From: Mycolicibacterium sp. TY81
GTDB taxonomy: Bacteria; Actinomycetota; Actinomycetes; Mycobacteriales; Mycobacteriaceae
Reading direction: 5' to 3'
DNA length: 64,000 bases
NCBI RefSeq assembly: GCF_018326285.1
Contig: NZ_AP023362.1
Location: 124,001 to 188,000, forward strand
Shown here: positions 1-64,000 of the stretch, in pieces
Numbering within the stretch: the first letter of the stretch is position 1
Layout of the letters: each line of letters starts with the position of its first letter
Made by a program: the position numbers and the translations under genes
Notes under the pieces: model-generated
Seen by the model: the letters and a program-made list of their open reading frames with translations, nothing else
What the model was told of the DNA's origin: nothing
Database searches by the model: none

Positions 1-1
1 C

Positions 2-73
2 GGGCTCGGATCGCCGTTCGCATCCGAGTACGTCTGGGGCCGTCAGGACGGCGAGAACACCATCAATCCGTGA
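2..73 (+). CDS. C-terminal fragment of an upstream gene (cut by window edge)
   Basis: The first bases read in frame 2 as a 23-residue tail ending ENTINP before a TGA at 71-73. The composition looks coding and the stop overlaps the GTG of the next gene (GTGA at 70-73), the usual sign of translational coupling. Too little is present to name the product. Confidence 0.5.
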   Translation, partial: GLGSPFASEYVWGRQDGENTINP

Positions 74-828
74 CCGCCGATGGGTACCGCTGCGGCGTAC
101 TCTTGTTCCAAGAGGTGTGCGGCGTGACAGGAACGACATCCGGTTCCAGCAGTGGGCGCGGCCAGCGGCTCGTTGATGCCGCCGGTGGTTCAGGCATATG
201 TGCCGGCACCCACGCGGCGATATTGCAGCGGATGGTGGACCATGCCGTCCGCGAGATACCCGGCGCGAAGTACGCGGGTGTGACGACCGCGGGCTTTCCC
301 GCCCAGTTGGATACGGTCGTGATGACGCATCCGTACGCCGCATTGGTGGATGCCATCCAGCAGTTCCAGCGTCAAGGCCCATTCCTGAGCGCGGCGTGGA
401 AGCGCGATGTCCTACGGGTGAACGATCTCGAGTCCGATGACCGCTGGCCGGCCTATCGACGGGATGTGCTCAGGTCGACGCCCATTCGTGCGGTGCTGTC
501 GTTCCGCTTGTTCACCACGGCCCGCTCGGTCGGCGCTCTGATGATCTACGCGAACGAACCCCACGCGTTCGACCGGCACGCCGAGGAGATCGGCTACGTG
601 GTGGCGACTCATACCGCGCTGGCGGTCGGCGGCGCACAACCGCGCGATCTGGTTCGACACGTGCGGGACAACTGGGATGTGGTCAGCGAGGCGAAATCGA
701 TTCTGATGGAACGGTTTCAGGTTGGCGCTTCCGAAGCCTTCCAAATGCTGAAACGCCTGTCGCTGAGTAGTAGCACCGACCTGCTCGGACTCTCGCAACG
801 GGTGATCGACAAGGCCAAGCAGCTCTAG
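70..828 (+). CDS. GAF-ANTAR domain regulator
   Basis: Likely a cytoplasmic RNA-binding antiterminator controlled by a sensory domain. Residues about 45-190 look like a GAF fold. The last 55 residues, from VRDNWDVVSEAKSILMERF onward, match the ANTAR helices: A and K in the first helix, a conserved A-F-x-x-L stretch, and a closing hydrophobic helix. ANTAR proteins bind paired hexanucleotide-loop hairpins in mRNA and prevent termination; GAF-ANTAR proteins are common in mycobacteria. I chose GTG 70 because it overlaps the preceding stop; GTG 124 is an alternative. Its stop overlaps that of the convergent CheR-PAS gene by 4 bp. The ligand cannot be told from sequence. Confidence 0.8.
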   Translation: MTADGYRCGVLLFQEVCGVTGTTSGSSSGRGQRLVDAAGGSGICAGTHAAILQRMVDHAVREIPGAKYAGVTTAGFPAQLDTVVMTHPYAALVDAIQQFQRQGPFLSAAWKRDVLRVNDLESDDRWPAYRRDVLRSTPIRAVLSFRLFTTARSVGALMIYANEPHAFDRHAEEIGYVVATHTALAVGGAQPRDLVRHVRDNWDVVSEAKSILMERFQVGASEAFQMLKRLSLSSSTDLLGLSQRVIDKAKQL

Positions 829-2687
829 TCGACCACTTCCATCAGCAGCAGCGCGCCCCGAAGACTGTCGTCCGGTGAGGTGAACGACGAACATGCGACC
901 CGCACCCGCGCCGTCCGGCCCCGACGGTTCACCGCGTTGACGATCACTTGCCCAGAACTCTGGGGATCGACGAATGCGTGACCGATCAACGGACGGACGT
1001 CATCGAGTGGCAGCCCGATGTCGAGCGACGTGATGGCCACACCCTGCGTCTCGTCGGCGCGCAGGCCCCATAGTTCCTCCGAACCGCGGTTCCACATGAC
1101 GACCCGCATCTCCCGGTCCACCACCACGACGCCCAGACGGATCGAGTTGACCAGGGCGCTGATGAAGGTGCGGGAATCGTCGAGTTCGGCGCTGCGCTCC
1201 CGCAGTGCGTCGTTGATGGTGTGCAGTTCGTCGTTGGTGGACTGCAGCTCCTCGTTCATGGTCTCGAGCTCTTCGTTGGTGGACTGGAGCTCTTCGTTGG
1301 TGGTCTCGAGCTCCTCCACCGTCGACTGCAGTTCCTCGTTGGTGGTTTCGAGTTCCTCGTTGGTGGACTGCAGTTCCTCGTATGCCGTCTCGAGCTGCCG
1401 GTTGGTCTGCACGACCTTGTCCAGCAGTGCCCGCATCGCGGTGACGTCGAAGAAGACGATCGAGACGCCGAGCAACCCGTTGTCGGCGTCGACGAGCGGG
1501 TTGATGTGGATCTCGAACCACACGGCCTCGGCGCCGGCGCGCTGCCACTGCACGTCCTGAATCCGCGCCGAGCGGCGTTCGACCTTTGCTTGCTCGATGT
1601 AGGAGCGCAATTCGACTGGGCGATAGGAGATTTCGAGGTCGCGCAGGAGGCGGCCGATGTCGCGCGCCGACAATCCGAAGCTGGTTTCGGCCTGCTGGTT
1701 GATCATGGCGACGGTGTCATCGCCGGTGACGACGATCTGGGCCACCGGGCTGGCGCGGAAAGCCAGGTCGCGGACCGTCGTCAACCCGTTGAGTTCGCCA
1801 TGACGCTCATATAGTGCTGCCGCCGGATCATAACGATCGAGTGAGGTGTGAGTGCCGATGGCTTTCCGGAAGATGCGGTTTTTCAGATCCAGTGGGGTGA
1901 ACCGGTCGCCGTGGCTCAACAGCATCTCGGCGTGGCCGAGGAACAGCGCACCTTTCGGCGCGAGCGCGAAATGCAACCGATTCAAGACACCGCGCTGGGT
2001 CTCGGCGTTGAGATACATCAACGTGTTGCGGCACACCAGCAGGTCGACCCGCGAAATCGGCGCGTCACGCACCAGGTCGTTGCGCCCGAAGATCACCCCG
2101 CGGCGCAGATCCTTGTTGAAGACGTAGCGTCCGTTGATCTGCTCGAAGTAGATCGGCAGCAGTTCGGGCGGAACCGATTCGACAGCACGCGCGTCGTACG
2201 ATGCGGCGCGCGCCTCGTTCAGTGCAAGGTCGTCGACGTCGGTGGCGTAGATCTTCACCCGTTGCCGGAACGCCTCGAAGCCGAGCGCTTCGGCCAGCAG
2301 GATCGCGAGCGTGTACGCCTCCTGCCCGGAGGCGCAACCTGCGCTCCACACCCGGATCGGGTCCTCGGGCCCGCGCTCGGCGAGGATCGACGGGATCACC
2401 TCGTTCTGGATCGACTCCCAGGCTTCGGGGTCGCGGAAGAATGCCGTCACATTGATCAGGATCGTGTTGAAGAGCGCCGCGAATTCGTCGGAACTCGCTT
2501 GCAGCACATCGAGATACTCATCGAAAGTCGTGTAGCCGGCGTGATCCATGCGGTGCTTGACCCGCCGCATCAGCGACGTGCGCTTGTAGCCGGTGAAGTC
2601 GAATCCGCGAGAGTCCCGCAGATAGCGCAGCAAAGCCTCAAAGGAGTCGTCGGTACCGGCGTCCATGGTGTCCTGTTCGTAGGTCAT
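825..2687 (-). CDS. CheR-type methyltransferase with PAS domains and long coiled coil
   Basis: Residues 10-280 are a CheR protein-glutamate methyltransferase: all-helical N-terminal domain, then an SAM site around VWSAGCASGQEAYTLA and a VCRNTLMYL strand. A PAS domain follows (about 290-405), then a striking coiled coil (about 419-499) built from alternating EELQSTNEE and EELETTNEE units, then a second PAS domain to the end. In canonical chemotaxis CheR methylates receptors, but no receptor gene is in this window and mycobacteria are not flagellated. The coiled coil is the type that joins PAS sensors to output domains. With the upstream CheB and STAS/HATPase genes it probably forms a stress-signalling module; that role is inferred. 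Confidence 0.85.
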   Translation of the reverse strand: MTYEQDTMDAGTDDSFEALLRYLRDSRGFDFTGYKRTSLMRRVKHRMDHAGYTTFDEYLDVLQASSDEFAALFNTILINVTAFFRDPEAWESIQNEVIPSILAERGPEDPIRVWSAGCASGQEAYTLAILLAEALGFEAFRQRVKIYATDVDDLALNEARAASYDARAVESVPPELLPIYFEQINGRYVFNKDLRRGVIFGRNDLVRDAPISRVDLLVCRNTLMYLNAETQRGVLNRLHFALAPKGALFLGHAEMLLSHGDRFTPLDLKNRIFRKAIGTHTSLDRYDPAAALYERHGELNGLTTVRDLAFRASPVAQIVVTGDDTVAMINQQAETSFGLSARDIGRLLRDLEISYRPVELRSYIEQAKVERRSARIQDVQWQRAGAEAVWFEIHINPLVDADNGLLGVSIVFFDVTAMRALLDKVVQTNRQLETAYEELQSTNEELETTNEELQSTVEELETTNEELQSTNEELETMNEELQSTNDELHTINDALRERSAELDDSRTFISALVNSIRLGVVVVDREMRVVMWNRGSEELWGLRADETQGVAITSLDIGLPLDDVRPLIGHAFVDPQSSGQVIVNAVNRRGRTARVRVACSSFTSPDDSLRGALLLMEVVD

Positions 2688-2712
2688 GCGATGCCCGGAA
2701 CATTACTCGTGG

Positions 2713-3468
2713 CTACAGCACGTTCTCCGGACCCACGACCGCCCAGACGGTCTTACCCGCCGACGTCGGCAGGCTGCCCCACACTCGAGTCAGTGCGGTC
2801 ACCACCGCCAGGCCGGACACCCGACTGGTGCCGTGCATGGCGTCCTCTTTGCGCTGTGCCGGCGCCGAACTGCTGTCCTCGACGGCGACGGTGACCAATT
2901 CGCCGTCGTACTCCAACCGCAATGTGGGCGAAGAATCGGTGTGCCGCAGGACGTTTTCGACCAACGCTGTGGCGATCACCGCCGTTACCGGGATCATGGC
3001 CGGACACGACCAACCGGACAACCAGCCGCCGACCAACCGCTGGGCATCGACGATGCTGCTGACGTGGGACGGCAGCTCCGCGCGCGCCCGGTGACGTCGC
3101 CGGTGGCGTGCGCTGCCCTCTGATTGCAATGCTTCCTGCAAGGTGGGGAAGACCGGTACGTAACGCGTGATGCCGCGGCTGCGGATGACAGCGCAGGTGT
3201 CGGCGTCGGCCCTGACGAGCATTATCGGCACATCAGGCCAGGTGCTGACATGCCAACGGGCACTGGTGAAGACCGACCACGCAGAGGCATCCGGTACCCG
3301 GAGCTCGTTGACATCGACGATCACCATTCGGGGTTCGTCGAGCGCCGCCTTGACCACGCTGTCACGCACCGTGCGATAGGACAGGCCGTCGAGCACACCC
3401 GTGCAGCGCAAGGTGTATTCACCGCCCCCGCCGTAGACGGGTGCGCTGATGTGCACCGGGTCAGTCAT
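2713..3468 (-). CDS. STAS plus HATPase_c (anti-sigma/anti-anti-sigma type) protein
   Basis: Residues about 10-115 resemble a STAS domain (RMVIVDVNELRVPDASAW, with Ser/Ala where the regulated serine lies in SpoIIAA-like proteins). Residues about 130-245 resemble an anti-sigma kinase-like HATPase domain: LVENVLRHT carries the N-box Asn, and VAVEDSSS stands where a D-x-G motif would be, so nucleotide binding may be weak. Fusions of STAS with a GHKL ATPase occur in sigma-factor partner-switching systems of actinobacteria. It overlaps the cheB-like gene by 4 bp and lies 25 bp upstream of the CheR-PAS gene, so the three are one operon. Domain calls are by eye. Confidence 0.7.
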   Translation of the reverse strand: MTDPVHISAPVYGGGGEYTLRCTGVLDGLSYRTVRDSVVKAALDEPRMVIVDVNELRVPDASAWSVFTSARWHVSTWPDVPIMLVRADADTCAVIRSRGITRYVPVFPTLQEALQSEGSARHRRRHRARAELPSHVSSIVDAQRLVGGWLSGWSCPAMIPVTAVIATALVENVLRHTDSSPTLRLEYDGELVTVAVEDSSSAPAQRKEDAMHGTSRVSGLAVVTALTRVWGSLPTSAGKTVWAVVGPENVL

Positions 3469-4451
3469 TCAGTTCCCGCGGCCGTGAGTCGTTCGGTCAG
3501 TATCCGCAGCGCATGTTCGGCTTCGTCGGCTTGGCTGCTGAAACGTTGCTGAAGCATGCCGGAGCTGACGTTACTCGCCATCCGCCGGGCAAGTTGGGCC
3601 TTCTCCTGCAGGCTGCGAACCGCGACCCACAGCGCGCCATTCACCTCGTCATCGCGAGCGCGCAGTAGAGATTCCGCCGACCAGGCGTGGCCAACATGGC
3701 ACCGGTAGTTGCCCTCGCCAATCGTTTGTAGCGAACCGTTGCAGTCCGGACACGTGTATCCCGACGGTGGTCCAAGGGATTCGATCTCGAAATCTGTCGC
3801 GAAGGGTTCGGCCATGGCGATGCGATTTTCAAGCAGAAGGCCGGGGTCGGGTTCCATGATGGGTTCCTCGCTGACGTGCTCGGATAACTGTTTGAGCAGT
3901 ACACCGACATCCGTCGCTCGCACTTCGTAATCGGCTACTCCGGATTCGAGCGCGGCCGATGGGAGGCCCGGGAACAGGGCATCGTCGGGTGTTTGGGCGA
4001 TCGTGGCGCCGCCGCGCGATTGAATCGCCTTCAAACCCGAGACACCGTCGTCGAGTACCCCGGACAGCAGCACGCCAATGGCGCGTGGCCCGAACGTGAT
4101 GGCGGCAGAGCGGAACAGCGCGTTGATGGCGGGACGGTGTCCGTTCTCGGTGGGCCCGCGGGTCACCAGCGTGCGATGGTCGTCGATCATGAGATGACGG
4201 TTCGGGACGCAGACGTGCAGCCTCCCGGACTCGAGCTCCTCGCCATTCGTGGCGGCGGCGGCAGGGAGAGGTCCTGCGCGATCCAGGATGCGGGCCAGGA
4301 CACTGGGTGCGTCGATGGGCATGTGCAGGACGACCAGAACCGCCATCGGAAGATCCGCAGGCAGTTCAGCAGCCATCTGGGTGAGAGCCTCGACGCCTCC
4401 GGCGGAAGCGCCAACGGCGACGACGCCGCGCAATCCGTTCCGGTCGGCCAT
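3465..4451 (-). CDS. CheB-type protein-glutamate methylesterase
   Basis: CheB catalytic domain without a receiver domain. The family Ser/His/Asp triad is visible: GASAGG (Ser16 from this start), VVLHMP, and SGVLDDGVSG. A C-terminal extension carries CPDC plus RCHVGH, a possible zinc-binding knuckle, then a helical tail. CheB removes methyl groups from glutamates on receptor proteins; without a receiver it cannot be switched by CheA in the usual way. The ORF can start at GTG 4460, but ATG 4451 gives the usual short lead-in to the first strand. It is first in the operon with the STAS/HATPase and CheR-PAS genes, a pairing that in other bacteria modulates stress sigma factors. Confidence 0.85.
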   Translation of the reverse strand: MADRNGLRGVVAVGASAGGVEALTQMAAELPADLPMAVLVVLHMPIDAPSVLARILDRAGPLPAAAATNGEELESGRLHVCVPNRHLMIDDHRTLVTRGPTENGHRPAINALFRSAAITFGPRAIGVLLSGVLDDGVSGLKAIQSRGGATIAQTPDDALFPGLPSAALESGVADYEVRATDVGVLLKQLSEHVSEEPIMEPDPGLLLENRIAMAEPFATDFEIESLGPPSGYTCPDCNGSLQTIGEGNYRCHVGHAWSAESLLRARDDEVNGALWVAVRSLQEKAQLARRMASNVSSGMLQQRFSSQADEAEHALRILTERLTAAGTE

Positions 4452-4601
4452 CACGCCCACCCACTTCCAGCATCGGTGCGTTCAGTCTAGTTCTTTCAGG
4501 GGATTTCGATGAGAACCAGCCACGGACATCTCGACCCCGGGTAGTGGGCTACCCGATGGTGGGGGAGTGAAACCGTCGTTGACGGCGCGTGTTCAGCGCG
4601 G

Positions 4602-5087
4602 TCAGCGCTTGCGGCTGCAGTTCGGCTGGGCCGGCTTCGCCGGCCAGGCGCACACGTTGAGGTATGTCTCGGTGCCCATCCCGCCGCCGTCGAACACACC
4701 GTAGCTGTCGCCGTGCGTGCCGGTGTAGGTGGCGCCGCCGCCACCCCCCGGTCCGCCGTCGGACGACACGATGGTGGTGACGGCCCAGCCCTTGCCCTCA
4801 AGTGCGGCCTTGTACGCCGTGACGACCTCGGTGGGGGCGCCCGTCACCTTGAAGCTGAGGTGAATCCCATTGTCCCCGATCGGGTCTGGGCCCCAGGTCT
4901 GGGCGGTGCCACCGGGTGTGGGGACCAGCGCCTGCAGTTGAGCGGGACTGGCCGGCGCCGCGGCCGAGGTGCCGGTCGGTGCGGAGCTCGACGATCCTTT
5001 GGCGCCGGAATCGGCCTTGCCCCCGCAGCCCGCCACGAGGCCGATCACTGCCGCCGTGGCCGCCACGGCGCGGATTGCGTTGCCCAT
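4602..5087 (-). CDS. secreted lipoprotein of unknown function
   Basis: A signal peptide (charged start, hydrophobic AVAATAAVIGLVAG) ends in a lipobox VAGC, so Cys is lipidated and the protein is membrane-anchored. A Ser/Ala/Thr/Pro-rich linker follows, then about 110 residues of mixed alpha/beta character with a Gly run (PGGGGGATY) and two late cysteines. ATG 5087 is preferred over 5099 or 5174 because GGGAG lies at proper spacing upstream and the signal peptide then starts at once. It is divergent from the LuxR-family gene, and the two may share control. No functional family recognised. Confidence 0.75.
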   Translation of the reverse strand: MGNAIRAVAATAAVIGLVAGCGGKADSGAKGSSSSAPTGTSAAAPASPAQLQALVPTPGGTAQTWGPDPIGDNGIHLSFKVTGAPTEVVTAYKAALEGKGWAVTTIVSSDGGPGGGGGATYTGTHGDSYGVFDGGGMGTETYLNVCAWPAKPAQPNCSRKR

Positions 5088-5187
5088 GGTCGCTCCCATC
5101 CTCGAGCGCACCGTATCAACGTATTCGACGCTGTGGTCAAAAATGGCGTGGTTGGGTGGACGCGGGCGACGCACCTACGATGCCAGG

Positions 5188-7398
5188 GTGGCAGGGGACG
5201 GCTGGGTAGCGCAGATCCCGACGGCCACCTACGGCCCGCCCCGGCTGGGTGGTGCGGTCATCGCGCGGCCGGCGATCACCGGATTGCTGTCCGGTTCGGA
5301 TGCCGAACTGGTGGTGGTCACCGCGCCCGCCGGATACGGCAAGACCACGGCGGTGGCGCTCTGGGACGACGCCGATACCCGGCGGTTCGCCTGGGTGCGG
5401 CTGGACCATCTCGACAACGACCCTGCCCACCTGCTGCTGCACCTGGTGACGGCGGTGGACCAGGTCGCCTCGGTCGATGCCGCGACGTTTCAGTACCTGC
5501 GTGGCGCCGGCCGCGCTGTCGATACCCAACTGGTTCCCGCCGCGATCGCGGCGCTGGAGTCCGCCGGTCCGATCGTGTTGGTGCTGGACGATGTTCACGA
5601 GCTGACGCACGAGGCGGCGGTGTCGGCCCTGCGTGCCCTGGTCCAGCTCGCCCCGGAGTCGACGACGCTGACGTTGATCGGCCGCACCGCTCCGCCGCTC
5701 GATCTGGCGCGGCGCCGGCTGCAGGGCGGCGTGCTCGAGGTCAGTACCGAGCAGCTGAAACTCTCGGTGGCAGAGGCAGAATCGGCTCTCGGCTCGGTCG
5801 GCGGTCCGGCCGGCCCGACGGCCGCCCTGGTGGTCGACCGCTGCGAGGGTTGGGCAGCAGGCGTGGTGATGGCGGCCATGGCCTTGCGTGACGGTTCGTC
5901 TGCCGAGGCGATCACCGGACGGCACCGCCTGGTCGCGGACTATCTGGTCGAAGAAGTACTGGGCCGGCTGGACCCGGCCGTCGAGGTGTTCCTCGTGGAA
6001 TCCGCGGTGCTCGACCACTTCACCGCCGACGACCTGAACAGCGTTCTCCAGCGCGAAGATTCAGCTGACATGCTGAGTGCGATCCATGCCTCCGGCAACC
6101 TGTTCCTGGTCTCACTCGATGAGCAGGGCATCGAGTACCGGTACCACCGACTGTTCGCCGACCTGCTCCGTGCGCGGCTGCGCAATCGCGATCCGGAGCG
6201 GTTCCGCGCCCTGGCGTCCCGCGCGGCGGCGCATCTCGAGCGGTCCGGCGATATCGACGGCGCCCTCTTGCAGGCGCTGGCGGCCGATGACCCGGCACAC
6301 GCCGCGGCGCTGGTGGAACGCGATGCGGTGCGTCTCGGATTCGATGGCCGCGCAGGCATCTTGGAGCGCCGGCTGAGCCTGCTCGACGAGCACGTCTTCG
6401 CCGACCATCCTGATGCCGCGATCGCCCGGGCCTGGTTCGGGCTGACGCTGGGGGACGCCGACCTGATCCAGCGGTCCCTGCTGCTGGCCGCTGCCGCGGA
6501 CGGTGGTGCGGCCTTGGCGGATGGTGCCCCGTCAGTGAAAGTTGCTGCCGCCCTGGTCGGTTCACTCGTCGGCATCGGCGGGGTGCTCGAGGTGGTCCGG
6601 CATGCCGACACGGTCTGCGCCGCGGGCAACCACCTCGTGAACCCGTGGTGGGGTGCGGCCGCCTCCGTCAAAGGCGGTGCACTGTCGATGGCCGGGGACG
6701 CCGAAAGTGCCAGGACGACACTGGAATCGTCGCTCCCGGTGCTCGACGACCTTCCCGGCTTCCGGGCCGTGGCGCTGGCACATCTGGCTCTGCTGGACCT
6801 CGACGACGGGGCCCTGCAGTCCGCGGCGCGGCGCAGCGCCCAGGCCCGCAGCATCGTCGACTCCCGCGACCTGTGCGACCTGGTGCCCATCATCTTGGTG
6901 TACGCCGTGGACGGGTTGGTGCGCAGCCACCGCGGCGACGTCGCCGGGGCGCGAGATGCGGTGCGGGGCACCGAACGGCTGCTGGACCGGCTGGGCGACC
7001 TGGCGGCGCGCACGGCGGCACTGGGACATGCGCTGACGGCGGCCACCGCCCTCGAGATCGACGACCCGGAACTCTGCCGGCGGCATCTCGACGCAGGGCT
7101 GTTGGCCGCCCGGCGGGAGCCCGATGCGGCGTCGGTGCACCTACGGTTGGCGCGCGTTCGGGAATTGCTCGCCGCACACGCGCAGCACGGGCCGCGGCCA
7201 TCGCTGACCGCGGCCGAGCTGCGTCTGCTCCCGCACCTGGCGACCCACCTGTCGCTGCAGAAGATCGCCGGCGAACTGCACCTGGGGCGGGAGACCGTGA
7301 AGAGTCAGGCCAAGGCGATCTACCGCAAGCTGTCGGTGTCGTCGCGCGCCGAGGCCGTCGCCGAGGCGGCGCGCCTCGGTCTGCTCGACCAGCCCTGA
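5188..7398 (+). CDS. MalT/LAL-like LuxR-family transcriptional regulator
   Basis: A large ATP-dependent regulator. A Walker A motif APAGYGKTT lies near the N-terminus, followed by a P-loop STAND-type ATPase with VLVLDDVHE as Walker B. A long helical repeat region (about residues 330-660) is of the TPR-like kind seen in MalT. The C-terminal 60 residues are a LuxR HTH (LTAAELRLLPHLATHLSLQ then GRETVKSQAKAIYRKL). The effector is unknown. GTG 5188 begins just before the conserved PPRLGGAVIARPAI segment; ATG 5143 is an alternative, and upstream in-frame codons back to 4969 overlap the divergent lipoprotein gene and are unlikely. It ends 4 bp before the convergent transporter stop. Confidence 0.85.
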   Translation: MAGDGWVAQIPTATYGPPRLGGAVIARPAITGLLSGSDAELVVVTAPAGYGKTTAVALWDDADTRRFAWVRLDHLDNDPAHLLLHLVTAVDQVASVDAATFQYLRGAGRAVDTQLVPAAIAALESAGPIVLVLDDVHELTHEAAVSALRALVQLAPESTTLTLIGRTAPPLDLARRRLQGGVLEVSTEQLKLSVAEAESALGSVGGPAGPTAALVVDRCEGWAAGVVMAAMALRDGSSAEAITGRHRLVADYLVEEVLGRLDPAVEVFLVESAVLDHFTADDLNSVLQREDSADMLSAIHASGNLFLVSLDEQGIEYRYHRLFADLLRARLRNRDPERFRALASRAAAHLERSGDIDGALLQALAADDPAHAAALVERDAVRLGFDGRAGILERRLSLLDEHVFADHPDAAIARAWFGLTLGDADLIQRSLLLAAAADGGAALADGAPSVKVAAALVGSLVGIGGVLEVVRHADTVCAAGNHLVNPWWGAAASVKGGALSMAGDAESARTTLESSLPVLDDLPGFRAVALAHLALLDLDDGALQSAARRSAQARSIVDSRDLCDLVPIILVYAVDGLVRSHRGDVAGARDAVRGTERLLDRLGDLAARTAALGHALTAATALEIDDPELCRRHLDAGLLAARREPDAASVHLRLARVRELLAAHAQHGPRPSLTAAELRLLPHLATHLSLQKIAGELHLGRETVKSQAKAIYRKLSVSSRAEAVAEAARLGLLDQP

Positions 7399-7402
7399 CC
7401 CG

Positions 7403-8245
7403 TCAGGCCTTCCGGGCCAGGAAGCGGGCGAACGGGATCAGCATCGTGAACTCGGCGATCAGCACCACCGTGATCATCACCGTGACGCGCGGATCGCCGA
7501 AGTTCTGGCCGGCCACCACGAAGGCGGCCGCCGCATTGCGTTGCGCGGTACCCAACGCGAGTACGGGCCGCGCGGCCGAGCTGAAAAACACCAGGGCCCA
7601 GCCGATTCCGGCGCAGATTGCGGTGTAGACGATGGCCGCCAGGATGCCCCGCGTGCCGTACACCGACAGCACCTCCCGGAAATTGGCGACGATGGTCAGG
7701 ACGACCACCAGCACCATGCTGACGGTGCTCAGCAGCCCGATGGCCGGCCTGACGCGCGCTGCCGACGCCTCAGCCTGCTTGCGCCAGAACAGCCCGATCG
7801 CCAAGGGGATCAGCATGAGAATCACCAGCGAGGACGCGATCGCGAGCGGATCGACCGCCGACCCCTTGAGGAAGATCGGCAGCACGATCGGCACATAGAC
7901 CACTGTCGTGATCATCAGCAGCACCATCAGGCCGACACTCAACCCGGTGTCGGCCTTGGCGAACTCGGCGAGCTTGATCAGGAACGGTGCGCCCGCGGCC
8001 AGGCCGCACAGCAGCAGGCCCACGCCCAGCGGCTCGTCGAGGTCGAGCAGCCGCCACAGCGCGAGCGCAACCAATGGCGCCGCAACGAAATTGGCGACCA
8101 GGGTCAGGCTCACCACCCGAATGTCCTTGAGTGGCGCCAGAATCTGGGCCGGGGTCAGGCTCAGCCCCACACCCAGGGTGCTGGACACCACGAACAGGAC
8201 GACGGCGATGTTGGAACCGCGCGCCGCCAGATCGGTCAGCGTCAC
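7403..8245 (-). CDS. BASS-family (bile acid:sodium symporter-like) transporter
   Basis: About nine hydrophobic segments make up the 280-residue protein. The family's internal repeat is visible as paired glycine/proline-rich crossings, for example PLVALALWRLL with LLCGLAAGAPFLIKLAEF, and later ALGTAQRNAAAAFVVAGQNF; the latter, with TAQRN, is the usual substrate/sodium-site crossing. BASS proteins import organic anions such as bile acids, pantoate or keto acids with sodium; the substrate here is unknown. Its ATG overlaps the stop of the upstream gene by 4 bp, making it the last of a four-gene operon with a Dyp-type peroxidase. Confidence 0.8.
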   Translation of the reverse strand: MTLTDLAARGSNIAVVLFVVSSTLGVGLSLTPAQILAPLKDIRVVSLTLVANFVAAPLVALALWRLLDLDEPLGVGLLLCGLAAGAPFLIKLAEFAKADTGLSVGLMVLLMITTVVYVPIVLPIFLKGSAVDPLAIASSLVILMLIPLAIGLFWRKQAEASAARVRPAIGLLSTVSMVLVVVLTIVANFREVLSVYGTRGILAAIVYTAICAGIGWALVFFSSAARPVLALGTAQRNAAAAFVVAGQNFGDPRVTVMITVVLIAEFTMLIPFARFLARKA

Positions 8246-9246
8246 ATCGTCACCAGGTTGCGCCAGAACGACTTCAGGCTGTCGCTGGCACCGAACAGGG
8301 TGGTGAAGTGCGTCGAGTCGACCAGCACGATGTCGCCGGCGCGCTCACCGGTCGGCGGCATGTGGATCAGCGCGTTGAACTCGGTGTTGCCCGCCAGGGT
8401 GAACGGGTGCGGCCGGGTCTGGTCGATCAACTGGCGGCCCAGCACCCGAAGATCGGCACTCTCCGGGGCGGTGAGCTGGTAGTGCGGCAGGTGCGGGTGC
8501 AGCGCCAGGGTGGTCACGTCGCGCAGCAGGCCTGCCGAATCCAGATCGCGGAAAGCGGTGAGCGGCACAATCTGTTTGGTGCCCTCGACCGTCGCCGGGC
8601 GCAGACCCCACGTGTTGTGCACCGGGATGTTCAGCCCCTTCAGCAACGACCGCGCGAATCCGCTGAAATTCTGGACGCGCGGCGTCAGCGGGTCACCGTG
8701 ATGCAGGTACTCCATCTGCTGCTGCTCTTTGTCGTCGGTGAAGCCGACGTCGTGGTGCGGGGCCAGCATCAGGCACGTGCCTTCGCGCTTCAGCCACTGC
8801 TGGATCGCGGCCACCTCTTCCGGGGTGGCTTCCTCGTCGCCGAGCAGGTGGTCCAGTCCGAAGATCATCAGGGTGTCGGTGTCGTTCAGGATGCGTTCGT
8901 CGATCGGCAGCCGGTAGCCGGCCTGATCGACACGCTGGAACACCGCCACGGGATGGCCGGTCGCCGCACCGGCCACATCCTGAAAGGACAGGGAGGAGCG
9001 GTGGAACAACTCCAGCGTGCCGTCGACGCCCTGCAGGAACTCCCGCGCGCTGTATTCGGCGCCTTCGTACGCCGGCCACGTCGCCGCGCGCACCTCGGTC
9101 ATGGTGGAGAACCGGTTGTACAGCAGCGCCGGGTCCCGCTGGGCCTCCCACGGGTAGCTCCACGACCAGTAGATGCTGACGCGGCGGTTGCCGTTGTGGG
9201 GACGGGTGATGTGGGCCTGGTTGTAGGTGCGGGCGTATGAACTCAT
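8242..9246 (-). CDS. uncharacterised protein of Dyp-peroxidase operon
   Basis: A 334-residue protein without a signal peptide or membrane helix. I do not recognise the family with certainty. The middle (DTDTLMIFGLDHL, then EEVAAIQQWLKREGTCLMLAPHH) looks like the flavodoxin-like or GATase1/ThuA type of alpha/beta fold, in which a helix precedes a strand ending near a small catalytic loop. Two adjacent His and several acidic residues could bind metal. ATG 9246 overlaps the peroxidase stop as ATGA; an upstream extension to 9465 would lie inside the peroxidase gene and is rejected. The role is presumably linked to the peroxidase, by context only. Confidence 0.65.
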   Translation of the reverse strand: MSSYARTYNQAHITRPHNGNRRVSIYWSWSYPWEAQRDPALLYNRFSTMTEVRAATWPAYEGAEYSAREFLQGVDGTLELFHRSSLSFQDVAGAATGHPVAVFQRVDQAGYRLPIDERILNDTDTLMIFGLDHLLGDEEATPEEVAAIQQWLKREGTCLMLAPHHDVGFTDDKEQQQMEYLHHGDPLTPRVQNFSGFARSLLKGLNIPVHNTWGLRPATVEGTKQIVPLTAFRDLDSAGLLRDVTTLALHPHLPHYQLTAPESADLRVLGRQLIDQTRPHPFTLAGNTEFNALIHMPPTGERAGDIVLVDSTHFTTLFGASDSLKSFWRNLVTM

Positions 9247-10580
9247 GATGCTCCTTGCTGTCCGAGTGTTGACAGGTAACGCAGTGCGGTCAGGCCGGGC
9301 AGGAAGAAGTATGCCCCGCCGCGCAGCGTGGTGAATGCCGGTAATCCTTTGTGTACCTTGCGGATCGGTCGCTTCGGGATCGTGAAGTCGAGCGTGCCGT
9401 CCTGGGTTCCGCAGATGGGGTCGTGTTCGTTGCCGAGCTCTTGGAACGCGGTGTCGTTGATCCACACGTTCTGGGCGAACTCGAATTGCCGCACCAGGCT
9501 GGCGCAGATCAGGAACATCCCCACACCGCGCTCGACACCGTCGTCGGCGGCGCCTTCAGGGAGTGCCGGGCCGTAGGTGCCGCTGCGCCGGATCATCCTG
9601 CGTCGATTGGGATTCGGTTCGGTGTCGCGCGGGTTGAGCCGACGTGCGTGCGAGCCGACCGGGCACTTGTAGCCGTGCGGATCCATCGTCGCGTAGTCGA
9701 AATCGTTGTTGCGCATCGGGTCTGCGCCGAGTTCCGGATCGTCGTGCTCGGGCGCCAGGACCAGCGGTGCGCCGCTGCGCCACCTGCCCATGAACTTGGC
9801 GGCCAGCAGCTCCTGGCCCTCGGCGTCCTCGGCATGCTGCTTCAGATAGTCGCGGAAGGTCCCGACATGCTCCTCCAACCGGCGGTATGCCATGTAGCTG
9901 CCGTTGCGGGAAAGCACTTCGAGGGCAGGCTGATTCGCCACCAGTCCTTCCTCGTCCGGATATCCGAGGAGAAACTCGCCCGCGGCCAGCGCTCCACCGG
10001 CGCCGGGGATCATCGTCTCGCCGGAACCGGCCATCTGCGGTTGTGACACCGGATCGCGGTAGCCGAAGTGGTCGTGGTCGTACTCGAACGGCGCCGTGGC
10101 CGCCAGATCGAGATGCGACAGCGACCGCACGCCGGGGCACCGGGCCAACAGCGCGTCGTGCTCGCCGACGCACCGCACCCGCTCCTCCTCGTCCCGCGCG
10201 AACAGGATGACGATGGCGTGCAGGTCGTCACCCGCGAGCCCGCCCACCCAGTGCTCCGGCGCGGCCGCGCCGGTATCACCCAGGATGTCGGCGCGGGCGG
10301 CCATGCCTTCGCGGAACTCGGCCGGGAAAGTGGCAAGCGTCTGCGCGTCAAGTCCCAACGCACGCAAGCCGTTCCAGGTGAACGCCAGGTTCACCCACCG
10401 CTTGAATACGTTGACCGTCTCGCGGACATCGCTGGCCGACTGCACGAGCGGGACCATCTCGGCCAGCCAGGCCTGCCCGGCCTCGGGGGTGTCGAACGAC
10501 AGGAACTCGTACCGACCGGTGAGGTGCGGTGTCCCGGTCAGCATGATGTGCTGAATATCGTCGAACTCGAGTGCTGTCAC
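9243..10580 (-). CDS. Dyp-type heme peroxidase
   Basis: The Dyp family signature is present in order. FGYRDPVSQPQM holds the distal catalytic Asp, although the usual GxxDG reads G-Y-R-D-P here. CPVGSHARRLNPRD carries the proximal heme-ligand His and nearby Arg. The C-terminal LRGGAYFFLPGLTALRYL is the usual closing strand and helix. Length (445) fits a Dyp peroxidase with insertions. The enzyme would use H2O2 to oxidise a dye-like or phenolic substrate. No Tat signal is present and I see no encapsulin gene or clear encapsulation tail, so a cytoplasmic location is likely. It is coupled by 4-bp overlaps to both neighbours. Confidence 0.85.
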   Translation of the reverse strand: MTALEFDDIQHIMLTGTPHLTGRYEFLSFDTPEAGQAWLAEMVPLVQSASDVRETVNVFKRWVNLAFTWNGLRALGLDAQTLATFPAEFREGMAARADILGDTGAAAPEHWVGGLAGDDLHAIVILFARDEEERVRCVGEHDALLARCPGVRSLSHLDLAATAPFEYDHDHFGYRDPVSQPQMAGSGETMIPGAGGALAAGEFLLGYPDEEGLVANQPALEVLSRNGSYMAYRRLEEHVGTFRDYLKQHAEDAEGQELLAAKFMGRWRSGAPLVLAPEHDDPELGADPMRNNDFDYATMDPHGYKCPVGSHARRLNPRDTEPNPNRRRMIRRSGTYGPALPEGAADDGVERGVGMFLICASLVRQFEFAQNVWINDTAFQELGNEHDPICGTQDGTLDFTIPKRPIRKVHKGLPAFTTLRGGAYFFLPGLTALRYLSTLGQQGAS

Positions 10581-11140
10581 TGCATCTGGTCCAACATGTC
10601 AGAGAACGCGGCCTTGAGCCGCAGGGCCTTTTTGATCTCCACCGCCGTCACATACGGGTATTCGCCGTACTCCAGGAAGCTCGGCACCTGGTGCTCGCGG
10701 ACGAACATGATGAACGCCTCGGGGTTGGTCTTCCAGTCCGCCGGGAAGCCCTCCAGATGGGTGAACGCCGTGGTGATGCCCGTCGAGCTGAACAGCTTGA
10801 CGGCGTCCTCGGTGTACTTGTCGAAGTCGGTGTCGAAGATGCCCTGGTACTGGAAGTGCAGGCCCGAACCGACGTCGAACAGGTTCCACCGCAGGTAGTG
10901 CAGCTTCAGCGGGGCCAGCACGTCGGGCTGCGCCGCGACCGCGGCCTCGAGCTGCTTGCCGTAGTCGCGGATCGCCTGCTCATGGCCGTCGAGCACCTTG
11001 GCGATGATGTTGAAGCCGTAGCACGCCGGGGTGCGTGGGAAGACCGGCCCGTAGCGACCGCGCGTGAGCTCGAAGTAGCCCTCCTTCGGGATGGCCAGAG
11101 CTGCGGGTTGGGTCCAATCGTCATTTCCGTTGTGCGCCAT
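10577..11140 (-). CDS. uncharacterised protein, first gene of Dyp-peroxidase operon
   Basis: A 187-residue soluble protein, rich in aromatic residues (RYGPVFPRTPACYGF, LHYLRWNLFDVGSGLHFQY). It has an alternating strand/helix pattern that would fit a ferredoxin-like dimeric alpha/beta barrel fold, the same fold as Dyp halves, but I cannot assign the family. The stop overlaps the peroxidase start by 4 bp (ATGA). As the first gene it has about 65 bp upstream before the DUF3060 gene, where the operon promoter should lie. Confidence 0.65.
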   Translation of the reverse strand: MAHNGNDDWTQPAALAIPKEGYFELTRGRYGPVFPRTPACYGFNIIAKVLDGHEQAIRDYGKQLEAAVAAQPDVLAPLKLHYLRWNLFDVGSGLHFQYQGIFDTDFDKYTEDAVKLFSSTGITTAFTHLEGFPADWKTNPEAFIMFVREHQVPSFLEYGEYPYVTAVEIKKALRLKAAFSDMLDQMQ

Positions 11141-11208
11141 GGCAACGAGATTATGGACGCGGCGGGCACCCGTCGTCCCCCGATTCGGGGGAAATTGACG
11201 CAGCCGGT

Positions 11209-11937
11209 TCAGCCCCGGCTGACGGTGTTGGACCGACCCGGATCAGGAACTTCCGGATTTCCCGAGTGGTACGTCACGTGGTTGTCCATGCCAGACGTGA
11301 CGATCTTGTCGGCGGAGTCGACGGTCACGGTGTTCTCGATGCCGGAGACCTCGACGGTCGAGCAGTGCCCGGTGATGGTGACGCTGTTGGACACCCCGCT
11401 GATGGTGATCTTGCGGTCGTTGCACGCCACGGTGCGGTGGCCGCGCACCCCCGCGACCTGAATGGCCCGGTTGGGATCGTCGGACTGCGGCGGCAATTCG
11501 ACGAGACCGGGGCCCGACATCACCGTGGTGCCGTTGACGACCACCGACGATTCGTCGCCCGGTTGCGGCGGGGTCGGGACGGCGACCGAGATGCTGGGCT
11601 GGCGGCCAGGGGAAGGTGGGAGAAACGTCGTGTGTTTCTTGCCGGTCAAGTTGGTGACGAAGATGATCGCGGCCACCACTGGGCCGACGATGACGGCGAG
11701 GACGACGACGCCCAGGATCATGCGGCGTGCCGCGGTGCTCGGCACGCCCGGCGGCAACGGTTGCGGCGGCCAGGTCGTTTGGGGCTGGCGGTACTGGGCG
11801 GGGTACGAACTGCTTGCCACCGGTGTGGGCGGGTGCCACTGCTGGCCGGGCTCGGTCAACTCCGACGCCCGGGGCCGGTCGTTCATCGCGCGCTCGAGCT
11901 CGCGGATGCGGGCTTCTGGATCGTCGTCGCGACTCAT
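11209..11937 (-). CDS. DUF3060-type membrane-anchored protein
   Basis: A single transmembrane helix (ILGVVVLAVIVGPVVAAIIFV, about residues 73-93) follows a Pro/Gln-rich cytoplasmic N-terminus. A Pro-rich linker leads to a C-terminal beta-rich domain with repeating V/I-S-G-x-x-N/H-x-V-T motifs (ITISGVSNSVTITGHCSTV, VEVSGIENTVTV), the short-strand ladder of DUF3060 proteins in mycobacteria. Two Cys in the ladder could pair outside the cell. Function unknown; a surface or periplasmic role is inferred from topology. Confidence 0.75.
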   Translation of the reverse strand: MSRDDDPEARIRELERAMNDRPRASELTEPGQQWHPPTPVASSSYPAQYRQPQTTWPPQPLPPGVPSTAARRMILGVVVLAVIVGPVVAAIIFVTNLTGKKHTTFLPPSPGRQPSISVAVPTPPQPGDESSVVVNGTTVMSGPGLVELPPQSDDPNRAIQVAGVRGHRTVACNDRKITISGVSNSVTITGHCSTVEVSGIENTVTVDSADKIVTSGMDNHVTYHSGNPEVPDPGRSNTVSRG

Positions 11938-11964
11938 GATCCGATGCTGTCACACCCGGCGAAG

Positions 11965-12654
11965 TCAACGCCACAGGTAGCGGGTCTTGGGCCGGCCTGT
12001 GCCGCCGTATTCGCTTCGGCGCGTGACGGTTCCGTCGTCGGCCAGGCGCTCCAGATAGCGCCACGCGGTCACCCTGGCCACCCCGACCGCCTTGGCGGCC
12101 TCGTCGGCCGTCAGGCCGTCGGGACTGTCCCGAACGGCGCGGGCGATGTCGTCGTTGGTCAGTGTCGCCGCACCTTTCGGGGCCGCGGATTTGTCTGCGC
12201 CGGTGCGTAATTCGGCGAGGGCGCGGTCCACCTCGGCCTGACTGGCCGCGTCGACTCCGGCCGGGAGCGCTGTCCGGTACCGTGCGTAGCGCTCCAGCCG
12301 ATCACGGAACGCCGCGAAGGTGAACGGCTTCAACAGATACGCCAACGCCCCGTGCGCGACGGCCGCGCGCACCATCTCCAGATCGCGCTCGGAGGTGATG
12401 GCGATGATGTCCGGAGCGGGCCGCAGCCCGGACAGCGCCGACGCCAGGCTGATGCCGCTGGCATCGGGCAGTCCGAGGTCCAGCAGGACCAGGTCGATGG
12501 GCGCGTCGGTCGTGGTCGCCCGCGTCGCGGCCTTGATGGCCTCGCGCGCGGTGTGGGCCACCGCCGCGACGGAAAAACCTTCCAGCCGTTCGACATACGT
12601 GCGGTGGGCTTCGGCGATCAGGGGATCGTCGTCGACGATCAGTACGGTGGTCAC
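11965..12654 (-). CDS. CitB/DcuR-type response regulator
   Basis: An N-terminal receiver domain: DDD acidic pocket near residues 8-10, phospho-acceptor Asp in VLLDLGLPD, Thr/Ser in AITSE, Lys in YLLKPF. A C-terminal winged/HTH domain carries DGLTADEAAKAVGVARVTAWRYLERL. This is the arrangement of regulators paired with CitA/DcuS kinases that control C4-dicarboxylate or citrate uptake. GTG 12654 is the start, since the receiver begins at once (TTVLIVDDD) and the GTGA overlaps the kinase stop; the longer ORF to 12903 lies inside the kinase gene. Its likely target, dctA, is 14 kb away across the inserted island. Confidence 0.85.
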   Translation of the reverse strand: MTTVLIVDDDPLIAEAHRTYVERLEGFSVAAVAHTAREAIKAATRATTTDAPIDLVLLDLGLPDASGISLASALSGLRPAPDIIAITSERDLEMVRAAVAHGALAYLLKPFTFAAFRDRLERYARYRTALPAGVDAASQAEVDRALAELRTGADKSAAPKGAATLTNDDIARAVRDSPDGLTADEAAKAVGVARVTAWRYLERLADDGTVTRRSEYGGTGRPKTRYLWR

Positions 12655-14216
12655 GCGACTGCCGCCGGGATCGTCACCGACACCACCGAACCGTAGCTGA
12701 CATCGGACGACAGCGTGCCCCCGTGCCGCTTGACCACCTGCGCCACCAAGGCGAGCCCGAGTCCGTGCCCGGGCGCCGATTTCGTCGAATAGCCACGGCG
12801 CATGGCGTTTTCGAATGTCGCCGGGTCCATGCCGGTGCCGCTGTCGGCCACGCGCATCAGTAGGTCGGCGCCCGGCTCGCACCGCACCGTCACCTCGACC
12901 CACGGCTCGTCACGATCGCACGCGTCCATCGCGTTGTCGATCAGGTTGCCCAGCACCGTCACCATTTCCGGACCACTCAACGGTAGTTGTGAAGTGTCGG
13001 AAGGTAATTGCGAGTCCGCGGTGACGGTGAACTCGATACCGCGTTCGTGGGCCTGCGCGTTCTTGCCCAGCAGCAGTGCCACGAGGGCGGGTTCGCGGAC
13101 CTCGCTCGACAGCCGGTCGACGAGTCGCTGGGACAGCTCCAGTTCGTCGGTGGCGAAGGTCACGGCGTCGGACGGGCGGCCCATCTCGACCATGGTGATC
13201 ACCGTGTGCAGCTTGTTCGCCGCTTCGTGCGCCTGTGCCCGCAGCGAGTCGGTGAGGACCTTCAACGAGCTGAGTTCGCCCAGGGTGCTTTGCAATTCGG
13301 TGCGGTCCCGGATCGTCACGACTTCCGAACCCGAGGCGCCGGACACCGGTGACCGGCTGACCACCAGCACTCGGTCGTCGGTTACGTGGACCTCGTCGCG
13401 CACCCCGGGATCGGCCGCGCGCAGGAAGTCCGGCAGATCGGACCTCGACACCGCGCCCGGCGGCAGGGCGAGCAGCCGGCGCGCCTCGTCGTTGGCCAGC
13501 GCCACGCGCCCGTTCTCCAACACCAGCAGGCCTTCGGACACCGAATGCAGGACGGCGTCGTGGTGTTCGTACATCACCCGCAACTGGTCCGGCCGCAGCC
13601 CGTGGGTCTGACGGAGCAGCCGGCGCCGGATGAGCCACGCGCCGAGTAGCGAAAGGGCAAGGGCGGCAAGGCCGATCGCCACGATCATCGGGATCTGATG
13701 GCGCCACTGCGCGGTCAGCGTGGTCTCGGTGATGCCGGCGGCGACCAGACCGAGCACCTGCCCGGAGCTGTCCCGCACCGGGGTGATGGTGCGCACCGAC
13801 CGGCCCAGGGTCCCGGTGTAGAACTCGGTGTGCGTCCGGCCTTTCAGGGCCTGCTCCATGGTGCCCAGGTAGTGGCCGCCGATCTGACGCGGGTCGGTGT
13901 GGGTGAACCGGGTCCCGTCGGGCGCCATGACGGTGATGAAGGCGATGCCGGTCTGGGCCCGAACGGTTTCGGTGACCGGCTGCAGGACTTCCGTGGCGTT
14001 GCCCGCCCGGATGGCGGCAGCCGTCGACGGCGCGTCGGCCAGTGCCGTGACGATGCCGGTGAGCAGCTGTTTGGCCGCGGCATCGTTGGTGCGGCGGGAC
14101 TGCACCACGGCCAGGGCGCTACCGGCCGCCACCACCACGATGATGATCGCGATCTGCAGCGCGACGATCTGGCCGGCCAGGGACCAGCGCGGCGCGGCCG
14201 GCCAACTGCGCATCAC
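12651..14216 (-). CDS. CitA/DcuS-like sensor histidine kinase
   Basis: Topology is helix (about 15-37), extracytoplasmic sensor of about 130 residues of PDC/sCache type, second helix (about 178-195), PAS domain, then kinase. The phospho-acceptor His lies in RAQAHEAANKLHTV, the pattern of the DcuS/CitA subfamily. N-box (NLIDNAMDAC), G1 (VADSGTGMD) and G2 (GHGLGLALV) are intact. Such kinases sense external C4-dicarboxylates or citrate. With the overlapping response regulator it forms a complete two-component system. The gene reads leftwards away from the island edge and, before island insertion, was probably divergent from dctA. Confidence 0.88.
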   Translation of the reverse strand: MMRSWPAAPRWSLAGQIVALQIAIIIVVVAAGSALAVVQSRRTNDAAAKQLLTGIVTALADAPSTAAAIRAGNATEVLQPVTETVRAQTGIAFITVMAPDGTRFTHTDPRQIGGHYLGTMEQALKGRTHTEFYTGTLGRSVRTITPVRDSSGQVLGLVAAGITETTLTAQWRHQIPMIVAIGLAALALSLLGAWLIRRRLLRQTHGLRPDQLRVMYEHHDAVLHSVSEGLLVLENGRVALANDEARRLLALPPGAVSRSDLPDFLRAADPGVRDEVHVTDDRVLVVSRSPVSGASGSEVVTIRDRTELQSTLGELSSLKVLTDSLRAQAHEAANKLHTVITMVEMGRPSDAVTFATDELELSQRLVDRLSSEVREPALVALLLGKNAQAHERGIEFTVTADSQLPSDTSQLPLSGPEMVTVLGNLIDNAMDACDRDEPWVEVTVRCEPGADLLMRVADSGTGMDPATFENAMRRGYSTKSAPGHGLGLALVAQVVKRHGGTLSSDVSYGSVVSVTIPAAVA

Positions 14217-14266
14217 TGCGTCCTTCTGTAATCCGCCTGCTCCCGCGTCCCCGCGTGAACTTCCGT

Positions 14267-14281
14267 GAACGAAATGAACAT
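14267..14281. repeat. left island-edge repeat (candidate attL)
   Basis: GAACGAAATGAACAT here matches GAACAAAATGAACAT at 28479-28493 in 14 of 15 positions. The first copy lies 51 bp upstream of the kinase gene and 107 bp before the integrase; the second lies just before dctA. The positions fit att sites of the integrase. They could also be operators of the two-component system that survived on both sides. Confidence 0.5.
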
Positions 14282-14388
14282 TTTAGTTAAGTAGCCGCCA
14301 TCATGCTTCATGGCCTACTACCTGCGGCTTCACCGTACCGCAGCCTGGTAAAAACGGGGTACGCCGCTGCGGGTTTAACATAACTGGC

Positions 14389-15312
14389 ATGGCCACCGCA
14401 GCAACCCACCACCGCACCGCTACCGTCCCTGACCTGCACGAACTGCAATCGTCTTGGATTCTCTCGATGCGCGCTCAGCGCAAATCTCCCGCGACCATTG
14501 AGCAGTACGAGATCGGCCTCCGGCTGTTCCTGCGCTGGTGCGACGAGCACGGTCACCAGGCTGTCATCGACCGCCAGCTCACGCAGCTGTTTATCGCAGA
14601 TCTGCTGGAGACCGTGCAGCCCGCGACGGCAGCTCTCCGACTTCAAGCGATGAAGCAGTTCGGCCACTGGCTTGTCGAGGAAGGCGAGATCGAGGAGAAC
14701 CCCCTCATCGGTGTGAAGGCCCCGAAGCTCGACACCAAGATCGTCGAGTGCCTCACCGAGGACGAGCTGCGGGACCTCTTCGCCGCCTGCAAGGGCAAGG
14801 AATTCCGCGACCGCCGGGACGAGGCCATCGTCCGGCTGCTGGCGGAGACGGGGATGCGGGCTGGCGAGATTCTGCGGCTGACGGTGGACGACGTGGACCT
14901 GACGCGGGGCATCTTGGCCATCAGGAAGGCGAAGACTGGCCAGGGCCGTCTGGTGCCATTTGGTCCGCAGACGGGCCAAGCGGTGGACCGCTACATCAGG
15001 GCACGGCGTACGCATCGGCTAGCGGCCACCCCGGCGCTTCTGCTCGGTGACAACACCCGAGGCACGATCGCCTACCACGGGATGAGAAACGCGATCATGA
15101 TGCGGGCAGAGCAGGCCGGTATCAAGAACTTTCACCTTCACAAGTTGCGGCATACGGCGGCCTCGCGGTGGCTCGCCGCAGGAGGTTCGGAGGGCGGCCT
15201 CATGGCAGTCGCAGGTTGGTCGAACCGCAACATGATCGACCGGTACACGCGCGCGACCGCAGGTGAAAGAGCCGCAGCGGAGGCGCGCAAGCTCAACTTG
15301 GGGGACCTCTAA
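14389..15312 (+). CDS. tyrosine recombinase / phage integrase
   Basis: A SAM-like core-binding domain (about 15-110) is followed by the catalytic domain. Catalytic residues are seen in order: Arg in ETGMRAGEILRL, Lys in the beta-hairpin AIRKAKTGQGRLVPF, HKLRH (H-x-x-R) in HLHKLRHTAASRW, the position-VI Trp in AGWSN, and Tyr in MIDRYTRA. Length 307 fits a simple tyrosine recombinase. It lies at the left edge of the island, reading inward, and should catalyse its integration and excision. No excisionase was identified; one of the unassigned small genes may fill the role. The hexamers CTGCGG/CCGCAG upstream (14322-14343) form a small inverted repeat near its promoter. Confidence 0.92.
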   Translation: MATAATHHRTATVPDLHELQSSWILSMRAQRKSPATIEQYEIGLRLFLRWCDEHGHQAVIDRQLTQLFIADLLETVQPATAALRLQAMKQFGHWLVEEGEIEENPLIGVKAPKLDTKIVECLTEDELRDLFAACKGKEFRDRRDEAIVRLLAETGMRAGEILRLTVDDVDLTRGILAIRKAKTGQGRLVPFGPQTGQAVDRYIRARRTHRLAATPALLLGDNTRGTIAYHGMRNAIMMRAEQAGIKNFHLHKLRHTAASRWLAAGGSEGGLMAVAGWSNRNMIDRYTRATAGERAAAEARKLNLGDL

Positions 15313-15315
15313 ACA

Positions 15316-15495
15316 TCAAGCGCCGCAACACTCTACGTTTGGCGATGGCGGTTGGGGCGCCGGAAGCGGCGTACACTTGTAAGCCGTAGTCGAGAACTCG
15401 CGCCTATAGACCAGGTTTTGGTCGGCGGCGAAGACAGACCCGGCCCAGTAGTGGGGAAGTTCCGGGAAGGTGCCGTACAGGAAGACGCGGTCCAT
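15316..15495 (-). CDS. small island protein, 59 aa
   Basis: A minus-strand frame from ATG 15495 gives a 59-residue protein beginning MDRVFLYGTFPELPHYWAG and ending in a Pro-rich tail with adjacent Cys. The first 30 codons end mostly in G or C, unlike the opposite frames, and AAAGG sits 9 bases before the ATG. It converges on the integrase with 3 bp between stops. No family recognised; probably a small phage-type protein. Confidence 0.45.
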   Translation of the reverse strand: MDRVFLYGTFPELPHYWAGSVFAADQNLVYRREFSTTAYKCTPLPAPQPPSPNVECCGA

Positions 15496-15545
15496 ATGAC
15501 CGTGCCTTTCAAACGGTTCTCACCTTCCTGTGAGAGGACCACGAA

Positions 15546-15842
15546 GTGCCGTACCCAAGTGCGGAAGAACGCCGCCTAGTCGCGCAAATCGCCAGTTTGA
15601 CCGGTTGGGCCAACACCGAGGATCGCACTGCTCGGATGGCCAAACCGAAGGCCAAGTCGCCAGCCGACATAAGTTGGCACGCAAGAAGGTTGGGCTTCGA
15701 TCCAGAGAGCCTGACCGACGAGCAGTGGAAGCGGGCGAACTCTGCCCGACGCGCCTACTTCGCAAAGCTGGCGCATAAGAGCGCGAAAGCGCGTCGGCTG
15801 CGGCGGCAGGCCCGGAACGGCGGCAGTGCCGGTGACATCTGA
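15546..15842 (+). CDS. small basic island protein
   Basis: A 98-residue basic protein, rich in Arg, Lys and Ala, with a helical C-terminus (AKLAHKSAKARRLRRQA) that could bind nucleic acid. GTG 15546 follows GAGAGGACC. The inverted repeat TCTCAC-cttcct-GTGAGA (about 15519-15536) ends just before the ribosome site and could be an operator for this operon. Its stop overlaps the next ATG by one base (TGATG), so translation is coupled. It heads the rightward gene chain of the island; function unknown. Confidence 0.65.
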   Translation: MPYPSAEERRLVAQIASLTGWANTEDRTARMAKPKAKSPADISWHARRLGFDPESLTDEQWKRANSARRAYFAKLAHKSAKARRLRRQARNGGSAGDI

Positions 15843-16636
15843 TGGCACGAGGCAGCTCCATGTTCCCGGCCGAGCTGTTCAACGACGAGCGATTCCGGCG
15901 ACTCGACGACGGCCCACAACGGCTTTTGATGTGGTTGTGGGTTCACCCCGATCTCAACGGGGCTGGTGTCATCGCCATCCAACCGCGCGAATGGGCCTCC
16001 GCGGCGGCCAATCTCACGGCCGACCTCATCGAGGACTACGCAAAGCAACTGCGCGTCGAAGGTTGGGTCGACTACGACGACGGCCAGCTGTGGATCAAGC
16101 CCTTCATGCTTCTCGATGGCGTGCTGAAAAGTCCGAGCGGCTATATCAGTGCGGCGCGCGCTGTGAAGACCATTAGATCCCGCAGGCTACGCAACGCGGT
16201 CTGGCAGCTGTTCGAAGCGTTCGGGAAGCCCACGGCGCCGATGCCTGAACAGAAGAAGGACGAAAGCGAAGGGGACTACGCCAAGAGGGTTAAACGGGCG
16301 GCTGGTCTCAACGCTTCTGTAGAGACCGCGTGGGCCGAGACCCAGCGCAGCATCTCGAATCCCGGCGTGCTTGAGTCGCTTTCGGGCGCGGTGGGGATGC
16401 ACCTACCGATGGGGCATCGGATGGAGCTACAGATGCGTCCACCGATGGGGCGCGTTGATGTTGAAGCTGATGATGACGTTGGTGTCGATCAACAGGAACC
16501 ACGGCAAAACGGTGAATCCAAGGCCGATGTAGCCGCTAACGGCTTCGGCTTGTGTTCGCAGGGTTGCGACAGTCCGGCTGGGCACGGCTCGCGCAATCAC
16601 CTGTGCGAGGAATGCGCTCGGACGGTGACGTGGTGA
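15842..16636 (+). CDS. replication-type phage protein with C-terminal zinc motif
   Basis: The N-terminal half (PAELFNDERFRRLDDGPQRLL, then AAANLTADLIEDYAKQLRVE) reads like the winged-helix N-terminus of phage replication initiators or helicase-loader proteins, in which a short alpha/beta domain precedes an HTH. A low-complexity linker with repeated P-M-G segments follows. The last 30 residues contain CSQGC, then H-x3-H-x-C-x2-C, a plausible zinc site. This is probably the DNA-replication or copy-control protein of the island, but a purely regulatory role is possible. Both ends overlap neighbours (TGATG upstream, GTGA downstream). Confidence 0.6.
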   Translation: MARGSSMFPAELFNDERFRRLDDGPQRLLMWLWVHPDLNGAGVIAIQPREWASAAANLTADLIEDYAKQLRVEGWVDYDDGQLWIKPFMLLDGVLKSPSGYISAARAVKTIRSRRLRNAVWQLFEAFGKPTAPMPEQKKDESEGDYAKRVKRAAGLNASVETAWAETQRSISNPGVLESLSGAVGMHLPMGHRMELQMRPPMGRVDVEADDDVGVDQQEPRQNGESKADVAANGFGLCSQGCDSPAGHGSRNHLCEECARTVTW

Positions 16637-16770
16637 CCGCACGGTGCGCCGACTGTGGCAAGAGGCCATCGCAGGGTGGCCTAGTCGCCTGGCGACCCGA
16701 CCTATGCCGTCCGTGCAGTGAGGCGCTGAAGCATCCGAGTCAGCGCGGCACTACTTGGAAGCGCTCGTGA
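16633..16770 (+). CDS. zinc-ribbon micro-protein, 45 aa
   Basis: GTG 16633 overlaps the previous stop as GTGA. The short product has two CxxC knuckles (RCADCGKR and LCRPCSEA) separated by 18 residues, the geometry of a minimal zinc ribbon. Such proteins in small phages are often DNA-binding accessory factors. It is followed at once, again by a GTGA overlap, by a second cysteine-rich peptide. Too short for most gene finders. Confidence 0.6.
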   Translation: MTARCADCGKRPSQGGLVAWRPDLCRPCSEALKHPSQRGTTWKRS

Positions 16771-16958
16771 GCCGCATCGACAAGCAGTGTCCGATCTGCG
16801 GCGATCCTTGCCAGGCCGGTCAAGAGCGCTACGGCGGCCATTTGAGCTGTCTTGGCCCTTGCCGGAAGTGCCATCGCTATCCGGCGATCAGGCCGGGTGG
16901 TCCGTGTCGAGATTGTGTTCGGAAGTACGGCGACAGCGTGGCGGCCGATGAAGTCTGA
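16767..16958 (+). CDS. cysteine-rich zinc-binding small protein
   Basis: A 63-residue protein from GTG 16767 (GTGA overlap with the preceding stop; ATG 16755 is an alternative). It has CPICGDPC, then a single C, CRKC, and CRDC, enough for two structural zinc sites. It overlaps the next gene by 11 bp. The tandem of two zinc peptides suggests duplicated or co-folded accessory factors, but no function is known. Confidence 0.6.
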   Translation: MSRIDKQCPICGDPCQAGQERYGGHLSCLGPCRKCHRYPAIRPGGPCRDCVRKYGDSVAADEV

Positions 16959-17601
16959 TCGCGACCGTGCCGCCGAATCGTGGTTGGACGGCTACCTCAG
17001 ACAGCATCACGGGTGGGTCCTGGAGAACCGAGCTTTGCTCGCTCGGGCAGAGGCGGGGATCGGGGACCTGGCGTTCGATCGCGCCGTTCGGGCAATCGCG
17101 GTGAGGACCGCTGCTCCCGGCCTGGAGAAGTATTGGGCTCTGTCGTTGCCGGGTGTTCTCCCAGAACGCGAGCCGGAACCTGAACCCGAACCCGAGCCGG
17201 AGCCCCCGCCCGATCCTGAACCCGAGCCCGAAGACCAGGGCAGCATCGAGGTACCTGCGGACACCTGGAGCGGTGCGATTCTCATCTGCCATCGAGTGGG
17301 ACCGCCAAATCGGTGGTTCGTCTGGGCGAGCATGGCGGAGGCCGTTGAGGCGTCGGAAGAACTATCGCCGTGCGACGGCCGCTGCGAGGGCGAGCACACC
17401 GTCATCTGGGTCAGTTACGGCAACTTCCGGTGCCGTCGCGTGAAGGCCACGGCGGCACCGCCCCGGCCAAACCCGCCGCCCCCGTCCCACAAAAGTCCGG
17501 CTGTGCGGGTCGCTGGGGCTCGTTCTGCGGTGGCCGGGGGTAAGCGCACCGGCCAGCCCAAAGTGTCCCGGCAGCGTTGCGCTGGTGGGGATTTGAGTTG
17601 A
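16948..17601 (+). CDS. island protein with Glu-Pro repeat linker
   Basis: ATG 16948 gives 217 residues. A helical N-terminal domain (AESWLDGYLRQHHGWVLEN) is followed by a run of alternating Glu and Pro (about residues 72-95) that must be an extended spacer. A compact domain follows (SGAILICHRVGPPNRWFVWASMAE) with two late Cys pairs, and then a basic Pro-rich tail. Extended E-P runs also separate domains in phage and cell-envelope proteins. No family recognised. The ORF could be read from 16852 but would then overlap the zinc protein almost fully. Confidence 0.55.
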   Translation: MKSDRDRAAESWLDGYLRQHHGWVLENRALLARAEAGIGDLAFDRAVRAIAVRTAAPGLEKYWALSLPGVLPEREPEPEPEPEPEPPPDPEPEPEDQGSIEVPADTWSGAILICHRVGPPNRWFVWASMAEAVEASEELSPCDGRCEGEHTVIWVSYGNFRCRRVKATAAPPRPNPPPPSHKSPAVRVAGARSAVAGGKRTGQPKVSRQRCAGGDLS

Positions 17602-17640
17602 CACCAGATTGGTGTCGCTTTGAGAAGGAGAGAGATAGAG

Positions 17641-17976
17641 ATGAAGAAGGACGCAAGCCCGAGCGATCGTTACCGACCTCAGCAGGTCCGAATCCTCAGG
17701 CAAATTCGTGGCGCGGGGACGTTGGTCGACTCCCTGGTGAGCTCGGTGCAGGAGCTCCTCCGGGCGGCGGAGGGTATGGAATGTGGTCGTGTCTTGCTCC
17801 ACCCAAACGGCGAGCCGTTCACCGCGCAGGAGTGCCTGAACCTGCTGTTGGAGGGCAACGGTTTTTGTCGGCCGGGTGTGCAGGAGGCACTGATTCGCGA
17901 GCTGGATACGAGCGCCGTGTTGAGACGCCACCGGCAAGAAGGGAATTCGGGTTCCAGCCGAGTGGTGTCACGATGA
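17641..17976 (+). CDS. small island protein, 111 aa
   Basis: ATG 17641 follows an A/G-rich ribosome site (AAGGAGAGAG). The product is helical with a central segment HPNGEPFTAQECLNLLLEGNG and two Cys. Its stop overlaps the next start as ATGA. No family recognised; position suggests a phage accessory gene in the same polycistron. Confidence 0.6.
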   Translation: MKKDASPSDRYRPQQVRILRQIRGAGTLVDSLVSSVQELLRAAEGMECGRVLLHPNGEPFTAQECLNLLLEGNGFCRPGVQEALIRELDTSAVLRRHRQEGNSGSSRVVSR

Positions 17977-18248
17977 GGGAGGGTGGAGCGACGGGCGACT
18001 ACGTCCGCGTAGAGAAAGATCATGTCCATATCAGCGGCATGGACGCGCGTGCGAGAGCTGCGCGCTTGGTGACCGCCGTGGCCCAACAGTCCGGCCAGGG
18101 GTTAGACCTGGAAGCGGTGTTCGGGGAGGACGAGCTGACCAGTGGCATTGACTGCCTTCGGTGCTGGACGGTCCTGGCCATGACGCTGGCGAGGGAGTGC
18201 CGGTACTGGATGGATGCCGCGAAAGTGACGCCAGGAGGGGCGAACTGA
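17973..18248 (+). CDS. small island protein, 91 aa
   Basis: ATG 17973 overlaps the preceding stop by 4 bp, and its own TGA shares one base with the next ATG (TGATG). The product starts with a Gly-rich segment, then helices containing DCLRCW, a CxxC that may bind metal or pair. No family recognised. The longer ORF from 17577 in this frame runs through the previous gene and is not needed. Confidence 0.55.
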   Translation: MREGGATGDYVRVEKDHVHISGMDARARAARLVTAVAQQSGQGLDLEAVFGEDELTSGIDCLRCWTVLAMTLARECRYWMDAAKVTPGGAN

Positions 18249-18613
18249 TGTTCTTCGACAACGAGCCCCCCGGCCTGAGTGACGCCGACCGCGAGGCGGT
18301 CGCCAGTCCGTTGGCCGACTACGAGTTGCGCACCGTCGCCCGCTGGCAGGCCGAGGCGCTGCGGTCACGGGTGCCCAGCTTCACACTGGCCCGCCGTCTG
18401 GTCGCCGCCCTCATCAGCGGCGGCTGGCCGACCGCGCAAGCGGTGCTCGACGAAGCCGAGGCGCGGGGCCTGACCAAGGAGGTTCTGGAAGCCTGCGCGG
18501 CTGATGCGGCGGTGCTCACGCTCAGGTCGTCGGGTGGTGATGTGGACACTGCGTCGAACTACTTCGAGCAAATGTTGCGACACCAGCAATTGCTGGACGA
18601 GGGCGTCGAATAA
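18248..18613 (+). CDS. small helical island protein, 121 aa
   Basis: The product has an acidic start (MFFDNEPPGLSDADREAV) and an alpha-helical body with ALISGGWPTAQAVLDEAEARG and a His/Gln-rich tail. It is the last of eight rightward genes that overlap or nearly touch from 15546. A gap of 211 bp then precedes the capsid gene, so transcription may be re-set there. Function unknown. Confidence 0.55.
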   Translation: MFFDNEPPGLSDADREAVASPLADYELRTVARWQAEALRSRVPSFTLARRLVAALISGGWPTAQAVLDEAEARGLTKEVLEACAADAAVLTLRSSGGDVDTASNYFEQMLRHQQLLDEGVE

Positions 18614-18790
18614 CGACCGTCGATCGCTGGACCTGCGGTTTCAGGAAAAGACCGTTATTGGAATTCGAGAGGGCACTTTTGCTCGAAATATGATGCTAGA
18701 CAACGGATCTCAAGCGTCCTACGCTTGACCCTGCACGCTCGGCGTACGGGGCGACGAATCGTCGTCAAACGAAACTGCCGGTTTGGGTCC

Positions 18791-18808
18791 TGGGTTTGCG
18801 CAAACCCA
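18791..18808. promoter_or_regulatory. 18-bp perfect palindrome before capsid gene
   Basis: TGGGTTTGCGCAAACCCA is a perfect palindrome ending 16 bp before the capsid ATG, just ahead of AGAAGGA. In DNA it suits a dimeric repressor; in RNA the 8-bp stem would sit next to the ribosome site and could slow capsid translation. The 18614-18790 stretch around it has no convincing gene. Confidence 0.55.
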
Positions 18809-18824
18809 ACTAGAAGGACGACCC

Positions 18825-20255
18825 ATGCAGACCATGGCGGACTTGCGCGCCGTTGTCGCGAGCGAATTGCAGAGCAGGCTAGAGGATTTCGCCACGCGGC
18901 GGGCTGACACCATGCCGTCGCAAGAAGAGTGGCGGCGAGTTCTTGAGCTCCGCAAGGAGCTGCGCGCGATCGACAAGTCGGCAGGCGTGGGGTCTCGAGC
19001 CCAGGAGTCTCCGATGACGATTGATGAACAGCGCCAATGGATTGCGCGCCTCGTAGCGCAGCGCGACCAGGCTACCGCCGAGGCCCGGCGGTTCTTGCAA
19101 GACGTGCAAGAGGATGGTCGCGACCACCTCAACGAGCGTGAGGCCGCACGGTTCGCCGTGATGCGCCGGAACATCTCCAAGCTCGATAAGCGCATCGAGG
19201 AAGGCCGCGCGACGTTGGGCCGACTGGGTGCGCGCAATGAAGGCCTCCAGGTGCTGCGCGAGCGCCAGGGGCTCGCGTGTGCTCAGCGCAAGCGCGGTGT
19301 TCCGGCCAGCACGTTCTCGCCGCTGAACTTCGACTTAGAGGAGCTGCGCGCCGTCCATGAGCGGGTAAAGCGTGGCGAGGCAGCGGGTTTCAAGACCAAG
19401 CGGGACTTTAACTCTGCTGAGGGCTTCCTGCCCGCAGAGCTGTACAACATCCCAACCTTTCCCCGGCACGAAAGACGGCTGCTGGAATTTTTGCCGGGGT
19501 TCGCGCTGGACGCTCCCTCGCTTGAGTACATCCAGGTCAACAGCGTGACCGGTGCTGCCGCTCCGGTGGATGAGGGTGCGCTCAAGCCCGAGCTCATCAT
19601 GAACACCTCGCACGTCATCGTGACCGCGCAGAAGCTCGCGGCGCACACCGGCATCTCGTACGAGTCGGCGCAGGACTGGACCGCCTTCACCACGGCGGTA
19701 ACGGTCGAACTGACCAAGCAAGTCGTGGATGCCGAGAACGAATTCCTGCTGTCGGGCATCGTTTCGGGTGGCACCACCCCGGTCGTTGAGACGCCGGGTC
19801 TGCTCAACACCACGGGCATCCTGACCCACCACATCACCAGCGAGACCGCACTGGACGCGGTGGAGATGAGCGTGGCTCAGCTGCGCACCGGCCCGTCGTT
19901 GTGTGAGCCGGACTTGCTGGTGCTGCATCCGACCACCTGGTCGGCCATTCGTCGGCAGAAGGATGGCTATCAGAGGTACATGGTCGCGCCCGACCCGACT
20001 CAGGACGAAGCACAGTCGCTCTGGGGAATTCGGGTGCTGCCCACCACGTCGATCGCGGCGGGCGTGGGCTGCCTCCTGGACACCCGGACCTTTGGCCGGG
20101 TGGCGGTGCGCGAGCCCATCGGTGTGCGGATCGGTTGGACCGGCACCGACTTCACCCAGAACATCTGGCGATACGTGGCAGAGGAGCGGCTGTGCTTGGC
20201 CGTGGAGCGGCCTAGCTGTGATGTCCGGGGACGTTGTCCCGTTATGTATCGGTGA
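18825..20255 (+). CDS. HK97-type major capsid protein with N-terminal scaffold region, 3' end replaced by IS481
   Basis: Residues 1-150 are charged and coiled-coil-rich, like the delta/scaffolding domain of HK97-fold capsids. Residues about 180-460 follow the fold, with the usual NSVTGAAAPVDEGALKPEL and LLNTTGILTHH segments and a late WRYVAEERLCLAVERPS. An IS481 begins at 20217, so the present ORF ends with 13 residues coded by the element. Removing the element and one CCTAGC copy restores a 475-residue protein ending SSILGLTGLPTS (stop 21364-21366). ATG 18825 has AGAAGGA upstream. No protease, portal or terminase gene accompanies it. Confidence 0.85.
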   Translation: MQTMADLRAVVASELQSRLEDFATRRADTMPSQEEWRRVLELRKELRAIDKSAGVGSRAQESPMTIDEQRQWIARLVAQRDQATAEARRFLQDVQEDGRDHLNEREAARFAVMRRNISKLDKRIEEGRATLGRLGARNEGLQVLRERQGLACAQRKRGVPASTFSPLNFDLEELRAVHERVKRGEAAGFKTKRDFNSAEGFLPAELYNIPTFPRHERRLLEFLPGFALDAPSLEYIQVNSVTGAAAPVDEGALKPELIMNTSHVIVTAQKLAAHTGISYESAQDWTAFTTAVTVELTKQVVDAENEFLLSGIVSGGTTPVVETPGLLNTTGILTHHITSETALDAVEMSVAQLRTGPSLCEPDLLVLHPTTWSAIRRQKDGYQRYMVAPDPTQDEAQSLWGIRVLPTTSIAAGVGCLLDTRTFGRVAVREPIGVRIGWTGTDFTQNIWRYVAEERLCLAVERPSCDVRGRCPVMYR

Positions 20256-21324
20256 GCCTGTGTGACAGGGAAGGCCTCCGGTTGTGAAGTGGAGCTGTCT
20301 AGGAACCGCTTCACCAACCAGGAGGCCTTCGTGTCCCACGCTAACGCTGCATTAACCCCGCGCGCACGATTGAAGCTCGCCGAGCTCATCATCGAGAAGG
20401 GCTGGACCTATACCGCTGCGGCCAAGATGTTCATGGTCGCGCCTCGAACCGCCAAGAAATGGGCCGATCGCTTTCGTACCGAAGGCTCTGCCGGCATGGT
20501 CGACCGTAGCTCGCGACCGCACCGGAGCCCCACCAAGACCAGCGACCAGGTCATGCGTCGGATCGTGGACCTGCGGTGGCGCAAGCGGCTCGGGCCCGTG
20601 CAGATCGCCGGACGACTGGGCATGCCGGCGTCCACGGTGCACGCTGTGCTGACCCGGTGCCGGATCAATCGGTTGTCCTACATCGACCGCGTAACTGGCG
20701 AACCGCTGCGCCGCTATGAGCACGATCATCCCGGTTCGCTGATCCACGTCGACGTCACCAAATTCGGCAACATCCCCGACGGCGGTGGGCACAAGTTCCT
20801 TAGCCGACAACAAGGCAAGCGCAACCGGCAGCTGACCGCGCATCGCACCGGTGAACGTGCCGACGATTATCGACCGCGAATTGGAATTGCGTTCCTGCAC
20901 ACAGTTATTGATGATCACTCTCGGGTTGCGTACGTCGAGATCCAGTCCGACGAGAAAGCGGCCACCGCGATCGGTGTGTTGCAGCGCGCGGTGGCCTGGT
21001 TCGCCGAACGCGGCGTCACGGTGGAACGAGTCCTCTCAGACAACGGGTCGGCTTACAAATCCTTGGCCTGGCGCGGTGCCTGCGCCGAACTGAACATCAG
21101 CCACAAGCGAACCCGGCCATACCGGCCCCAGACCAACGGCAAGATCGAGCGATTCCATCGCACGCTCGGGGACGGCTGGGCCTACGCCCGGTTCTACGAA
21201 TCCACCGAACAACGCAACACAGCCCTACCGAGCTGGCTGCATTTCTACAATCACCACCGAGCCCACTCCGCCATCGGAGGCCGCCCACCGGTCACTCGGC
21301 TGACCAACGTCCCTGGACATCACA
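20217..21324 (+). mobile_element. IS481-family insertion sequence
   Basis: The element is 1108 bp. Terminal inverted repeats TGTGATGTCCGGGGACGTTG (left) and TGTGATGTCCAGGGACGTTG (right, reversed) differ at one position. A direct 6-bp duplication CCTAGC lies at 20211-20216 and 21325-21330. It inserted into the capsid gene 12 codons before its stop. One intact transposase gene is inside. Confidence 0.9.
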
Positions 21325-21329
21325 CCTAG
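20331..21329 (+). CDS. IS481-family transposase
   Basis: A 332-residue DDE transposase. The N-terminal HTH region (GWTYTAAAKMFMVAPRTAKKW) is followed by a second HTH-like segment, then the catalytic core. The first Asp lies in IHVDVTKF, the second in VLSDNGSAYKS, and Glu in TNGKIERFHRTL. The C-terminal YNHHRAHSAIGGRPP is the standard IS481/IS3 ending. GTG 20331 follows CCAGGAGG. The frame is intact, in contrast to the multicopy IS256 genes nearby. The stop overlaps the duplicated target bases. Confidence 0.92.
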   Translation: MSHANAALTPRARLKLAELIIEKGWTYTAAAKMFMVAPRTAKKWADRFRTEGSAGMVDRSSRPHRSPTKTSDQVMRRIVDLRWRKRLGPVQIAGRLGMPASTVHAVLTRCRINRLSYIDRVTGEPLRRYEHDHPGSLIHVDVTKFGNIPDGGGHKFLSRQQGKRNRQLTAHRTGERADDYRPRIGIAFLHTVIDDHSRVAYVEIQSDEKAATAIGVLQRAVAWFAERGVTVERVLSDNGSAYKSLAWRGACAELNISHKRTRPYRPQTNGKIERFHRTLGDGWAYARFYESTEQRNTALPSWLHFYNHHRAHSAIGGRPPVTRLTNVPGHHT

Positions 21330-21372
21330 CTCCATCCTCGGGCTGACGGGCCTGCCGACCAGCTGATGACTT

Positions 21373-21452
21373 CCGCCGGGAACCCTTTACCCCGGCGGGA
21401 TGGGTGACGCGGCCAGTGGTTAAACGGGGCTCTACTGGCCGCGTCTCACCCC
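21373..21452. terminator. two successive hairpins after the capsid gene
   Basis: The first is CCGCCGGG / CCCGGCGG (21373-21398, 10-nt loop). The second is a long stem pairing GGGTGACGCGGCCAGT (21402-21417) with ACTGGCCGCGTCTCACCC (21434-21451), with a two-base bulge and a 16-nt loop. Neither has a clear U-run. They lie just past the original capsid stop and could end the island operon. The convergent minus-strand gene begins its 3' end at 21570; 21453-21569 shows no gene. Confidence 0.55.
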
Positions 21453-21569
21453 ATAGACGACGGCGGGCGCACCGCAGGTCGACCAATCAACTCACGACGC
21501 GGCTGAGCCGTAGGAAGAACACGAGGAGCTTGGCTGACCTTTATTGGACTGGTCAACGCGCCCGCCGTC

Positions 21570-21977
21570 TCACTCGTGGCGGCAGACGATCAGCCGCACA
21601 TCGGTCTCGGCAGGGGGCGTCCCCGTTGGGCTGATCGTCCACACCTGGGATAGCTCGGTATCCAGATCGACGCGGCGGGTCAGGTCGGCCTTGATGCTCT
21701 TGGCCACGAACTCCACGGTGGCTAGCGCCTCGGCCTGGTCGGGGGTGTCGTGGACGGCGTAGCGCGCGAACATGCAGGGCACGAGGTGTTCGTACGACAG
21801 GACGACCCACCAATGGTCGCGCATGGCGAGTCGCCACCGGTCTACCGCGCCAAGGCGCGGGGTCTTGTTCTCCTGCTGCTCCACGCGGTCCCACAACCAG
21901 CGCCAGCGCTCGGCGTTGCTCCAGCGCAGCCACACCTCCGGGTCGCAGCTCAGCGGCGCGGTGATTGCTTCGGCCAC
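21570..21977 (-). CDS. small island protein, 135 aa
   Basis: A Trp-rich product (WLRWSNAERWRWLWDRVEQQ, then DHWWVVLSYEHLVPCMFARY) of mixed helical and strand character. The longer overlapping minus ORF (to 22035) is in another frame and has shadow-type composition. It is the second of two leftward genes transcribed toward the capsid operon. No family recognised. Confidence 0.6.
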   Translation of the reverse strand: MAEAITAPLSCDPEVWLRWSNAERWRWLWDRVEQQENKTPRLGAVDRWRLAMRDHWWVVLSYEHLVPCMFARYAVHDTPDQAEALATVEFVAKSIKADLTRRVDLDTELSQVWTISPTGTPPAETDVRLIVCRHE

Positions 21978-22042
21978 TATCGACTCCTTTTGTGTCGGGG
22001 TAGCCGGGACGCTCGCTGCGTCCCGGCGTCACCACGGTTGGC

Positions 22043-22423
22043 TTACTCGGACGGCGTGGCCTTGACGACCACGGCCTGGAGCCCGGACTTGGCGTTGTAC
22101 TTCTCAGCGGCCTTCAGCGCTGCGGCCTCGGTGGAGTGGAAGCTCCAGATCGCGCCCGTCTTCAGGTGCTGTGCCTTGCCATCGGCGTCGGCCACGTCCA
22201 CGGCCCAGGAGCACGCGACCGTGCCCGTCTGACGGACGCACGTCCGACCGCCCCTGCCTGTCGCCGTGCTCTTGTATGTCTTCTTGGGCTCGGTGGCCTT
22301 CGGTGCCTCGGCCTTCGGTGCGGCCTTCGCCGGTGTCTTCCGAGCGGTGCTCTTAGCCGGTGCCTTCGCGGTGTCCAGCAAAGCGGTCGCGGACGTCGCA
22401 GCGGTGCTCTTGGTGGCGGTCAT
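22043..22423 (-). CDS. Lys/Ala/Pro-rich histone-tail-like small protein
   Basis: From ATG 22423, preceded by AAGGAGTACAAA, the first half is a low-complexity basic tail (APAKSTARKTPAKAAPKAEA) like histone H1 or the HupB tail. A compact C-terminal domain of about 65 residues follows, with two Cys and repeated strand/helix (SWAVDVADADGK, FHSTEAAALKAAEKYNAKSG). This suggests a DNA-coating or DNA-bridging protein carried by the island, but binding is inferred from charge only. Confidence 0.6.
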   Translation of the reverse strand: MTATKSTAATSATALLDTAKAPAKSTARKTPAKAAPKAEAPKATEPKKTYKSTATGRGGRTCVRQTGTVACSWAVDVADADGKAQHLKTGAIWSFHSTEAAALKAAEKYNAKSGLQAVVVKATPSE

Positions 22424-22861
22424 TTTGTACTCCTTGGGTCGGGAGCTGGCCCAATACCTGCTCTCAACTGCTAGTTTACCGTCGCGATGCGAACAGGTGT
22501 TCGAATGTGTTCCATCTGACACTGGAGCCATGAGCCAGCTGGGAGCGACCTTGGAGCAAACATGCTTGCGCGGCTCACAGGTTACTCACCGGTAAGACTG
22601 GGGAAGGAGGGACAAGCTCACAGGATCAAGTTAGGGGGCCTAACTACCTTCAAACACTGGCCCGGCCGCCTGCATTGCAGGATGTCCAGGCCGCTATACC
22701 CCCCGGCGCTTCTGAAAAAACGAGCAGAAAACCCGAAAAAGTAGGTATCCCCCCGAAAATCCAATAATCACTGTTTTTGACATCGCCGCAGTTCAGAAGG
22801 TCATCGGCGTGCCAAAACCGTTATTCGCCGTTATTGGATCGGTGCTCGGGAGAATTTACGG
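22424..22861. promoter_or_regulatory. AT-richer regulatory region with repeats, no confident gene
   Basis: About 440 bp between divergent genes. It holds a 9-bp inverted repeat ATCCAATAA (22759-22767) / TTATTGGAT (22831-22839) and two direct copies of CCGTTATT at 22818 and 22828, exactly 10 bp apart, i.e. one helical turn. Runs of A and C (22710-22760) lower its stability relative to the flanks. This is the best candidate in the island for a replication origin, promoter cluster or operator. Confidence 0.5.
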
Positions 22862-23227
22862 ATGGATGACGAGTTCTTCTACGACGACCGGCCTGAGATG
22901 GACACCCACATCCGTCGCACCGGCATCGACACCGAGGCCATCCGCAACAGCCGCGCCTACCGGACGGCCCGTGCCGAGTTCCGGCGTGAGGAGAAGGTGC
23001 GTCAGGCCCCGTGCATCATCTGTGGTGGGTTCATCGACTTCAGGCTGAGGTGGCCGCACGCCGACAGTTGGACGCTCGAACACCTCAAGCCCGTAGCGAC
23101 CCACCCCGAGCTGATGCTGGACCGGCGCAACTGGGCCAGTGGTCATGCTGGATGCAACCGGCTCAAGGGCGGCGGCCTCAACCCGATCCTGCCGGGGGAG
23201 ATGGGCGAGCCGAGCGAGGCCTGGTAG
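22862..23227 (+). CDS. HNH endonuclease
   Basis: A 121-residue nuclease of phage type. CIICGG gives the first zinc Cys pair, TLEHLKPVA has the catalytic His of the HNH beta-hairpin, and NWASGHAGCNRLKGGG provides the central Asn, the metal-binding His and a late Cys. In tailed phages small HNH proteins sit beside terminase and help packaging; here no terminase is present, so it may nick DNA for replication or be a homing remnant. ATG 22862 is the first codon after the regulatory region. Confidence 0.85.
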   Translation: MDDEFFYDDRPEMDTHIRRTGIDTEAIRNSRAYRTARAEFRREEKVRQAPCIICGGFIDFRLRWPHADSWTLEHLKPVATHPELMLDRRNWASGHAGCNRLKGGGLNPILPGEMGEPSEAW

Positions 23228-23339
23228 GGGCTCAGTCCCTCCCAGCACCGGCCTTAGTCCGGCCGCTGCCCTTGCATCGCCCAACCTCGTTTTTGTAGGC
23301 GCGGGTGTGCTCCTCGAAGCGCCACGCGCCGTGCTCGTC

Positions 23340-24802
23340 GGCTAAGTCCCCTGGGGTGGTGGGAATTCGGGGACGGGGCTGAGGTGGGCGGAGATGTTCA
23401 GGCCGTGTCGGTGCCGGTGTTGGGGTGGGCCATCGCGTAGTGGTCAGTGAGTTACGTACCAAAGTAACTCACCGAAGGAAACCGCGCGATGACCCTTGAC
23501 CATTCTGCCCTGCTCGCTCAGCTCGATGCACTGAAGTCCGCTGACTCGGGTGCGGTGTTCGCCGAGTTGATCCGTTCCGGGTTGCAGCAGCTCATCGAGG
23601 CCGAGGCCACCGCGGCGATCGGCGCGGGCCGTTACGAACGCAGCGACGGCCGCACGGTGCACCGCAACGGGCACCGCCCCAAGACCGTCTCCACGACCGC
23701 CGGGGACATCGAGGTGCAGATCCCCAAGCTACGGGCGGGATCGTTCTTCCCGTCGCTGCTGGAACCCCGCCGGCGTATCGACAAGGCGCTGCACGCGGTC
23801 ATCATGGAGGCCTACGTGCACGGGGTGTCCACCCGCAGCGTCGATGACCTGGTGACGGCGATGGGCGTGCAGACCGGGGTGTCCAAGTCGGAGGTGTCGC
23901 GGATCTGCGCCGCCTGGACCGCGAGATCACAGCGTTTCGGGAACGCTCGCTGACCCACACCAGCTTCCCCTACGTGTTCTGCGATGCCACCTTCTGCAAG
24001 GTCCGCGTGGGGGGGCGCACGTGGTCTCCCAGGCCCTGGTGGTCGCGACCGGCGTGTCGATCGACGGCACCCGTGAGGTGCTGGGCACCGCGGTCGGTGA
24101 CAGCGAGTCGTTCGAGTTCTGGCGCGAGTTCCTCGCCTCGCTTAAGGCGCGCGGCCTATCGGGGGGTGCACCTGGTCATCTCCGATGCGCACGCTGGGTT
24201 GAAAGTCGCTGTGGCACAGCAGTTCACGAACTCATCGTGGCAGCGGTGCCGGGTGCATTTCATGCGGAACCTGCATACCGCGGTATCGGCCAAACACGCC
24301 CCCGGCGGTTACCGCGGCGGTCAAGACCATCTTCGCTCACACCGAACCCGACGAGGTCGCCGCGCAGTGGGACCGGGTCGCCGACACCCTGGCCGCGTCG
24401 TTCCCGAAGGTGGCCGCGATGATGGGCGAGGCCAAGACCGACGTGTTGGCGTTCACTGCGTTCCCGAAGGCGCATTGGCAGAAGATCTGGTCGAATAATC
24501 CGATAGAGCGTCTGAATAAAGAGATCAAGCGTCGGGCCGATGTCGTGGAGATCTTCCCCAATCCGGCGGCGTTCCTTCGCCTGGCCACCGCGGTGGTCAT
24601 CGAATCCCACGACGAGTGGCAGGTCACCCGCCGCTACCTCTCCGATGTCTCCATGGACGAACTACGCGCCGTGATCGCCGCCAAACACGCCGCGGCAGCA
24701 CTTGCCAAACAACACCAAATCGCCTAGCGTTCACCATGACTCGTTGATCACAACGCGTGAACCACGCCAGATCCGAAGTCCACCACTCCCCGGGACGCTA
24801 TC
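23340..24802 (+). mobile_element. IS256-family element, copy 1
   Basis: The element is 1463 bp, with imperfect ends GGCTAAGTCCCCTGGGG (left) and GATAGCGTCCCGGGGAG (right, reversed). An 8-bp direct duplication TGCTCGTC lies at 23332-23339 and 24803-24810, the size typical of the family. It is nearly identical to copies at 26373 and 55052. It carries one transposase gene with several frameshifts. Confidence 0.92.
23489..24727 (+). pseudogene. IS256-family transposase, frameshifted (copy 1)
   Basis: The reading frame is recovered only with four corrections relative to the other copies and to a continuous frame: a G missing near 23911, two extra G near 24010, an extra G in the G6 run near 24161 and an extra C near 24300. 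The composite 411-residue mutator-type transposase has its DDE residues in VFCDATF, VISDAHAGL and NPIERLNKEI. All four changes are at G/C runs, so they may be base-calling errors in a repeat. Confidence 0.8.
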
Positions 24803-24964
24803 TGCTCGTCCTGGTACATGCGCCACTCGCACAGGCAGGCGGCGCAGTAGTCAGACGGCTCACCACCTAGCTCGCGGTTCGGCTTGAAGGGGTCGAGTGC
24901 CATAGCTCTTCACGGTAGGAAGCGTTTCGAAAACGCGAAGCAGATTGGGGCGGCCCGTTTGGGA

Positions 24965-25777
24965 CTAGCTGGCCTGCTGTGCACTCCCCGCTTCTGTCGC
25001 CAAGCGGTCCTCGGCGCGCTTGATGATGTCGTCAAGTAGCTTCTGGCACTTCTTAAGTCGTGCCAGTGCATTGGGGGTCAGGTTGGTGTTGGCCACTCGC
25101 CCGCTAAGGCTCGTCAGGTAAGCCTCTACGGAGCCCACATGCTTACCGAATGTGCGCTGGCCATGGTTAGCCCCGAAGGATGACTGCCACTTGCTGCCGT
25201 CGTTCCCGCCGTTGGTGTCATCCTCGGCTTTGGTGCGCTCTGCTTCGTTCAGACGCCGAGCCTCGCCCAATTGCTTCTGGGCCGAACTGAGGTCGGTTGT
25301 GCTCGACTCTCCGACCCGGGTGACGACCTTCTCGGTACCGGAGGGCGGCTGAACATCAAGGTTCACCGGCACGTACGAGGGATGCTGCGGGTACTGCTTC
25401 CCGTCGCGGCCGGTCACCCGGGTGGGTCCAGGTGTCTCATTTGAGACAGCTGCCAGAGCTCGGCTCGCGGTGTCCTTGCTGAGGCCGGTTGCGGCCGCGA
25501 TCGCACGCAGGGACATTCCGGCTGCCGCCATCGACTTCACCTGCTCGGCACGTTCCTCGCGGGGCAACTTCAAGTGGCACGAGCCGAATTCCTTGATGCA
25601 GTAGACATCCCAGCTCTCGTAACCAAGTGCCTTGTAGGCACGACCATTCCAAGCCTGCACAACGAGTTCCCAGGTCTGGTTGAGGCTTGTTCTGATACTG
25701 GCGGTTAGTGCTTGGGCATCGGCCCGGCTTAGTGAGGCCTCGCCGCTGGCCGTCTCTGGTTGTTGTTCTGTACTCAT
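24965..25777 (-). CDS. ParB-like HTH DNA-binding protein of the island
   Basis: A 270-residue protein. An N-terminal helical segment contains NGRAYKALGYESWDVYCIKEF, followed by a clear HTH (MAAAGMSLRAIAAATGLSKD). Both match the layout of actinophage and actinobacterial ParB-like or KorB-like proteins, in which a W-D-x-Y-C stretch precedes the HTH. The middle is a polar linker and the C-terminus a helical pair with Lys/Arg, likely for dimerisation. It may partition, repress or control immunity. ATG 25777 is preceded by AAAGGAAAG; ATG 25792 is less likely. Confidence 0.65.
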   Translation of the reverse strand: MSTEQQPETASGEASLSRADAQALTASIRTSLNQTWELVVQAWNGRAYKALGYESWDVYCIKEFGSCHLKLPREERAEQVKSMAAAGMSLRAIAAATGLSKDTASRALAAVSNETPGPTRVTGRDGKQYPQHPSYVPVNLDVQPPSGTEKVVTRVGESSTTDLSSAQKQLGEARRLNEAERTKAEDDTNGGNDGSKWQSSFGANHGQRTFGKHVGSVEAYLTSLSGRVANTNLTPNALARLKKCQKLLDDIIKRAEDRLATEAGSAQQAS

Positions 25778-26144
25778 CGACTTTCCTTTCATGGCGCATC
25801 ACAAAGCAACGCGAAAGCACTCGCCTTCGCGCACCACGCCATGAACCGGAACCGCAGCCGAAATGACTGCTCCGTGAGAAGGACCCGATTGGCCCGCCAT
25901 GTACATCGCCCTCGGTACTGCAGGGACGCCTGCCGCAAGTGTAGGCCGGTGCCGTCGGCGCGGCTAGGCAGTGCGCGAGATGCACCAGGAGGCAAGGCGA
26001 TCCATCTGGCTCTGGGTAAGCACCAAACCGGCGCGCTAGGCCATCCACAAACTGTCCCCAGGGCTGGGGACTGCTTGCGCACAACGCCGATGGCGTCGGG
26101 CCGAACACCTCAGATTTGGCAGGGCCGCCGATTACCCTCGGCGC
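25778..26144. other. gap without confident gene
   Basis: The stretch separates the leftward HTH gene from the rightward split membrane gene, so both promoters should lie here. A minus-strand ORF of 97 codons (25789-26082) has an unconvincing composition rich in Trp, Cys and Arg and is not called. CCCCAGGGCTGGGG near 26056 is a short hairpin. Confidence 0.4.
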
Positions 26145-26372
26145 GTGCGCAACTTCCTGGAGAGCATGGCAACCGACCTTCGTCATCGCTGGCCGCTCGT
26201 CGCCGTTCTTGCGGTCGGTGTCTTCATGATTTTCTGGGCTGGCTACGGCGTAGGAGCAGAATGGGGTGCGTCCCAATGGGGTCCGCTCTCCGGATGGTTC
26301 GCCGGGACGGCAACGGTGGGCGCTATCTCGGTCGCATTGCGCGAGTCTGCGCGCAGTCAGCGCGCCCGCGAG

Positions 26373-27834
26373 GGCTAAGTCCCCTGGGGTGGTGGGAATT
26401 CGGGGACGGGGCTGAGGTGGGCGGAGATGTTCAGGCCGTGTCGGTGCCGGTGTTGGGGTGGGCCATCGCGTAGTGGTCAGTGAGTTACGTACCAAAGTGA
26501 CTCACCGAAGGAAACCGCGCGATGACCCTTGACCATTCTGCCCTGCTCGCTCAGCTCGATGCACTGAAGTCCGCTGACTCGGGTGCGGTGTTCGCCGAGT
26601 TGATCCGTTCCGGGTTGCAGCAGCTCATCGAGGCCGAGGCCACCGCGGCGATCGGCGCGGGCCGTTACGAACGCAGCGACGGCCGCACGGTGCACCGCAA
26701 CGGGCACCGCCCCAAGACCGTCTCCACGACCGCCGGGGACATCGAGGTGCAGATCCCCAAGCTACGGGCGGGATCGTTCTTCCCGTCGCTGCTGGAACCC
26801 CGCCGGCGTATCGACAAGGCGCTGCACGCGGTCATCATGGAGGCCTACGTGCACGGGGTGTCCACCCGCAGCGTCGATGACCTGGTGACGGCGATGGGCG
26901 TGCAGACCGGGGTGTCCAAGTCGGAGGTGTCGCGGATCTGCGCCCGGCCTGGACCGCGAGATCACAGCGTTTCGGGAACGCTCGCTGACCCACACCAGCT
27001 TCCCCTACGTGTTCTGCGATGCCACCTTCTGCAAGGTCCGCGTGGGGGCGCACGTGGTCTCCCAGGCCCTGGTGGTCGCGACCGGCGTGTCGATCGACGG
27101 CACCCGTGAGGTGCTGGGCACCGCGGTCGGTGACAGCGAGTCGTTCGAGTTCTGGCGCGAGTTCCTCGCCTCGCTTAAGGCGCGCGGCCTATCGGGGGGT
27201 GCACCTGGTCATCTCCGATGCGCACGCTGGGTTGAAAGTCGCTGTGGCACAGCAGTTCACGAACTCATCGTGGCAGCGGTGCCGGGTGCATTTCATGCGG
27301 AACCTGCATACCGCGGTATCGGCCAAACACGCCCCGGCGGTTACCGCGGCGGTCAAGACCATCTTCGCTCACACCGAACCCGACGAGGTCGCCGCGCAGT
27401 GGGACCGGGTCGCCGACACCCTGGCCGCGTCGTTCCCGAAGGTGGCCGCGATGATGGGCGAGGCCAAGACCGACGTGTTGGCGTTCACTGCGTTCCCGAA
27501 GGCGCATTGGCAGAAGATCTGGTCGAATAATCCGATAGAGCGTCTGAATAAAGAGATCAAGCGTCGGGCCGATGTCGTGGAGATCTTCCCCAATCCGGCG
27601 GCGTTCCTTCGCCTGGCCACCGCGGTGGTCATCGAATCCCACGACGAGTGGCAGGTCACCCGCCGCTACCTCTCCGATGTCTCCATGGACGAACTACGCG
27701 CCGTGATCGCCGCCAAACACGCCGCGGCAGCACTTGCCAAACAACACCAAATCGCCTAGCGTTCACCATGACTCGTTGATCACAACGCGTGAACCACGCC
27801 AGATCCGAAGTCCACCACTCCCCGGGACGCTATC
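26373..27834 (+). mobile_element. IS256-family element, copy 2
   Basis: The element is 1462 bp with the same ends as copy 1. The 8-bp target duplication CCCGCGAG lies at 26365-26372 and 27835-27842. It is in the same orientation as copy 1, 1.6 kb away, so recombination between the two would delete the ParB-like gene. Confidence 0.93.
26522..27759 (+). pseudogene. IS256-family transposase, frameshifted (copy 2)
   Basis: It needs two corrections for a continuous 411-residue frame: an extra C near 26943 (GCGCCCGG against GCGCCGG in copy 3) and an extra G in the G6 run near 27195. Catalytic DDE residues lie in FCDATF, ISDAHAGL and NPIERLNKE. ATG 26522 follows GAAGGAAACCGCGCG. If the indels are real the gene is dead. 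Confidence 0.8.
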
Positions 27835-28478
27835 CCCGCGAGGTGGATTACGAATTGGGTCGCCGTCGTGAATGCCTGAAAGCGCTGGGCGAAGTCTGGG
27901 CAGCCCTGATGCAGGTGTCCATGGACTTTGTGGTGTTCCGTGAATATCTGGATGAGCTCCCGGCGTTTTTCAATGCGGAGATGCCACGCTCCGGACGAAG
28001 CCCTGCGGCTCCGCCCGGCGAGTCGCTTGGCGACGAAATCTATGGCCGTCTCCAGGCTTTCCTTACCCGGTGGACTCAGGTGGTCGAGCCGCCGCTCTTC
28101 ACCGCGCGAACCCTGCTTGAGGGAACGCCGATGCAAAAAGACATGGAAGCCATCAGCATCGACATGGCCCGAATCAACAACGAAGTCTTGCCCGAGATCA
28201 GAGATGTGGCCATCTCCAACACTGGTCGGCGCCCAGATACAACGGTGTTGTCGGAAACGTGGAAGACCATGTACGGGCGGAGAAGGGCGCAACTCGAACT
28301 AGCGACCGAGCATTTCAAGTTGGACCGCAGTGCCATCGAGTTGGCCGTTCGGGAGAAGCGCCGAGCCGAGTAGGCCCACCCGCTCCGCTGTTCCACCTCT
28401 GCGCGCCAGTTACACATATTGGCGCGGTTGCGGTGTTGGCCCACTTGGGATTTCACGGCTTTAGTACGCCGCATATGC

Positions 28479-28493
28479 GAACAAAATGAACAT
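28479..28493. repeat. right island-edge repeat (candidate attR)
   Basis: GAACAAAATGAACAT matches the left-edge repeat in 14 of 15 positions. It lies 77 bp before the dctA start. A third related sequence, GAACAAAATGTGAAT, sits over the dctA stop (29918-29932), so the motif may also be a regulator site. Confidence 0.5.
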
Positions 28494-28569
28494 ATGCGTG
28501 ACGTGCCTCACGTTCTGGACAAACATCCTTGCAGAAGTTTTCGACAACGAGGCCGGAGGACTGCCCGAC

Positions 28570-29919
28570 ATGACTGATCAAGCGCCCCGTCGCGACCGCA
28601 CCCATTGGCTGTACATCGCCGTGCTCGTCGCCGTCGTCGGCGGTGTGGCCGTCGGCCTGATCGCACCCGGGGTGGGCAAGGACATCGCGGTCCTCGGCAC
28701 CCTGTTCGTCAACCTGATCAAGATGATGATCACCCCGGTCATCTTCTGCACGATCGTGCTGGGCATCGGGTCGGTGCGCAAAGCCGCGACGGTCGGCAAG
28801 ATCGGCGGCCTCTCGCTCGGCTACTTCCTCGCCATGTCGACGGTGGCGCTGGCGATCGGCCTGGTCGTCGGCAACCTGCTGAGCCCGGGATCGGGCCTGC
28901 ACCTGTCGGCACAGGCGACCGGTCAGGGCGCGAAACTGGCCCAGAAGGCGCACGAGGCCGGCGGTCTCATGGACTTCGTCTCGCACATCATCCCGGAGAC
29001 CCTGCTGTCGGCACTGACCAGCGGAAACGTGTTGCAGGCCCTGTTCATCGCCCTGCTCGTCGGCTTCGCGGTCCAGGCCATGGGTACGGCCGGCGAACCC
29101 ATCCTGCGGGGCGTCCAGCACCTGCAGAAGCTGGTGTTCCGCGTGCTGATCATGATCCTGTGGCTGGCGCCGATCGGCGCGTTCGGTGCCATGGCCGGCG
29201 TCGTGGGCCAGACCGGGTGGCGCGCCGTCACCCAGCTGCTGACCCTGATGCTCGGGTTCTACGTGACCTGCGTCGTCTTCGTCTTCGGTGTGCTCGGGGT
29301 GCTGCTGTGGTCGGTGACCCGGATGTCGATCTTCCGGCTGGTCCGCTACCTGGCCCGCGAGTACCTGCTGATCTTCTCGACCTCGTCGTCGGAGTCGGCG
29401 CTGCCTCGGCTGATCGCCAAGATGGAGCACCTGGGCGTGGATCGCAGCACCGTCGGCGTCGTGGTGCCGACCGGCTACTCGTTCAATCTCGACGGGACCG
29501 CGATCTACCTGACCATGGCGGCGCTGTTCATCGCCGACGCCATGGGGCGGCCGATGGCGATCGGGGAGCAGTTGGCGCTGCTGGCCTTCATGATCGTCGC
29601 CTCCAAGGGTGCTGCCGGCGTCACGGGCGCGGGTCTGGCGACGCTGGCGGGCGGCCTGCAGAGCCACCGGCCGGACCTGCTGGACGGTGTCGGGCTGATC
29701 GTCGGCATCGACCGGTTCATGTCGGAGGCGCGGGCCGTCACCAACTTCTCGGGTAACGCCGTCGCCACGGTGCTGATCGGATCGTGGACCGGGACACTCG
29801 ACCGGGCAAAGGCCGCGGCCGTGTTGCACGGCGCCGATCCGTTCGACGAACTGACGATGCTCGACTCGAGTGTCGAGCACCCGTCCGGCAACGCGGGTGT
29901 GACCGCCCTCACATCATGA
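28570..29919 (+). CDS. dctA: C4-dicarboxylate (DAACS) symporter
   Basis: A 449-residue membrane protein of the dicarboxylate/amino acid:cation family, which imports succinate, fumarate or malate with cations. Family motifs are clear: the serine-rich hairpin FSTSSSESALP, the substrate-site VVPTGYSFNLDGTAIYLTM, and the later VGIDRFMSEARAVTNFSGNAVATV. ATG 28570 follows GGAGG (28554-28558); the upstream in-frame ATG 28486 lies in the island-edge region and is rejected. The likely regulator is the CitA/DcuS-like pair at 12-14 kb, now separated by the island. A strong hairpin follows the gene. Confidence 0.9.
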   Translation: MTDQAPRRDRTHWLYIAVLVAVVGGVAVGLIAPGVGKDIAVLGTLFVNLIKMMITPVIFCTIVLGIGSVRKAATVGKIGGLSLGYFLAMSTVALAIGLVVGNLLSPGSGLHLSAQATGQGAKLAQKAHEAGGLMDFVSHIIPETLLSALTSGNVLQALFIALLVGFAVQAMGTAGEPILRGVQHLQKLVFRVLIMILWLAPIGAFGAMAGVVGQTGWRAVTQLLTLMLGFYVTCVVFVFGVLGVLLWSVTRMSIFRLVRYLAREYLLIFSTSSSESALPRLIAKMEHLGVDRSTVGVVVPTGYSFNLDGTAIYLTMAALFIADAMGRPMAIGEQLALLAFMIVASKGAAGVTGAGLATLAGGLQSHRPDLLDGVGLIVGIDRFMSEARAVTNFSGNAVATVLIGSWTGTLDRAKAAAVLHGADPFDELTMLDSSVEHPSGNAGVTALTS

Positions 29920-29940
29920 ACAAAATGTGAATTCGTCGAT

Positions 29941-29984
29941 AACAGCGAATCTCGAGGCCCGCTCAGGCGGGCCTCGACGCTGTT
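29941..29984 (+). terminator. dctA hairpin terminator
   Basis: The perfect stem CGAGGCCCGC-TCAG-GCGGGCCTCG (29953-29976) is extended by AACAGCG / CGCTGTT on both flanks. It lies 22 bp after the dctA stop. No T-run follows, which is usual for mycobacterial terminators. Confidence 0.75.
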
Positions 29985-30285
29985 GCGATCTCGATGAACA
30001 GAAGTGGAACCTGGGTTCTATCGTGCGGGTGAGGCGGATGAGATTCTATGCGTTCGTGTCGCGGTGTGATGTTTCGCTCACTTTGCCAGGGAATGCCGGG
30101 AAACCCTGCTTGGAAACCCTCAGGAATGAGGCGGACCTATGTTTGCTCAATTTGAATTCAGGCGTTGTTTACGCAGGTCGGAGCATCGATCGCCATTGGT
30201 AACAAGTGCATAACAATTCACAACATAAGTAACTCCTAAGAGCTTCTGATCAATTCGTGACGAGGCGTCGCTGAAGCCGTCCGGA
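29985..30285 (+). promoter_or_regulatory. AT-rich promoter region of the propeller gene
   Basis: About 300 bp with no convincing gene. It includes the interrupted palindrome GAACCTGGGTTC (30008-30019) and an AT-rich block at 30190-30265 (AAGTGCATAACAATTCACAACATAAG). The M. tuberculosis ortholog I recall, Rv1057, is reported to be controlled by MprA, SigE and TrcR, the last binding AT-rich DNA; the AT-rich block fits, but I cannot identify exact boxes. Confidence 0.45.
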
Positions 30286-31428
30286 ATGTCGGTGGGGATC
30301 ACTACACTTCTTGAAAGCAGCGCTCATCCGGGCGCACCCGGACGGGCAATCGACTACCGGCGCGTTGCCGCGCTGGCGGAGGTACCGAAGATCGTGGCAA
30401 ATAATAACGCTCGTGCAAAAGCGAAGCGGGCAGGCGCCCAGGCGCTGCGCGGAACCATGGACATCGCGCAGGTTGGCCGCGGCACCATCGCCGACATCGC
30501 CGAGAGCGCGGGGCAGTTGGTCGCTACCAGCTACGCCGACAACATGGTGTCGCTGATCGAGCCGCGCACCCGCAGCATCCGCGACATCGCCGTCGACGGT
30601 GAGCCGTTCGCGGTCGTCGCCACCGCTGACCGGGCGTACGTCGCCGTGTCCGGTGCCGAGTTCGACGGCGTCGCCGTCATCGACGTCGCCACCGGCGCCG
30701 AGCTGGCCGCCTACCCGCTGGCCTCGGGCGTGAGCGCCCTCGCCGTCAGCCCCGACGGCAAGCGCGTGTTCGCGGGCCGCGCCGGCGACACCTACATCGA
30801 CGTCGCCGTCATCGACATCACCGCCGACCGCGTCGGCACCATCGAGATCGCCACCGGCGCCGCCATCAGCATCGACGCCCTCGCGGTCGACCACACCGGT
30901 CGCCGGCTGTACGTCGCCACCACCGACGAGATGGGCAGCCAGCTGGTCGTCGTCGACACCGAGACCGCGCGCATCCGGAACACCATCGTCATCGGTGCCC
31001 CGATCCGCAGCCTGGCGCTGGGCCCCGACAACACCGCCTACGTGCTGACCTCGGACCTGACCGCGCGCGGTGAGGTGCACGTAGTCGACCTGGCCGCCGG
31101 CCGCGTGACCGGTCGCTTCCCCGTCGGCGACGCCCCGACCCAGCTGGTGCTCGGCGCCGACGGCACCCGCGCTTACGTCGTCGACTACGATCGCGTCTCG
31201 GTGTTCTGCACCCAGACCAACGCGGTGGTCGACACCATCGCGGCCGATGTCCAGCCGTCCTGCGTCACCGTCAGCCGTGACGGCTCGCGCCTGTACGTGG
31301 CGGATGTCGTCGGTGACGTCACCGCGGTCGCCGTCGAGGCCCCCAAGCCGCTGCTCTACTCGCAGTTCATGGCGACCAAGTCCGTCACGATGAACGAGGT
31401 GCGCGCGCTGGAGCCCGCGACCGTCTAG
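30286..31428 (+). CDS. YVTN-type seven-bladed beta-propeller protein (Rv1057-like)
   Basis: From about residue 60 on, repeats of 40-45 residues recur: GEPFAVVATADRAYVAV, VSALAVSPDGKRVFAG, DALAVDHTGRRLYVAT, IRSLALGPDNTAYVL, TQLVLGADGTRAYVV, and PSCVTVSRDGSRLYVAD, each the D-G-x-x-(L/V)-Y-V strand pattern of a propeller blade. There is no signal peptide. Position before fadD14 and size (380) match M. tuberculosis Rv1057, a stress-induced propeller of unknown substrate. ATG 30286 starts within a short lead; later starts are possible. A strong two-way terminator follows. Confidence 0.8.
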   Translation: MSVGITTLLESSAHPGAPGRAIDYRRVAALAEVPKIVANNNARAKAKRAGAQALRGTMDIAQVGRGTIADIAESAGQLVATSYADNMVSLIEPRTRSIRDIAVDGEPFAVVATADRAYVAVSGAEFDGVAVIDVATGAELAAYPLASGVSALAVSPDGKRVFAGRAGDTYIDVAVIDITADRVGTIEIATGAAISIDALAVDHTGRRLYVATTDEMGSQLVVVDTETARIRNTIVIGAPIRSLALGPDNTAYVLTSDLTARGEVHVVDLAAGRVTGRFPVGDAPTQLVLGADGTRAYVVDYDRVSVFCTQTNAVVDTIAADVQPSCVTVSRDGSRLYVADVVGDVTAVAVEAPKPLLYSQFMATKSVTMNEVRALEPATV

Positions 31429-31440
31429 TCAGTCCAAAGA

Positions 31441-31471
31441 AAACGCCCCCGCCGGCCGGCGGGGGCGTTTT
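31441..31471. terminator. bidirectional terminator
   Basis: A perfect 30-bp palindrome (31441-31470; left half AAACGCCCCCGCCGG) with T residues after it on the plus strand and A residues before it. It lies between convergent genes and should stop transcription from both sides. Confidence 0.9.
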
Positions 31472-31484
31472 GGCATCCGGGGAC

Positions 31485-31802
31485 CTAGTGCGTACCCGTG
31501 CAGTCGAGCGACACCGAAATGGTCCGGCTGGTTTGTGGCAGCAGGATGGAATTGCTGTTGCGGCCCAGGCCGGGGCCGACCCACGGCACCAACTGCGTCG
31601 TCTGCTGCGGGTTGCGCACACTGGTCACCGTGCACTCGGACACCGGCGCCGTCCCGAGCTTGTCGATCGTCACCACATAGCCCTCGGATTGCAGCCGGTT
31701 GATCGTGTCTTGCGCCGATTCGGCCGCGGCCAATCCGGCCGGCGCCAGCATCGTGGCCACCCCGCCGACTGTCGCCGCGGCGAGCGTCCAATTCCTGCGC
31801 AT
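31485..31802 (-). CDS. small secreted protein
   Basis: ATG 31802, with AGGAGAAAATC as ribosome site, gives 105 residues. A signal peptide (MRRNWTLAAATVGGVATML, cleavage near LAAAES) precedes a mature domain of about 75 residues with QDTINRLQSEGYVVTIDKLG and two Cys that probably pair. This type of short exported protein with a Q-x-x-I-x-x-L-x-x-x-G-Y motif is common in mycobacteria; no function is known. Upstream start codons to 31823 would weaken the signal peptide. Confidence 0.75.
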   Translation of the reverse strand: MRRNWTLAAATVGGVATMLAPAGLAAAESAQDTINRLQSEGYVVTIDKLGTAPVSECTVTSVRNPQQTTQLVPWVGPGLGRNSNSILLPQTSRTISVSLDCTGTH

Positions 31803-31902
31803 GATTTTCTCCTGTCGTACCAACGCTAATCATCCTCCTACCTCGCAGGGTCGGCTAGCATCTCGACATCCCAGCGGCAGCAACCCAGAGGCGAAATTCA
31901 CG

Positions 31903-33531
31903 ATGCTCAGTACGATGCAGGACGCCCCGCTCACCATCGCCACGATCATGCGGCACGCGACTGGCCAGAATTATCGCCGAACCGTCACCACGGCGCTCGG
32001 CGGCGGCCAGTACCGCACCATGACCTATGGCGAAGTCGGCCGGCAATCCGCGCAGCTGGCCAATGCGCTGCGCGGGCTCGGCATCACCGGAGACCAGCGG
32101 GTGGCCACGTTCATGTGGAACAACGCCGAACACACGGTGGCCTACCTGGCCATTCCGTCCATGGGCGCGGTGCTGCACACCCTCAACATCCGGTTGTCCC
32201 CGGAGCAGATCGCCTACATCGCCAATGAGGCCGAGGACTCCGTCGTCATCGCGGATCTCTCGTTGACCGCACAATTGGCACCGGTGCTGCCGCAGATGAA
32301 GACGGTGCACACGGTGATCGCCATCGGCGCAGGAGATTTGGCGCCGCTGGAGGGCGCCGGCAAGACCGTGCTGCGGTACGACGAACTGCTGGCCGCCCAG
32401 CCCGACAACTTCGACTGGCCGGAGATCGATGAGCGGTCCGCGGCCGCGATGTGTTACACGAGCGGCACCACCGGAAATCCGAAAGGTGTTGTCTACAGCC
32501 ACCGTTCGAGCTTCCTGCACGCCATGGCGACGTGCACCAGCAATGCGCTGGACGTCGGCAGCGAGGACGTGACGCTGCCTATCGTGCCGATGTTCCACGC
32601 CAACGCCTGGGGGCTGCCGTACGCCGCGCTGATGGCCGGTGCCGACCTGGTGATGCCGGACCGGTTCCTCGATGGCGCATCGCTGATCGACCTCATCGAG
32701 ACGCATCGCCCGACCATCGCCGGCGCGGTTCCGACCATCTGGAACGACGTGATGAACTGCCTGGAAAAGAATCCGGGACACGACATTTCGTCGTTGCGGA
32801 TCGTGGGCTGCGGCGGCTCGGCCGTGCCGTTGTCGATGATGCGCATCTTCCAGGAGCGGTACGGCGTCCACATCCGCCAGGCCTGGGGGATGACCGAAAC
32901 CTCGCCGCTGGCCACGACCGCCAAGCCATTCCCGGGCGCGTCCGAGGATGAGTACTGGAAGAGTCGGGCGACCGCCGGGCGGGCGTTGTGCGGTGTCGAG
33001 ATCCGGATCGTCGACGACGCCGGCGCCCCGCTGCCTCACGACGGGGAAGCGGTGGGGGAGATCGAGATTCGCGGACCGTGGATCACCGGCAGCTACTACC
33101 TGGGCTATGACTCGAGCAAGTTCGACAGCGGCTGGCTGCGCACGGGCGACGTCGGGCGCATCGACGACTGCGGGTTCGTCACCCTCACCGACCGGGCCAA
33201 GGACGTCATCAAGTCCGGTGGTGAATGGATTTCGTCGGTCGAGTTGGAGAACCACCTGATCGCGCACCCCGCGGTGCTGGAAGCCGCCGTCGTCGCGGTG
33301 CCCGACGAGCGCTGGCAGGAACGCCCGCTGGTCGCCGTCGTGCTGCACGAGGGCGCTTCGGCGACACCTGATGAACTTCGAGAGTTCCTGTCGGACAAGG
33401 TGGTTCGCTGGTGGCTGCCGGAGCGGTGGACGTTCGTCGACCAGGTGCCCCGCACCAGCGTCGGCAAGTACGACAAGAAGACCATCCGCGCCCGGTACGC
33501 CGACGGCGCCTACGACGTCGTCACCATCTAG
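31903..33531 (+). CDS. fadD14: fatty-acid--CoA ligase (FadD14-like)
   Basis: A 542-residue acyl-CoA synthetase of the ANL superfamily, activating a fatty acid through an acyl-AMP. The AMP-binding motif is YTSGTTGNPKGVVYSH; A5-type QAWGMTETSP, A7 GWLRTGDVG and the adenylation-fold A8 region DRAKDVIKSGGEWIS follow. The near-C-terminal catalytic Lys is in GKYDKKTIR. It resembles medium-chain AlkK-type enzymes. Position next to the propeller gene and length match M. tuberculosis FadD14, hence the symbol. ATG 31903 is chosen because the N-terminus then aligns with the family; the frame extends to 31699 without support. Confidence 0.85.
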   Translation: MLSTMQDAPLTIATIMRHATGQNYRRTVTTALGGGQYRTMTYGEVGRQSAQLANALRGLGITGDQRVATFMWNNAEHTVAYLAIPSMGAVLHTLNIRLSPEQIAYIANEAEDSVVIADLSLTAQLAPVLPQMKTVHTVIAIGAGDLAPLEGAGKTVLRYDELLAAQPDNFDWPEIDERSAAAMCYTSGTTGNPKGVVYSHRSSFLHAMATCTSNALDVGSEDVTLPIVPMFHANAWGLPYAALMAGADLVMPDRFLDGASLIDLIETHRPTIAGAVPTIWNDVMNCLEKNPGHDISSLRIVGCGGSAVPLSMMRIFQERYGVHIRQAWGMTETSPLATTAKPFPGASEDEYWKSRATAGRALCGVEIRIVDDAGAPLPHDGEAVGEIEIRGPWITGSYYLGYDSSKFDSGWLRTGDVGRIDDCGFVTLTDRAKDVIKSGGEWISSVELENHLIAHPAVLEAAVVAVPDERWQERPLVAVVLHEGASATPDELREFLSDKVVRWWLPERWTFVDQVPRTSVGKYDKKTIRARYADGAYDVVTI

Positions 33532-33541
33532 TTCTCGCGAG

Positions 33542-34372
33542 CTAGGCGCGCACCGCGACGGTCGACATCAGGTCGGCGAGGCGGTCCGGGCGGTCGAGCA
33601 TCGAGAATGTCTTTGCGCCGTCGATGATTTCGAGGCGGGCGTTCGGGATGATCTGCGCCAGCTTCTCGCCGTCGCCGATCTCGAACAACTCGTCGTCAGC
33701 CGACCAGGCGATGAGCGCCGGCTTGTCGAATTCGTGCAGCCGCGCTGCGACTCCGGTGGTGACCTCGGTGCGCAGGGAGCTGGTGAACACGCGGAGATCC
33801 TCGGCGACAGCCGGTTTGGACTGCGTGTTGTGTACCCACTCCCGGGTCAGGGCGTCGAAGTCCGCGTATGCCAGCCCGGCGTACGCGCGCCTGCGGACCA
33901 ACGGGACCCGGAACACCTGCGAGCCCGCCCGGAACAGCGCCTTGGAACGCGACGCCAGGATCAGCGGCTCGAGGATCGGTGGCGGGAAGTGTTCGAACGC
34001 ATCGCAACTCGTCAGCACCATGGCGCCGATGCGTTCCGGGTGGTGGACGGCGACCAGCTGCGTGACCACACCGCCGGTGTCGTTGCCGACGATGACGACG
34101 TCGTCGAGGTCCAATGCGGCCAGGGTGTCGGCGACGATGCGCGCGACGCCGTGGATGCTCCGGTCGGCGCCTGGGCGCAGCGCTTCGGGATGCGCGCCGA
34201 GCGGCCAGGTGGGGGCTATGCACCGCAGGCCGCGTTCGGCCAGGCGCGCGGCGACCCCGCGCCACAATTGGCCACCCATCATGTATCCGTGCACGAAGAC
34301 GACGGGCCTGCCGTCCTTTGGCCCGAATTCCTCGAAATGGATGGTTCCGGCGTTAATCTCGATGATCGACAT
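33542..34372 (-). CDS. alpha/beta hydrolase with Asp nucleophile elbow
   Basis: The fold is evident: VVFVHGYMMGG oxyanion loop, GNDTGG nucleophile elbow with Asp (as in haloalkane dehalogenases and epoxide hydrolases, not Ser), a helical cap, and a late DDELFEIGDG acid loop. At the usual C-terminal catalytic His the sequence reads IIDGAKTFSMLDRP, with K-T in place of H, so hydrolysis of an ester intermediate may be impaired. It is divergent from a TetR gene, which probably controls it. The substrate is unknown. Confidence 0.8.
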   Translation of the reverse strand: MSIIEINAGTIHFEEFGPKDGRPVVFVHGYMMGGQLWRGVAARLAERGLRCIAPTWPLGAHPEALRPGADRSIHGVARIVADTLAALDLDDVVIVGNDTGGVVTQLVAVHHPERIGAMVLTSCDAFEHFPPPILEPLILASRSKALFRAGSQVFRVPLVRRRAYAGLAYADFDALTREWVHNTQSKPAVAEDLRVFTSSLRTEVTTGVAARLHEFDKPALIAWSADDELFEIGDGEKLAQIIPNARLEIIDGAKTFSMLDRPDRLADLMSTVAVRA

Positions 34373-34387
34373 GGATGACTCCTAGCT

Positions 34388-34434
34388 CGATACTCATTTA
34401 CAAACAGGCTGTCCGCAACTTACCAACAGGGTGT
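34388..34434. promoter_or_regulatory. candidate TetR operator between divergent genes
   Basis: The 62-bp gap between the hydrolase and TetR starts contains AAACAGGCTGT and CAACAGGGTGT as imperfect direct repeats; the first holds the near-palindrome ACAGGCTGT. The second is adjacent to the TetR ATG. They are likely sites for self-repression and control of the hydrolase. Confidence 0.45.
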
Positions 34435-35040
34435 ATGGAAAACAAGAGGCGTACTCAGGAGGAGCGCTCCGCGGCTACCCGCGAAGCGTTGATCGTTGCC
34501 GCGCGGCGACTGTGGGGCGAGCGTGGTTATGCCGAGGTGGGCACGCCGGAGATCGCGACGACCGCGGGCGTGACCCGGGGCGCGATGTATCACCAATTCG
34601 CCGACAAGGCAGCGCTTTTCCTCGCTGTGGTGGAGGTGGTGGAACAGGACGTGATGGCCCGGATGGGGGCGATGGTGGCGGCATCGGGGGCGACGTCACC
34701 GGCCGATGCCGTTCGCGCCGCGGTCGATGCCTGGCTGGAAGTCTCCGGCGACCCGGAGGTGCGCCAGCTGGTGTTGCTCGACGCCCCGAGTGTCCTGGGT
34801 TGGGCGGGCTTCCGGGACGTCGCCCAGCGCTACAGCCTGGGCATGACGGAGCAGCTGCTCAGCGAGGCCATGAAGGCCGGCCAGCTGGCCCGTCAGCCGG
34901 TGCGGGCGTTGGCGCATGTGCTGATCGGTGCCCTCGACGAGGCGGCCATGCTCATCGCCACCGCGGACGACCCGAAGAAGGCGCGCCGCGAGACCCGTCA
35001 GGTACTGCGCCGCCTCGTCGATGCCATGTTCGACGGCTAG
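34435..35040 (+). CDS. TetR-family transcriptional regulator
   Basis: The N-terminal HTH is standard: REALIVAARRLWGERGYAEV, then TPEIATTAGVTRGAMYHQFADKAALFLAVV. The helical ligand domain fills the remainder, containing RQLVLLDAPSVLGW, a segment seen in a TetR subgroup of mycobacteria. ATG 34435 gives the family-typical short N-terminus; the ORF can start at 34375 but that overlaps the divergent promoter. It probably represses the divergent hydrolase and itself. The ligand is unknown. Confidence 0.88.
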   Translation: MENKRRTQEERSAATREALIVAARRLWGERGYAEVGTPEIATTAGVTRGAMYHQFADKAALFLAVVEVVEQDVMARMGAMVAASGATSPADAVRAAVDAWLEVSGDPEVRQLVLLDAPSVLGWAGFRDVAQRYSLGMTEQLLSEAMKAGQLARQPVRALAHVLIGALDEAAMLIATADDPKKARRETRQVLRRLVDAMFDG

Positions 35041-35048
35041 CTGGCTCG

Positions 35049-35107
35049 GCGAGCAGACGTAAAACTGTCGTTTTCGAAGCGAAAACGACAGTTTTACGTC
35101 TGCTCGC
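35049..35107. terminator. perfect 28-bp-arm palindrome between convergent genes
   Basis: Arms 35049-35076 and 35080-35107 are perfect inverted copies with a 3-base loop; the outer end begins GCGAGCAGACGTAAAAC. It lies 8 bp past the TetR stop and before the convergent ltp1-like stop, so it can stop transcription both ways. Similar GCGAGCAGACG palindromes recur in mycobacterial intergenic DNA, so it is probably a dispersed repeat. Confidence 0.8.
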
Positions 35108-35112
35108 AAGTT

Positions 35113-35164
35113 GGAGGTACCCCCGGCTCGGCAGAAGGGGTACCCCCAGCTCGCGGGGGAGGTG
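35113..35164. repeat. GGTACCCC-type repeat pair
   Basis: GGTACCCCCGGCTCGGC and GGTACCCCCAGCTCGCG occur 25 bp apart in direct orientation. The segment overlaps the end of the intergenic space before the ltp1-like stop. It looks like a degenerate dispersed mycobacterial repeat. Confidence 0.4.
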
Positions 35165-35165
35165 A

Positions 35166-36359
35166 CTAGCGCTCGGCGCGCTGGTAGGCCGTCACGACGG
35201 CGGCGCCGCCGAGGCCGATGTTGTGCTGCAAGGCCGCGGTGACACCGTCGACCTGACGCTTGTCGGCGGTGCCGCGCAGCTGCCACGTCAGCTCGGAGCA
35301 CTGGGCCAGGCCCGTCGCACCCAGCGGGTGACCCTTGGAGATCAGGCCGCCCGACGGGTTGACCACCCAGCGGCCGCCGTACGTGGTGTCGTTGTTGTCG
35401 ATCAGGCGCGGCGCCTCACCCTCGCCGCAGAGGCCCAGGGCTTCGTACAACAGCAGCTCGTTGGCGGAGAAGCAGTCGTGCAGCTCGATGACCTGGAAGT
35501 CCTCGGGGCCCAGGCCCGCCTGGTCGTAAACCTTCTGGGCGGCTTGGACATTCATGTCGTAGCCGATGATGTTGGCGGCGCTGCCGTCGAACGTCGAGGC
35601 GAAGTCGGTGGTCATGGCCTGGCCGACGATCTCGACGGCCTGCGACGCCAGCCCGTGCTTGTCGACGAACGCCTCGCTGGCGAGAATCGCCGCGCCCGAC
35701 CCGTCGGAGGTGGGCGAGCACTGCAGCTTGGTCAGCGGGTCGGAGATCATCTTGGCGGCCAGGATGTCGTCGAGCGTGTACTCGTCCTGGAACTGCGCAT
35801 ACGGGTTGTTGACCGAATGCTTGTGGTTCTTGTAGCCGATTTTTGCAAAATGTTCTGCAGTGCTTCCATATTTCTTCATGTGCTCACGGCCGGCCGCGCC
35901 GAACATCCACGGCGCCACGGGGAAGGCGAACTCGTCGATCTCGGCCAGGGCCTTGACGTGCCGCCCCAGCGGCGATTCGCGGTCCTGCGCACCTGCCTGA
36001 AGCGAACCCGGCTGCATCTTCTCGAAGCCCAGCGCGATGGTGCAGTCGGCGAGGCCGCCGCGGATCGCCTGTGCGGCAAGGTAAAGCGCCGTCGAACCCG
36101 TCGAACAGTTGTTGTTGACGTTGACGATCGGGATGCCTGTCATGCCCAGCTCGTACAGGGCGCGCTGGCCCGAGGTCGAGTCGCCGGAGCAGTAGCCGAC
36201 GTAACCCTGCTCCACCTGGTCATACGAGATGCCGGCGTCGGCCAGGGCCTTGTTGCCGGACTCGTTGGCCATCTGCGGGTAGTCCCAGCCCTCGCGGCTG
36301 CCGGGCTTCTCGAATTTGGTCATGCCGACACCGACGACGAACACGCGATTCTTGGCCAT
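35166..36359 (-). CDS. ltp1: SCPx-type thiolase / lipid-transfer protein (Ltp1-like)
   Basis: A 397-residue non-decarboxylating thiolase homologue. [19 protein letters not shown] has the catalytic Cys loop, [18 protein letters not shown] the HDCFS motif of the SCP2-thiolase subgroup, and [20 protein letters not shown] the GHPxGATG His loop. These enzymes cleave 3-ketoacyl-CoA or act with DUF35 partners on steroid side chains. The sequence closely fits the M. tuberculosis Ltp1 (Rv2790c) sequence I remember; the symbol is given on that basis. It has no adjacent DUF35 gene here. The promoter region is shortened by the IS110/IS3 insertion upstream. Confidence 0.8.
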
Positions 36360-36728
36360 GGGTTTCCTTAAGTTTGTAGTTGCAGTTACTTCGTATTGCT
36401 GAGCGTTACGTTTGGCTGTGACCCGGGTGGGTCGGGTATGGCTGCCATGTTGGTGCCGGCCCTGGTGGTGCGGCTTGAAAGGACTGGCCGCCCGGCCTGC
36501 CTGGACTTCCTCGGGCCGCTGATTGAGATCTGCGATGCGATCGCTTGTTTAAGGAAATGCCGGCGAGGTCGTCCTTGGGGATTCTGTTGGCAGACAAGCG
36601 AAAAGAGGTCCGGTGACCGAAGACCAGGTATGGGCTGGCGTCGACGTCGGCAAAGAACGGGTCTGCTGCACGAATAGGTGACATCTGAGTTGGCTTGCCC
36701 AGCATGGGCGGGCTGGAAGGATGTCCCC

Positions 36729-37037
36729 ATGGCAAGGCCCTACCCCCGCGAGTTCCGCGACGACGTCGTCCGGGTCGCTCGCAACCGCGATGACGGTGTA
36801 ACGATCGAGCAGATCGCCACCGATTTCGGAGTGCACCCGATGACGCTGCAGAAATGGCTCCGTCAGGCCGACATCGACGAAGGCACCAAGCCCGGCAAGA
36901 GCGCCAGCGAGTCCGGTGAGCTGCGCGAAGCCCGACGGCGGATCAAACTGCTAGAGCAAGAGAACGAGGTGCTGCGTCGGGCCGCAGCGTATTTATCGCA
37001 GGCCAATCTGCCGGGAAAAGGGTCTACCCGCTCGTGA
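36729..37037 (+). CDS. IS3-family transposase OrfA
   Basis: A 102-residue HTH protein: YPREFRDDVVRVARNRD, then VTIEQIATDFGVHPMTLQKWLRQADIDEG, followed by a leucine-zipper segment (RRRIKLLEQENEVLRRAAAYL). It ends at TGA 37035-37037, overlapping the GTG of orfB. The GGGAAAAGGG stretch at 37013-37022 is a possible minus-1 slippage site for making the OrfAB fusion. Confidence 0.9.
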   Translation: MARPYPREFRDDVVRVARNRDDGVTIEQIATDFGVHPMTLQKWLRQADIDEGTKPGKSASESGELREARRRIKLLEQENEVLRRAAAYLSQANLPGKGSTRS

Positions 37038-37892
37038 AAGAGCTCGCCGCCGACGGGATCCCCGTCGCGGTGACGTGCCGGGTACTCAAGCTCTCCCGCC
37101 AACCGTATTACCGCTGGCTGGCCGACCCCCATCACCGAGGCCGAACTCATCGAGGCCTACCGCGCCAATGCGCTGTTCGACGCGCACGCAGACGATCCGG
37201 AGTTCGGCTACCGCTACCTCGTGGAGGAGGCGCGCGATGCCGGCGAGCCGATGGCCGAGCGCACCGCATGGCGGATCTGCTCGCAGAATCGACTGTGGAG
37301 CGTGTTTGGTAAGAAACGCGGCAAGAACGGCAAAGTCGGGCCGCCGGTGCACGACGATCTTGTCGAGCGTGACTTCACCGCTGAAGGGCCAAATCAGTTG
37401 TGGCTCAGTGACATCACTGAGCACCGCACCGGTGAGGGCAAGCTCTACCTCTGTGCGATTAAGGACGTGTTCTCCAACCGGATCGTCGGCTACAGCATCG
37501 ACTCCCGAATGAAGTCACAACTGGCCATCCGGGCACTACACAGCGCGGTAGCCCGACGCGGAGATGTCGCGGGGTGCATTCTGCACTCGGATCGCGGATC
37601 TCAGTTCCGGTCAAGGAAATTCGTACACGCCTTGAATCAACACGAGATGGTCGGCTCTATGGGCCGTGTCGGAGCCGCCGGCGACAACGCCGCCATGGAG
37701 AGCTTCTTTAGCCTGCTGCAGAAGAACGTGCTCGACCGCCGCCGCTGGGACACCCGAGAACAACTCCGCATCGCGATCGTCACCTGGATCGAGCGCACCT
37801 ACCACCGGCGCCGCCGCCAGTCCGGCCTCGGGCGGTTGACCCCGATCGAATTCGAAGCAATCATGACCACACCGGCCAGTCAGGCCGCGTGA
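37034..37892 (+). pseudogene. IS3-family transposase OrfB, frameshifted
   Basis: The frame starts VKELAADGIPVAVTCRVLKL and runs to LADP, where a C5 run near 37126 has one extra base; the rest continues ITEAELIEAYRAN. DDE residues are in LSDITEHRTG, LHSDRGSQF and NAAMESFFSLLQKN. Without the extra C the product is about 285 residues, the family norm. The single-base indel in a C run may be a sequencing error. Confidence 0.8.
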
Positions 37893-39200
37893 CCGAAACT
37901 GTCACCTGATCGTGCAGCAGACCCAACATCACTGGGTGTGCGTCGTGGACGGCAACGGCAACATGGTGTTCTCGCGCAAGGTGGTCAACGACGAGCGCAC
38001 GATCCGCGACCTGGTCGCCGAGGTCGAAAAGCTTGCCGGTGAGGTGTCCTGGGCGGTGGACTTGAGCAACGCGTACGCCGCACTGGTCCTCACGGTGCTG
38101 GCCGATGAAGGCAAGACGGTGCGTTACCTTGCGGGCCGGCAGGTGTGGCAAGCATCGGCCACCTACCGGGGTGGTGAATCCAAGACCGACGCCAAAGACG
38201 CCCGGGTGATTGCCGATCAATCCCGGATGCGCGGTGCGGACCTGCCGGTCCTGCGTCCCGGCGATGACCTGATCACCGAGCTGCGCATGCTCACCGCCCA
38301 CCGCGCCGATCTGGTGGCCGATCGCACCCGCACCATCAACCGTCTGCGCCAACAACTGCTGGCCGTATGCCCGGCCCTCGAACGCGTCGCCGAGCTCAGC
38401 CAAGACCGGGGTTGGGCGGTGCTGCTGGCGCACTATCAACGGCCGAAAGCGATTCGCCGAACGGGTGTTTCGCGGCTGACCAAAGTTCTGGCAGCGGCCG
38501 GGGTGCGCAACGCCGCCACGATCGCGGCTGCCGCGGTGACAGCGGCCAAAGCTCAGACCGTCCGCCTCGCGGGTGAAGATGTTGGCGCCGGATTGGTCGC
38601 CGAGCTGGCCCAAGGGGTGATCAACCTCGATGAGCGCATCAAACACACCGACGCGGACATCGAGGAACGATTTCGCCGCCATCCGCTCGCCGAGGTGATC
38701 ACCAGCCTGCCCGGCATCGGCTTCCGACTCGGCGCCGAATTCCTTGCCGTGGTCGGCGATCCCGCACTGCTCCAATCGCCTGACCAGCTCGCCGCCTGGG
38801 CCGGCCTGGCGCCGGTATCCAAAGACTCCGGCAAACGCACCGGCCGGCTGCACACGCCCAAGCGCTACAGCCGCCGCCTGCGCCGGGTGATGTACATGTC
38901 CGCGCTGACCGCGATCCGCTGCGATCCCACGTCGAAGGCGTACTACCAGCGCAAACGAGACCAAGGCAAACGCGCTATCCCGGCCACCATCTGCCTGGCC
39001 CGCCGACGCGTCAACGTCCTTTACGCCCTCATCCGTGACAACCGGACCTGGCACCCCGACACGCCCCAAATCGCCACTGCGGCGGCTTGACACGGTCATT
39101 GAGAGTCCTTTCGTTACTACCTGTAGTTCAGTCACGCCCGGCGGTTTTAGTCAAGACCCCAAAGGTCTGGTCTCCGGCGCCGGGCCGGTGGTATACAACC

Positions 39201-39214
39201 TAGAACGTGTTCTA
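39201..39214. promoter_or_regulatory. KstR-type operator
   Basis: TAGAACGTGTTCTA is a perfect 14-bp palindrome matching the KstR consensus TnnAACnnGTTnnA of mycobacterial cholesterol-catabolism promoters. It lies 26 bp before the ATG of the reductase-like gene, within the promoter zone. Confidence 0.75.
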
Positions 39215-39239
39215 GTTCGGGCGGTGCTCGGGAGGTTTC

Positions 39240-40289
39240 ATGGCGTTGCGGGTCGTGCAGTGGGCAACCGGCGGAGTCGGCGTCGCCGCGATCAAGGGCG
39301 TGCTGGAACACCCGGACCTGGAACTGGTCGGTTGTTGGGTGCATTCGGAAGCCAAGAACGGCAAGGATGTTGGCGAGATCATCGGCGCCGAGCCGCTGGG
39401 TGTCACTGCGACCAACAACATCGACGACATCCTGGCGCTCGAGGCCGACGCCGTCATCTACGCCCCGCTGATGGCCAACCCCGACGAGGTGGCGGCCCTG
39501 CTGCGGTCCGGCAAGAACGTGGTGACGCCCGTCGGGTGGGTGTATCCGAGCGAGAAGCAGGGCGCGCCGATGCGGGAAGCCGCGCTGGCAGGTGGGGCCA
39601 CGCTGCACGGCACCGGCATCGCACCCGGCGGCATCAGTGAGAAGTTCCCGCTGCTGTTCTCGGTGATGTCCACTGGCGTGACTTTCGTTCGGGCCGAGGA
39701 ATTTTCGGATCTGCGCACCTATGAGGCGCCCGACGTGCTGCGGCACGTCATGGGGTTCGGTGAGACCCCGGACAAGGCGCTGACCGGTCCGATGCAGAAG
39801 CTGCTCGACAGTGGCTTCATCCAGGCCGTGCGGATGTGCGTCGACGAGTTCGGCTTCAATGCCGATCCGAAGATCGTTGCGCGCCAAGAGGTTGCGGTGG
39901 CGACCGCGCCGATCGACTCACCGCTGGGGCCCATCCAGCCCGGCCAGGTGGCCGCCCGCAAGTTCCACTGGGAGGCGGTCGTCGGCGACGAGGTTGTCGT
40001 GCGCGTCACCGTCAACTGGTTCATGGGTGAGGAAAACCTCGACCCGGCATGGGATTTCGGCCCCGAAGGTCAACGCTATGAGATGGAGGTCAAGGGAAAT
40101 CCGGACTTCACCGTGTCGATCAAGGGCTTTCAGGGACTGGTCGGAGAGGACGGCCCCGAACCCGGCGTCGTCGGCACCGCCGCCCACTGCGTCAACTCCG
40201 TGCCGGCGGTGTGTGCCGCGGAACCGGGCATCGCCACCTATCTGGACCTGCCGCTCTTCAGTGCGAAAGCGGCACCTCGGCTGAGGTGA
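39240..40289 (+). CDS. dihydrodipicolinate-reductase-like NAD(P)-binding protein (Rv1059-like)
   Basis: A 349-residue protein with a Rossmann start (RVVQWATGGVGVAAIKGVLEH, then ELVGCWVH) as in DapB-like and 2,4-diaminopentanoate-dehydrogenase-like proteins. The central THGTGIAPGG-like segment (ATLHGTGIAPGGISEKFPLL) occupies the catalytic loop. Many such proteins in actinobacteria lack a known substrate. GGGAGG lies directly before the ATG, and a KstR-type palindrome lies in the promoter, suggesting induction during sterol breakdown. Order and size match M. tuberculosis Rv1059. Confidence 0.8.
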   Translation: MALRVVQWATGGVGVAAIKGVLEHPDLELVGCWVHSEAKNGKDVGEIIGAEPLGVTATNNIDDILALEADAVIYAPLMANPDEVAALLRSGKNVVTPVGWVYPSEKQGAPMREAALAGGATLHGTGIAPGGISEKFPLLFSVMSTGVTFVRAEEFSDLRTYEAPDVLRHVMGFGETPDKALTGPMQKLLDSGFIQAVRMCVDEFGFNADPKIVARQEVAVATAPIDSPLGPIQPGQVAARKFHWEAVVGDEVVVRVTVNWFMGEENLDPAWDFGPEGQRYEMEVKGNPDFTVSIKGFQGLVGEDGPEPGVVGTAAHCVNSVPAVCAAEPGIATYLDLPLFSAKAAPRLR

Positions 40290-40479
40290 GCGCGACGTTT
40301 TTGCACGCCTGCGGCAGCGTGTCGGCGTACAAACACTCAGTGTCATTCTCGAGTTGCCGCTGTTGCGGTGGTTGGGTTACTTCTCACCTGGTATTTGGCT
40401 CTTGCAAACACTGCCGCCTGCGGGCTGGCATTCGGCCGTTGTGCCGATACCAGGCGGGAAGGACCGACCGGCGTGACTT

Positions 40480-41655
40480 GATAGGAGCGTGGCACCGCCC
40501 CCACTGAGATGTGTCCTGCCCGGCCCGGCCCGACCTTCGCCTCATCCACCTCTGATGAAAGAAGGCACCGTTCATGGTCGTCGTTGGAACCGATGTCCAC
40601 AAGCGCACCCACACCTTTGTTGCGGTCGACGAGGTCGGCCGCAAGCTCGGTGAGAAGGTCGTCAAAGCCACCACCATCGGACACCACAAGGCGTTGGCCT
40701 GGGCCCGCGAGCAGTTCGGGGAAGAATTGCTGTGGGGGTATCGAGGACTGTCGCAACCTGTCAGCTCGCCTGGAGCGCGATCTGCTCACCGCCCGGCCAG
40801 TCCGTGGTACGGGTGGCCCCCAAACTCATGTCGCAGGCCCGGGCCTCGGCACGGACCCGCGGTAAGTCCGATCCCATCGATGCGCTGGCCGTGGCTCAGG
40901 CTGTGCTGCGCAATCCTGATCTGCCCGTCGCCTCTCATGATCAGAGTTCGCGCGAACTGAAACTATTGATTGATCGTCGTGAAGACCTTGTGGCACAACG
41001 CACTTCGACGATCAACCGGCTACGTCAACGGATCCACGAACTCGACCCCGCTGCTGAACCCAAACCGGGCTCACTACACCGCACCAAGGCCTGCACCGCG
41101 CTCGCAAAATGGCTCGACACCCAGCACGGACTGCTGGCCGAGTTGGCCCGCGATGAACTCGCCGACGTCATGCGCCTGACCGAGGCCATCAACACCCTGG
41201 CCGCACGCATCGGCGAACGCGTCCAAAAAATCGCCCCGACGCTACTGACGGTGCCCGGATGCGGTGAACTGACCGCCGCCAAGATCATCGCCGAAACCGC
41301 CGGCATCAGCCGCTTCCGCAGCGAAGCCGCCTTCAGCCGCCACAACGGCACCGCACCGATCCCAGTCTGGTCGGGCAACACCGCCGGACGCGTCCGCTTG
41401 AACCGGTCCGGCAACCGCCAACTCAACGCGGCCTTACACCGCATCGCCATCACCCAGCTGCGCATCCCCGGCAGCGCCGGCCAGCAGTACTACCGCGGTC
41501 GCATCGCCGACGGCAAGGCCACCAAAGAAGCCCTACGATGCCTCAAACGCCACCTCAGCCGAACCGTCTACCGCAGCCTCCACACCGACCTGCACCTCAA
41601 CCGATCACACCAAAAACCCGAAACAGCACTCGCTGCTTGACATAGGAGCAATGGC
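40480..41655 (+). mobile_element. second IS110-family element
   Basis: It contains one transposase gene and separates the Rv1059-like gene from the alcohol dehydrogenase. Related end sequences CTTGATAGGAGC (about 40478) and CTTGACATAGGAGC (41637-41650) mark approximate limits. The 190 bp between 40290 and 40480 holds no gene I can support and may be element or original promoter DNA. Confidence 0.65.
40574..41640 (+). pseudogene. IS110-family transposase, frameshifted
   Basis: It starts MVVVGTDVHKRTHTFVAVDE (DEDD Asp in GTDVHK). An extra G in the G5 run near 40737 and an extra C near 40793 break the frame; correcting both gives ELLWGIEDCRNLSARLERDL joined to GQSVVRVAPKLMS. The RuvC-like part continues with KSDPIDALAVAQA, and the C-terminal transposase_20 domain has LLTVPGCGELTAAKIIAE and SGNRQLNAALHRIAITQ. 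It is a different IS110 subgroup from the one at 36.6 kb. The indels are at G/C runs. Confidence 0.8.
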
Positions 41656-41667
41656 CGCTCGCGGTAA

Positions 41668-42711
41668 TTAGGGCTGCACGAGTATCCGGATCGGATTGCC
41701 TTCGGCCCGATCGAGTTTCGCGATGCCTTCGGCGACGTCCTCGAGCGGGACGATCTCGCTGATCGACCGGGTGAGGTCCAGACGGCCGCGGGACACCAGC
41801 GTGGCCAGCGTGCCGATGTCGGCGTTCTGGTAGCCCAGGTGCCCGCGCACCTGCTTCTTGGTCAGGTTGAAGAACGACGTCGGGCCGATCGACGGGGCAT
41901 CGGCGCTCATCCCGACGCCGACGAACCGTCCGCCCACGGTCAGCGCCGCCAGCGCCTGGTCGAACGTCGACCCCTTGCCGACCGCGTCGAACGCGACGTC
42001 GAGCATCCGGCCGCCGGTGGCCGCACCGATCTGGGCCAACAACTCCGGGTCGCGGGCGTCGAAGGCGTAGTCCGCGCCGACCTCCAGCGCACGCTCCAGC
42101 ACTGCCGGGTTGACGTCGACCGCGACGATCGGGGCTGCCCCGACCAACCGGGCCAGCTGCACGATGTGCGTGCCGAGCCCGCCGACGCCCCATACGCCGA
42201 CGGATTCACCGATACCCACCTGGCCCGTCCGCACGACGGCGCCGAACGGCGTCGACACCGCGTCGGCCAGGATCGCCGCCTGCTCCAGCGGCACGTTGTC
42301 GGGCACCCTCGTCAGGCCGAAGGCTTGCGCGACGGTGTATTCGGCCCAACCCCCGTCGTACGCGAACGCCATGAGCCGGATTCGCAGACAGTTCGACATG
42401 TCGCCGCGAAGACAGTTAACGCAGTCCATGCACGGTTTGCCGGCGGCGACGACGACGCGGTCGCCCTCGGCCCAGCCGGTGACGCCCGGTCCCAGCTTGG
42501 CGATGGTGCCCGACGTTTCGTGGCCCTGCGTCACCACCGGGAGCTGCGACGGGAACGTGCCGTTGATCAGGCTGAGGTCGGAGTGGCAGATGCCGCAGTA
42601 GGCGACCTTGACCAGCACCTCGCCCGGGCCCGGCTCCGGAATCGGAACATCTTCCACCACAACCTTTTTGGTGTCGGCGTAGAACCGTTGGGCCCGCATC
42701 GTCGAGGTCAT
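41668..42711 (-). CDS. zinc-dependent alcohol dehydrogenase
   Basis: A medium-chain dehydrogenase of 347 residues. YCGICHSDLSLI carries the catalytic zinc Cys, VTQGHETSG the His/Glu pair, and CMDCVNCLRGDMSNC the four-Cys structural zinc site. The NAD(P) fold begins VGVWGVGGLGTHIVQLARLVG, followed by AVDVNP whose Asp favours NAD. It oxidises alcohols or reduces aldehydes; substrate unknown. ATG 42711 (MTSTMRAQRFY) is the family-typical start; the ORF runs on to 42960 inside the divergent gene. It overlaps the divergent SRPBCC promoter. Confidence 0.88.
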   Translation of the reverse strand: MTSTMRAQRFYADTKKVVVEDVPIPEPGPGEVLVKVAYCGICHSDLSLINGTFPSQLPVVTQGHETSGTIAKLGPGVTGWAEGDRVVVAAGKPCMDCVNCLRGDMSNCLRIRLMAFAYDGGWAEYTVAQAFGLTRVPDNVPLEQAAILADAVSTPFGAVVRTGQVGIGESVGVWGVGGLGTHIVQLARLVGAAPIVAVDVNPAVLERALEVGADYAFDARDPELLAQIGAATGGRMLDVAFDAVGKGSTFDQALAALTVGGRFVGVGMSADAPSIGPTSFFNLTKKQVRGHLGYQNADIGTLATLVSRGRLDLTRSISEIVPLEDVAEGIAKLDRAEGNPIRILVQP

Positions 42712-42751
42712 GGCACTCCAGTGGTCAGCATCGATGGTTACGATCGCCATC

Positions 42752-43237
42752 ATGGCGCAGGCATTGGTGGTCGAGCAATCACGAATAGTCCCCGTCGCGG
42801 TGGCCGACGCGTTCAGCGGCACCGCACCGATCCCGCTCAATGAGCTGTTCTGTCGCTGGTACGGGCCGATCCCGCCGATCAAGGCCGTGCGGAACCAGAC
42901 CGGCATCTGGGATGCGGTGGGGCAGACCCGCACCATCCTGCTGACCGGTGGCGGCAGCATGGCCGAGACCCTGACCTCGTACGACGAGCCGCACTCGTTC
43001 GGCTACACGCTGTCCGACATCAACGGACCCCTGGCGCCGCTGGTGGGCGGCGTGCAAGGGATGTGGCTGTTCCAGGATGTCTCCGCTGGGCAGAGCCCCC
43101 GCACCAAGATCACCTGGCGGTGGACCCTGCACCCGCGCAGCTCGCTGACCGCTCCGCTGCTGCCGGTGTTCGGCAAGCTGTGGAAGGGCTACGCCGGCCG
43201 GTCGCTGGAGCATCTTTCTGACCTCCTGGTGGGATGA
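42752..43237 (+). CDS. SRPBCC-family protein (Rv1060-like)
   Basis: A 161-residue START/polyketide-cyclase-type fold: EQSRIVPVAVADAFSG at the first strand and helix, then DAVGQTRTILLTGGGSMAETLTS, SFGYTLSDINGPLAP, and a long C-terminal helix after KITWRWTLHPRS. Such proteins bind hydrophobic ligands in a cleft. ATG 42752 or 42734 could start it. It is divergent from the alcohol dehydrogenase and matches Rv1060 in order and size. Confidence 0.75.
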   Translation: MAQALVVEQSRIVPVAVADAFSGTAPIPLNELFCRWYGPIPPIKAVRNQTGIWDAVGQTRTILLTGGGSMAETLTSYDEPHSFGYTLSDINGPLAPLVGGVQGMWLFQDVSAGQSPRTKITWRWTLHPRSSLTAPLLPVFGKLWKGYAGRSLEHLSDLLVG

Positions 43238-43276
43238 CGGTCCCACGGCGCACGCCGAATCCGGTTAGATGAACTA

Positions 43277-44128
43277 ATGACTAAGCGTGCACTCGTTCTG
43301 GCTGGTGGCGGCATCGCCGGCATCGCGTGGGAGACCGGCATCCTGCAGGGCATCGCCGACGAAGCTCCCGAGATCGCCGCGGCGGTGCGAAATTCCGATG
43401 TGGTGTTGGGCACGTCGGCGGGTTCGGCGGTCGGTGCACAACTGGGCAGCGCCCTGAGCATCGGAGAGTTGTTCGAGCGCCAGGTCGCCGCCGAATCGGC
43501 GGAGATCAGCCCGGGCATCGACATCGAGGCCGTCCTGACCACGTTCATCGACGCGATGTCGGCGGACCACGGCAGCCCGGCCGAGCAGTTGCAGCGCCTG
43601 GGCAAGGCGGCGGCGGCCGCCGACACCGTCAGTCCGGCCGTGCGCCGCAACGTCATCGAACGCCGGTTGCCGTCGCACGAGTGGCCCGACCATGACCTGC
43701 GCATCACCGGCGTCGACATCGACACCGGCGAGTTGGTGGTGTTCACCCGCGAATCGGGGGTGTCCCTCGTCGACGCCGTCGAGGCCAGCTGCGCGGTGCC
43801 GGCCGCCTGGCCGGTGGTGACCATCGGCGGCCGCCGCTACATGGACGGCGGCATGGGCAGCAGCGTCAACATGATCGCGGTCAAGGATTGTGACGCCGCC
43901 GTCGTGCTGGTTCCGGCGCCGTCGGACTCGCCGTCGCCGTTCGGGGCGGGCCCCGGCGCGGACGTCAGGAGCTTTGCGGGCCGCGCCTGCGGCATCTTCG
44001 CCGACGCTGAGTCCCTCGCCGCCTTCGGCGTCGACCCGCTCGATCCGGCCTGTCGTATCCCGTCGGCGCAGGCCGGCCGGGTGCAGGGCCGAAAGGTCGC
44101 GGCAGAGGTCGCCGCGTTCCTGTCCTAG
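43277..44128 (+). CDS. patatin-like phospholipase (Rv1062-like)
   Basis: A 283-residue patatin fold: LVLAGGGIAGIAWETG oxyanion loop, GTSAGSAVG with the nucleophile Ser, and YMDGGMGSS with the catalytic Asp (D-G-G). It hydrolyses acyl esters of lipids. No signal peptide is seen. Its TAG stop shares bases with the stop of the convergent second patatin gene (CTAG, 44125-44128). Confidence 0.87.
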   Translation: MTKRALVLAGGGIAGIAWETGILQGIADEAPEIAAAVRNSDVVLGTSAGSAVGAQLGSALSIGELFERQVAAESAEISPGIDIEAVLTTFIDAMSADHGSPAEQLQRLGKAAAAADTVSPAVRRNVIERRLPSHEWPDHDLRITGVDIDTGELVVFTRESGVSLVDAVEASCAVPAAWPVVTIGGRRYMDGGMGSSVNMIAVKDCDAAVVLVPAPSDSPSPFGAGPGADVRSFAGRACGIFADAESLAAFGVDPLDPACRIPSAQAGRVQGRKVAAEVAAFLS

Positions 44129-45093
44129 TCGGCGTGGTCGAGGGAATCGAGTGCGGCGCAAGCCAATTCGTGCCCGATCTCGATGACCTCGGAGGCTCGG
44201 TAGAACTCGAGGCTGCGGCACACCGTGCGCGGCACCTCGATCAACAGGTCGGGCGGATAGGCCGCCAGGGTGTGTCGCATCAACGCGGCCTGCGAGATTT
44301 CGATGGTGCGGTTCATGACCTCGAATCCGCCGAGCCGCGGCACGTGCGTGTCTTCCTCGGTCTCGACCTCGGACTCGGGGACGGCGTCGATGCCGTCGAC
44401 CGCGTTGCTGAAGCGGCTCAGCACCGATCGTGCGGTGGGGCCGTCGAGCAGGGTGCTCGCCGCGGCCCGGTCGATCAGTGACGTCGTGCTGCGCCGCATG
44501 CGGTTCAACAGCTCGGCGGTGGGGCGCGGGGATTCCGGAGTGGGATTCGGGTCGCTGGCGTTGAGGCTGACCGCGATGGTCAGGTCGGCGTTGACGGCCG
44601 CGAGCGGTGCCATGGGCAGGGGGTCCAGGATGCCGCCGTCGGCCAGTAGCCGGCCGTCGAGCAGATAGGGCGCGATGACGCCGGGGATGGCGATGGAGGC
44701 GCGGATGGCCGCGTCGATCGGGCCGCGCTGCAGCCAGACTGATTTGCCGGCGATCAGGTCGGTCGAGACGGCGGTGTAGGGGATCGGCAGGCTCTCGATG
44801 GTCCGCGGGCCGATGATCTCGCGGACGGCCGCCAGGATCTTCTCGGCGCGGAGCACGCCGGCGGCGGTCAGGGATGGATCGAGTAGACGGAGGACCGCGC
44901 TCTGCGTGAGAGCGCTGGCCCAGGAGGTGAATTCGTCGAGTTTGTCGGCGGCCTGCAGTGCGCCGACGAGTGCGCCCATGGAGGAACCGGAGATGCCGAC
45001 GACGTCGAATCCGCGCTCGCGGAGCGCGTCGAGGACGCCGATGTGTGCGTAACCCCGGGCGCCACCGCTGCCAAGGACCAGTGCGACCCGCAT
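44125..45093 (-). CDS. patatin-like phospholipase / RssA-type (Rv1063c-like)
   Basis: A 322-residue serine hydrolase. LVLGSGGARGYAHIGVL is the RssA/NTE-type oxyanion loop, GISGSSMGALVGAL the nucleophile elbow (GxSxG), and LLADGGILDPLP the Asp site. It belongs to a different patatin subgroup from its convergent neighbour (GSGGARG against GGGIAG). The C-terminal 100 residues are helical with an acidic stretch. The target lipid is unknown. Confidence 0.87.
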   Translation of the reverse strand: MRVALVLGSGGARGYAHIGVLDALRERGFDVVGISGSSMGALVGALQAADKLDEFTSWASALTQSAVLRLLDPSLTAAGVLRAEKILAAVREIIGPRTIESLPIPYTAVSTDLIAGKSVWLQRGPIDAAIRASIAIPGVIAPYLLDGRLLADGGILDPLPMAPLAAVNADLTIAVSLNASDPNPTPESPRPTAELLNRMRRSTTSLIDRAAASTLLDGPTARSVLSRFSNAVDGIDAVPESEVETEEDTHVPRLGGFEVMNRTIEISQAALMRHTLAAYPPDLLIEVPRTVCRSLEFYRASEVIEIGHELACAALDSLDHAD

Positions 45094-45140
45094 GGCCCTA
45101 TTTTGGCGTGCGGATCAGACGGCGGCGAGACGAGGCCGCG

Positions 45141-45347
45141 TCAGCAGCGGATGCGCGAGAAGAACGCCGCCGAGACGAGCCCGATGATGAGGGCCACCTG
45201 CGGCTGTCCGCTGCTCATGGCGAAGAGGATGCCGCTGACCGCGGCGACCGCGATGAGCAGCAGGAGGATGCCCATGAAGAGCACCCGGCGCCCGTTGACC
45301 GCGCCACTGTGGGCCCGAGCGACCGGTACGTGCTGAGGAGCAACCAT
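45141..45347 (-). CDS. small two-helix membrane protein
   Basis: A 68-residue protein with two hydrophobic helices (VLFMGILLLLIAVAAVSGILF and QVALIIGLVSAAFFS) and a polar N-terminus. ATG 45347 gets GAAGGG at good spacing; ATG 45356 would be too close. It lies upstream of the second patatin gene on the same strand and could be co-transcribed with it. No function known. Confidence 0.65.
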   Translation of the reverse strand: MVAPQHVPVARAHSGAVNGRRVLFMGILLLLIAVAAVSGILFAMSSGQPQVALIIGLVSAAFFSRIRC

Positions 45348-45356
45348 TGAGCTCAT

Positions 45357-45706
45357 CCCTTCGACAATGAGTGAGACACCCCATAGTGTGCACCATTGTG
45401 TGAGTCAAAGCACAATTACTGACCAGTAGTTGGGAAATTGGTCGTATTCGTTAGCTGATCTCATTGCTTTCGCGACGTTTTGCCTGGTCGGCGGGCAAAT
45501 TTGTTAGATGTGCTTTGTGTTCTGGGAATGGTGTTGCTGCTCATTTTTCGCGCTTCGATGGGCGGCGAATTTAATTCGTTGAACTAATCTAATTAATTTG
45601 CGCCGGCAGCTGGTGGCGTCTGCATCGCGAGTGTGCGTGCAGATCGCGGAACCGGCCGGATCGACGGTCTGTGCGCACACTGGCGGCACGGAAAAGCGGG
45701 CGCGCG
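45357..45706. other. AT-rich intergenic region without gene
   Basis: About 350 bp, clearly richer in A and T than the flanks, especially 45530-45605. It includes an imperfect inverted pair GGCGAATTTAATT / AATTAATTTGCGCC that could be an operator or weak terminator. A minus-strand ORF of 61 codons (45504-45689) has no support. The DNA should hold the promoter of the two-helix protein and the end of the LCP gene. Confidence 0.4.
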
Positions 45707-47431
45707 TCAGTTGACGCAGGGGAGCCCGTCGTTGGCACGCACCGGCGGCCCGGCTTCCGGGGTCGGCAACGTGGTGTCGTAATTGGACGACTTGGCCGCA
45801 GCCAGGGAGACGCTGTCGAGGGTGTCTGGCACCTGATAGCCCGGCCCCAGCGTCACGTGGATGCGGCCGGCGGGCACCGACGGGTCGGCGCGGACCGCGT
45901 CGATGCCCAACAGTTCTGCCAGGTGCTTGGCTTCGGCGTCGGTACCGGCGCCGAAGTCGACGGCCGTCGAACTGAGCTCGCCGTCCTGCGAGCTCCGGGT
46001 CTGGCCCATGGAGTATTCGAGATCGCCCAGGATCTCGGACATCTGCCGGCCCAGGCCCATCACGTCGGAACCGTTGATGACGTCGATGACGGCGGTCTTG
46101 GCGTTCTTCGACGTCGTACCGGTGCTGTCGGCGGCCTTGTCCAGCGTCGACGGCTCGGTCGACGTGCTGGGCGTGGTCGTCGGTGCGCCGGCCGGTGGCT
46201 TGAGGCCGAAGGCCTTGGCGACCTCGACCTTGATGGCCATGGGGTCGACGATGTTGACGTCCTGGCCGTCGATGTTGTCGTAGCGCACGACGGGCAATGT
46301 CCGGTACTGGACGTTTGCGCCGCCGGCGATCTCGCCCATGCGCTTGAACTGCTCCTGGCCCCAGCCCGCCGACAGCACGACGTCCTTCTGTGCGACGCCG
46401 ATCAGCTGATTGAGCTTGCCGAGGTCGCTGAACGAGCCGTCCTTCTGCAGCTGGTGCATCACCGAGATCAGGAACGCCTGCTGGCGGTGGGTCCGGTCCA
46501 GGTCGCCGTTGTCCAGGCCGTGCCGTTGCCGGACGAAGGCGACGACCTGCGAGGCGTCGAGCATCTGGCGGCCGGCCGGGAAATCGGCGCCCGAGTAGTC
46601 GTCGTACACGGGGTGGTTCAGGCAGATTTCGACGCCACCGAGGCTCTCGGCGATGTCGTAGAAACCGGCGAGGTTGACCTCGGCGAAGTAGTCGATGGGC
46701 GCACCGGTCAGATTGCGGACCGCGGCCAGGGTGGCGGCGCGGCCGGCCTCGCGGCTCTTGCGTTCCAGCTCGGCCTGGTCGGTGACGCCCTTGTCCATGA
46801 GGTGCTGCATGGCGTTGGCCTTGGTCAGGCCGTACGCCTCTTTGATCTTGATGTGGTCGTATCCGGGGATGCCGGTGACCCGCACATAGTCGTCGCGCGG
46901 GATCGAGAACGCGACCACATGGTTGTCGGCGGAGATGTGCGCCAGGATCAGCGTGTTGGTGTTGTAGCCGCCGTTGTCCGAATCCCCGGCGTGCAGCTTG
47001 TCGAGCAGCGCCTGCGGCAGGTCATTGCCCTGCTGGTCTTTCCGCGAGTCCAGGCCGATCAGCAGGATGTTCATCGCCCCGCCGGTGGACTTGGGCGCGT
47101 CGGCCCCGAGCGCATCGCTGACCGTGATGCCGTGCAGCGCGCCGCGCACCGTCCACCAGCCCAGGCCGGTCGTCGCCACCGCCACCGTGGTGACCAGGGC
47201 GAGCGCCACCCGCCCGACGGTGTCCCAGCCCACCCGGGCGCTGAGCAGGCTTTGCAGCCGGCTCCGGCGGTGCCGGGCTGGAAGACGGTGGCGGGCGGTA
47301 TCGCTGCGCTGGAGATCGGAGGTGCTCAGCTGCGACCTCGAGGGGATGCGGTCATGGCGGTCATCTCGGCGGGCCTCGCGGGTACGTGAGGACCGCCGGT
47401 CGGATCCGGCGGTCGGAAAGTTCGCTGTCAC
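45707..47431 (-). CDS. LytR-CpsA-Psr (LCP) family cell-wall ligase with LytR_C domain
   Basis: After a basic cytoplasmic tail one membrane helix follows (VALALVTTVAVATTGLGWW, about 75-93). The LCP catalytic domain shows the family Arg/Asp motifs: NILLIGLDSRKDQ, NTNTLILAHIS, SIPRDDYV, and VVAFVRQRHGLDNGDLDRTHRQQ. A C-terminal LytR_C domain spans about 440-545 (VIDVINGSDVMGLG). In mycobacteria LCP enzymes attach arabinogalactan to peptidoglycan outside the membrane. Which of the several paralogs this is cannot be told. ATG 47431 is the longest start; later starts would shorten only the cytoplasmic tail. Confidence 0.85.
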   Translation of the reverse strand: MTANFPTAGSDRRSSRTREARRDDRHDRIPSRSQLSTSDLQRSDTARHRLPARHRRSRLQSLLSARVGWDTVGRVALALVTTVAVATTGLGWWTVRGALHGITVSDALGADAPKSTGGAMNILLIGLDSRKDQQGNDLPQALLDKLHAGDSDNGGYNTNTLILAHISADNHVVAFSIPRDDYVRVTGIPGYDHIKIKEAYGLTKANAMQHLMDKGVTDQAELERKSREAGRAATLAAVRNLTGAPIDYFAEVNLAGFYDIAESLGGVEICLNHPVYDDYSGADFPAGRQMLDASQVVAFVRQRHGLDNGDLDRTHRQQAFLISVMHQLQKDGSFSDLGKLNQLIGVAQKDVVLSAGWGQEQFKRMGEIAGGANVQYRTLPVVRYDNIDGQDVNIVDPMAIKVEVAKAFGLKPPAGAPTTTPSTSTEPSTLDKAADSTGTTSKNAKTAVIDVINGSDVMGLGRQMSEILGDLEYSMGQTRSSQDGELSSTAVDFGAGTDAEAKHLAELLGIDAVRADPSVPAGRIHVTLGPGYQVPDTLDSVSLAAAKSSNYDTTLPTPEAGPPVRANDGLPCVN

Positions 47432-47528
47432 CGCGGCCCGCGTGTATGCGTCAGAGCGATCGGACGGCAGTGCGACCGATTTTAGGGCAACGCCGCAGAC
47501 TCAGCGAATCCTCAGTGAACGGCGGGTA

Positions 47529-47951
47529 TCAGCCGCATTCACCTTTGGAGGCGCTGGTCGCGGCCATGATCACGCCGGCCTGCTGGCCTGCGGTGAGCTC
47601 GGTCCACGGGGTGTTGAAGTTACCGGGATCACGTGTTTCCGCCCGCTGCATGAGGCTCAGGTACGGCTCGACGAGCGTCGCCGGGTCGGCATGCTGAGCG
47701 TCCATCCACACCTTCGCGGCGTGGCACGCCTGGCCGAACTCGGACTCGGTCGCCGCCGGCGGGGCGTCGACGGCAGTTGTCACGCCGCCCGGGGAGACGG
47801 CGCCGCCGGCGGGTGCGGGGTGTTCGTGCGACTGCGTGGGCAGCTCGGCGGGAGTGTGGGCGGGAGCGGCTTGCTTGTCCGGCCCGCAGGCTGTCAGGAA
47901 CGTCAGTGCGGTGGTCGTGAGCAGCGCTGCCCGGATGACGTTGATCTGCAT
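47529..47951 (-). CDS. lpqV: lipoprotein LpqV-like
   Basis: A signal peptide (MQINVIRAALLTTTALTFL) ends in lipobox LTAC, giving a lipid-anchored protein of 140 residues. After a Pro-rich linker the conserved part reads VTTAVDAPPAATESEFGQAC, then KVWMDAQ, EPYLSLMQRA, and a terminal KGECG with a late Cys, matching M. tuberculosis LpqV (Rv1064c) as I recall it; the position between Rv1063c-like and Rv1065-like genes agrees. The function is unknown. ATG 47951 is the start with a proper signal peptide. Confidence 0.8.
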   Translation of the reverse strand: MQINVIRAALLTTTALTFLTACGPDKQAAPAHTPAELPTQSHEHPAPAGGAVSPGGVTTAVDAPPAATESEFGQACHAAKVWMDAQHADPATLVEPYLSLMQRAETRDPGNFNTPWTELTAGQQAGVIMAATSASKGECG

Positions 47952-48028
47952 GCTTGCCAATCTAGAGGTGTAGGCATTCAGGATCACCCTGACGCTAACC
48001 CTTTCCCGGCGGCCGCGGCGCCGACACC

Positions 48029-48082
48029 ATGGGGAACATGGCAGTGCAGAACGTGCAGAACGCGACATGTTGTCGGGCTTGA
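48029..48082 (+). CDS. short leader ORF with Cys-Cys codons
   Basis: It reads MGNMAVQNVQNATCCRA and stop (an internal ATG at 48038 is an alternative). Two adjacent TGT codons lie three codons before the stop. It precedes the cysteine dioxygenase-like and rhodanese-like genes by 57 bp. Cys-rich leaderless ORFs acting as cysteine attenuators are known upstream of sulfur genes in M. smegmatis; this looks like one. Confidence 0.65.
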   Translation: MGNMAVQNVQNATCCRA

Positions 48083-48135
48083 GCCCGGCCTTGTGAGGGC
48101 GCCAAGCCCACCCGTTCGTTTCTGCATTGGAGTTC
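48065..48135 (+). promoter_or_regulatory. candidate cysteine attenuator with alternative hairpins
   Basis: Two mutually exclusive stems overlap the leader-ORF end: CGGGC-TTGA-GCCCG (48074-48087) and GGGCTTG (48075-48081) with CAAGCCC (48103-48109). The first covers the leader stop. Ribosome stalling at the Cys codons would block the first and could free the second, altering access to the GGAG site at 48129-48132 of the next gene. The switching model is inferred. Confidence 0.5.
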
Positions 48136-48139
48136 CGTC

Positions 48140-48694
48140 ATGTCCGTCCTGACAGAGTTTTCTGTTTCTGGCCCCACTTCCCTGGCCCCGACCCGATTGC
48201 GGCTGCCCGACCTGCTGCACGCCACTGATCGGTGCGCCGACGACGTCCTGAGCGGCCGTTACGACCGGCTGCTGCCGGCCGACGGCCTGCCCCTTCACGA
48301 ACGCTGGTTCCGCCGGTTGTACGGCGACGACGAACTCGATCTCTGGCTGATCAGCTGGGTCCCCGAGCGCAGCACCGAGCTGCACGACCATGGCGGATCG
48401 CTCGGTGCGTTGACCGTGGTGTCCGGGGCGCTCGAGGAAACCCGCTGGGACGGCCGCGGGCTGCGGCAGCGCACTCTGGAGGCCGGTGACCAGGCCGCGT
48501 TCCCGTTGGGCTGGGTCCACGACGTGGTGCGGGCGGGCAGCAACGATGCCGCAGGAGTATCGCCCGCTCCGCCCACTCTGAGTGTGCACGCCTACTCGCC
48601 GCCGCTGACCGCCATGTCGTACTACGACGTGACCGAAAGCCAGAAGCTGCGGCGCGTCTACACCGAACTCACTGACAAGCCCGAGGGGGACTGA
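48140..48694 (+). CDS. cysteine dioxygenase-type cupin (Rv1065-like)
   Basis: A 184-residue cupin: ERSTELHDHGGSLGALTVVSG carries the HxH-type metal ligands of motif 1 (LHDHGG), and FPLGWVHDVVRAG the His of motif 2. Cysteine dioxygenases oxidise cysteine to its sulfinic acid with non-heme iron. The next gene overlaps its stop (TGATG), so a rhodanese-like protein is made together with it. The upstream Cys-codon leader is consistent with induction when cysteine is plentiful. Confidence 0.82.
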   Translation: MSVLTEFSVSGPTSLAPTRLRLPDLLHATDRCADDVLSGRYDRLLPADGLPLHERWFRRLYGDDELDLWLISWVPERSTELHDHGGSLGALTVVSGALEETRWDGRGLRQRTLEAGDQAAFPLGWVHDVVRAGSNDAAGVSPAPPTLSVHAYSPPLTAMSYYDVTESQKLRRVYTELTDKPEGD

Positions 48695-49140
48695 TGACCA
48701 CGGCGAGTGAAGCGACGGGGAACGCGGTCAGCCGAGTCGACGCCATGCTGAACGCGGCGCGCGAGCGGCTGGTCCGGCTGTCCGCCGCCGAAATCCCCGC
48801 CGCGCTGGCCCGGGGCGCCGTGCTGGTGGACATCAGGCCGGCCGCGCAGCGCGCCATCGAGGGCGAGTTTCCCGGCGCGCTCGTCGTGGAACGCAACGTC
48901 CTGGAATGGCGCTGCGACCCGACCAGTGACGCCCGTCTGCCGCAGGCCACCGGAGTCGACGTCGAGTGGGTGGTGCTGTGCTCGCAGGGCTACACCTCGA
49001 GCCTGGCCGCCGCCGCGCTGCAGGACCTGGGGCTGTACCGCGCCACCGACGTCATCGGCGGATACCGGGCGCTGGTCGATGAAGGACTGCTGGGCGGGAC
49101 GGCCGCGTCGGTGCTGCTACGTGCCGGCGCTTGGGTGTAG
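48694..49140 (+). CDS. rhodanese-like sulfurtransferase (Rv1066-like)
   Basis: A single rhodanese domain of 148 residues: AVLVDIRPAAQRAIEGEFPGALV is the entry segment, and WVVLCSQGYTSSLAAAALQDLG has the active-site Cys loop, then ATDVIGGYRALVDEGL closes the fold. It moves sulfane sulfur from persulfides. Start and stop overlap the partner cupin by one base. The 3' end overlaps the convergent membrane hydrolase gene by 24 bp. Confidence 0.85.
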   Translation: MTTASEATGNAVSRVDAMLNAARERLVRLSAAEIPAALARGAVLVDIRPAAQRAIEGEFPGALVVERNVLEWRCDPTSDARLPQATGVDVEWVVLCSQGYTSSLAAAALQDLGLYRATDVIGGYRALVDEGLLGGTAASVLLRAGAWV

Positions 49141-50865
49141 CAGCGGGCGCAACCGCTCCGTCTTCTCCTTGGTCCACTCCGGCGGCTGCAGCACGTCGGC
49201 CCACGCATCGGCGACGTCCCTGACGTAGACGTGTCCGTGCCCGTCCGGGACGTCGACCGCGACGGCCATGTCGGCCGACACCTGCAGGAACGTCACGACG
49301 GGAATCCACTCCATCCGCGGCGAGACGTCACGGCCGCGCGGTTCTTCCAGCCAGTCGGGCCGGGCGAACAGCAGGTCGGGATTCCACCAGGCGATCGGGT
49401 CGGACGCGTGCTGCAGATACACCACCCGCGGGTGGCCCCAGGTGGCGTCGGCAGGGCGGTCCAAATCCTCAGGGCGAGAAGCGAACCGGGCGTTGAGGCC
49501 GTGGTCGTAGATCGGCAGTTTCTCCAGTGACCCGGCGTCGCGGTAGCGGGTCAGCTCGGTCCAGATGACGTTGTTGAACGTCGGTCCGGAGAACAGCGCG
49601 CCGTCGGTGCGGGCCACCAGGTTGTTCAGCGACTGGAACGGAGCCTCGCCGCCGAACGAGCCGAGGCTCTCCCCGAACACCACGAGCTTGGGGCGCTTGC
49701 CCTCGGGCATCTGCCGCACGAGGGCGTCGACCTCTTCGAACAGTTCCTGGCCGGCTTCCTGCGCGTTGTCCTTGTCCACCAGGAACGAGATCCAGCTGGG
49801 CAGGAACGAATACTGCATCGACACGATCGCGGTGTTGCCGTTGTACATGTACTCCAGCGACGCGGCTTCGGCCTCGTTGATCCAGCCGGTGCCCGTCGTG
49901 GTGGCGACGGCGACGACCGCGCGCTCGAGTCCGCCGGTGCGCTTGAGTTCCTGCGCGGCGAGCCTGGCCGTTGCCCGGATGCCGTCCGCGGAGTGCAGAC
50001 CGGCGTAGGCGCGAATCGGTTCGATTGCCTTGCGGCCGTTGAATTTCTCGAGCTCTTCGACGCTCGGTCCGTTGCCGACGAAGATGCGGCCCTGCCGGCC
50101 CAGCGACGACCAGCTGGCAAGTGAGCCGGGCCCGCCCGACCGCAATGGCGATGTGGGAGGCGGGTTGTCGGGATCATCCTCGTCATTGGCCGAGGCGAAG
50201 GTGTTGTTGATCCACGACATCGCATAGTTGCCGACCACACCGTTGAACACCTCGACGAACACGGCGATGACCAGGAGCACTGCCACCACGCCGGACACCC
50301 GAGGGGGAGCCACCCGCTCCAGCTGACGCATCAGGAAACGCACCAATTTGCGGATCAGCTGGCCGATTTCGACGAAGCCGAACAGGAAGACGATCGAGTA
50401 CACCGCCGTCAGCGGGTGGTCCCAGAACTTCATCCGGGGCACGCCCATCATGTCGCGGACCTCGTCCTGCCAGACGTGGAACCAGATGACCGCGAGCACC
50501 TGGCCGATGACGCCGACCCCGATCAGGACGAGCCACGCCCAGCGGGGCGCCTTGGGACTGCTGTCCTTTGAGCGCATGTAGCGCACCAGAAAGACACTGA
50601 GCACCCCGAGGCCGTAGCCGCACGCGCCGGCAGCCCCGCTGACGATGCCCTGGAAGAGCGGTCCGCGCGGCAACAGCGACGGCGTCATCGAGAGCCAGAT
50701 GAAGGTCAGGCCGACCGCGGTGCCGAAAAACGTGTAGCGGCGAACCCACCAATCCGAGGGTGGCTCTTCCAGTTTCGCGACGAATGACTCCTCGTCCGAC
50801 GGCTCGGCCACCGTGACAGCGGCGCCGTCGTCGGCAGGATCAGGCAGTTGCGCGGTGTCGGCCAC
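49117..50865 (-). CDS. membrane alpha/beta hydrolase, Abhydrolase_9 type (Rv1069c-like)
   Basis: A 582-residue protein with about five membrane helices in the first 220 residues (for example TFFGTAVGLTFIWLSMTPSL, WLVLIGVGVIGQVLAVIWFH). A C-terminal hydrolase domain follows, where VFGESLGSFGGEA holds the nucleophile Ser (GxSxG), a pairing known as the Abhydrolase_9 N and C domains. Order before echA8 matches M. tuberculosis Rv1069c. The substrate is unknown; the catalytic side should face the cytoplasm or membrane surface depending on helix count. Confidence 0.82.
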   Translation of the reverse strand: MADTAQLPDPADDGAAVTVAEPSDEESFVAKLEEPPSDWWVRRYTFFGTAVGLTFIWLSMTPSLLPRGPLFQGIVSGAAGACGYGLGVLSVFLVRYMRSKDSSPKAPRWAWLVLIGVGVIGQVLAVIWFHVWQDEVRDMMGVPRMKFWDHPLTAVYSIVFLFGFVEIGQLIRKLVRFLMRQLERVAPPRVSGVVAVLLVIAVFVEVFNGVVGNYAMSWINNTFASANDEDDPDNPPPTSPLRSGGPGSLASWSSLGRQGRIFVGNGPSVEELEKFNGRKAIEPIRAYAGLHSADGIRATARLAAQELKRTGGLERAVVAVATTTGTGWINEAEAASLEYMYNGNTAIVSMQYSFLPSWISFLVDKDNAQEAGQELFEEVDALVRQMPEGKRPKLVVFGESLGSFGGEAPFQSLNNLVARTDGALFSGPTFNNVIWTELTRYRDAGSLEKLPIYDHGLNARFASRPEDLDRPADATWGHPRVVYLQHASDPIAWWNPDLLFARPDWLEEPRGRDVSPRMEWIPVVTFLQVSADMAVAVDVPDGHGHVYVRDVADAWADVLQPPEWTKEKTERLRPLLHPSAGT

Positions 50866-50874
50866 CGATCGACT

Positions 50875-51648
50875 TTACCGATGCGTGAAGTTCGGCGCGC
50901 GCTTCTCGGTGAACGCCGCCATGCCCTCGGTCTGGTCGTCGGTGGCGAAGGCCGAGTGGAACAGCCGGCGCTCGTACAACAGGCCCTCGGCGAGGGTGCT
51001 CTCGAAGGCGCGGTTGACCGCTTCCTTCGCCATCCGCGACGCCGAAAGCGACATGCCGGCAATGGTTTTGGCGACGGCGTTGGCCTCTTCGAGCAGCTTG
51101 TCGGCCGGGACCACACGCGACACCAGACCGCAGCGTTCGGCTTCCTCGGCGTCCATGTTGCGGCCGGTGAGGATCAGATCCATGGCCTTGGCCTTGCCCA
51201 CGGCACGCGTCAGACGCTGGCTGCCACCCATGCCAGGGAGCACGCCCAGCTTGATCTCGGGCTGGCCGAATTTCGCGGTGTCGGCGGCGATCAGCAGGTC
51301 GCACATCATGGCGAGCTCACAACCGCCACCGAGCGCGTAGCCGGCGACGGCGGCGATGGTGGGGGTGCGGGTCGCGGCGAACTTGTTCCACAGCGCGAAG
51401 AAGTCCTGCGAGAACACGTCGGCGAACGTCAGGCTCGCCATCTCCTTGATGTCGGCGCCCGCGGCGAAGGCCTTCTCGCTACCGGTGATGATGATGGCGC
51501 CGATGCCCGGGTCCGCGTCGAGTTCGGCTGCGGCCGTGGTGACTTCGGTCATCACCTGGCTGTTGAGGGCGTTGAGGGCCTTCGGCCGGTTCAGGGTGAT
51601 GGTGGCGACGCGGTCGTCGCGGGTGACCAGGATGGTTTCGAAAGTCAT
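50875..51648 (-). CDS. echA8: enoyl-CoA hydratase
   Basis: A 257-residue crotonase-fold enzyme that hydrates trans-2-enoyl-CoA in beta-oxidation. [15 protein letters not shown] forms part of the oxyanion pocket, [19 protein letters not shown] the second oxyanion Gly, and both catalytic Glu positions are present (GGCELAM and [18 protein letters not shown]). It starts 8 bp after the echA9 stop, so both are in one leftward operon. The sequence matches what I know of EchA8 (Rv1070c). Confidence 0.92.
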
Positions 51649-51656
51649 CGGTTCTC

Positions 51657-52691
51657 CTAGAAGGTGAGATCAGGGTCGGCGGAGACGAAGTAGGCGTCGA
51701 CGTCGGCGGCGGTGCAGTCCGAAAGACTAGCCGGGGACCACTGCGGGTTGCGGTCCTTGTCGACGAGCTGGGCGCGGATGCCCTCCACGAAATCGTGAGA
51801 CTTGTGCGATGCCATCGAGACTCGGAATTCCTGCACGAGGGTGTCCTCGAGGGTGGGCAGCTTCGCGGCGCGGCGCACGGCCTCCAGGGTGACTGTCAGC
51901 GCGATGGGCGACCGGGTGGCGATCAGGTCGGCTGCCGCGTTGGCGGGCGCGGCGTCGCTGTTCCGCAGGTTCTCCAGGATCTCGGCGACCGTGTCGGCCG
52001 CGTAGCACTCGTCGATCCAATGCTGTTGTGCCAGAAGCTCGCTGGCGGGCGGCTCGACGGCGTACTTCTTGAGCGCGGCGTCGGGGCCGTCGCTGATCAC
52101 CAGGTCGCGGAAGGCTGGGAGGTCGGCCTGTGGGACGAAATGGTCGGCGAAGCCCAGAGCGATGGCATCCGCGCCGGAGAACGGGGCACCGGTGAGCGCG
52201 GCATGGAGGCCGATCAGGCCCGGCGCGCGGGACAGCAGGTAGGTACCGCCGACGTCGGGGATGAAGCCGATGCCGACCTCGGGCATGCCGAGCTTGGTCT
52301 TCTCGGTGACGACGCGGGTGTTGCCGTGCGCGCCGACCCCGACGCCGCCGCCCATCACGATGCCGTCCATCAGCGAGACGTACGGCTTGGGGTAGCGGCC
52401 GATGTGCGCGTTGAGCAGATATTCGTCGTGCCAGAACGTCCTGGCCTTGTCGTCCTGCGCCTTGGCGGAGTGATACAGCGCGACGACGTCGCCGCCTGCG
52501 CACAGGCCGCGCTCGCCGGCGCCGGTCAGCAGGACCGCGCGCACGCTGTCGTCGTGCTCCCACGCCCTGAGCGCCTCGGCCAGGCCCGTGACCATGACTT
52601 GATTGAGCGAATTGATGGCCTTCGGACGGTTCAGCGTGACGACGCCGACGCCGTTCTCGACATTTACTAGGATATCCTCGTTTTCCGCCAC
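51657..52691 (-). CDS. echA9: 3-hydroxyisobutyryl-CoA hydrolase-type crotonase
   Basis: A 344-residue crotonase homologue. [19 protein letters not shown] and [20 protein letters not shown] form the oxyanion hole, [24 protein letters not shown] carries the catalytic Glu and Asp of hydrolases of this group, and the C-terminal extension has the [21 protein letters not shown] segment typical of HIBYL-CoA hydrolases in valine breakdown. GTG 52691 starts the protein ([12 protein letters not shown]); the ORF extends far upstream but that crosses the divergent Rv1072-like gene. Length and order match EchA9 (Rv1071c). Confidence 0.88.
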
Positions 52692-52773
52692 GGTAAGCAA
52701 TCTAGATCGTCGCGCAACCGCTGCGCCGACCAGGTACCGTTTCACAGTAAGTTCCCAGTTTCTCCGTCTCGCC

Positions 52774-52800
52774 GGGAACCAACACCCGAAGCCGTACGTT
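52774..52800 (+). promoter_or_regulatory. candidate SigE/SigH-type promoter
   Basis: GGGAAC at 52774-52779 and CGTT at 52797-52800 are spaced by 17 bp, matching the ECF sigma consensus GGGAAY-N16/17-CGTT of mycobacterial SigH/SigE. It points at the membrane protein gene starting at 52854, leaving a leader of about 45 bases. Confidence 0.55.
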
Positions 52801-52853
52801 GAGTGGGTGTTCGTCAGCAGACGGACCACAGCTTCACGAGAGGAACCCAGACG

Positions 52854-53696
52854 GTGCGCGAGAGCAGCAACCCGATATTTCGTTCCCTGCCCAAATCGCA
52901 GGGCGGATACGCGCAATTCGGTAGTGGCGCCGCCGCATATGGTGCCCAGCAGACCATGGCCCAGCCATACACCCAGTACCCGCAGCAGCAGGCCGGTTTC
53001 TCGCGCCCGCTGACCATCGACGACGTCGTCACCAAGACCGGCATCACGCTGGCGGTGCTGACGGTCAGTGCGGTCGTTTCGTACTTCGTGATCATGTCGA
53101 ACCTGGCGCTGGCCGGGCCCATCGCCATGATCGGTGCCCTCGGCGGCCTGGTGATGGTCCTCATCGCCACGTTCGGCCGTAAGCAGGACAACCCGGGCAT
53201 CGTCCTCACCTACGCGGTGCTCGAGGGCATGTTCCTCGGTGCCTTCTCGTTCGTGATGGCCAACTTCGCGGTCTCCGGCGCCAATGCCGGTGCCCTGATC
53301 GGCCAGGCCATTCTCGGCACCTTCGGTGTGTTCTTCGGCATGCTCGTCGTCTACAAGACCGGCGCCATCCGCGTCACCCCGAAGTTCACCCGCATGATCG
53401 TCGCCGGCATGTTCGGTGTTCTGGCGCTCATGCTCGGCAACTTCATCATCGGCCTGTTCAACGGCGGCGCGGGCATGGGCCTGCGCAGCGGCGGCACCAT
53501 CGCGATCATCTTCTCGCTGGTCTGCATCGCGCTGGCGGCGTTCAGCTTCCTGCTCGACTTCGACGCTGCCGACCAGATGATCCGCGCCGGCGCGCCGGAG
53601 AAGGCGGCATGGGGCGTCGCGCTCGGCCTGACCGTCACCCTGGTCTGGCTGTACGTGGAAATCCTGCGACTGCTGAGTTACTTCAACAACGACTAG
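52854..53696 (+). CDS. Bax inhibitor-1/YccA-family membrane protein (Rv1072-like)
   Basis: A 280-residue protein. A polar Gln/Tyr/Pro-rich N-terminus is followed by seven hydrophobic helices (among them TKTGITLAVLTVSAVVSYFV, AIMIGALGGLVMVLIATF, IVAGMFGVLALMLGNFIIGL) and a C-terminal LVWLYVEILRLLSYFNND, the usual ending of this family with a charged tail. BI-1 homologues can act as pH-sensitive calcium leak channels; the role in mycobacteria is unknown. GTG 52854 follows GAGAGGAACC. A possible stress-sigma promoter lies upstream. Confidence 0.82.
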   Translation: MRESSNPIFRSLPKSQGGYAQFGSGAAAYGAQQTMAQPYTQYPQQQAGFSRPLTIDDVVTKTGITLAVLTVSAVVSYFVIMSNLALAGPIAMIGALGGLVMVLIATFGRKQDNPGIVLTYAVLEGMFLGAFSFVMANFAVSGANAGALIGQAILGTFGVFFGMLVVYKTGAIRVTPKFTRMIVAGMFGVLALMLGNFIIGLFNGGAGMGLRSGGTIAIIFSLVCIALAAFSFLLDFDAADQMIRAGAPEKAAWGVALGLTVTLVWLYVEILRLLSYFNND

Positions 53697-53708
53697 CTCC
53701 GTTGACAG

Positions 53709-53742
53709 AGAAGGGGCGTCCGCTTCGGCGGGCGCCCCTTCT
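53709..53742. terminator. hairpin terminator between convergent genes
   Basis: AAGGGGCGTCCGC-TTCG-GCGGGCGCCCCTT forms a 13-bp stem with a UUCG tetraloop and one mismatch, followed by CTTC. It lies 13 bp past the Rv1072-like stop and before the convergent purT stop. Confidence 0.85.
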
Positions 53743-53763
53743 TCGTGTCGTGCAGTGTCCGGC

Positions 53764-54966
53764 TCAGACCGCGCGCGGCTTGACGCGGCCGGCCGCTTCG
53801 GCGGCGTTGCGGCGTGCGGTGTCGATGTCCGCGGCCCGCGCCAGGGCCACACCCATCCGGCGGGTGCGGAAGCTCTCGGGCTTGCCGAACAGGCGAATGT
53901 CGGTGCCCGGCACCTGCAGGGCCTCATCGATGCCGTCGAAGACGATGCCCTCGGCCTCCACGCCGCCGTAGATCACCGCGCTGGCGCCCGGGCTCTTGAG
54001 AGACGTGTCCACCGGCAGCCCGAGGATCGCACGGGCATGCAGCTCGAACTCGTTCTGCCACTGCGTGATCATCGTCGTCATGCCGGTGTCGTGTGGGCGC
54101 GGGCTCACTTCGCTGAACCACACCTGGTCGCCCTTGACGAACAACTCGACGCCGAAAACGCCCTGCCCGCCGAGGTTTTCGGTGACCTTGTGCGCGATGT
54201 CCTGGGCGTTGGCCAGAGCCGCGGCCGACATCGGGTGCGGCTGCCAGCTCTCCACGTAATCGCCGGAGACCTGACGGTGCCCGATCGGTTCGCAGAACTG
54301 GGTCTCGACCTCGCCGTCGGCGCCTCGTGCCCGGACCGTCAACAGCGTGATCTCGTAGTCGAAGTCGACGAAGCCCTCGACGATGATGCGGGTGTTGGTC
54401 ACGCGCGCCCCGCCCATGGCGTACTCCCAGGCCTTCGCGACGTCGTCCGGGCCGTCGAGCTTGCTCTGGCCCTTGCCCGAACTGCTCATCACGGGCTTCA
54501 CGACGCACGGGTACCCGATGCCGCCATCGATGGCGGCTTGGAGTTCCTCGAGCGAATCGCAGAACTTGTAGGGGCTCGTCGGCACGCCGAGTTCTTCGGC
54601 GGCCAGGCGCCGGATGCCCTCGCGGTCCATGGTGAGGCGGGCGGCCCGCGCGGTCGGGATCACCCGCACCACACCGGCCTCCTCGAGTTCCTGCAGCGCC
54701 GGCGTGGCGATGGCCTCGATCTCCGGCACCACGAGGTCCGGCTTCTCCGCCGCGATCAGCGCCTTGAGCTGGTCGGGGTCGGTCATCGAGATGGTCCGCG
54801 CGTGGTGGGCCACCTGCTGGCCCGGCGCGTTCTCGTAGCGGTCGACGGCAATGGTCTCGACGCCCAGGCGCTGCAACGCGATCAGCACTTCGCGACCGAG
54901 TTCGCCGGAGCCGAGCAGCATGACCTTGGTCGCGTTCGGCGACAGTGGGGTTCCGATGGTGATCAT
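53764..54966 (-). CDS. purT: formate-dependent phosphoribosylglycinamide formyltransferase
   Basis: A 400-residue ATP-grasp enzyme that makes formyl-GAR from GAR, formate and ATP in purine synthesis. An N-terminal Rossmann-like domain ([20 protein letters not shown], then [15 protein letters not shown]) precedes the ATP-grasp core with [16 protein letters not shown] and [24 protein letters not shown], the metal-binding Glu/Asn region. It is intact. In M. tuberculosis the purT gene lies elsewhere (Rv0389), so its place here, between Rv1072- and Rv1074c-like genes, reflects rearrangement. Confidence 0.92.
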
Positions 54967-55001
54967 TGGGCGGAAAGTCTATGGGGTGGGGTTCTATGTG
55001 G

Positions 55002-55051
55002 GTTGATCCTGTACTGAGGGCGTGGGTTTCTCGCACTCTTGCGCCATGGAT
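55002..55051. repeat. 61-bp palindromic repeat, unit 1 (left part; split by IS256)
   Basis: GTTGATCCTGTACTGAGGGC begins a unit whose remaining 11 bases (TCAGGCTCAGA) lie at 56522-56532, across the IS256 element. The restored unit has the same length and layout as units 2 and 3. The element entered the right arm of the palindrome. Confidence 0.65.
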
Positions 55052-56513
55052 GATAGCGTCCCGGGGAGTGGTGGACTTCGGATCTGGCGTGGTTCACGCG
55101 TTGTGATCAACGAGTCATGGTGAACGCTAGGCGATTTGGTGTTGTTTGGCAAGTGCTGCCGCGGCGTGTTTGGCGGCGATCACGGCGCGTAGTTCGTCCA
55201 TGGAGACATCGGAGAGGTAGCGGCGGGTGACCTGCCACTCGTCGTGGGATTCGATGACCACCGCGGTGGCCAGGCGAAGGAACGCCGCCGGATTGGGGAA
55301 GATCTCCACGACATCGGCCCGACGCTTGATCTCTTTATTCAGACGCTCTATCGGATTATTCGACCAGATCTTCTGCCAATGCGCCTTCGGGAACGCAGTG
55401 AACGCCAACACGTCGGTCTTGGCCTCGCCCATCATCGCGGCCACCTTCGGGAACGACGCGGCCAGGGTGTCGGCGACCCGGTCCCACTGCGCGGCGACCT
55501 CGTCGGGTTCGGTGTGAGCGAAGATGGTCTTGACCGCCGCGGTAACCGCCGGGGCGTGTTTGGCCGATACCGCGGTATGCAGGTTCCGCATGAAATGCAC
55601 CCGGCACCGCTGCCACGATGAGTTCGTGAACTGCTGTGCCACAGCGACTTTCAACCCAGCGTGCGCATCGGAGATGACCAGGTGCACCCCCCGATAGGCC
55701 GCGCGCCTTAAGCGAGGCGAGGAACTCGCGCCAGAACTCGAACGACTCGCTGTCACCGACCGCGGTGCCCAGCACCTCACGGGTGCCGTCGATCGACACG
55801 CCGGTCGCGACCACCAGGGCCTGGGAGACCACGTGCGCCCCCCACGCGGACCTTGCAGAAGGTGGCATCGCAGAACACGTAGGGGAAGCTGGTGTGGGTC
55901 AGCGAGCGTTCCCGAAACGCTGTGATCTCGCGGTCCAGGCCGGCGCAGATCCGCGACACCTCCGACTTGGACACCCCGGTCTGCACGCCCATCGCCGTCA
56001 CCAGGTCATCGACGCTGCGGGTGGACACCCCGTGCACGTAGGCCTCCATGATGACCGCGTGCAGCGCCTTGTCGATACGCCGGCGGGGTTCCAGCAGCGA
56101 CGGGAAGAACGATCCCGCCCGTAGCTTGGGGATCTGCACCTCGATGTCCCCGGCGGTCGTGGAGACGGTCTTGGGGCGGTGCCCGTTGCGGTGCACCGTG
56201 CGGCCGTCGCTGCGTTCGTAACGGCCCGCGCCGATCGCCGCGGTGGCCTCGGCCTCGATGAGCTGCTGCAACCCGGAACGGATCAACTCGGCGAACACCG
56301 CACCCGAGTCAGCGGACTTCAGTGCATCGAGCTGAGCGAGCAGGGCAGAATGGTCAAGGGTCATCGCGCGGTTTCCTTCGGTGAGTCACTTTGGTACGTA
56401 ACTCACTGACCACTACGCGATGGCCCACCCCAACACCGGCACCGACACGGCCTGAACATCTCCGCCCACCTCAGCCCCGTCCCCGAATTCCCACCACCCC
56501 AGGGGACTTAGCC
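55052..56513 (-). mobile_element. IS256-family element, copy 3
   Basis: The element is 1462 bp, inverted relative to copies 1 and 2. The 8-bp target duplication CCATGGAT lies at 55044-55051 and 56514-56521. It inserted in a palindromic repeat in the purT / DUF559 gene interval and breaks no gene. Confidence 0.93.
55127..56364 (-). pseudogene. IS256-family transposase, frameshifted (copy 3)
   Basis: This copy has the correct GCGCCGG sequence, so the frame runs from ATG 56364 through ICAGLDREITAF and VFCDATFCKVRVG. An extra G near 55841 and an extra G in the G6 run near 55687 then break it. Corrected, it gives the same 411-residue DDE protein as the other copies. SD-like GAAGGAAACC precedes the ATG. 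Confidence 0.8.
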
Positions 56514-56553
56514 CCATGGATTCAGGCTCAGAGTCCTGATCGCCCATCGGCGC

Positions 56554-56614
56554 ATTGGCCCTGTACTAGTGGCGCGGGCTACTCGTACGAATGCGCCGCG
56601 GATACAGGCTCAAC
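56554..56614. repeat. 61-bp palindromic repeat, unit 2
   Basis: TTGGCCCTGTAC ... GGCGC ... ACTCGTACGAATGCGCC ... TACAGGCTCAAC. It shares layout and many bases with unit 3 but has decayed on its left arm. It lies about 95 bp before the DUF559 gene start. Confidence 0.65.
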
Positions 56615-56708
56615 GTGAGTTATCCACACTTCGCAGTTGATCCACACTCCACGGCTGTGTCGGCGCGATCGAGACCTTTCTGTCAGCGGGGCGGCAGACG
56701 GTTGCGTC

Positions 56709-57602
56709 ATGATCACCGAATCGGACCCGTTCATCGGCAGCGAGGCTGTCGCAAGTCGATCGCTCACCCGCTACGAGCTGCGCCGCCACTACCGGGCGAT
56801 GCTGCCGAACATCTACGTGGACAAGCGAATTGACCCATCGCTCTACCAGCGGACGCAGGCCGCGTGGCTGTGGTCTGGACGCGAGGCCACCATTGCCGGG
56901 CATGCCGCGGCAGCCCTTCACAGGGCGAAGTGGGTGCCTGATGACGCGCCGATTGAACTCATCTACGCCAATACCAGGCCGCCCAGGAACGTCATCGCCC
57001 GTGATGACCTGCTCTTCGACGACGAGAGCCAGTTGCTCGGCGGATTGCCTGTGACGACGTCGCACCGTACGGCGTTCGACCTCGGACGACGCGGGTCGCT
57101 CGTCGACGCGGTTGCCCGACTCGACGCTCTCGGTGCCGCCACCGGATTCAACGTCGACGCAGTGCGTGAGGTGGCAGGCCGCCACCGGCACGCGCGAGGG
57201 TTGCGCCAATTGGAGCAGGCTCTGGCTCTCTACGACCCGGGCGCCCAATCCCCGCAAGAATCCTGGCTTCGACAATTGCTGATCGCCGAAGGCTTTCCAC
57301 GACCGAAGACTCAGATCCCGGTGACTGGCCCCGATGGCCGCGCCAAGTACTTCCTCGACATGGGATGGGAAGACATGCGGCTCGCTGTCGAGTACGACGG
57401 CGAGCAACATGCGGGCCAGATCGGCTACGACATCGTGCGCAGCGAGTACATCGCCGGCGTCGGGTGGACGGTGGTCAGAGTGGCCGCCGGACATCGCCGG
57501 GCGGAGATCATCGCGTGGGTGAATCGGGCCTGGGCGCGGGCACTCTATCGACGAAATCCTGCAGTGTTTCTGCCCTCGCGCGACGCCGGACGCGCGAGTT
57601 AG
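56709..57602 (+). CDS. DUF559/AbiEi-like nuclease-type protein
   Basis: A 297-residue protein from ATG 56709 (MITESDPFIGSEAVASRSL). The N-terminal part (LTRYELRRHYRAMLPNIYV) resembles the winged-helix region of AbiEi-type antitoxins, and the C-terminal part (QIPVTGPDGRAKYFLDMGW, LAVEYDGEQHAG) the DUF559 restriction-endonuclease-like fold with D-x-x-W and E-Y-D-G acidic residues. Mycobacterial genomes carry many copies of this architecture without a known partner gene, and no toxin gene is adjacent here. Palindromic repeats flank it on both sides, so it may have moved as a unit. Confidence 0.75.
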   Translation: MITESDPFIGSEAVASRSLTRYELRRHYRAMLPNIYVDKRIDPSLYQRTQAAWLWSGREATIAGHAAAALHRAKWVPDDAPIELIYANTRPPRNVIARDDLLFDDESQLLGGLPVTTSHRTAFDLGRRGSLVDAVARLDALGAATGFNVDAVREVAGRHRHARGLRQLEQALALYDPGAQSPQESWLRQLLIAEGFPRPKTQIPVTGPDGRAKYFLDMGWEDMRLAVEYDGEQHAGQIGYDIVRSEYIAGVGWTVVRVAAGHRRAEIIAWVNRAWARALYRRNPAVFLPSRDAGRAS

Positions 57603-57643
57603 GCCAAGGGTTCAGGGTCAACGCCAGATGCCCCCAGAAACAC

Positions 57644-57704
57644 GTTGACCCTGTACCTGGGGCGCATGTCACTCGAACAAATGCGCCCTGAGTACAGGGT
57701 CAAC
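57644..57704. repeat. 61-bp palindromic repeat, unit 3
   Basis: Perfect outer arms GTTGACCCTGTAC (57644-57656) and GTACAGGGTCAAC (57692-57704) enclose perfect inner arms GGCGCAT (57661-57667) and ATGCGCC (57681-57687) around a 13-base loop. It lies between the DUF559 gene and the convergent fadA3. A half arm (AGGGTCAAC) is found just upstream at 57614. Confidence 0.85.
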
Positions 57705-57746
57705 GCTGAGGCGGCGGGACGCCGCTTCAGAGACTGCTTAAGGGAC

Positions 57747-58964
57747 TTACGAAAGCCGCTCGATGATCATGGCCATACCCTGGCCACCACCGACACACAT
57801 GGTCTCGATGCCGAACTGCTTGTCGTGGGTCTGCAGGTTGTTGATCAGCGTCGCGGTGATGCGGGCGCCGGTCATACCGAACGGGTGGCCGAGGGCGATG
57901 GCGCCACCGGACACGTTCAGGCGGTCCTCGTCCATGCCCAGGGCGCGGGCCGAGCCCAGCACCTGCACGGCGAAGGCCTCGTTGATCTCGTAGAGGTCGA
58001 CGTCACCGATGGCCATGTTGGCGCGGCCGAGGGCCTGCTTGACGGCCTCGATCGGGCCCAGGCCCATGATCTCCGGCGACAGACCCGAGACACCGGTCGA
58101 GACGATGCGCGCCAGCGGGGTCAGGCCGAGGGCCTTGGCCTTCTCGTCGCTCATGATCACGAGGGCGGCGGCGCCGTCGTTCAGCGGGCAGGCGTTACCG
58201 GCGGTGATGGTGCCGTTCGGGCGGAACACCGGCTGCAGCTGGCTGATCTTCTCGTAGGTGGTGCCGGCGCGCGGGCCGTCGTCCTTGGAGACGATGGTGC
58301 CGTCGGGCAGCGTGACCGGGACGATCTCGCGCTCGAAGAAGCCGGCGTTGATGGCTTCCTCGGCCTTGTTCTGCGAGCGGACGCCCCAGTGGTCCTGGTC
58401 CTCACGGCTGATGCCGGTGTGCAGGACGACGTTCTCGGCGGTCTGGCCCATGGCGATGTAGACGTCGGGCAGGACGCCGTCTTCGCGCGGGTCGTGCCAC
58501 TCGGTGGCGCCTTCGGCCTGCTTGGCGGTGCGGGCCTGAGCCTCGTCGAACAGCGAGTTCTTGCTGTTCGGGGCGCCGTCGGCAGCGCCGATGCCGAAGC
58601 GGGACACGGTCTCGACACCGGCCGAGATGAACACGTCGCCCTCGCCGGCCTTGATGGCGTGGAACGCCATGCGGGTGGTCTGCAGCGACGACGAGCAGTA
58701 GCGGTTGACGGTGGTGCCCGGCATGAAGTCGTAGCCGAGCTCGACGGCCACGGCGCGACCGATGTTGTAGGCGGCCTCACCACCGGGCTGTCCGCAGCCG
58801 ATCATCAGGTCGGCGACATCGCGCGGGTCGAGCGCGGGCACCTTGTCCAGCGCGGCGCGCACCATCTGGGCGGCGAGGTCGTCGGGCCGCATGGTGGCCA
58901 GCGAGCCCTTGACGGCACGGCCGATGGGGGAGCGGGCGGTGGAGACGATGACGGCTTCGGGCAT
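57747..58964 (-). CDS. fadA3: acetyl-CoA acetyltransferase (thiolase)
   Basis: A 405-residue thiolase II. VNRYCSSSLQTTRMAFHAI contains the nucleophile Cys, GGAIALGHPFGMTGARI the catalytic His of the GHP motif, and CVGGGQGMAMIIE the second Cys. NEAFAVQVLGSARAL is the NEAFA motif. It condenses or cleaves acetyl/acetoacetyl-CoA or 3-ketoacyl-CoA. Length and position match FadA3 (Rv1074c). The ATG is well placed; the gene is 40 bp upstream-separated from the SGNH hydrolase on the same strand, so both may be co-transcribed. Confidence 0.9.
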   Translation of the reverse strand: MPEAVIVSTARSPIGRAVKGSLATMRPDDLAAQMVRAALDKVPALDPRDVADLMIGCGQPGGEAAYNIGRAVAVELGYDFMPGTTVNRYCSSSLQTTRMAFHAIKAGEGDVFISAGVETVSRFGIGAADGAPNSKNSLFDEAQARTAKQAEGATEWHDPREDGVLPDVYIAMGQTAENVVLHTGISREDQDHWGVRSQNKAEEAINAGFFEREIVPVTLPDGTIVSKDDGPRAGTTYEKISQLQPVFRPNGTITAGNACPLNDGAAALVIMSDEKAKALGLTPLARIVSTGVSGLSPEIMGLGPIEAVKQALGRANMAIGDVDLYEINEAFAVQVLGSARALGMDEDRLNVSGGAIALGHPFGMTGARITATLINNLQTHDKQFGIETMCVGGGQGMAMIIERLS

Positions 58965-59004
58965 GACGGGCTCCTAAGGATCCAAAAATTGCTTCCCGGC
59001 GAAT

Positions 59005-59973
59005 TTATCCCGTGACAGGAGCGACGATCGGCGCGGGTACGCCTGTCGTGCGCCGCCACAGGCGCGCGATGCCGGCCAGGCGGGCCAGCAGGCTCGTCAC
59101 GTCCGCGGTCCGGGAGACCAGCGCGGATGCCGGCGGCGACTCAGTTGTCCACTCGCCCAACGCTTCACACAGGGCCGGCAGCAACTGCTGGGCCGCCAGC
59201 GAGTAACCGGCGGCCGACGGGTGGAACATGTCCGGGGAGAACAGCACCTCGGGCGCCTTGAGGAAATCGGGCGCCAGCAGGTCCGAGAACGGCACCGGCA
59301 CGCCGCCGTTCGACCGCACCTGCCCGGCCTGGGCCCGGGCCAGCCGCAGGCCCCGATTGCGGGCCACCCAGCGCAGCGGCTGCGGGATGGCGGCGATGGC
59401 GCCGAAGTCGGGACACGTGCCGACGATGACGACTGCGCCGCTGGCGCACAGGCGCTGCACCGCGTTGCCCAGCCGGCGCGCCGACTGCCAGATGCCGTTG
59501 ACGGCGGTGATGTCGTTGGCGCCGATCATGATGACCGCCGCGTCCGGTGGCGGGCCGGCCACGAACATGGCGTCGATCTGGCCGGACAGGCCTTTCGAGG
59601 TCGCGCCCACGATGGCCTTGGTGGACAACCGGATTCGCTTACCGGATTGCTGCGCCAGCCCACGGGCGAGCAGGACGCCGGGCACTTCGTCGGCGCTGCG
59701 GCAGCCGTATCCCGTGGCGGTGGAGTCGCCGAAGATCATCAGGTGCAGGTCGAACGGCACGCCACGCTGCCACTTTTCGACGGGTCCGCCCCCGGGGCTG
59801 TAGACGCCGTCGGCCCGTGGCGGGACTTCCCATGACTTGGGGATGACCCGGCGCGCAGTGGCTGCCTGGCCGCTCAGGAGGTTGCGGACCCCGACGTAGA
59901 ACGACCCCGTCGAGGCGATGGTGGCTGCGGTCGCCAGAGCGATGGTCGTCCGGCGCGGTGCACGTATGCCCAC
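59005..59973 (-). CDS. exported SGNH/GDSL-type hydrolase (Rv1075c-like)
   Basis: A 322-residue protein. After a short basic start a hydrophobic segment (TTIALATAATIASTGSFYVG) acts as signal anchor. SGNH blocks are in order: FGDSTATGYG (Ser), a Gly block, GANDIT (Asn), and SPDMFHPSAAGY (Asp-x-x-His). These enzymes are esterases on the cell surface or in the periplasm. GTG 59973 gives a compact signal anchor; the ORF can begin at 60036. Order matches M. tuberculosis Rv1075c. Confidence 0.85.
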   Translation of the reverse strand: MGIRAPRRTTIALATAATIASTGSFYVGVRNLLSGQAATARRVIPKSWEVPPRADGVYSPGGGPVEKWQRGVPFDLHLMIFGDSTATGYGCRSADEVPGVLLARGLAQQSGKRIRLSTKAIVGATSKGLSGQIDAMFVAGPPPDAAVIMIGANDITAVNGIWQSARRLGNAVQRLCASGAVVIVGTCPDFGAIAAIPQPLRWVARNRGLRLARAQAGQVRSNGGVPVPFSDLLAPDFLKAPEVLFSPDMFHPSAAGYSLAAQQLLPALCEALGEWTTESPPASALVSRTADVTSLLARLAGIARLWRRTTGVPAPIVAPVTG

Positions 59974-60179
59974 GGCGTTCAGTCTAGGTCGGTTGCCCAG
60001 ATTCGCAGGTCGATGAACCGCGGGCGACCCGGTCACGTAGTCATATCGACTGGGGCATCAATTCGGCGACTTTGATTGTTGATCTATGTAGCAGTGGCAA
60101 GCTAAGTTACGCGGGTTGTCTATTAAGTGACGTAAATAACGAAGTGCACCGGAACTACAAAGGCGTAGGAGTGGTGGCG

Positions 60180-61232
60180 ATGACCGCACCGAGCAGGGTT
60201 GTCAGAACCCATAGTGTTGCTATAAGTCCTGTTAAGGGGCGGAAACCACGCCGCTATCCGGTCAGTGACGGCGCACCGGTAGAGATCGTCGAGGACGGTC
60301 CCAGCCTCGCCGGTCGCTTGATGTCGGTAGCCGCGACACTCGCCATCAAGTCAACTCTGACCATCGGCAGCTACGCCCCGAAGGCCCCCTGGCCGTGGGG
60401 AATGGTGGACTTCGTCGCCCGGATCATGAGGCCCGAGCCGGGCACCGTCCGCGCCACGATCGGTTTGCCGAACTGTACGGCGCACCTGGTCCGCGCCAAG
60501 GGCGTGCTGCCGGCCGACGGCCGTCGCAGCGTCATCCTCTACATGCACGGCGGGGCATTCCTGACCTGTGGCGTGCACACCCACGGCCGCGTGGTCGGCG
60601 CGTTGTCCAAGTACGCCGACGCGCCCGTCCTGGTCGTCGACTACCGGATGATTCCGAAGCACTCGATCGGCGAGGCCCTCGAGGACTGCCACGACGCCTA
60701 CCGGTGGCTGCGCCTGAAGGGCTACGAGCCGGACCAGATCGTGCTCGCCGGCGACTCCGCGGGCGGCTACCTGTCGCTGGCACTGGCCGAGAAGCTCCAG
60801 GAGGAGGGTGAGCTGCCGGCCGCGGTGACGACGATGTCGCCGTTGTTCGAGATCGACAACGAGAGCCGGGCCCAGCACCCGAACATGAAGTCCGACGCGA
60901 TGTTCCCGGCACACGCCTTCGACGCGCTGATCGAACTCATCGAGCACGCCGCCTCGCGCCACCTCGTCGACGGAAAGCCCGAAGAGATCTACGAGCCGCT
61001 CGACCACATCGAGCCCGGCCTGCCGCGCACCCTGATCCACGTGTCCGGCTCCGAGGTGCTCCTCAACGACGCCCGCAAGGCCGCGCACATGCTGGCCGCC
61101 AGCGGCGTGCCGGTCGAGGTGCACGTCTGGCCCGGCCAGATGCACGTGTTCCAACTCGCTGCCCCGCTGGTCAAGGAGGCCGACCGCTCGCTGAAGCAGA
61201 TCGGCGAGTACATCCGCGAGGCAACCTGGTAA
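60180..61232 (+). CDS. lipU: HSL-type carboxylesterase/lipase
   Basis: A 350-residue hormone-sensitive-lipase-type hydrolase. ILYMHGGAFLTCG carries the HGG oxyanion motif, LAGDSAGGYLSLAL the nucleophile Ser, a late acidic loop (VSGSEVLLNDARKAA) the Asp, and WPGQMHVFQL the catalytic His. It cleaves short or medium acyl esters. ATG 60180 follows TAGGAGTGG; in-frame codons run back to 60072 without support. Order before cbs matches LipU (Rv1076). Confidence 0.88.
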   Translation: MTAPSRVVRTHSVAISPVKGRKPRRYPVSDGAPVEIVEDGPSLAGRLMSVAATLAIKSTLTIGSYAPKAPWPWGMVDFVARIMRPEPGTVRATIGLPNCTAHLVRAKGVLPADGRRSVILYMHGGAFLTCGVHTHGRVVGALSKYADAPVLVVDYRMIPKHSIGEALEDCHDAYRWLRLKGYEPDQIVLAGDSAGGYLSLALAEKLQEEGELPAAVTTMSPLFEIDNESRAQHPNMKSDAMFPAHAFDALIELIEHAASRHLVDGKPEEIYEPLDHIEPGLPRTLIHVSGSEVLLNDARKAAHMLAASGVPVEVHVWPGQMHVFQLAAPLVKEADRSLKQIGEYIREATW

Positions 61233-61274
61233 TCCGGTATGCGCAACCCGGGGGCGGCCTGACAACATGTACCC

Positions 61275-62669
61275 ATGCGCATCGCCCGGCACATCAGTGA
61301 GCTCATCGGCAATACGCCTCTGGTCCAACTGAACTCGGTTGTTCCAGCGGGTTCGGGGGTGGTGGCCGCCAAGATCGAGTACCTCAACCCCGGCGGCAGC
61401 GCCAAGGACCGCATCGCGGTCAAGATGATCGACGCCGCCGAAGAGGCCGGTCTGCTCAAGCCGGGCGGGACCATCGTCGAACCCACGTCCGGTAACACCG
61501 GCGTCGGGCTCGCCATCGTCGCGCAGCAGCGCGGCTACAAGTGCATCTTCGTCTGCCCCGACAAGGTCAGCGAGGACAAGCAGAACGTGTTGCGCGCGTA
61601 TGGCGCCGACGTCGTCGTCTGCCCGACGGCCGTGGCCCCCGACCATCCGGACAGCTACTACAGCGTTTCCAACCGACTGGTCACCGAGATCGACGGCGCC
61701 TGGAAGCCGGACCAGTACTCCAACCCGAACGGCCCGGCCAGCCACTACGAGACCACCGGCCCGGAGATCTGGGCCGACACCGACGGCAAGATCACGCATT
61801 TCGTGGCGGGCGTCGGCACCGGCGGCACGATCACCGGCACCGGCCGCTACCTCAAGGAGGTCTCGGGCGGCCGGGTCAAGGTCGTCGGCGTCGACCCGGA
61901 GGGCTCGGTGTACTCCGGCGGCACCGGCCGGCCGTACCTGGTCGAAGGCGTCGGTGAGGACTTCTGGCCGTCGGCCTACGACCCCAGCGTCCCCGACGAG
62001 ATCATCGCCGTGTCCGACGCCGATTCGTTCGAGATGACCCGGCGCCTGGCGCGCGAAGAAGCCCTGCTGGTCGGCGGCTCGTGCGGCATGGCCGCGGTCG
62101 CGGCGATCAAGGTCGCCGAGCGCGAAGGGCCCGACGCCGTCGTCGTCGTGCTGCTGCCCGACGGCGGAAGAGGTTATCTGTCAAAGGTTTTCAACGACGA
62201 GTGGATGTCGTCGTACGGCTTCCTGCGCACCCGCCTGGACGGCACGCCGGAGGAACACACCGTCGGCGACGTACTGCGCGGCAAGTCCGGCGCGCTGCCG
62301 GACCTGGTGCACACGCACCCGTCGGAGACGGTGCGCGACGCCATCAACATCCTGCGCGAGTACGGCGTCTCGCAGATGCCGGTCGTCGGGGCCGAGCCGC
62401 CGGTGATGGCCGGCGAGGTCGCGGGCAGCGTGTCCGAACGTGAGCTGCTCTCAGCGGTTTTCGAGGGCCGGGCGAAACTGGCCGACGCGGTGGCGCAGCA
62501 CATGAGCCCGCCGCTGCCGCTCATCGGTGCCGGCGAGCTGGCCTCCGCGGCGGCCAAGGAACTGCGCGAGGTCGACGCCGTGATGGTCGTCGACGACGGC
62601 AAGCCCGTCGGCGTACTGACGCGGCACGATCTGCTGGGATTCCTGTCACAGGGCGGCTCGCGCAAATAG
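61275..62669 (+). CDS. cbs: cystathionine beta-synthase
   Basis: A 464-residue PLP enzyme condensing serine and homocysteine. NPGGSAKDRIAVKMI has the PLP Lys, EPTSGNTGVGLAIV the phosphate/substrate loop, and GVGTGGTITGTGRYL the glycine-rich phosphate cup. The C-terminal 130 residues form a CBS-domain pair (YGVSQMPVVG, DAVMVVDDGKPVGVLTRHD) that may bind an adenosine ligand for regulation. No heme N-terminus is present, as in other bacterial forms. Length and order match Rv1077. Confidence 0.93.
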   Translation: MRIARHISELIGNTPLVQLNSVVPAGSGVVAAKIEYLNPGGSAKDRIAVKMIDAAEEAGLLKPGGTIVEPTSGNTGVGLAIVAQQRGYKCIFVCPDKVSEDKQNVLRAYGADVVVCPTAVAPDHPDSYYSVSNRLVTEIDGAWKPDQYSNPNGPASHYETTGPEIWADTDGKITHFVAGVGTGGTITGTGRYLKEVSGGRVKVVGVDPEGSVYSGGTGRPYLVEGVGEDFWPSAYDPSVPDEIIAVSDADSFEMTRRLAREEALLVGGSCGMAAVAAIKVAEREGPDAVVVVLLPDGGRGYLSKVFNDEWMSSYGFLRTRLDGTPEEHTVGDVLRGKSGALPDLVHTHPSETVRDAINILREYGVSQMPVVGAEPPVMAGEVAGSVSERELLSAVFEGRAKLADAVAQHMSPPLPLIGAGELASAAAKELREVDAVMVVDDGKPVGVLTRHDLLGFLSQGGSRK

Positions 62670-62706
62670 CCGATTGCACCTAAGTGCCGTCCGTTGCCGG
62701 ATCGGC

Positions 62707-63771
62707 CTACTCGAGATTCATTTGTGCTGCCAGGTTTGCCGCTCCGGTCGCGTCTGTGCGGTCGTACCAATCCGCCGCTGCACTGAGACCGGCGGCCAAC
62801 CCATCGGCTCGCATGGTGATTGCTTGCGCTGAGTTCGCGCGGTCGATGCAGGCTTGCATGACTGCTTCACTTGTCGGCGCGCAAGCAGACCCGTGCGTGG
62901 TGAATACGTTGCGGCCTGTGTCAGCTGTGAGGGCGCCAGCTTGCTTCGACATGACGGCGACAACGTGCTGACTGTCTGAAAGCCGCCGCAGGGCATTCGG
63001 CTCGACAGTGAGTCGCTGAGCTGGATCGAGCGACGGTGTACCAGTTGTTGCATCAGCTTGGGCGTACGAAGTCGCGGCGGCCTTTACGGACGCGGCGTAG
63101 CGGGTCACTGCGGTGGTGAGGCGATGAAAGTCCGCGATGGGCAAGGGCATCGTGTACATCACGGTCTGAACTTGAAAGCCGTACGAGATGACGTCTCCGT
63201 GCGGCAGGGCGCCGAGAAGGATTGCGACTGGCACCGCGCCGTTCAGTGTGTGCGAAGCGCTCTCGATGCTCTTCCGCGTGGCGGCTACATGCAGCGCTTC
63301 GGCACCGAGCGCGGCAGCTACTGTGTCGTCCGCCTTCGCTAGTGCTTCGGCTTTATGTTTCTGGACTTCATTGGCATCTGAATAGGCGGTCGATGCGGAT
63401 CCGGTCCAACTATCCGGCGGTGATGCGGCGCCCATTTGCTCAGCTGTGGCTGCGAAGGCTTGTGCGCCGGACTTGAAATCAGCACCTGAATCCGGAACTC
63501 CGGCGCCGCATTGCTGGAGCATGTCTTTCAGTACAGCGAGCGCGGCCGCAAGGATGGGTGTGTTTCCGGAACCCGACGCGTTGGGCTTGTCGCCGAGTGC
63601 AGCAACTGCTGAAGATGCCACATTGAGTGACGGCGCGAGTATGCCTGCGAGATTGGTGGCTGATCCAAACGGGTCTTTCTTGAAGTTGCGTATGTTGTCG
63701 TAGATCCCAATGGGAATTACGTTCGCGGAGCCGACACTGCGCACGATGTCGGCGACGATCTGTCCGAGCAA
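62707..63771 (-). CDS. EspA/EspE-type ESX (type VII) secretion substrate-like protein
   Basis: A 354-residue protein. A WxG-type turn (PPDSWTGSASTAYSDANEVQ) lies between long helices near residue 120, and a C-terminal WYDRTD has the Y-x-x-x-D/E secretion motif of ESX substrates. The helical, Ala-rich body fits EspA/EspE-family proteins. It starts at TTG 63771 with no clear ribosome site, 27 bp from the end of a transposase gene, so its 5' end may have been altered by the insertion. No ESX core gene is in the window. Base composition is less G+C-rich than the flank. Confidence 0.55.
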   Translation of the reverse strand: MLGQIVADIVRSVGSANVIPIGIYDNIRNFKKDPFGSATNLAGILAPSLNVASSAVAALGDKPNASGSGNTPILAAALAVLKDMLQQCGAGVPDSGADFKSGAQAFAATAEQMGAASPPDSWTGSASTAYSDANEVQKHKAEALAKADDTVAAALGAEALHVAATRKSIESASHTLNGAVPVAILLGALPHGDVISYGFQVQTVMYTMPLPIADFHRLTTAVTRYAASVKAAATSYAQADATTGTPSLDPAQRLTVEPNALRRLSDSQHVVAVMSKQAGALTADTGRNVFTTHGSACAPTSEAVMQACIDRANSAQAITMRADGLAAGLSAAADWYDRTDATGAANLAAQMNLE

Positions 63772-63798
63772 TTGTCAATACCTGTGGATCGGGGTGTT

Positions 63799-64000
63799 TC
63801 AGGCGACCTCCGTTTCGGTGTGTTGATCGCCGTCTGACGGTGGTGTCGGTGGGGTGATGTCGGTGGGCCGTTCGAGCAGTTTGCCTTTGTGGAAGACCGC
63901 TCCGGCGCGGACGAGGGCGACCAGATGTGGGGCGTTGACGGCCCGCCAACGGGCTTGGGCGGCGTCGATCAGCTTGTAGGCCATGGCCAATCCAGCGGCC
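63799..64000 (-). CDS. transposase C-terminus (cut by window edge)
   Basis: The last 67 codons of a leftward gene: AAGLAMAYKLIDAAQARW, RAVNAPHLVALVRAGAVFHK, GKLLERPTD, then a polar tail with stop 63799. The WRAVNAPHLVALVRAG stretch is one I associate with mutator/IS256-type transposases of actinobacteria. It is unlike the three IS256 copies inside this window. The start lies outside. Confidence 0.5.
   Translation of the reverse strand, partial: AAGLAMAYKLIDAAQARWRAVNAPHLVALVRAGAVFHKGKLLERPTDITPPTPPSDGDQHTETEVA

Follow-up and report, generated by a model that had tools for sequence, protein, structure and literature searches.

A phage-like island inside a conserved operator-like block between a DcuSR-like sensor kinase gene and dctA on a mycobacterial chromosome

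In a 64-kb window of contig NZ_AP023362.1, by which we mean the whole stretch of DNA analysed here, a phage-like island separates the divergent genes of a sensor kinase and of the C4-dicarboxylate transporter DctA, with 14,212 bp from core to core. We consider it probable, at roughly 0.7, that this island of about 10.2 kb, since enlarged to 14.2 kb by insertion sequences (IS), lies inside a likely operator, and that its integrase most likely uses this conserved block as its attachment site. The block, consisting of the repeat TGAAC-N4-TGAACT followed by a CRP-type GTGAN6TCAC palindrome, stands ahead of dctA in 52/52 island-free loci read. Among works on prophage operators, mycobacterial prophages and satellites, dctA two-component systems, HK022 and mycobacterial CRP, within limited coverage of subscription journals, no title names this site.

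Locus and island content

The features on which the analysis draws are as follows (positions are those of the window).

11965–12903, minus strand: DcuR/DpiA-type (CitB) response regulator; listed ORF, real start probably further in
12651–14216, minus strand: DcuS-type (CitA) sensor kinase carrying an sCache domain (Pfam and NCBIfam)
14266–14281, plus strand: left junction attL, with the operator-like repeat in its host version, TGAACGAAATGAAC; core AAATGAACAT at 14272–14281
14389–15312, plus strand: tyrosine integrase (int), 307 aa, open; 123 bp from the attL repeat start
15546–15842, plus strand: small protein, PHROG 2842; has relatives in both the G019 and the G213 island
15842–16636, plus strand: replication-initiation-like protein, PHROG 3171; 56% identity to its G019 island counterpart
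18783–20255, plus strand: HK97-type major capsid protein; final codons within the IS starting at 20217
20217–21324, plus strand: IS481-type IS with terminal inverted repeats; CCTAGC at either flank
22043–22531, minus strand: protein of unknown function; 58% identity over 78 aa to a G019 island protein
22862–23227, plus strand: HNH protein, PHROG 338
23341–24802, plus strand: IS256-type IS, copy 1, with its own target duplication
24965–25792, minus strand: PHROG 29861 protein, weakly matching an HTH; the other two islands each encode a relative
26374–27834, plus strand: IS256-type IS, copy 2, with its own target duplication
27789–28373, plus strand: ORF starting within IS256-type copy 2; G213 island relative
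28478–28493, plus strand: right junction attR, where the operator-like repeat is a hybrid, CGAACAAAATGAAC, its first half island-derived; core AAATGAACAT at 28484–28493
28498–28511, plus strand: CRP-type palindrome GTGACGTGCCTCAC, retained next to dctA
28570–29919, plus strand: dctA, C4-dicarboxylate transporter; ATG at 28570, SDF match (E 6.5e-97)

Domain and PHROG matches bear out the layout described in an earlier note on this DNA, with a kinase reading left from 14216, dctA reading right from 28570 and phage-like and IS DNA between them. The kinase matches Pfam sCache_3_2 and HATPase_c, both above cut-off, and its top NCBIfam model is NF008298 (DcuS/MalK family; E 1.3e-85, 287.9 bits versus a cut-off of 520); the regulator has a Response_reg match above cut-off, and the DcuR and DpiA models rank top for it, yet below cut-off. 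As both proteins fall under the NCBIfam cut-offs, the assignment stops at DcuSR-like, without subfamily or ligand. The gene arrangement is likewise DcuSR-like, a Cache-domain kinase and a DcuR/DpiA-type regulator adjoining a C4-dicarboxylate transporter gene, and dctA is likely the target of the neighbouring kinase.

Between kinase and dctA we find a tyrosine integrase, a replication-initiation-like protein, an HK97-type capsid, an HNH protein and three IS (one IS481-type, two IS256-type), each with a short target duplication legible at both ends. Subtracting the IS and their duplications leaves, by arithmetic, 10,158 bp, and the counterpart between kinase and dctA in G019 measures 10,245 bp; the proposal that an element of about 10.2 kb was raised to about 14.2 kb by three IS is upheld. 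The ORF at 27789–28373 shares 43% identity over 180 aa with the later part of a 244-aa G213 island protein. The closest phage integrase is 53% identical to that of the window, and the closest phage capsid, among the best matches listed, 28%. Among the 20 island ORFs searched, a sample of those in the island, none had a PHROG match to portal, large terminase or tail genes, and on this ground a complete temperate phage was rejected; the HTH part of 24965–25792 gave one weak terminase-small-subunit match (E 5.8e-4).

The conserved block in island-free relatives

In all 139 same-contig pairs from related genomes, 137 of them island-free, kinase and dctA adjoin and diverge, and the seven nearest relatives all lack the island and carry one unsplit block, so the suggestion that the two genes were formerly divergent neighbours holds. 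A separate count likewise gave the block in 40/40 loci. Upstream of dctA genes without an adjacent kinase, the repeat at no more than one mismatch is found in 0/19 regions, and therefore the repeat is probably a response-regulator operator, a reading drawn from conservation. Among the same control promoters, two-mismatch matches to the repeat occur in 5/19 and a CRP-type palindrome in 3/19. At no more than one mismatch, the repeat recurs at 18 other places in the window's own genome.

Island junctions

The sequence GAACNNAATGAAC occurs exactly twice in the window, at 14267–14279 and 28479–28491 (mean of 0.02 copies in shuffled sequence), and these copies sit at the two island ends, 14267 and 28493, that the earlier note had placed. 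Both junctions share the 10-bp core AAATGAACAT; a search for direct repeats of at least 16 bases returned none at the two ends because the common core is only 10 bp. From the first core base on toward the dctA start codon, 85/85 bases are identical to the empty site of a relative (G238), and the island sides equal that site at only 20/75 and 14/60 bases. The left side, compared ungapped, is equal at 41/75 bases, a score lowered by small length differences past the repeat.

A tRNA or Rfam RNA was rejected as integration target, the only tRNA gene in the window lying at 5224–5316 and Rfam matches numbering zero. Promoter and terminator scans gave no hit at either junction, and a sigma-70-like site scan of 14150–14450, a kind of scan that covers mycobacterial promoters poorly, gave zero sites against a mean of 0.2 in shuffles.

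The second TGAAC repeat, or DNA close to it, would have been the place of recombination. The island arm resembles the first TGAAC repeat, so that after insertion each end would carry an operator-like pair, native to the host beside the kinase (attL) and hybrid beside dctA (attR); the CRP-type site stays on the dctA side only. Across the three islands known at the block (see below), the CRP-type site is present at attR in 3/3 and within 80 bp of attL in 0/3, and only 0.24%, 0.11% and 0.14% of island 7-mers score as high as the half-repeats that the islands supply. The matching island half could simply reflect integrase binding requirements.

Related islands and the integrase clade

Related islands split the block at the identical point in two other genomes, G019 and G213, whose hosts are M. 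kyogaense and a close relative; the islands known at the block thus number three, two of them from close species. The supposed insertion into a shared intergenic region is accordingly right as to its place between the genes, but the position is not just anywhere within that region, being inside the conserved block and at a point used in two genomes as well. Between G019 and G213, DctA is 97% identical while the integrases are 67% and the capsids 58% identical, which argues for separate arrivals. The three block-site integrases form one clade (support 100/99; present in 100% of 200 bootstrap trees), separate from relatives located at gene 3′ ends. A scan of genome contigs gave two matches, of which that in Mycobacterium kyogaense NCTC 11659 was a true relative and the other weak and off-target; a scan of viral contigs returned one relative, whose upstream DNA resembles, by eye, a riboflavin-synthase site. 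We take the block as the likely dedicated landing site of this lineage, and the island is best read as a member of a capsid-bearing, satellite-like lineage whose attB would be a two-component operator.

Alternative explanations and predicted regulation

It is rather unlikely, though worth weighing, that the block is a mere DNA target of the integrase and the repeat a kinase promoter or leader element, its copies at both ends having no regulatory meaning. Most island-free loci do carry the block directly ahead of the kinase start, a kinase promoter would also give kinase-linked conservation, and attP and attB arms must be alike for the integrase in any case. In two genomes (G267 and G382), however, the kinase lies kilobases away, the block still adjoins dctA and the nearest predicted ORF to its left points toward dctA; the order of repeat and palindrome is moreover fixed, and their spacing near-fixed, in 52/52 loci. 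We think it very improbable that insertions of all kinds collect between the two genes and that the island is one among many unrelated ones. A general hot spot of that sort would fit the kinase–dctA gaps of 0.4–2.5 kb in 36/139 pairs, of 3.3 kb in one and of 6.7 kb in one, but the 16 large-gap loci read have their additional DNA on the kinase side of a single unsplit block, and island remnants in the 0.4–6.7 kb gaps were rejected on that account. The three large-gap loci opened for ORFs (L071, L144, L145) contain no integrase or capsid that we recognised, the one gene tested from large-gap loci is an alpha/beta hydrolase, and the block is split only by the three islands with integrases of one clade.

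Under the favoured reading, with the island inside a likely operator, dctA is predicted to keep both two-component control and CRP-type input, perhaps with control weaker than native because the window's hybrid attR repeat scores below 50 of the 52 native sites. That low score would also suit a strain in which insertion had abolished dctA regulation and induction had been lost, an outcome we regard as improbable: attR lacks neither the repeat pair nor the CRP-type site nor any base up to the start codon, and kinase, regulator and dctA are all open reading frames in the island-bearing window. The kinase is predicted to retain an operator copy and to lose the CRP-type site and its previous upstream DNA, so that island sequence would set its expression. 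The earlier expectation of new upstream DNA for both genes therefore stands for the kinase but not for dctA, which keeps 85/85 compared bases from the core together with the CRP-type site; the altered growth on dicarboxylates put forward there is a conjecture. The attL repeat of each of the three islands starts 121–123 bp ahead of int, so that the integrase gene, too, might come under the host regulator. More tentatively still, a mycobacterial phage-satellite lineage may have evolved to attach at a two-component operator of its host and to carry an operator half in attP; each insertion would then make two operators out of one shared two-way operator, leave the transporter regulated, free the kinase from CRP-type input and wire int to the dicarboxylate sensor, and nutrients could time integration or excision.

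By using tRNA genes or gene 3′ ends, where they rebuild the sequence they split, integrating elements often do their host no damage; here it would be an operator that is rebuilt. Should the regulator bind both copies, the element restores a regulatory site rather than a gene, and the locus becomes a natural experiment in which one kinase input is removed and the other retained. The block is, in addition, a conserved candidate for the operator of a DcuSR-like system in a mycobacterium.

Comparison with known elements

The prophage-like elements phiRv1 and phiRv2 were grouped in 2023 with candidate PICIs of Mycobacterium (PMC10654092). As described in these sources, they share with our island a size of about 10 kb, an integrase, an HK97-type capsid, replication genes and a mycobacterial chromosome (PMC10654092, PMC3986857). 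Their sites differ: phiRv2 is listed at a tRNA-Val and phiRv1 at no tRNA, and the tyrosine-integrase PICIs of the 2023 work are drawn at tRNA genes (PMC10654092, PMC3986857), whereas the island occupies an intergenic operator-like block and, unlike phiRv1 with its serine integrase, has a tyrosine integrase. The label "phiRv-like" in the earlier note is apt for size and integrase-plus-capsid make-up but not for the attachment site, and identity as phiRv2 was rejected, the sole tRNA gene found in the window being that at 5224–5316, with no tRNA-Val attachment of the element.

A second comparison is with HK022, whose integrase is of the tyrosine type. This 40.8-kb phage lies between torS and torT in E. 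coli, separating the sensor-kinase gene from an IscR site, and kinase transcription then starts from phage DNA (PMC6814406). The island resembles HK022 in landing by the gene of a sensor kinase, which it parts from a regulator site, here of CRP type; transcription of the kinase from element DNA, shown for HK022 (PMC6814406), is predicted for the island. Unlike HK022 as described, for which that account mentions no duplicated operator, the island has the operator-like repeat at both ends, and its other neighbour is the target transporter gene (PMC6814406).

The islands at gene 3′ ends have integrases 56–66% identical to that of the window in the fetched loci. Of the 30 fetched loci, 17 lie at what we take to be a sigma-factor 3′ end; a further 4 are riboflavin-synthase-like, 2 are Nramp-like and 4 are of other kinds, with target-gene names presumed from short protein motifs and the upstream translation; unlike these, the operator-site integrases form a clade of their own.

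Conservation of the kinase–dctA locus in relatives

Genes and insertion sequences (IS) of the window relevant to the phage-like island

11965-12903, minus strand: response regulator of the DcuR (CitB) kind, below the NCBIfam cut-off of the matching models
12651-14216, minus strand: sensor kinase of the DcuS (CitA) kind, likewise below that cut-off
20217-21324: IS481-type IS, with CCTAGC at either side
23341-24802 and 26374-27834: IS256-type IS, two island copies with differing target duplications
28570 (start), plus strand: dctA
55052-56514: third IS256-type copy

Across 396 genomes of the genus, the kinase was matched in 154 (E up to 1e-100) and dctA in 172 (E up to 1e-200). Among the matches listed, 143 kinase places and 140 dctA places were available for pairing, and 140 genomes held both genes; in G352 the two are on separate contigs, and all 139 same-contig pairs are divergent. 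The two matches are separated by less than 400 bp in 99 pairs, by 0.4-1 kb in 18 and by 1-2.5 kb in 18, with the longest distances in G382 (3.3 kb), G267 (6.7 kb), G019 (Mycobacterium kyogaense NCTC 11659; 10.3 kb) and its close relative G213 (10.9 kb). The uninterrupted locus that the earlier note had proposed to look for exists in related genomes, including all seven nearest relatives (G238, G348, G396, G173, G165, G349 and G220; kinase identity to the window 89-95%, matched in part only in G220; DctA identity 86-100%), each of which is island-free with one unsplit intergenic block. This, together with the uniform divergence of the pairs, upholds the proposal that the kinase and dctA were once divergent neighbours. 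Many relatives carry extra DNA between kinase and block (loci L066-L074, L076, L110 and L144-L148); that of L071 holds, at 207-1088, an alpha/beta hydrolase gene in the same direction as the kinase. One genome (G085) has two kinase–dctA loci (L053 and L065), with a block in each and the second locus' kinase matched as two pieces.

The block consists of the repeat TGAAC-N4-TGAACT followed within 25 bases by the palindrome GTGAN6TCAC, for which one mismatch was permitted, and stands upstream of dctA in 40/40 island-free loci of our first sample; the repeat has at most one mismatch in 39 of these and three in L073. With 12 loci added from the larger survey (the seven nearest relatives and five with long gaps), the block is present in all 52 island-free loci read, and in G267 and G382 it adjoins dctA although the kinase is kilobases off. 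Among 19 dctA upstream regions lacking an adjacent kinase of this kind (7 from genomes without a kinase match, 12 from paralogous dctA genes), none has the repeat at up to one mismatch; two-mismatch matches occur in five and the CRP-type palindrome in three. The palindrome fits the E. coli CRP consensus TGTGAN6TCACA, which M. tuberculosis CRP sites are said to resemble (PMC4117774). We infer that the repeat is the binding site of the DcuR-like regulator, a prediction from sequence. By eye, the first repeat reads TGAACG in 23/29 short-gap loci vs 6/16 with gaps above ~0.5 kb, as if its left half loosened or were exchanged after kinase displacement. With up to one mismatch, TGAACNNAATGAAC matches a further 18 places in the window's own genome, whereas the same pattern reversed, used as a control, matches one; the 18 are possibly further regulator sites, or a product of coding bias.

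The island splits the block

Within the 64 kb, GAACNNAATGAAC occurs at exactly two places, 14267-14279 and 28479-28491 (shuffled mean 0.02), so the island ends proposed earlier are exact. Core to core, the core being the 10 bp common to both junctions, the island measures 14,212 bp, and 10,158 bp by subtraction of its three IS and their duplications, in agreement with the earlier picture of a ~10.2 kb element raised to 14.2 kb by three IS; the related islands of G019 and G213 measure 10,245 and 10,801 bp. Besides the IS, it encodes a tyrosine integrase, a small PHROG 2842 protein, a replication-initiation-like protein, an HK97-type capsid (the final codons of whose ORF overlap the IS481-type IS), an HNH protein, a PHROG 29861 protein with a weak HTH match, and proteins of no known function.

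The nearest empty sites read GTGAACGAAATGAACATATGCGTGACGTGCCTCACG, except in L142, where C replaces the first T. The left island end matches them through AAATGAACAT, with 26/27 bases equal to G238 up to that point (by eye); over 75 bases, small length differences farther out reduce the agreement to 41 when no gaps are allowed. From AAATGAACAT onward, the right end matches the empty site at 85/85 bases compared. The first repeat at the dctA-side junction (attR) is island-derived, reading CGAAC in the window and TGTAC in G019 and G213; TGTAC is also the first repeat in the island-free loci L050 and L144. Scored with a weight matrix built from the 52 native sites (range 13.5-30.6, median 28.2), the repeats of the window, G019 and G213 reach 28.4, 30.6 and 30.6 at the kinase-side junction (attL) and 20.4, 25.3 and 25.6 at attR, and the next best score anywhere else in the window is 10.3. 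The window's attR is weak, with as low a score in only 2/52 native sites. Just 0.24%, 0.11% and 0.14% of the respective island's own 7-mers score as high as the half it supplies; this likeness to the predicted operator may have been selected, or may be a consequence of integrase binding needs. At attR (28470-28500), the eight bases CATATGCG flank the hybrid repeat at both sides; the left copy is the island's, yet matches the host's right flank.

Predicted consequences for the kinase, dctA and int

The earlier note expected new upstream DNA for each promoter, which holds for the kinase, whose start is 50 bp from the attL repeat with island DNA beyond, but not for dctA, which retains the core, the CRP-type site and the entire sequence down to its ATG, 78 positions beyond the repeat. 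No CRP-type site lies within 80 bp of the attL core in any of the three islands. We predict that dctA control would be largely unchanged and that the kinase would be parted from CRP-type input yet adjoin an operator copy. The nearest precedent we found is E. coli phage HK022, where torS is parted from its IscR site and driven by a phage promoter (PMC6814406). In each of the three islands, int begins 121-123 bp after the start of the attL repeat, so the host sensor could possibly control it.

Recurrence at the same site

Relatives of the integrase occur in 57/396 genomes (E up to 1e-60). Among the 30 best-match loci, three islands split the block (those of the window, G019 and G213); the others lie at a riboflavin-synthase-like gene (4), an Nramp-like gene (2), elsewhere (4) or at a sigma-factor gene 3' end (17, among L083-L109), an attachment site outside tRNA genes. 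The three block-site integrases form one clade (support 100/99; 100% of 200 bootstrap trees), with a long G213 branch. G019 and G213 are closely alike in DctA (97.4% identity) and the kinase (93.7%) and far less alike in integrase (67%) and capsid (58%), so their islands very likely arrived independently.

Within the window's island, the two IS256-type copies represent separate arrivals, since their target duplications differ. The same genome holds at least 24 more near-identical copies (at least 1.4 kb each), two on small contigs, and plasmids of Mycolicibacterium sp. TY66 carry versions of the element with 99.5-99.7% identity; it has undergone a recent burst.
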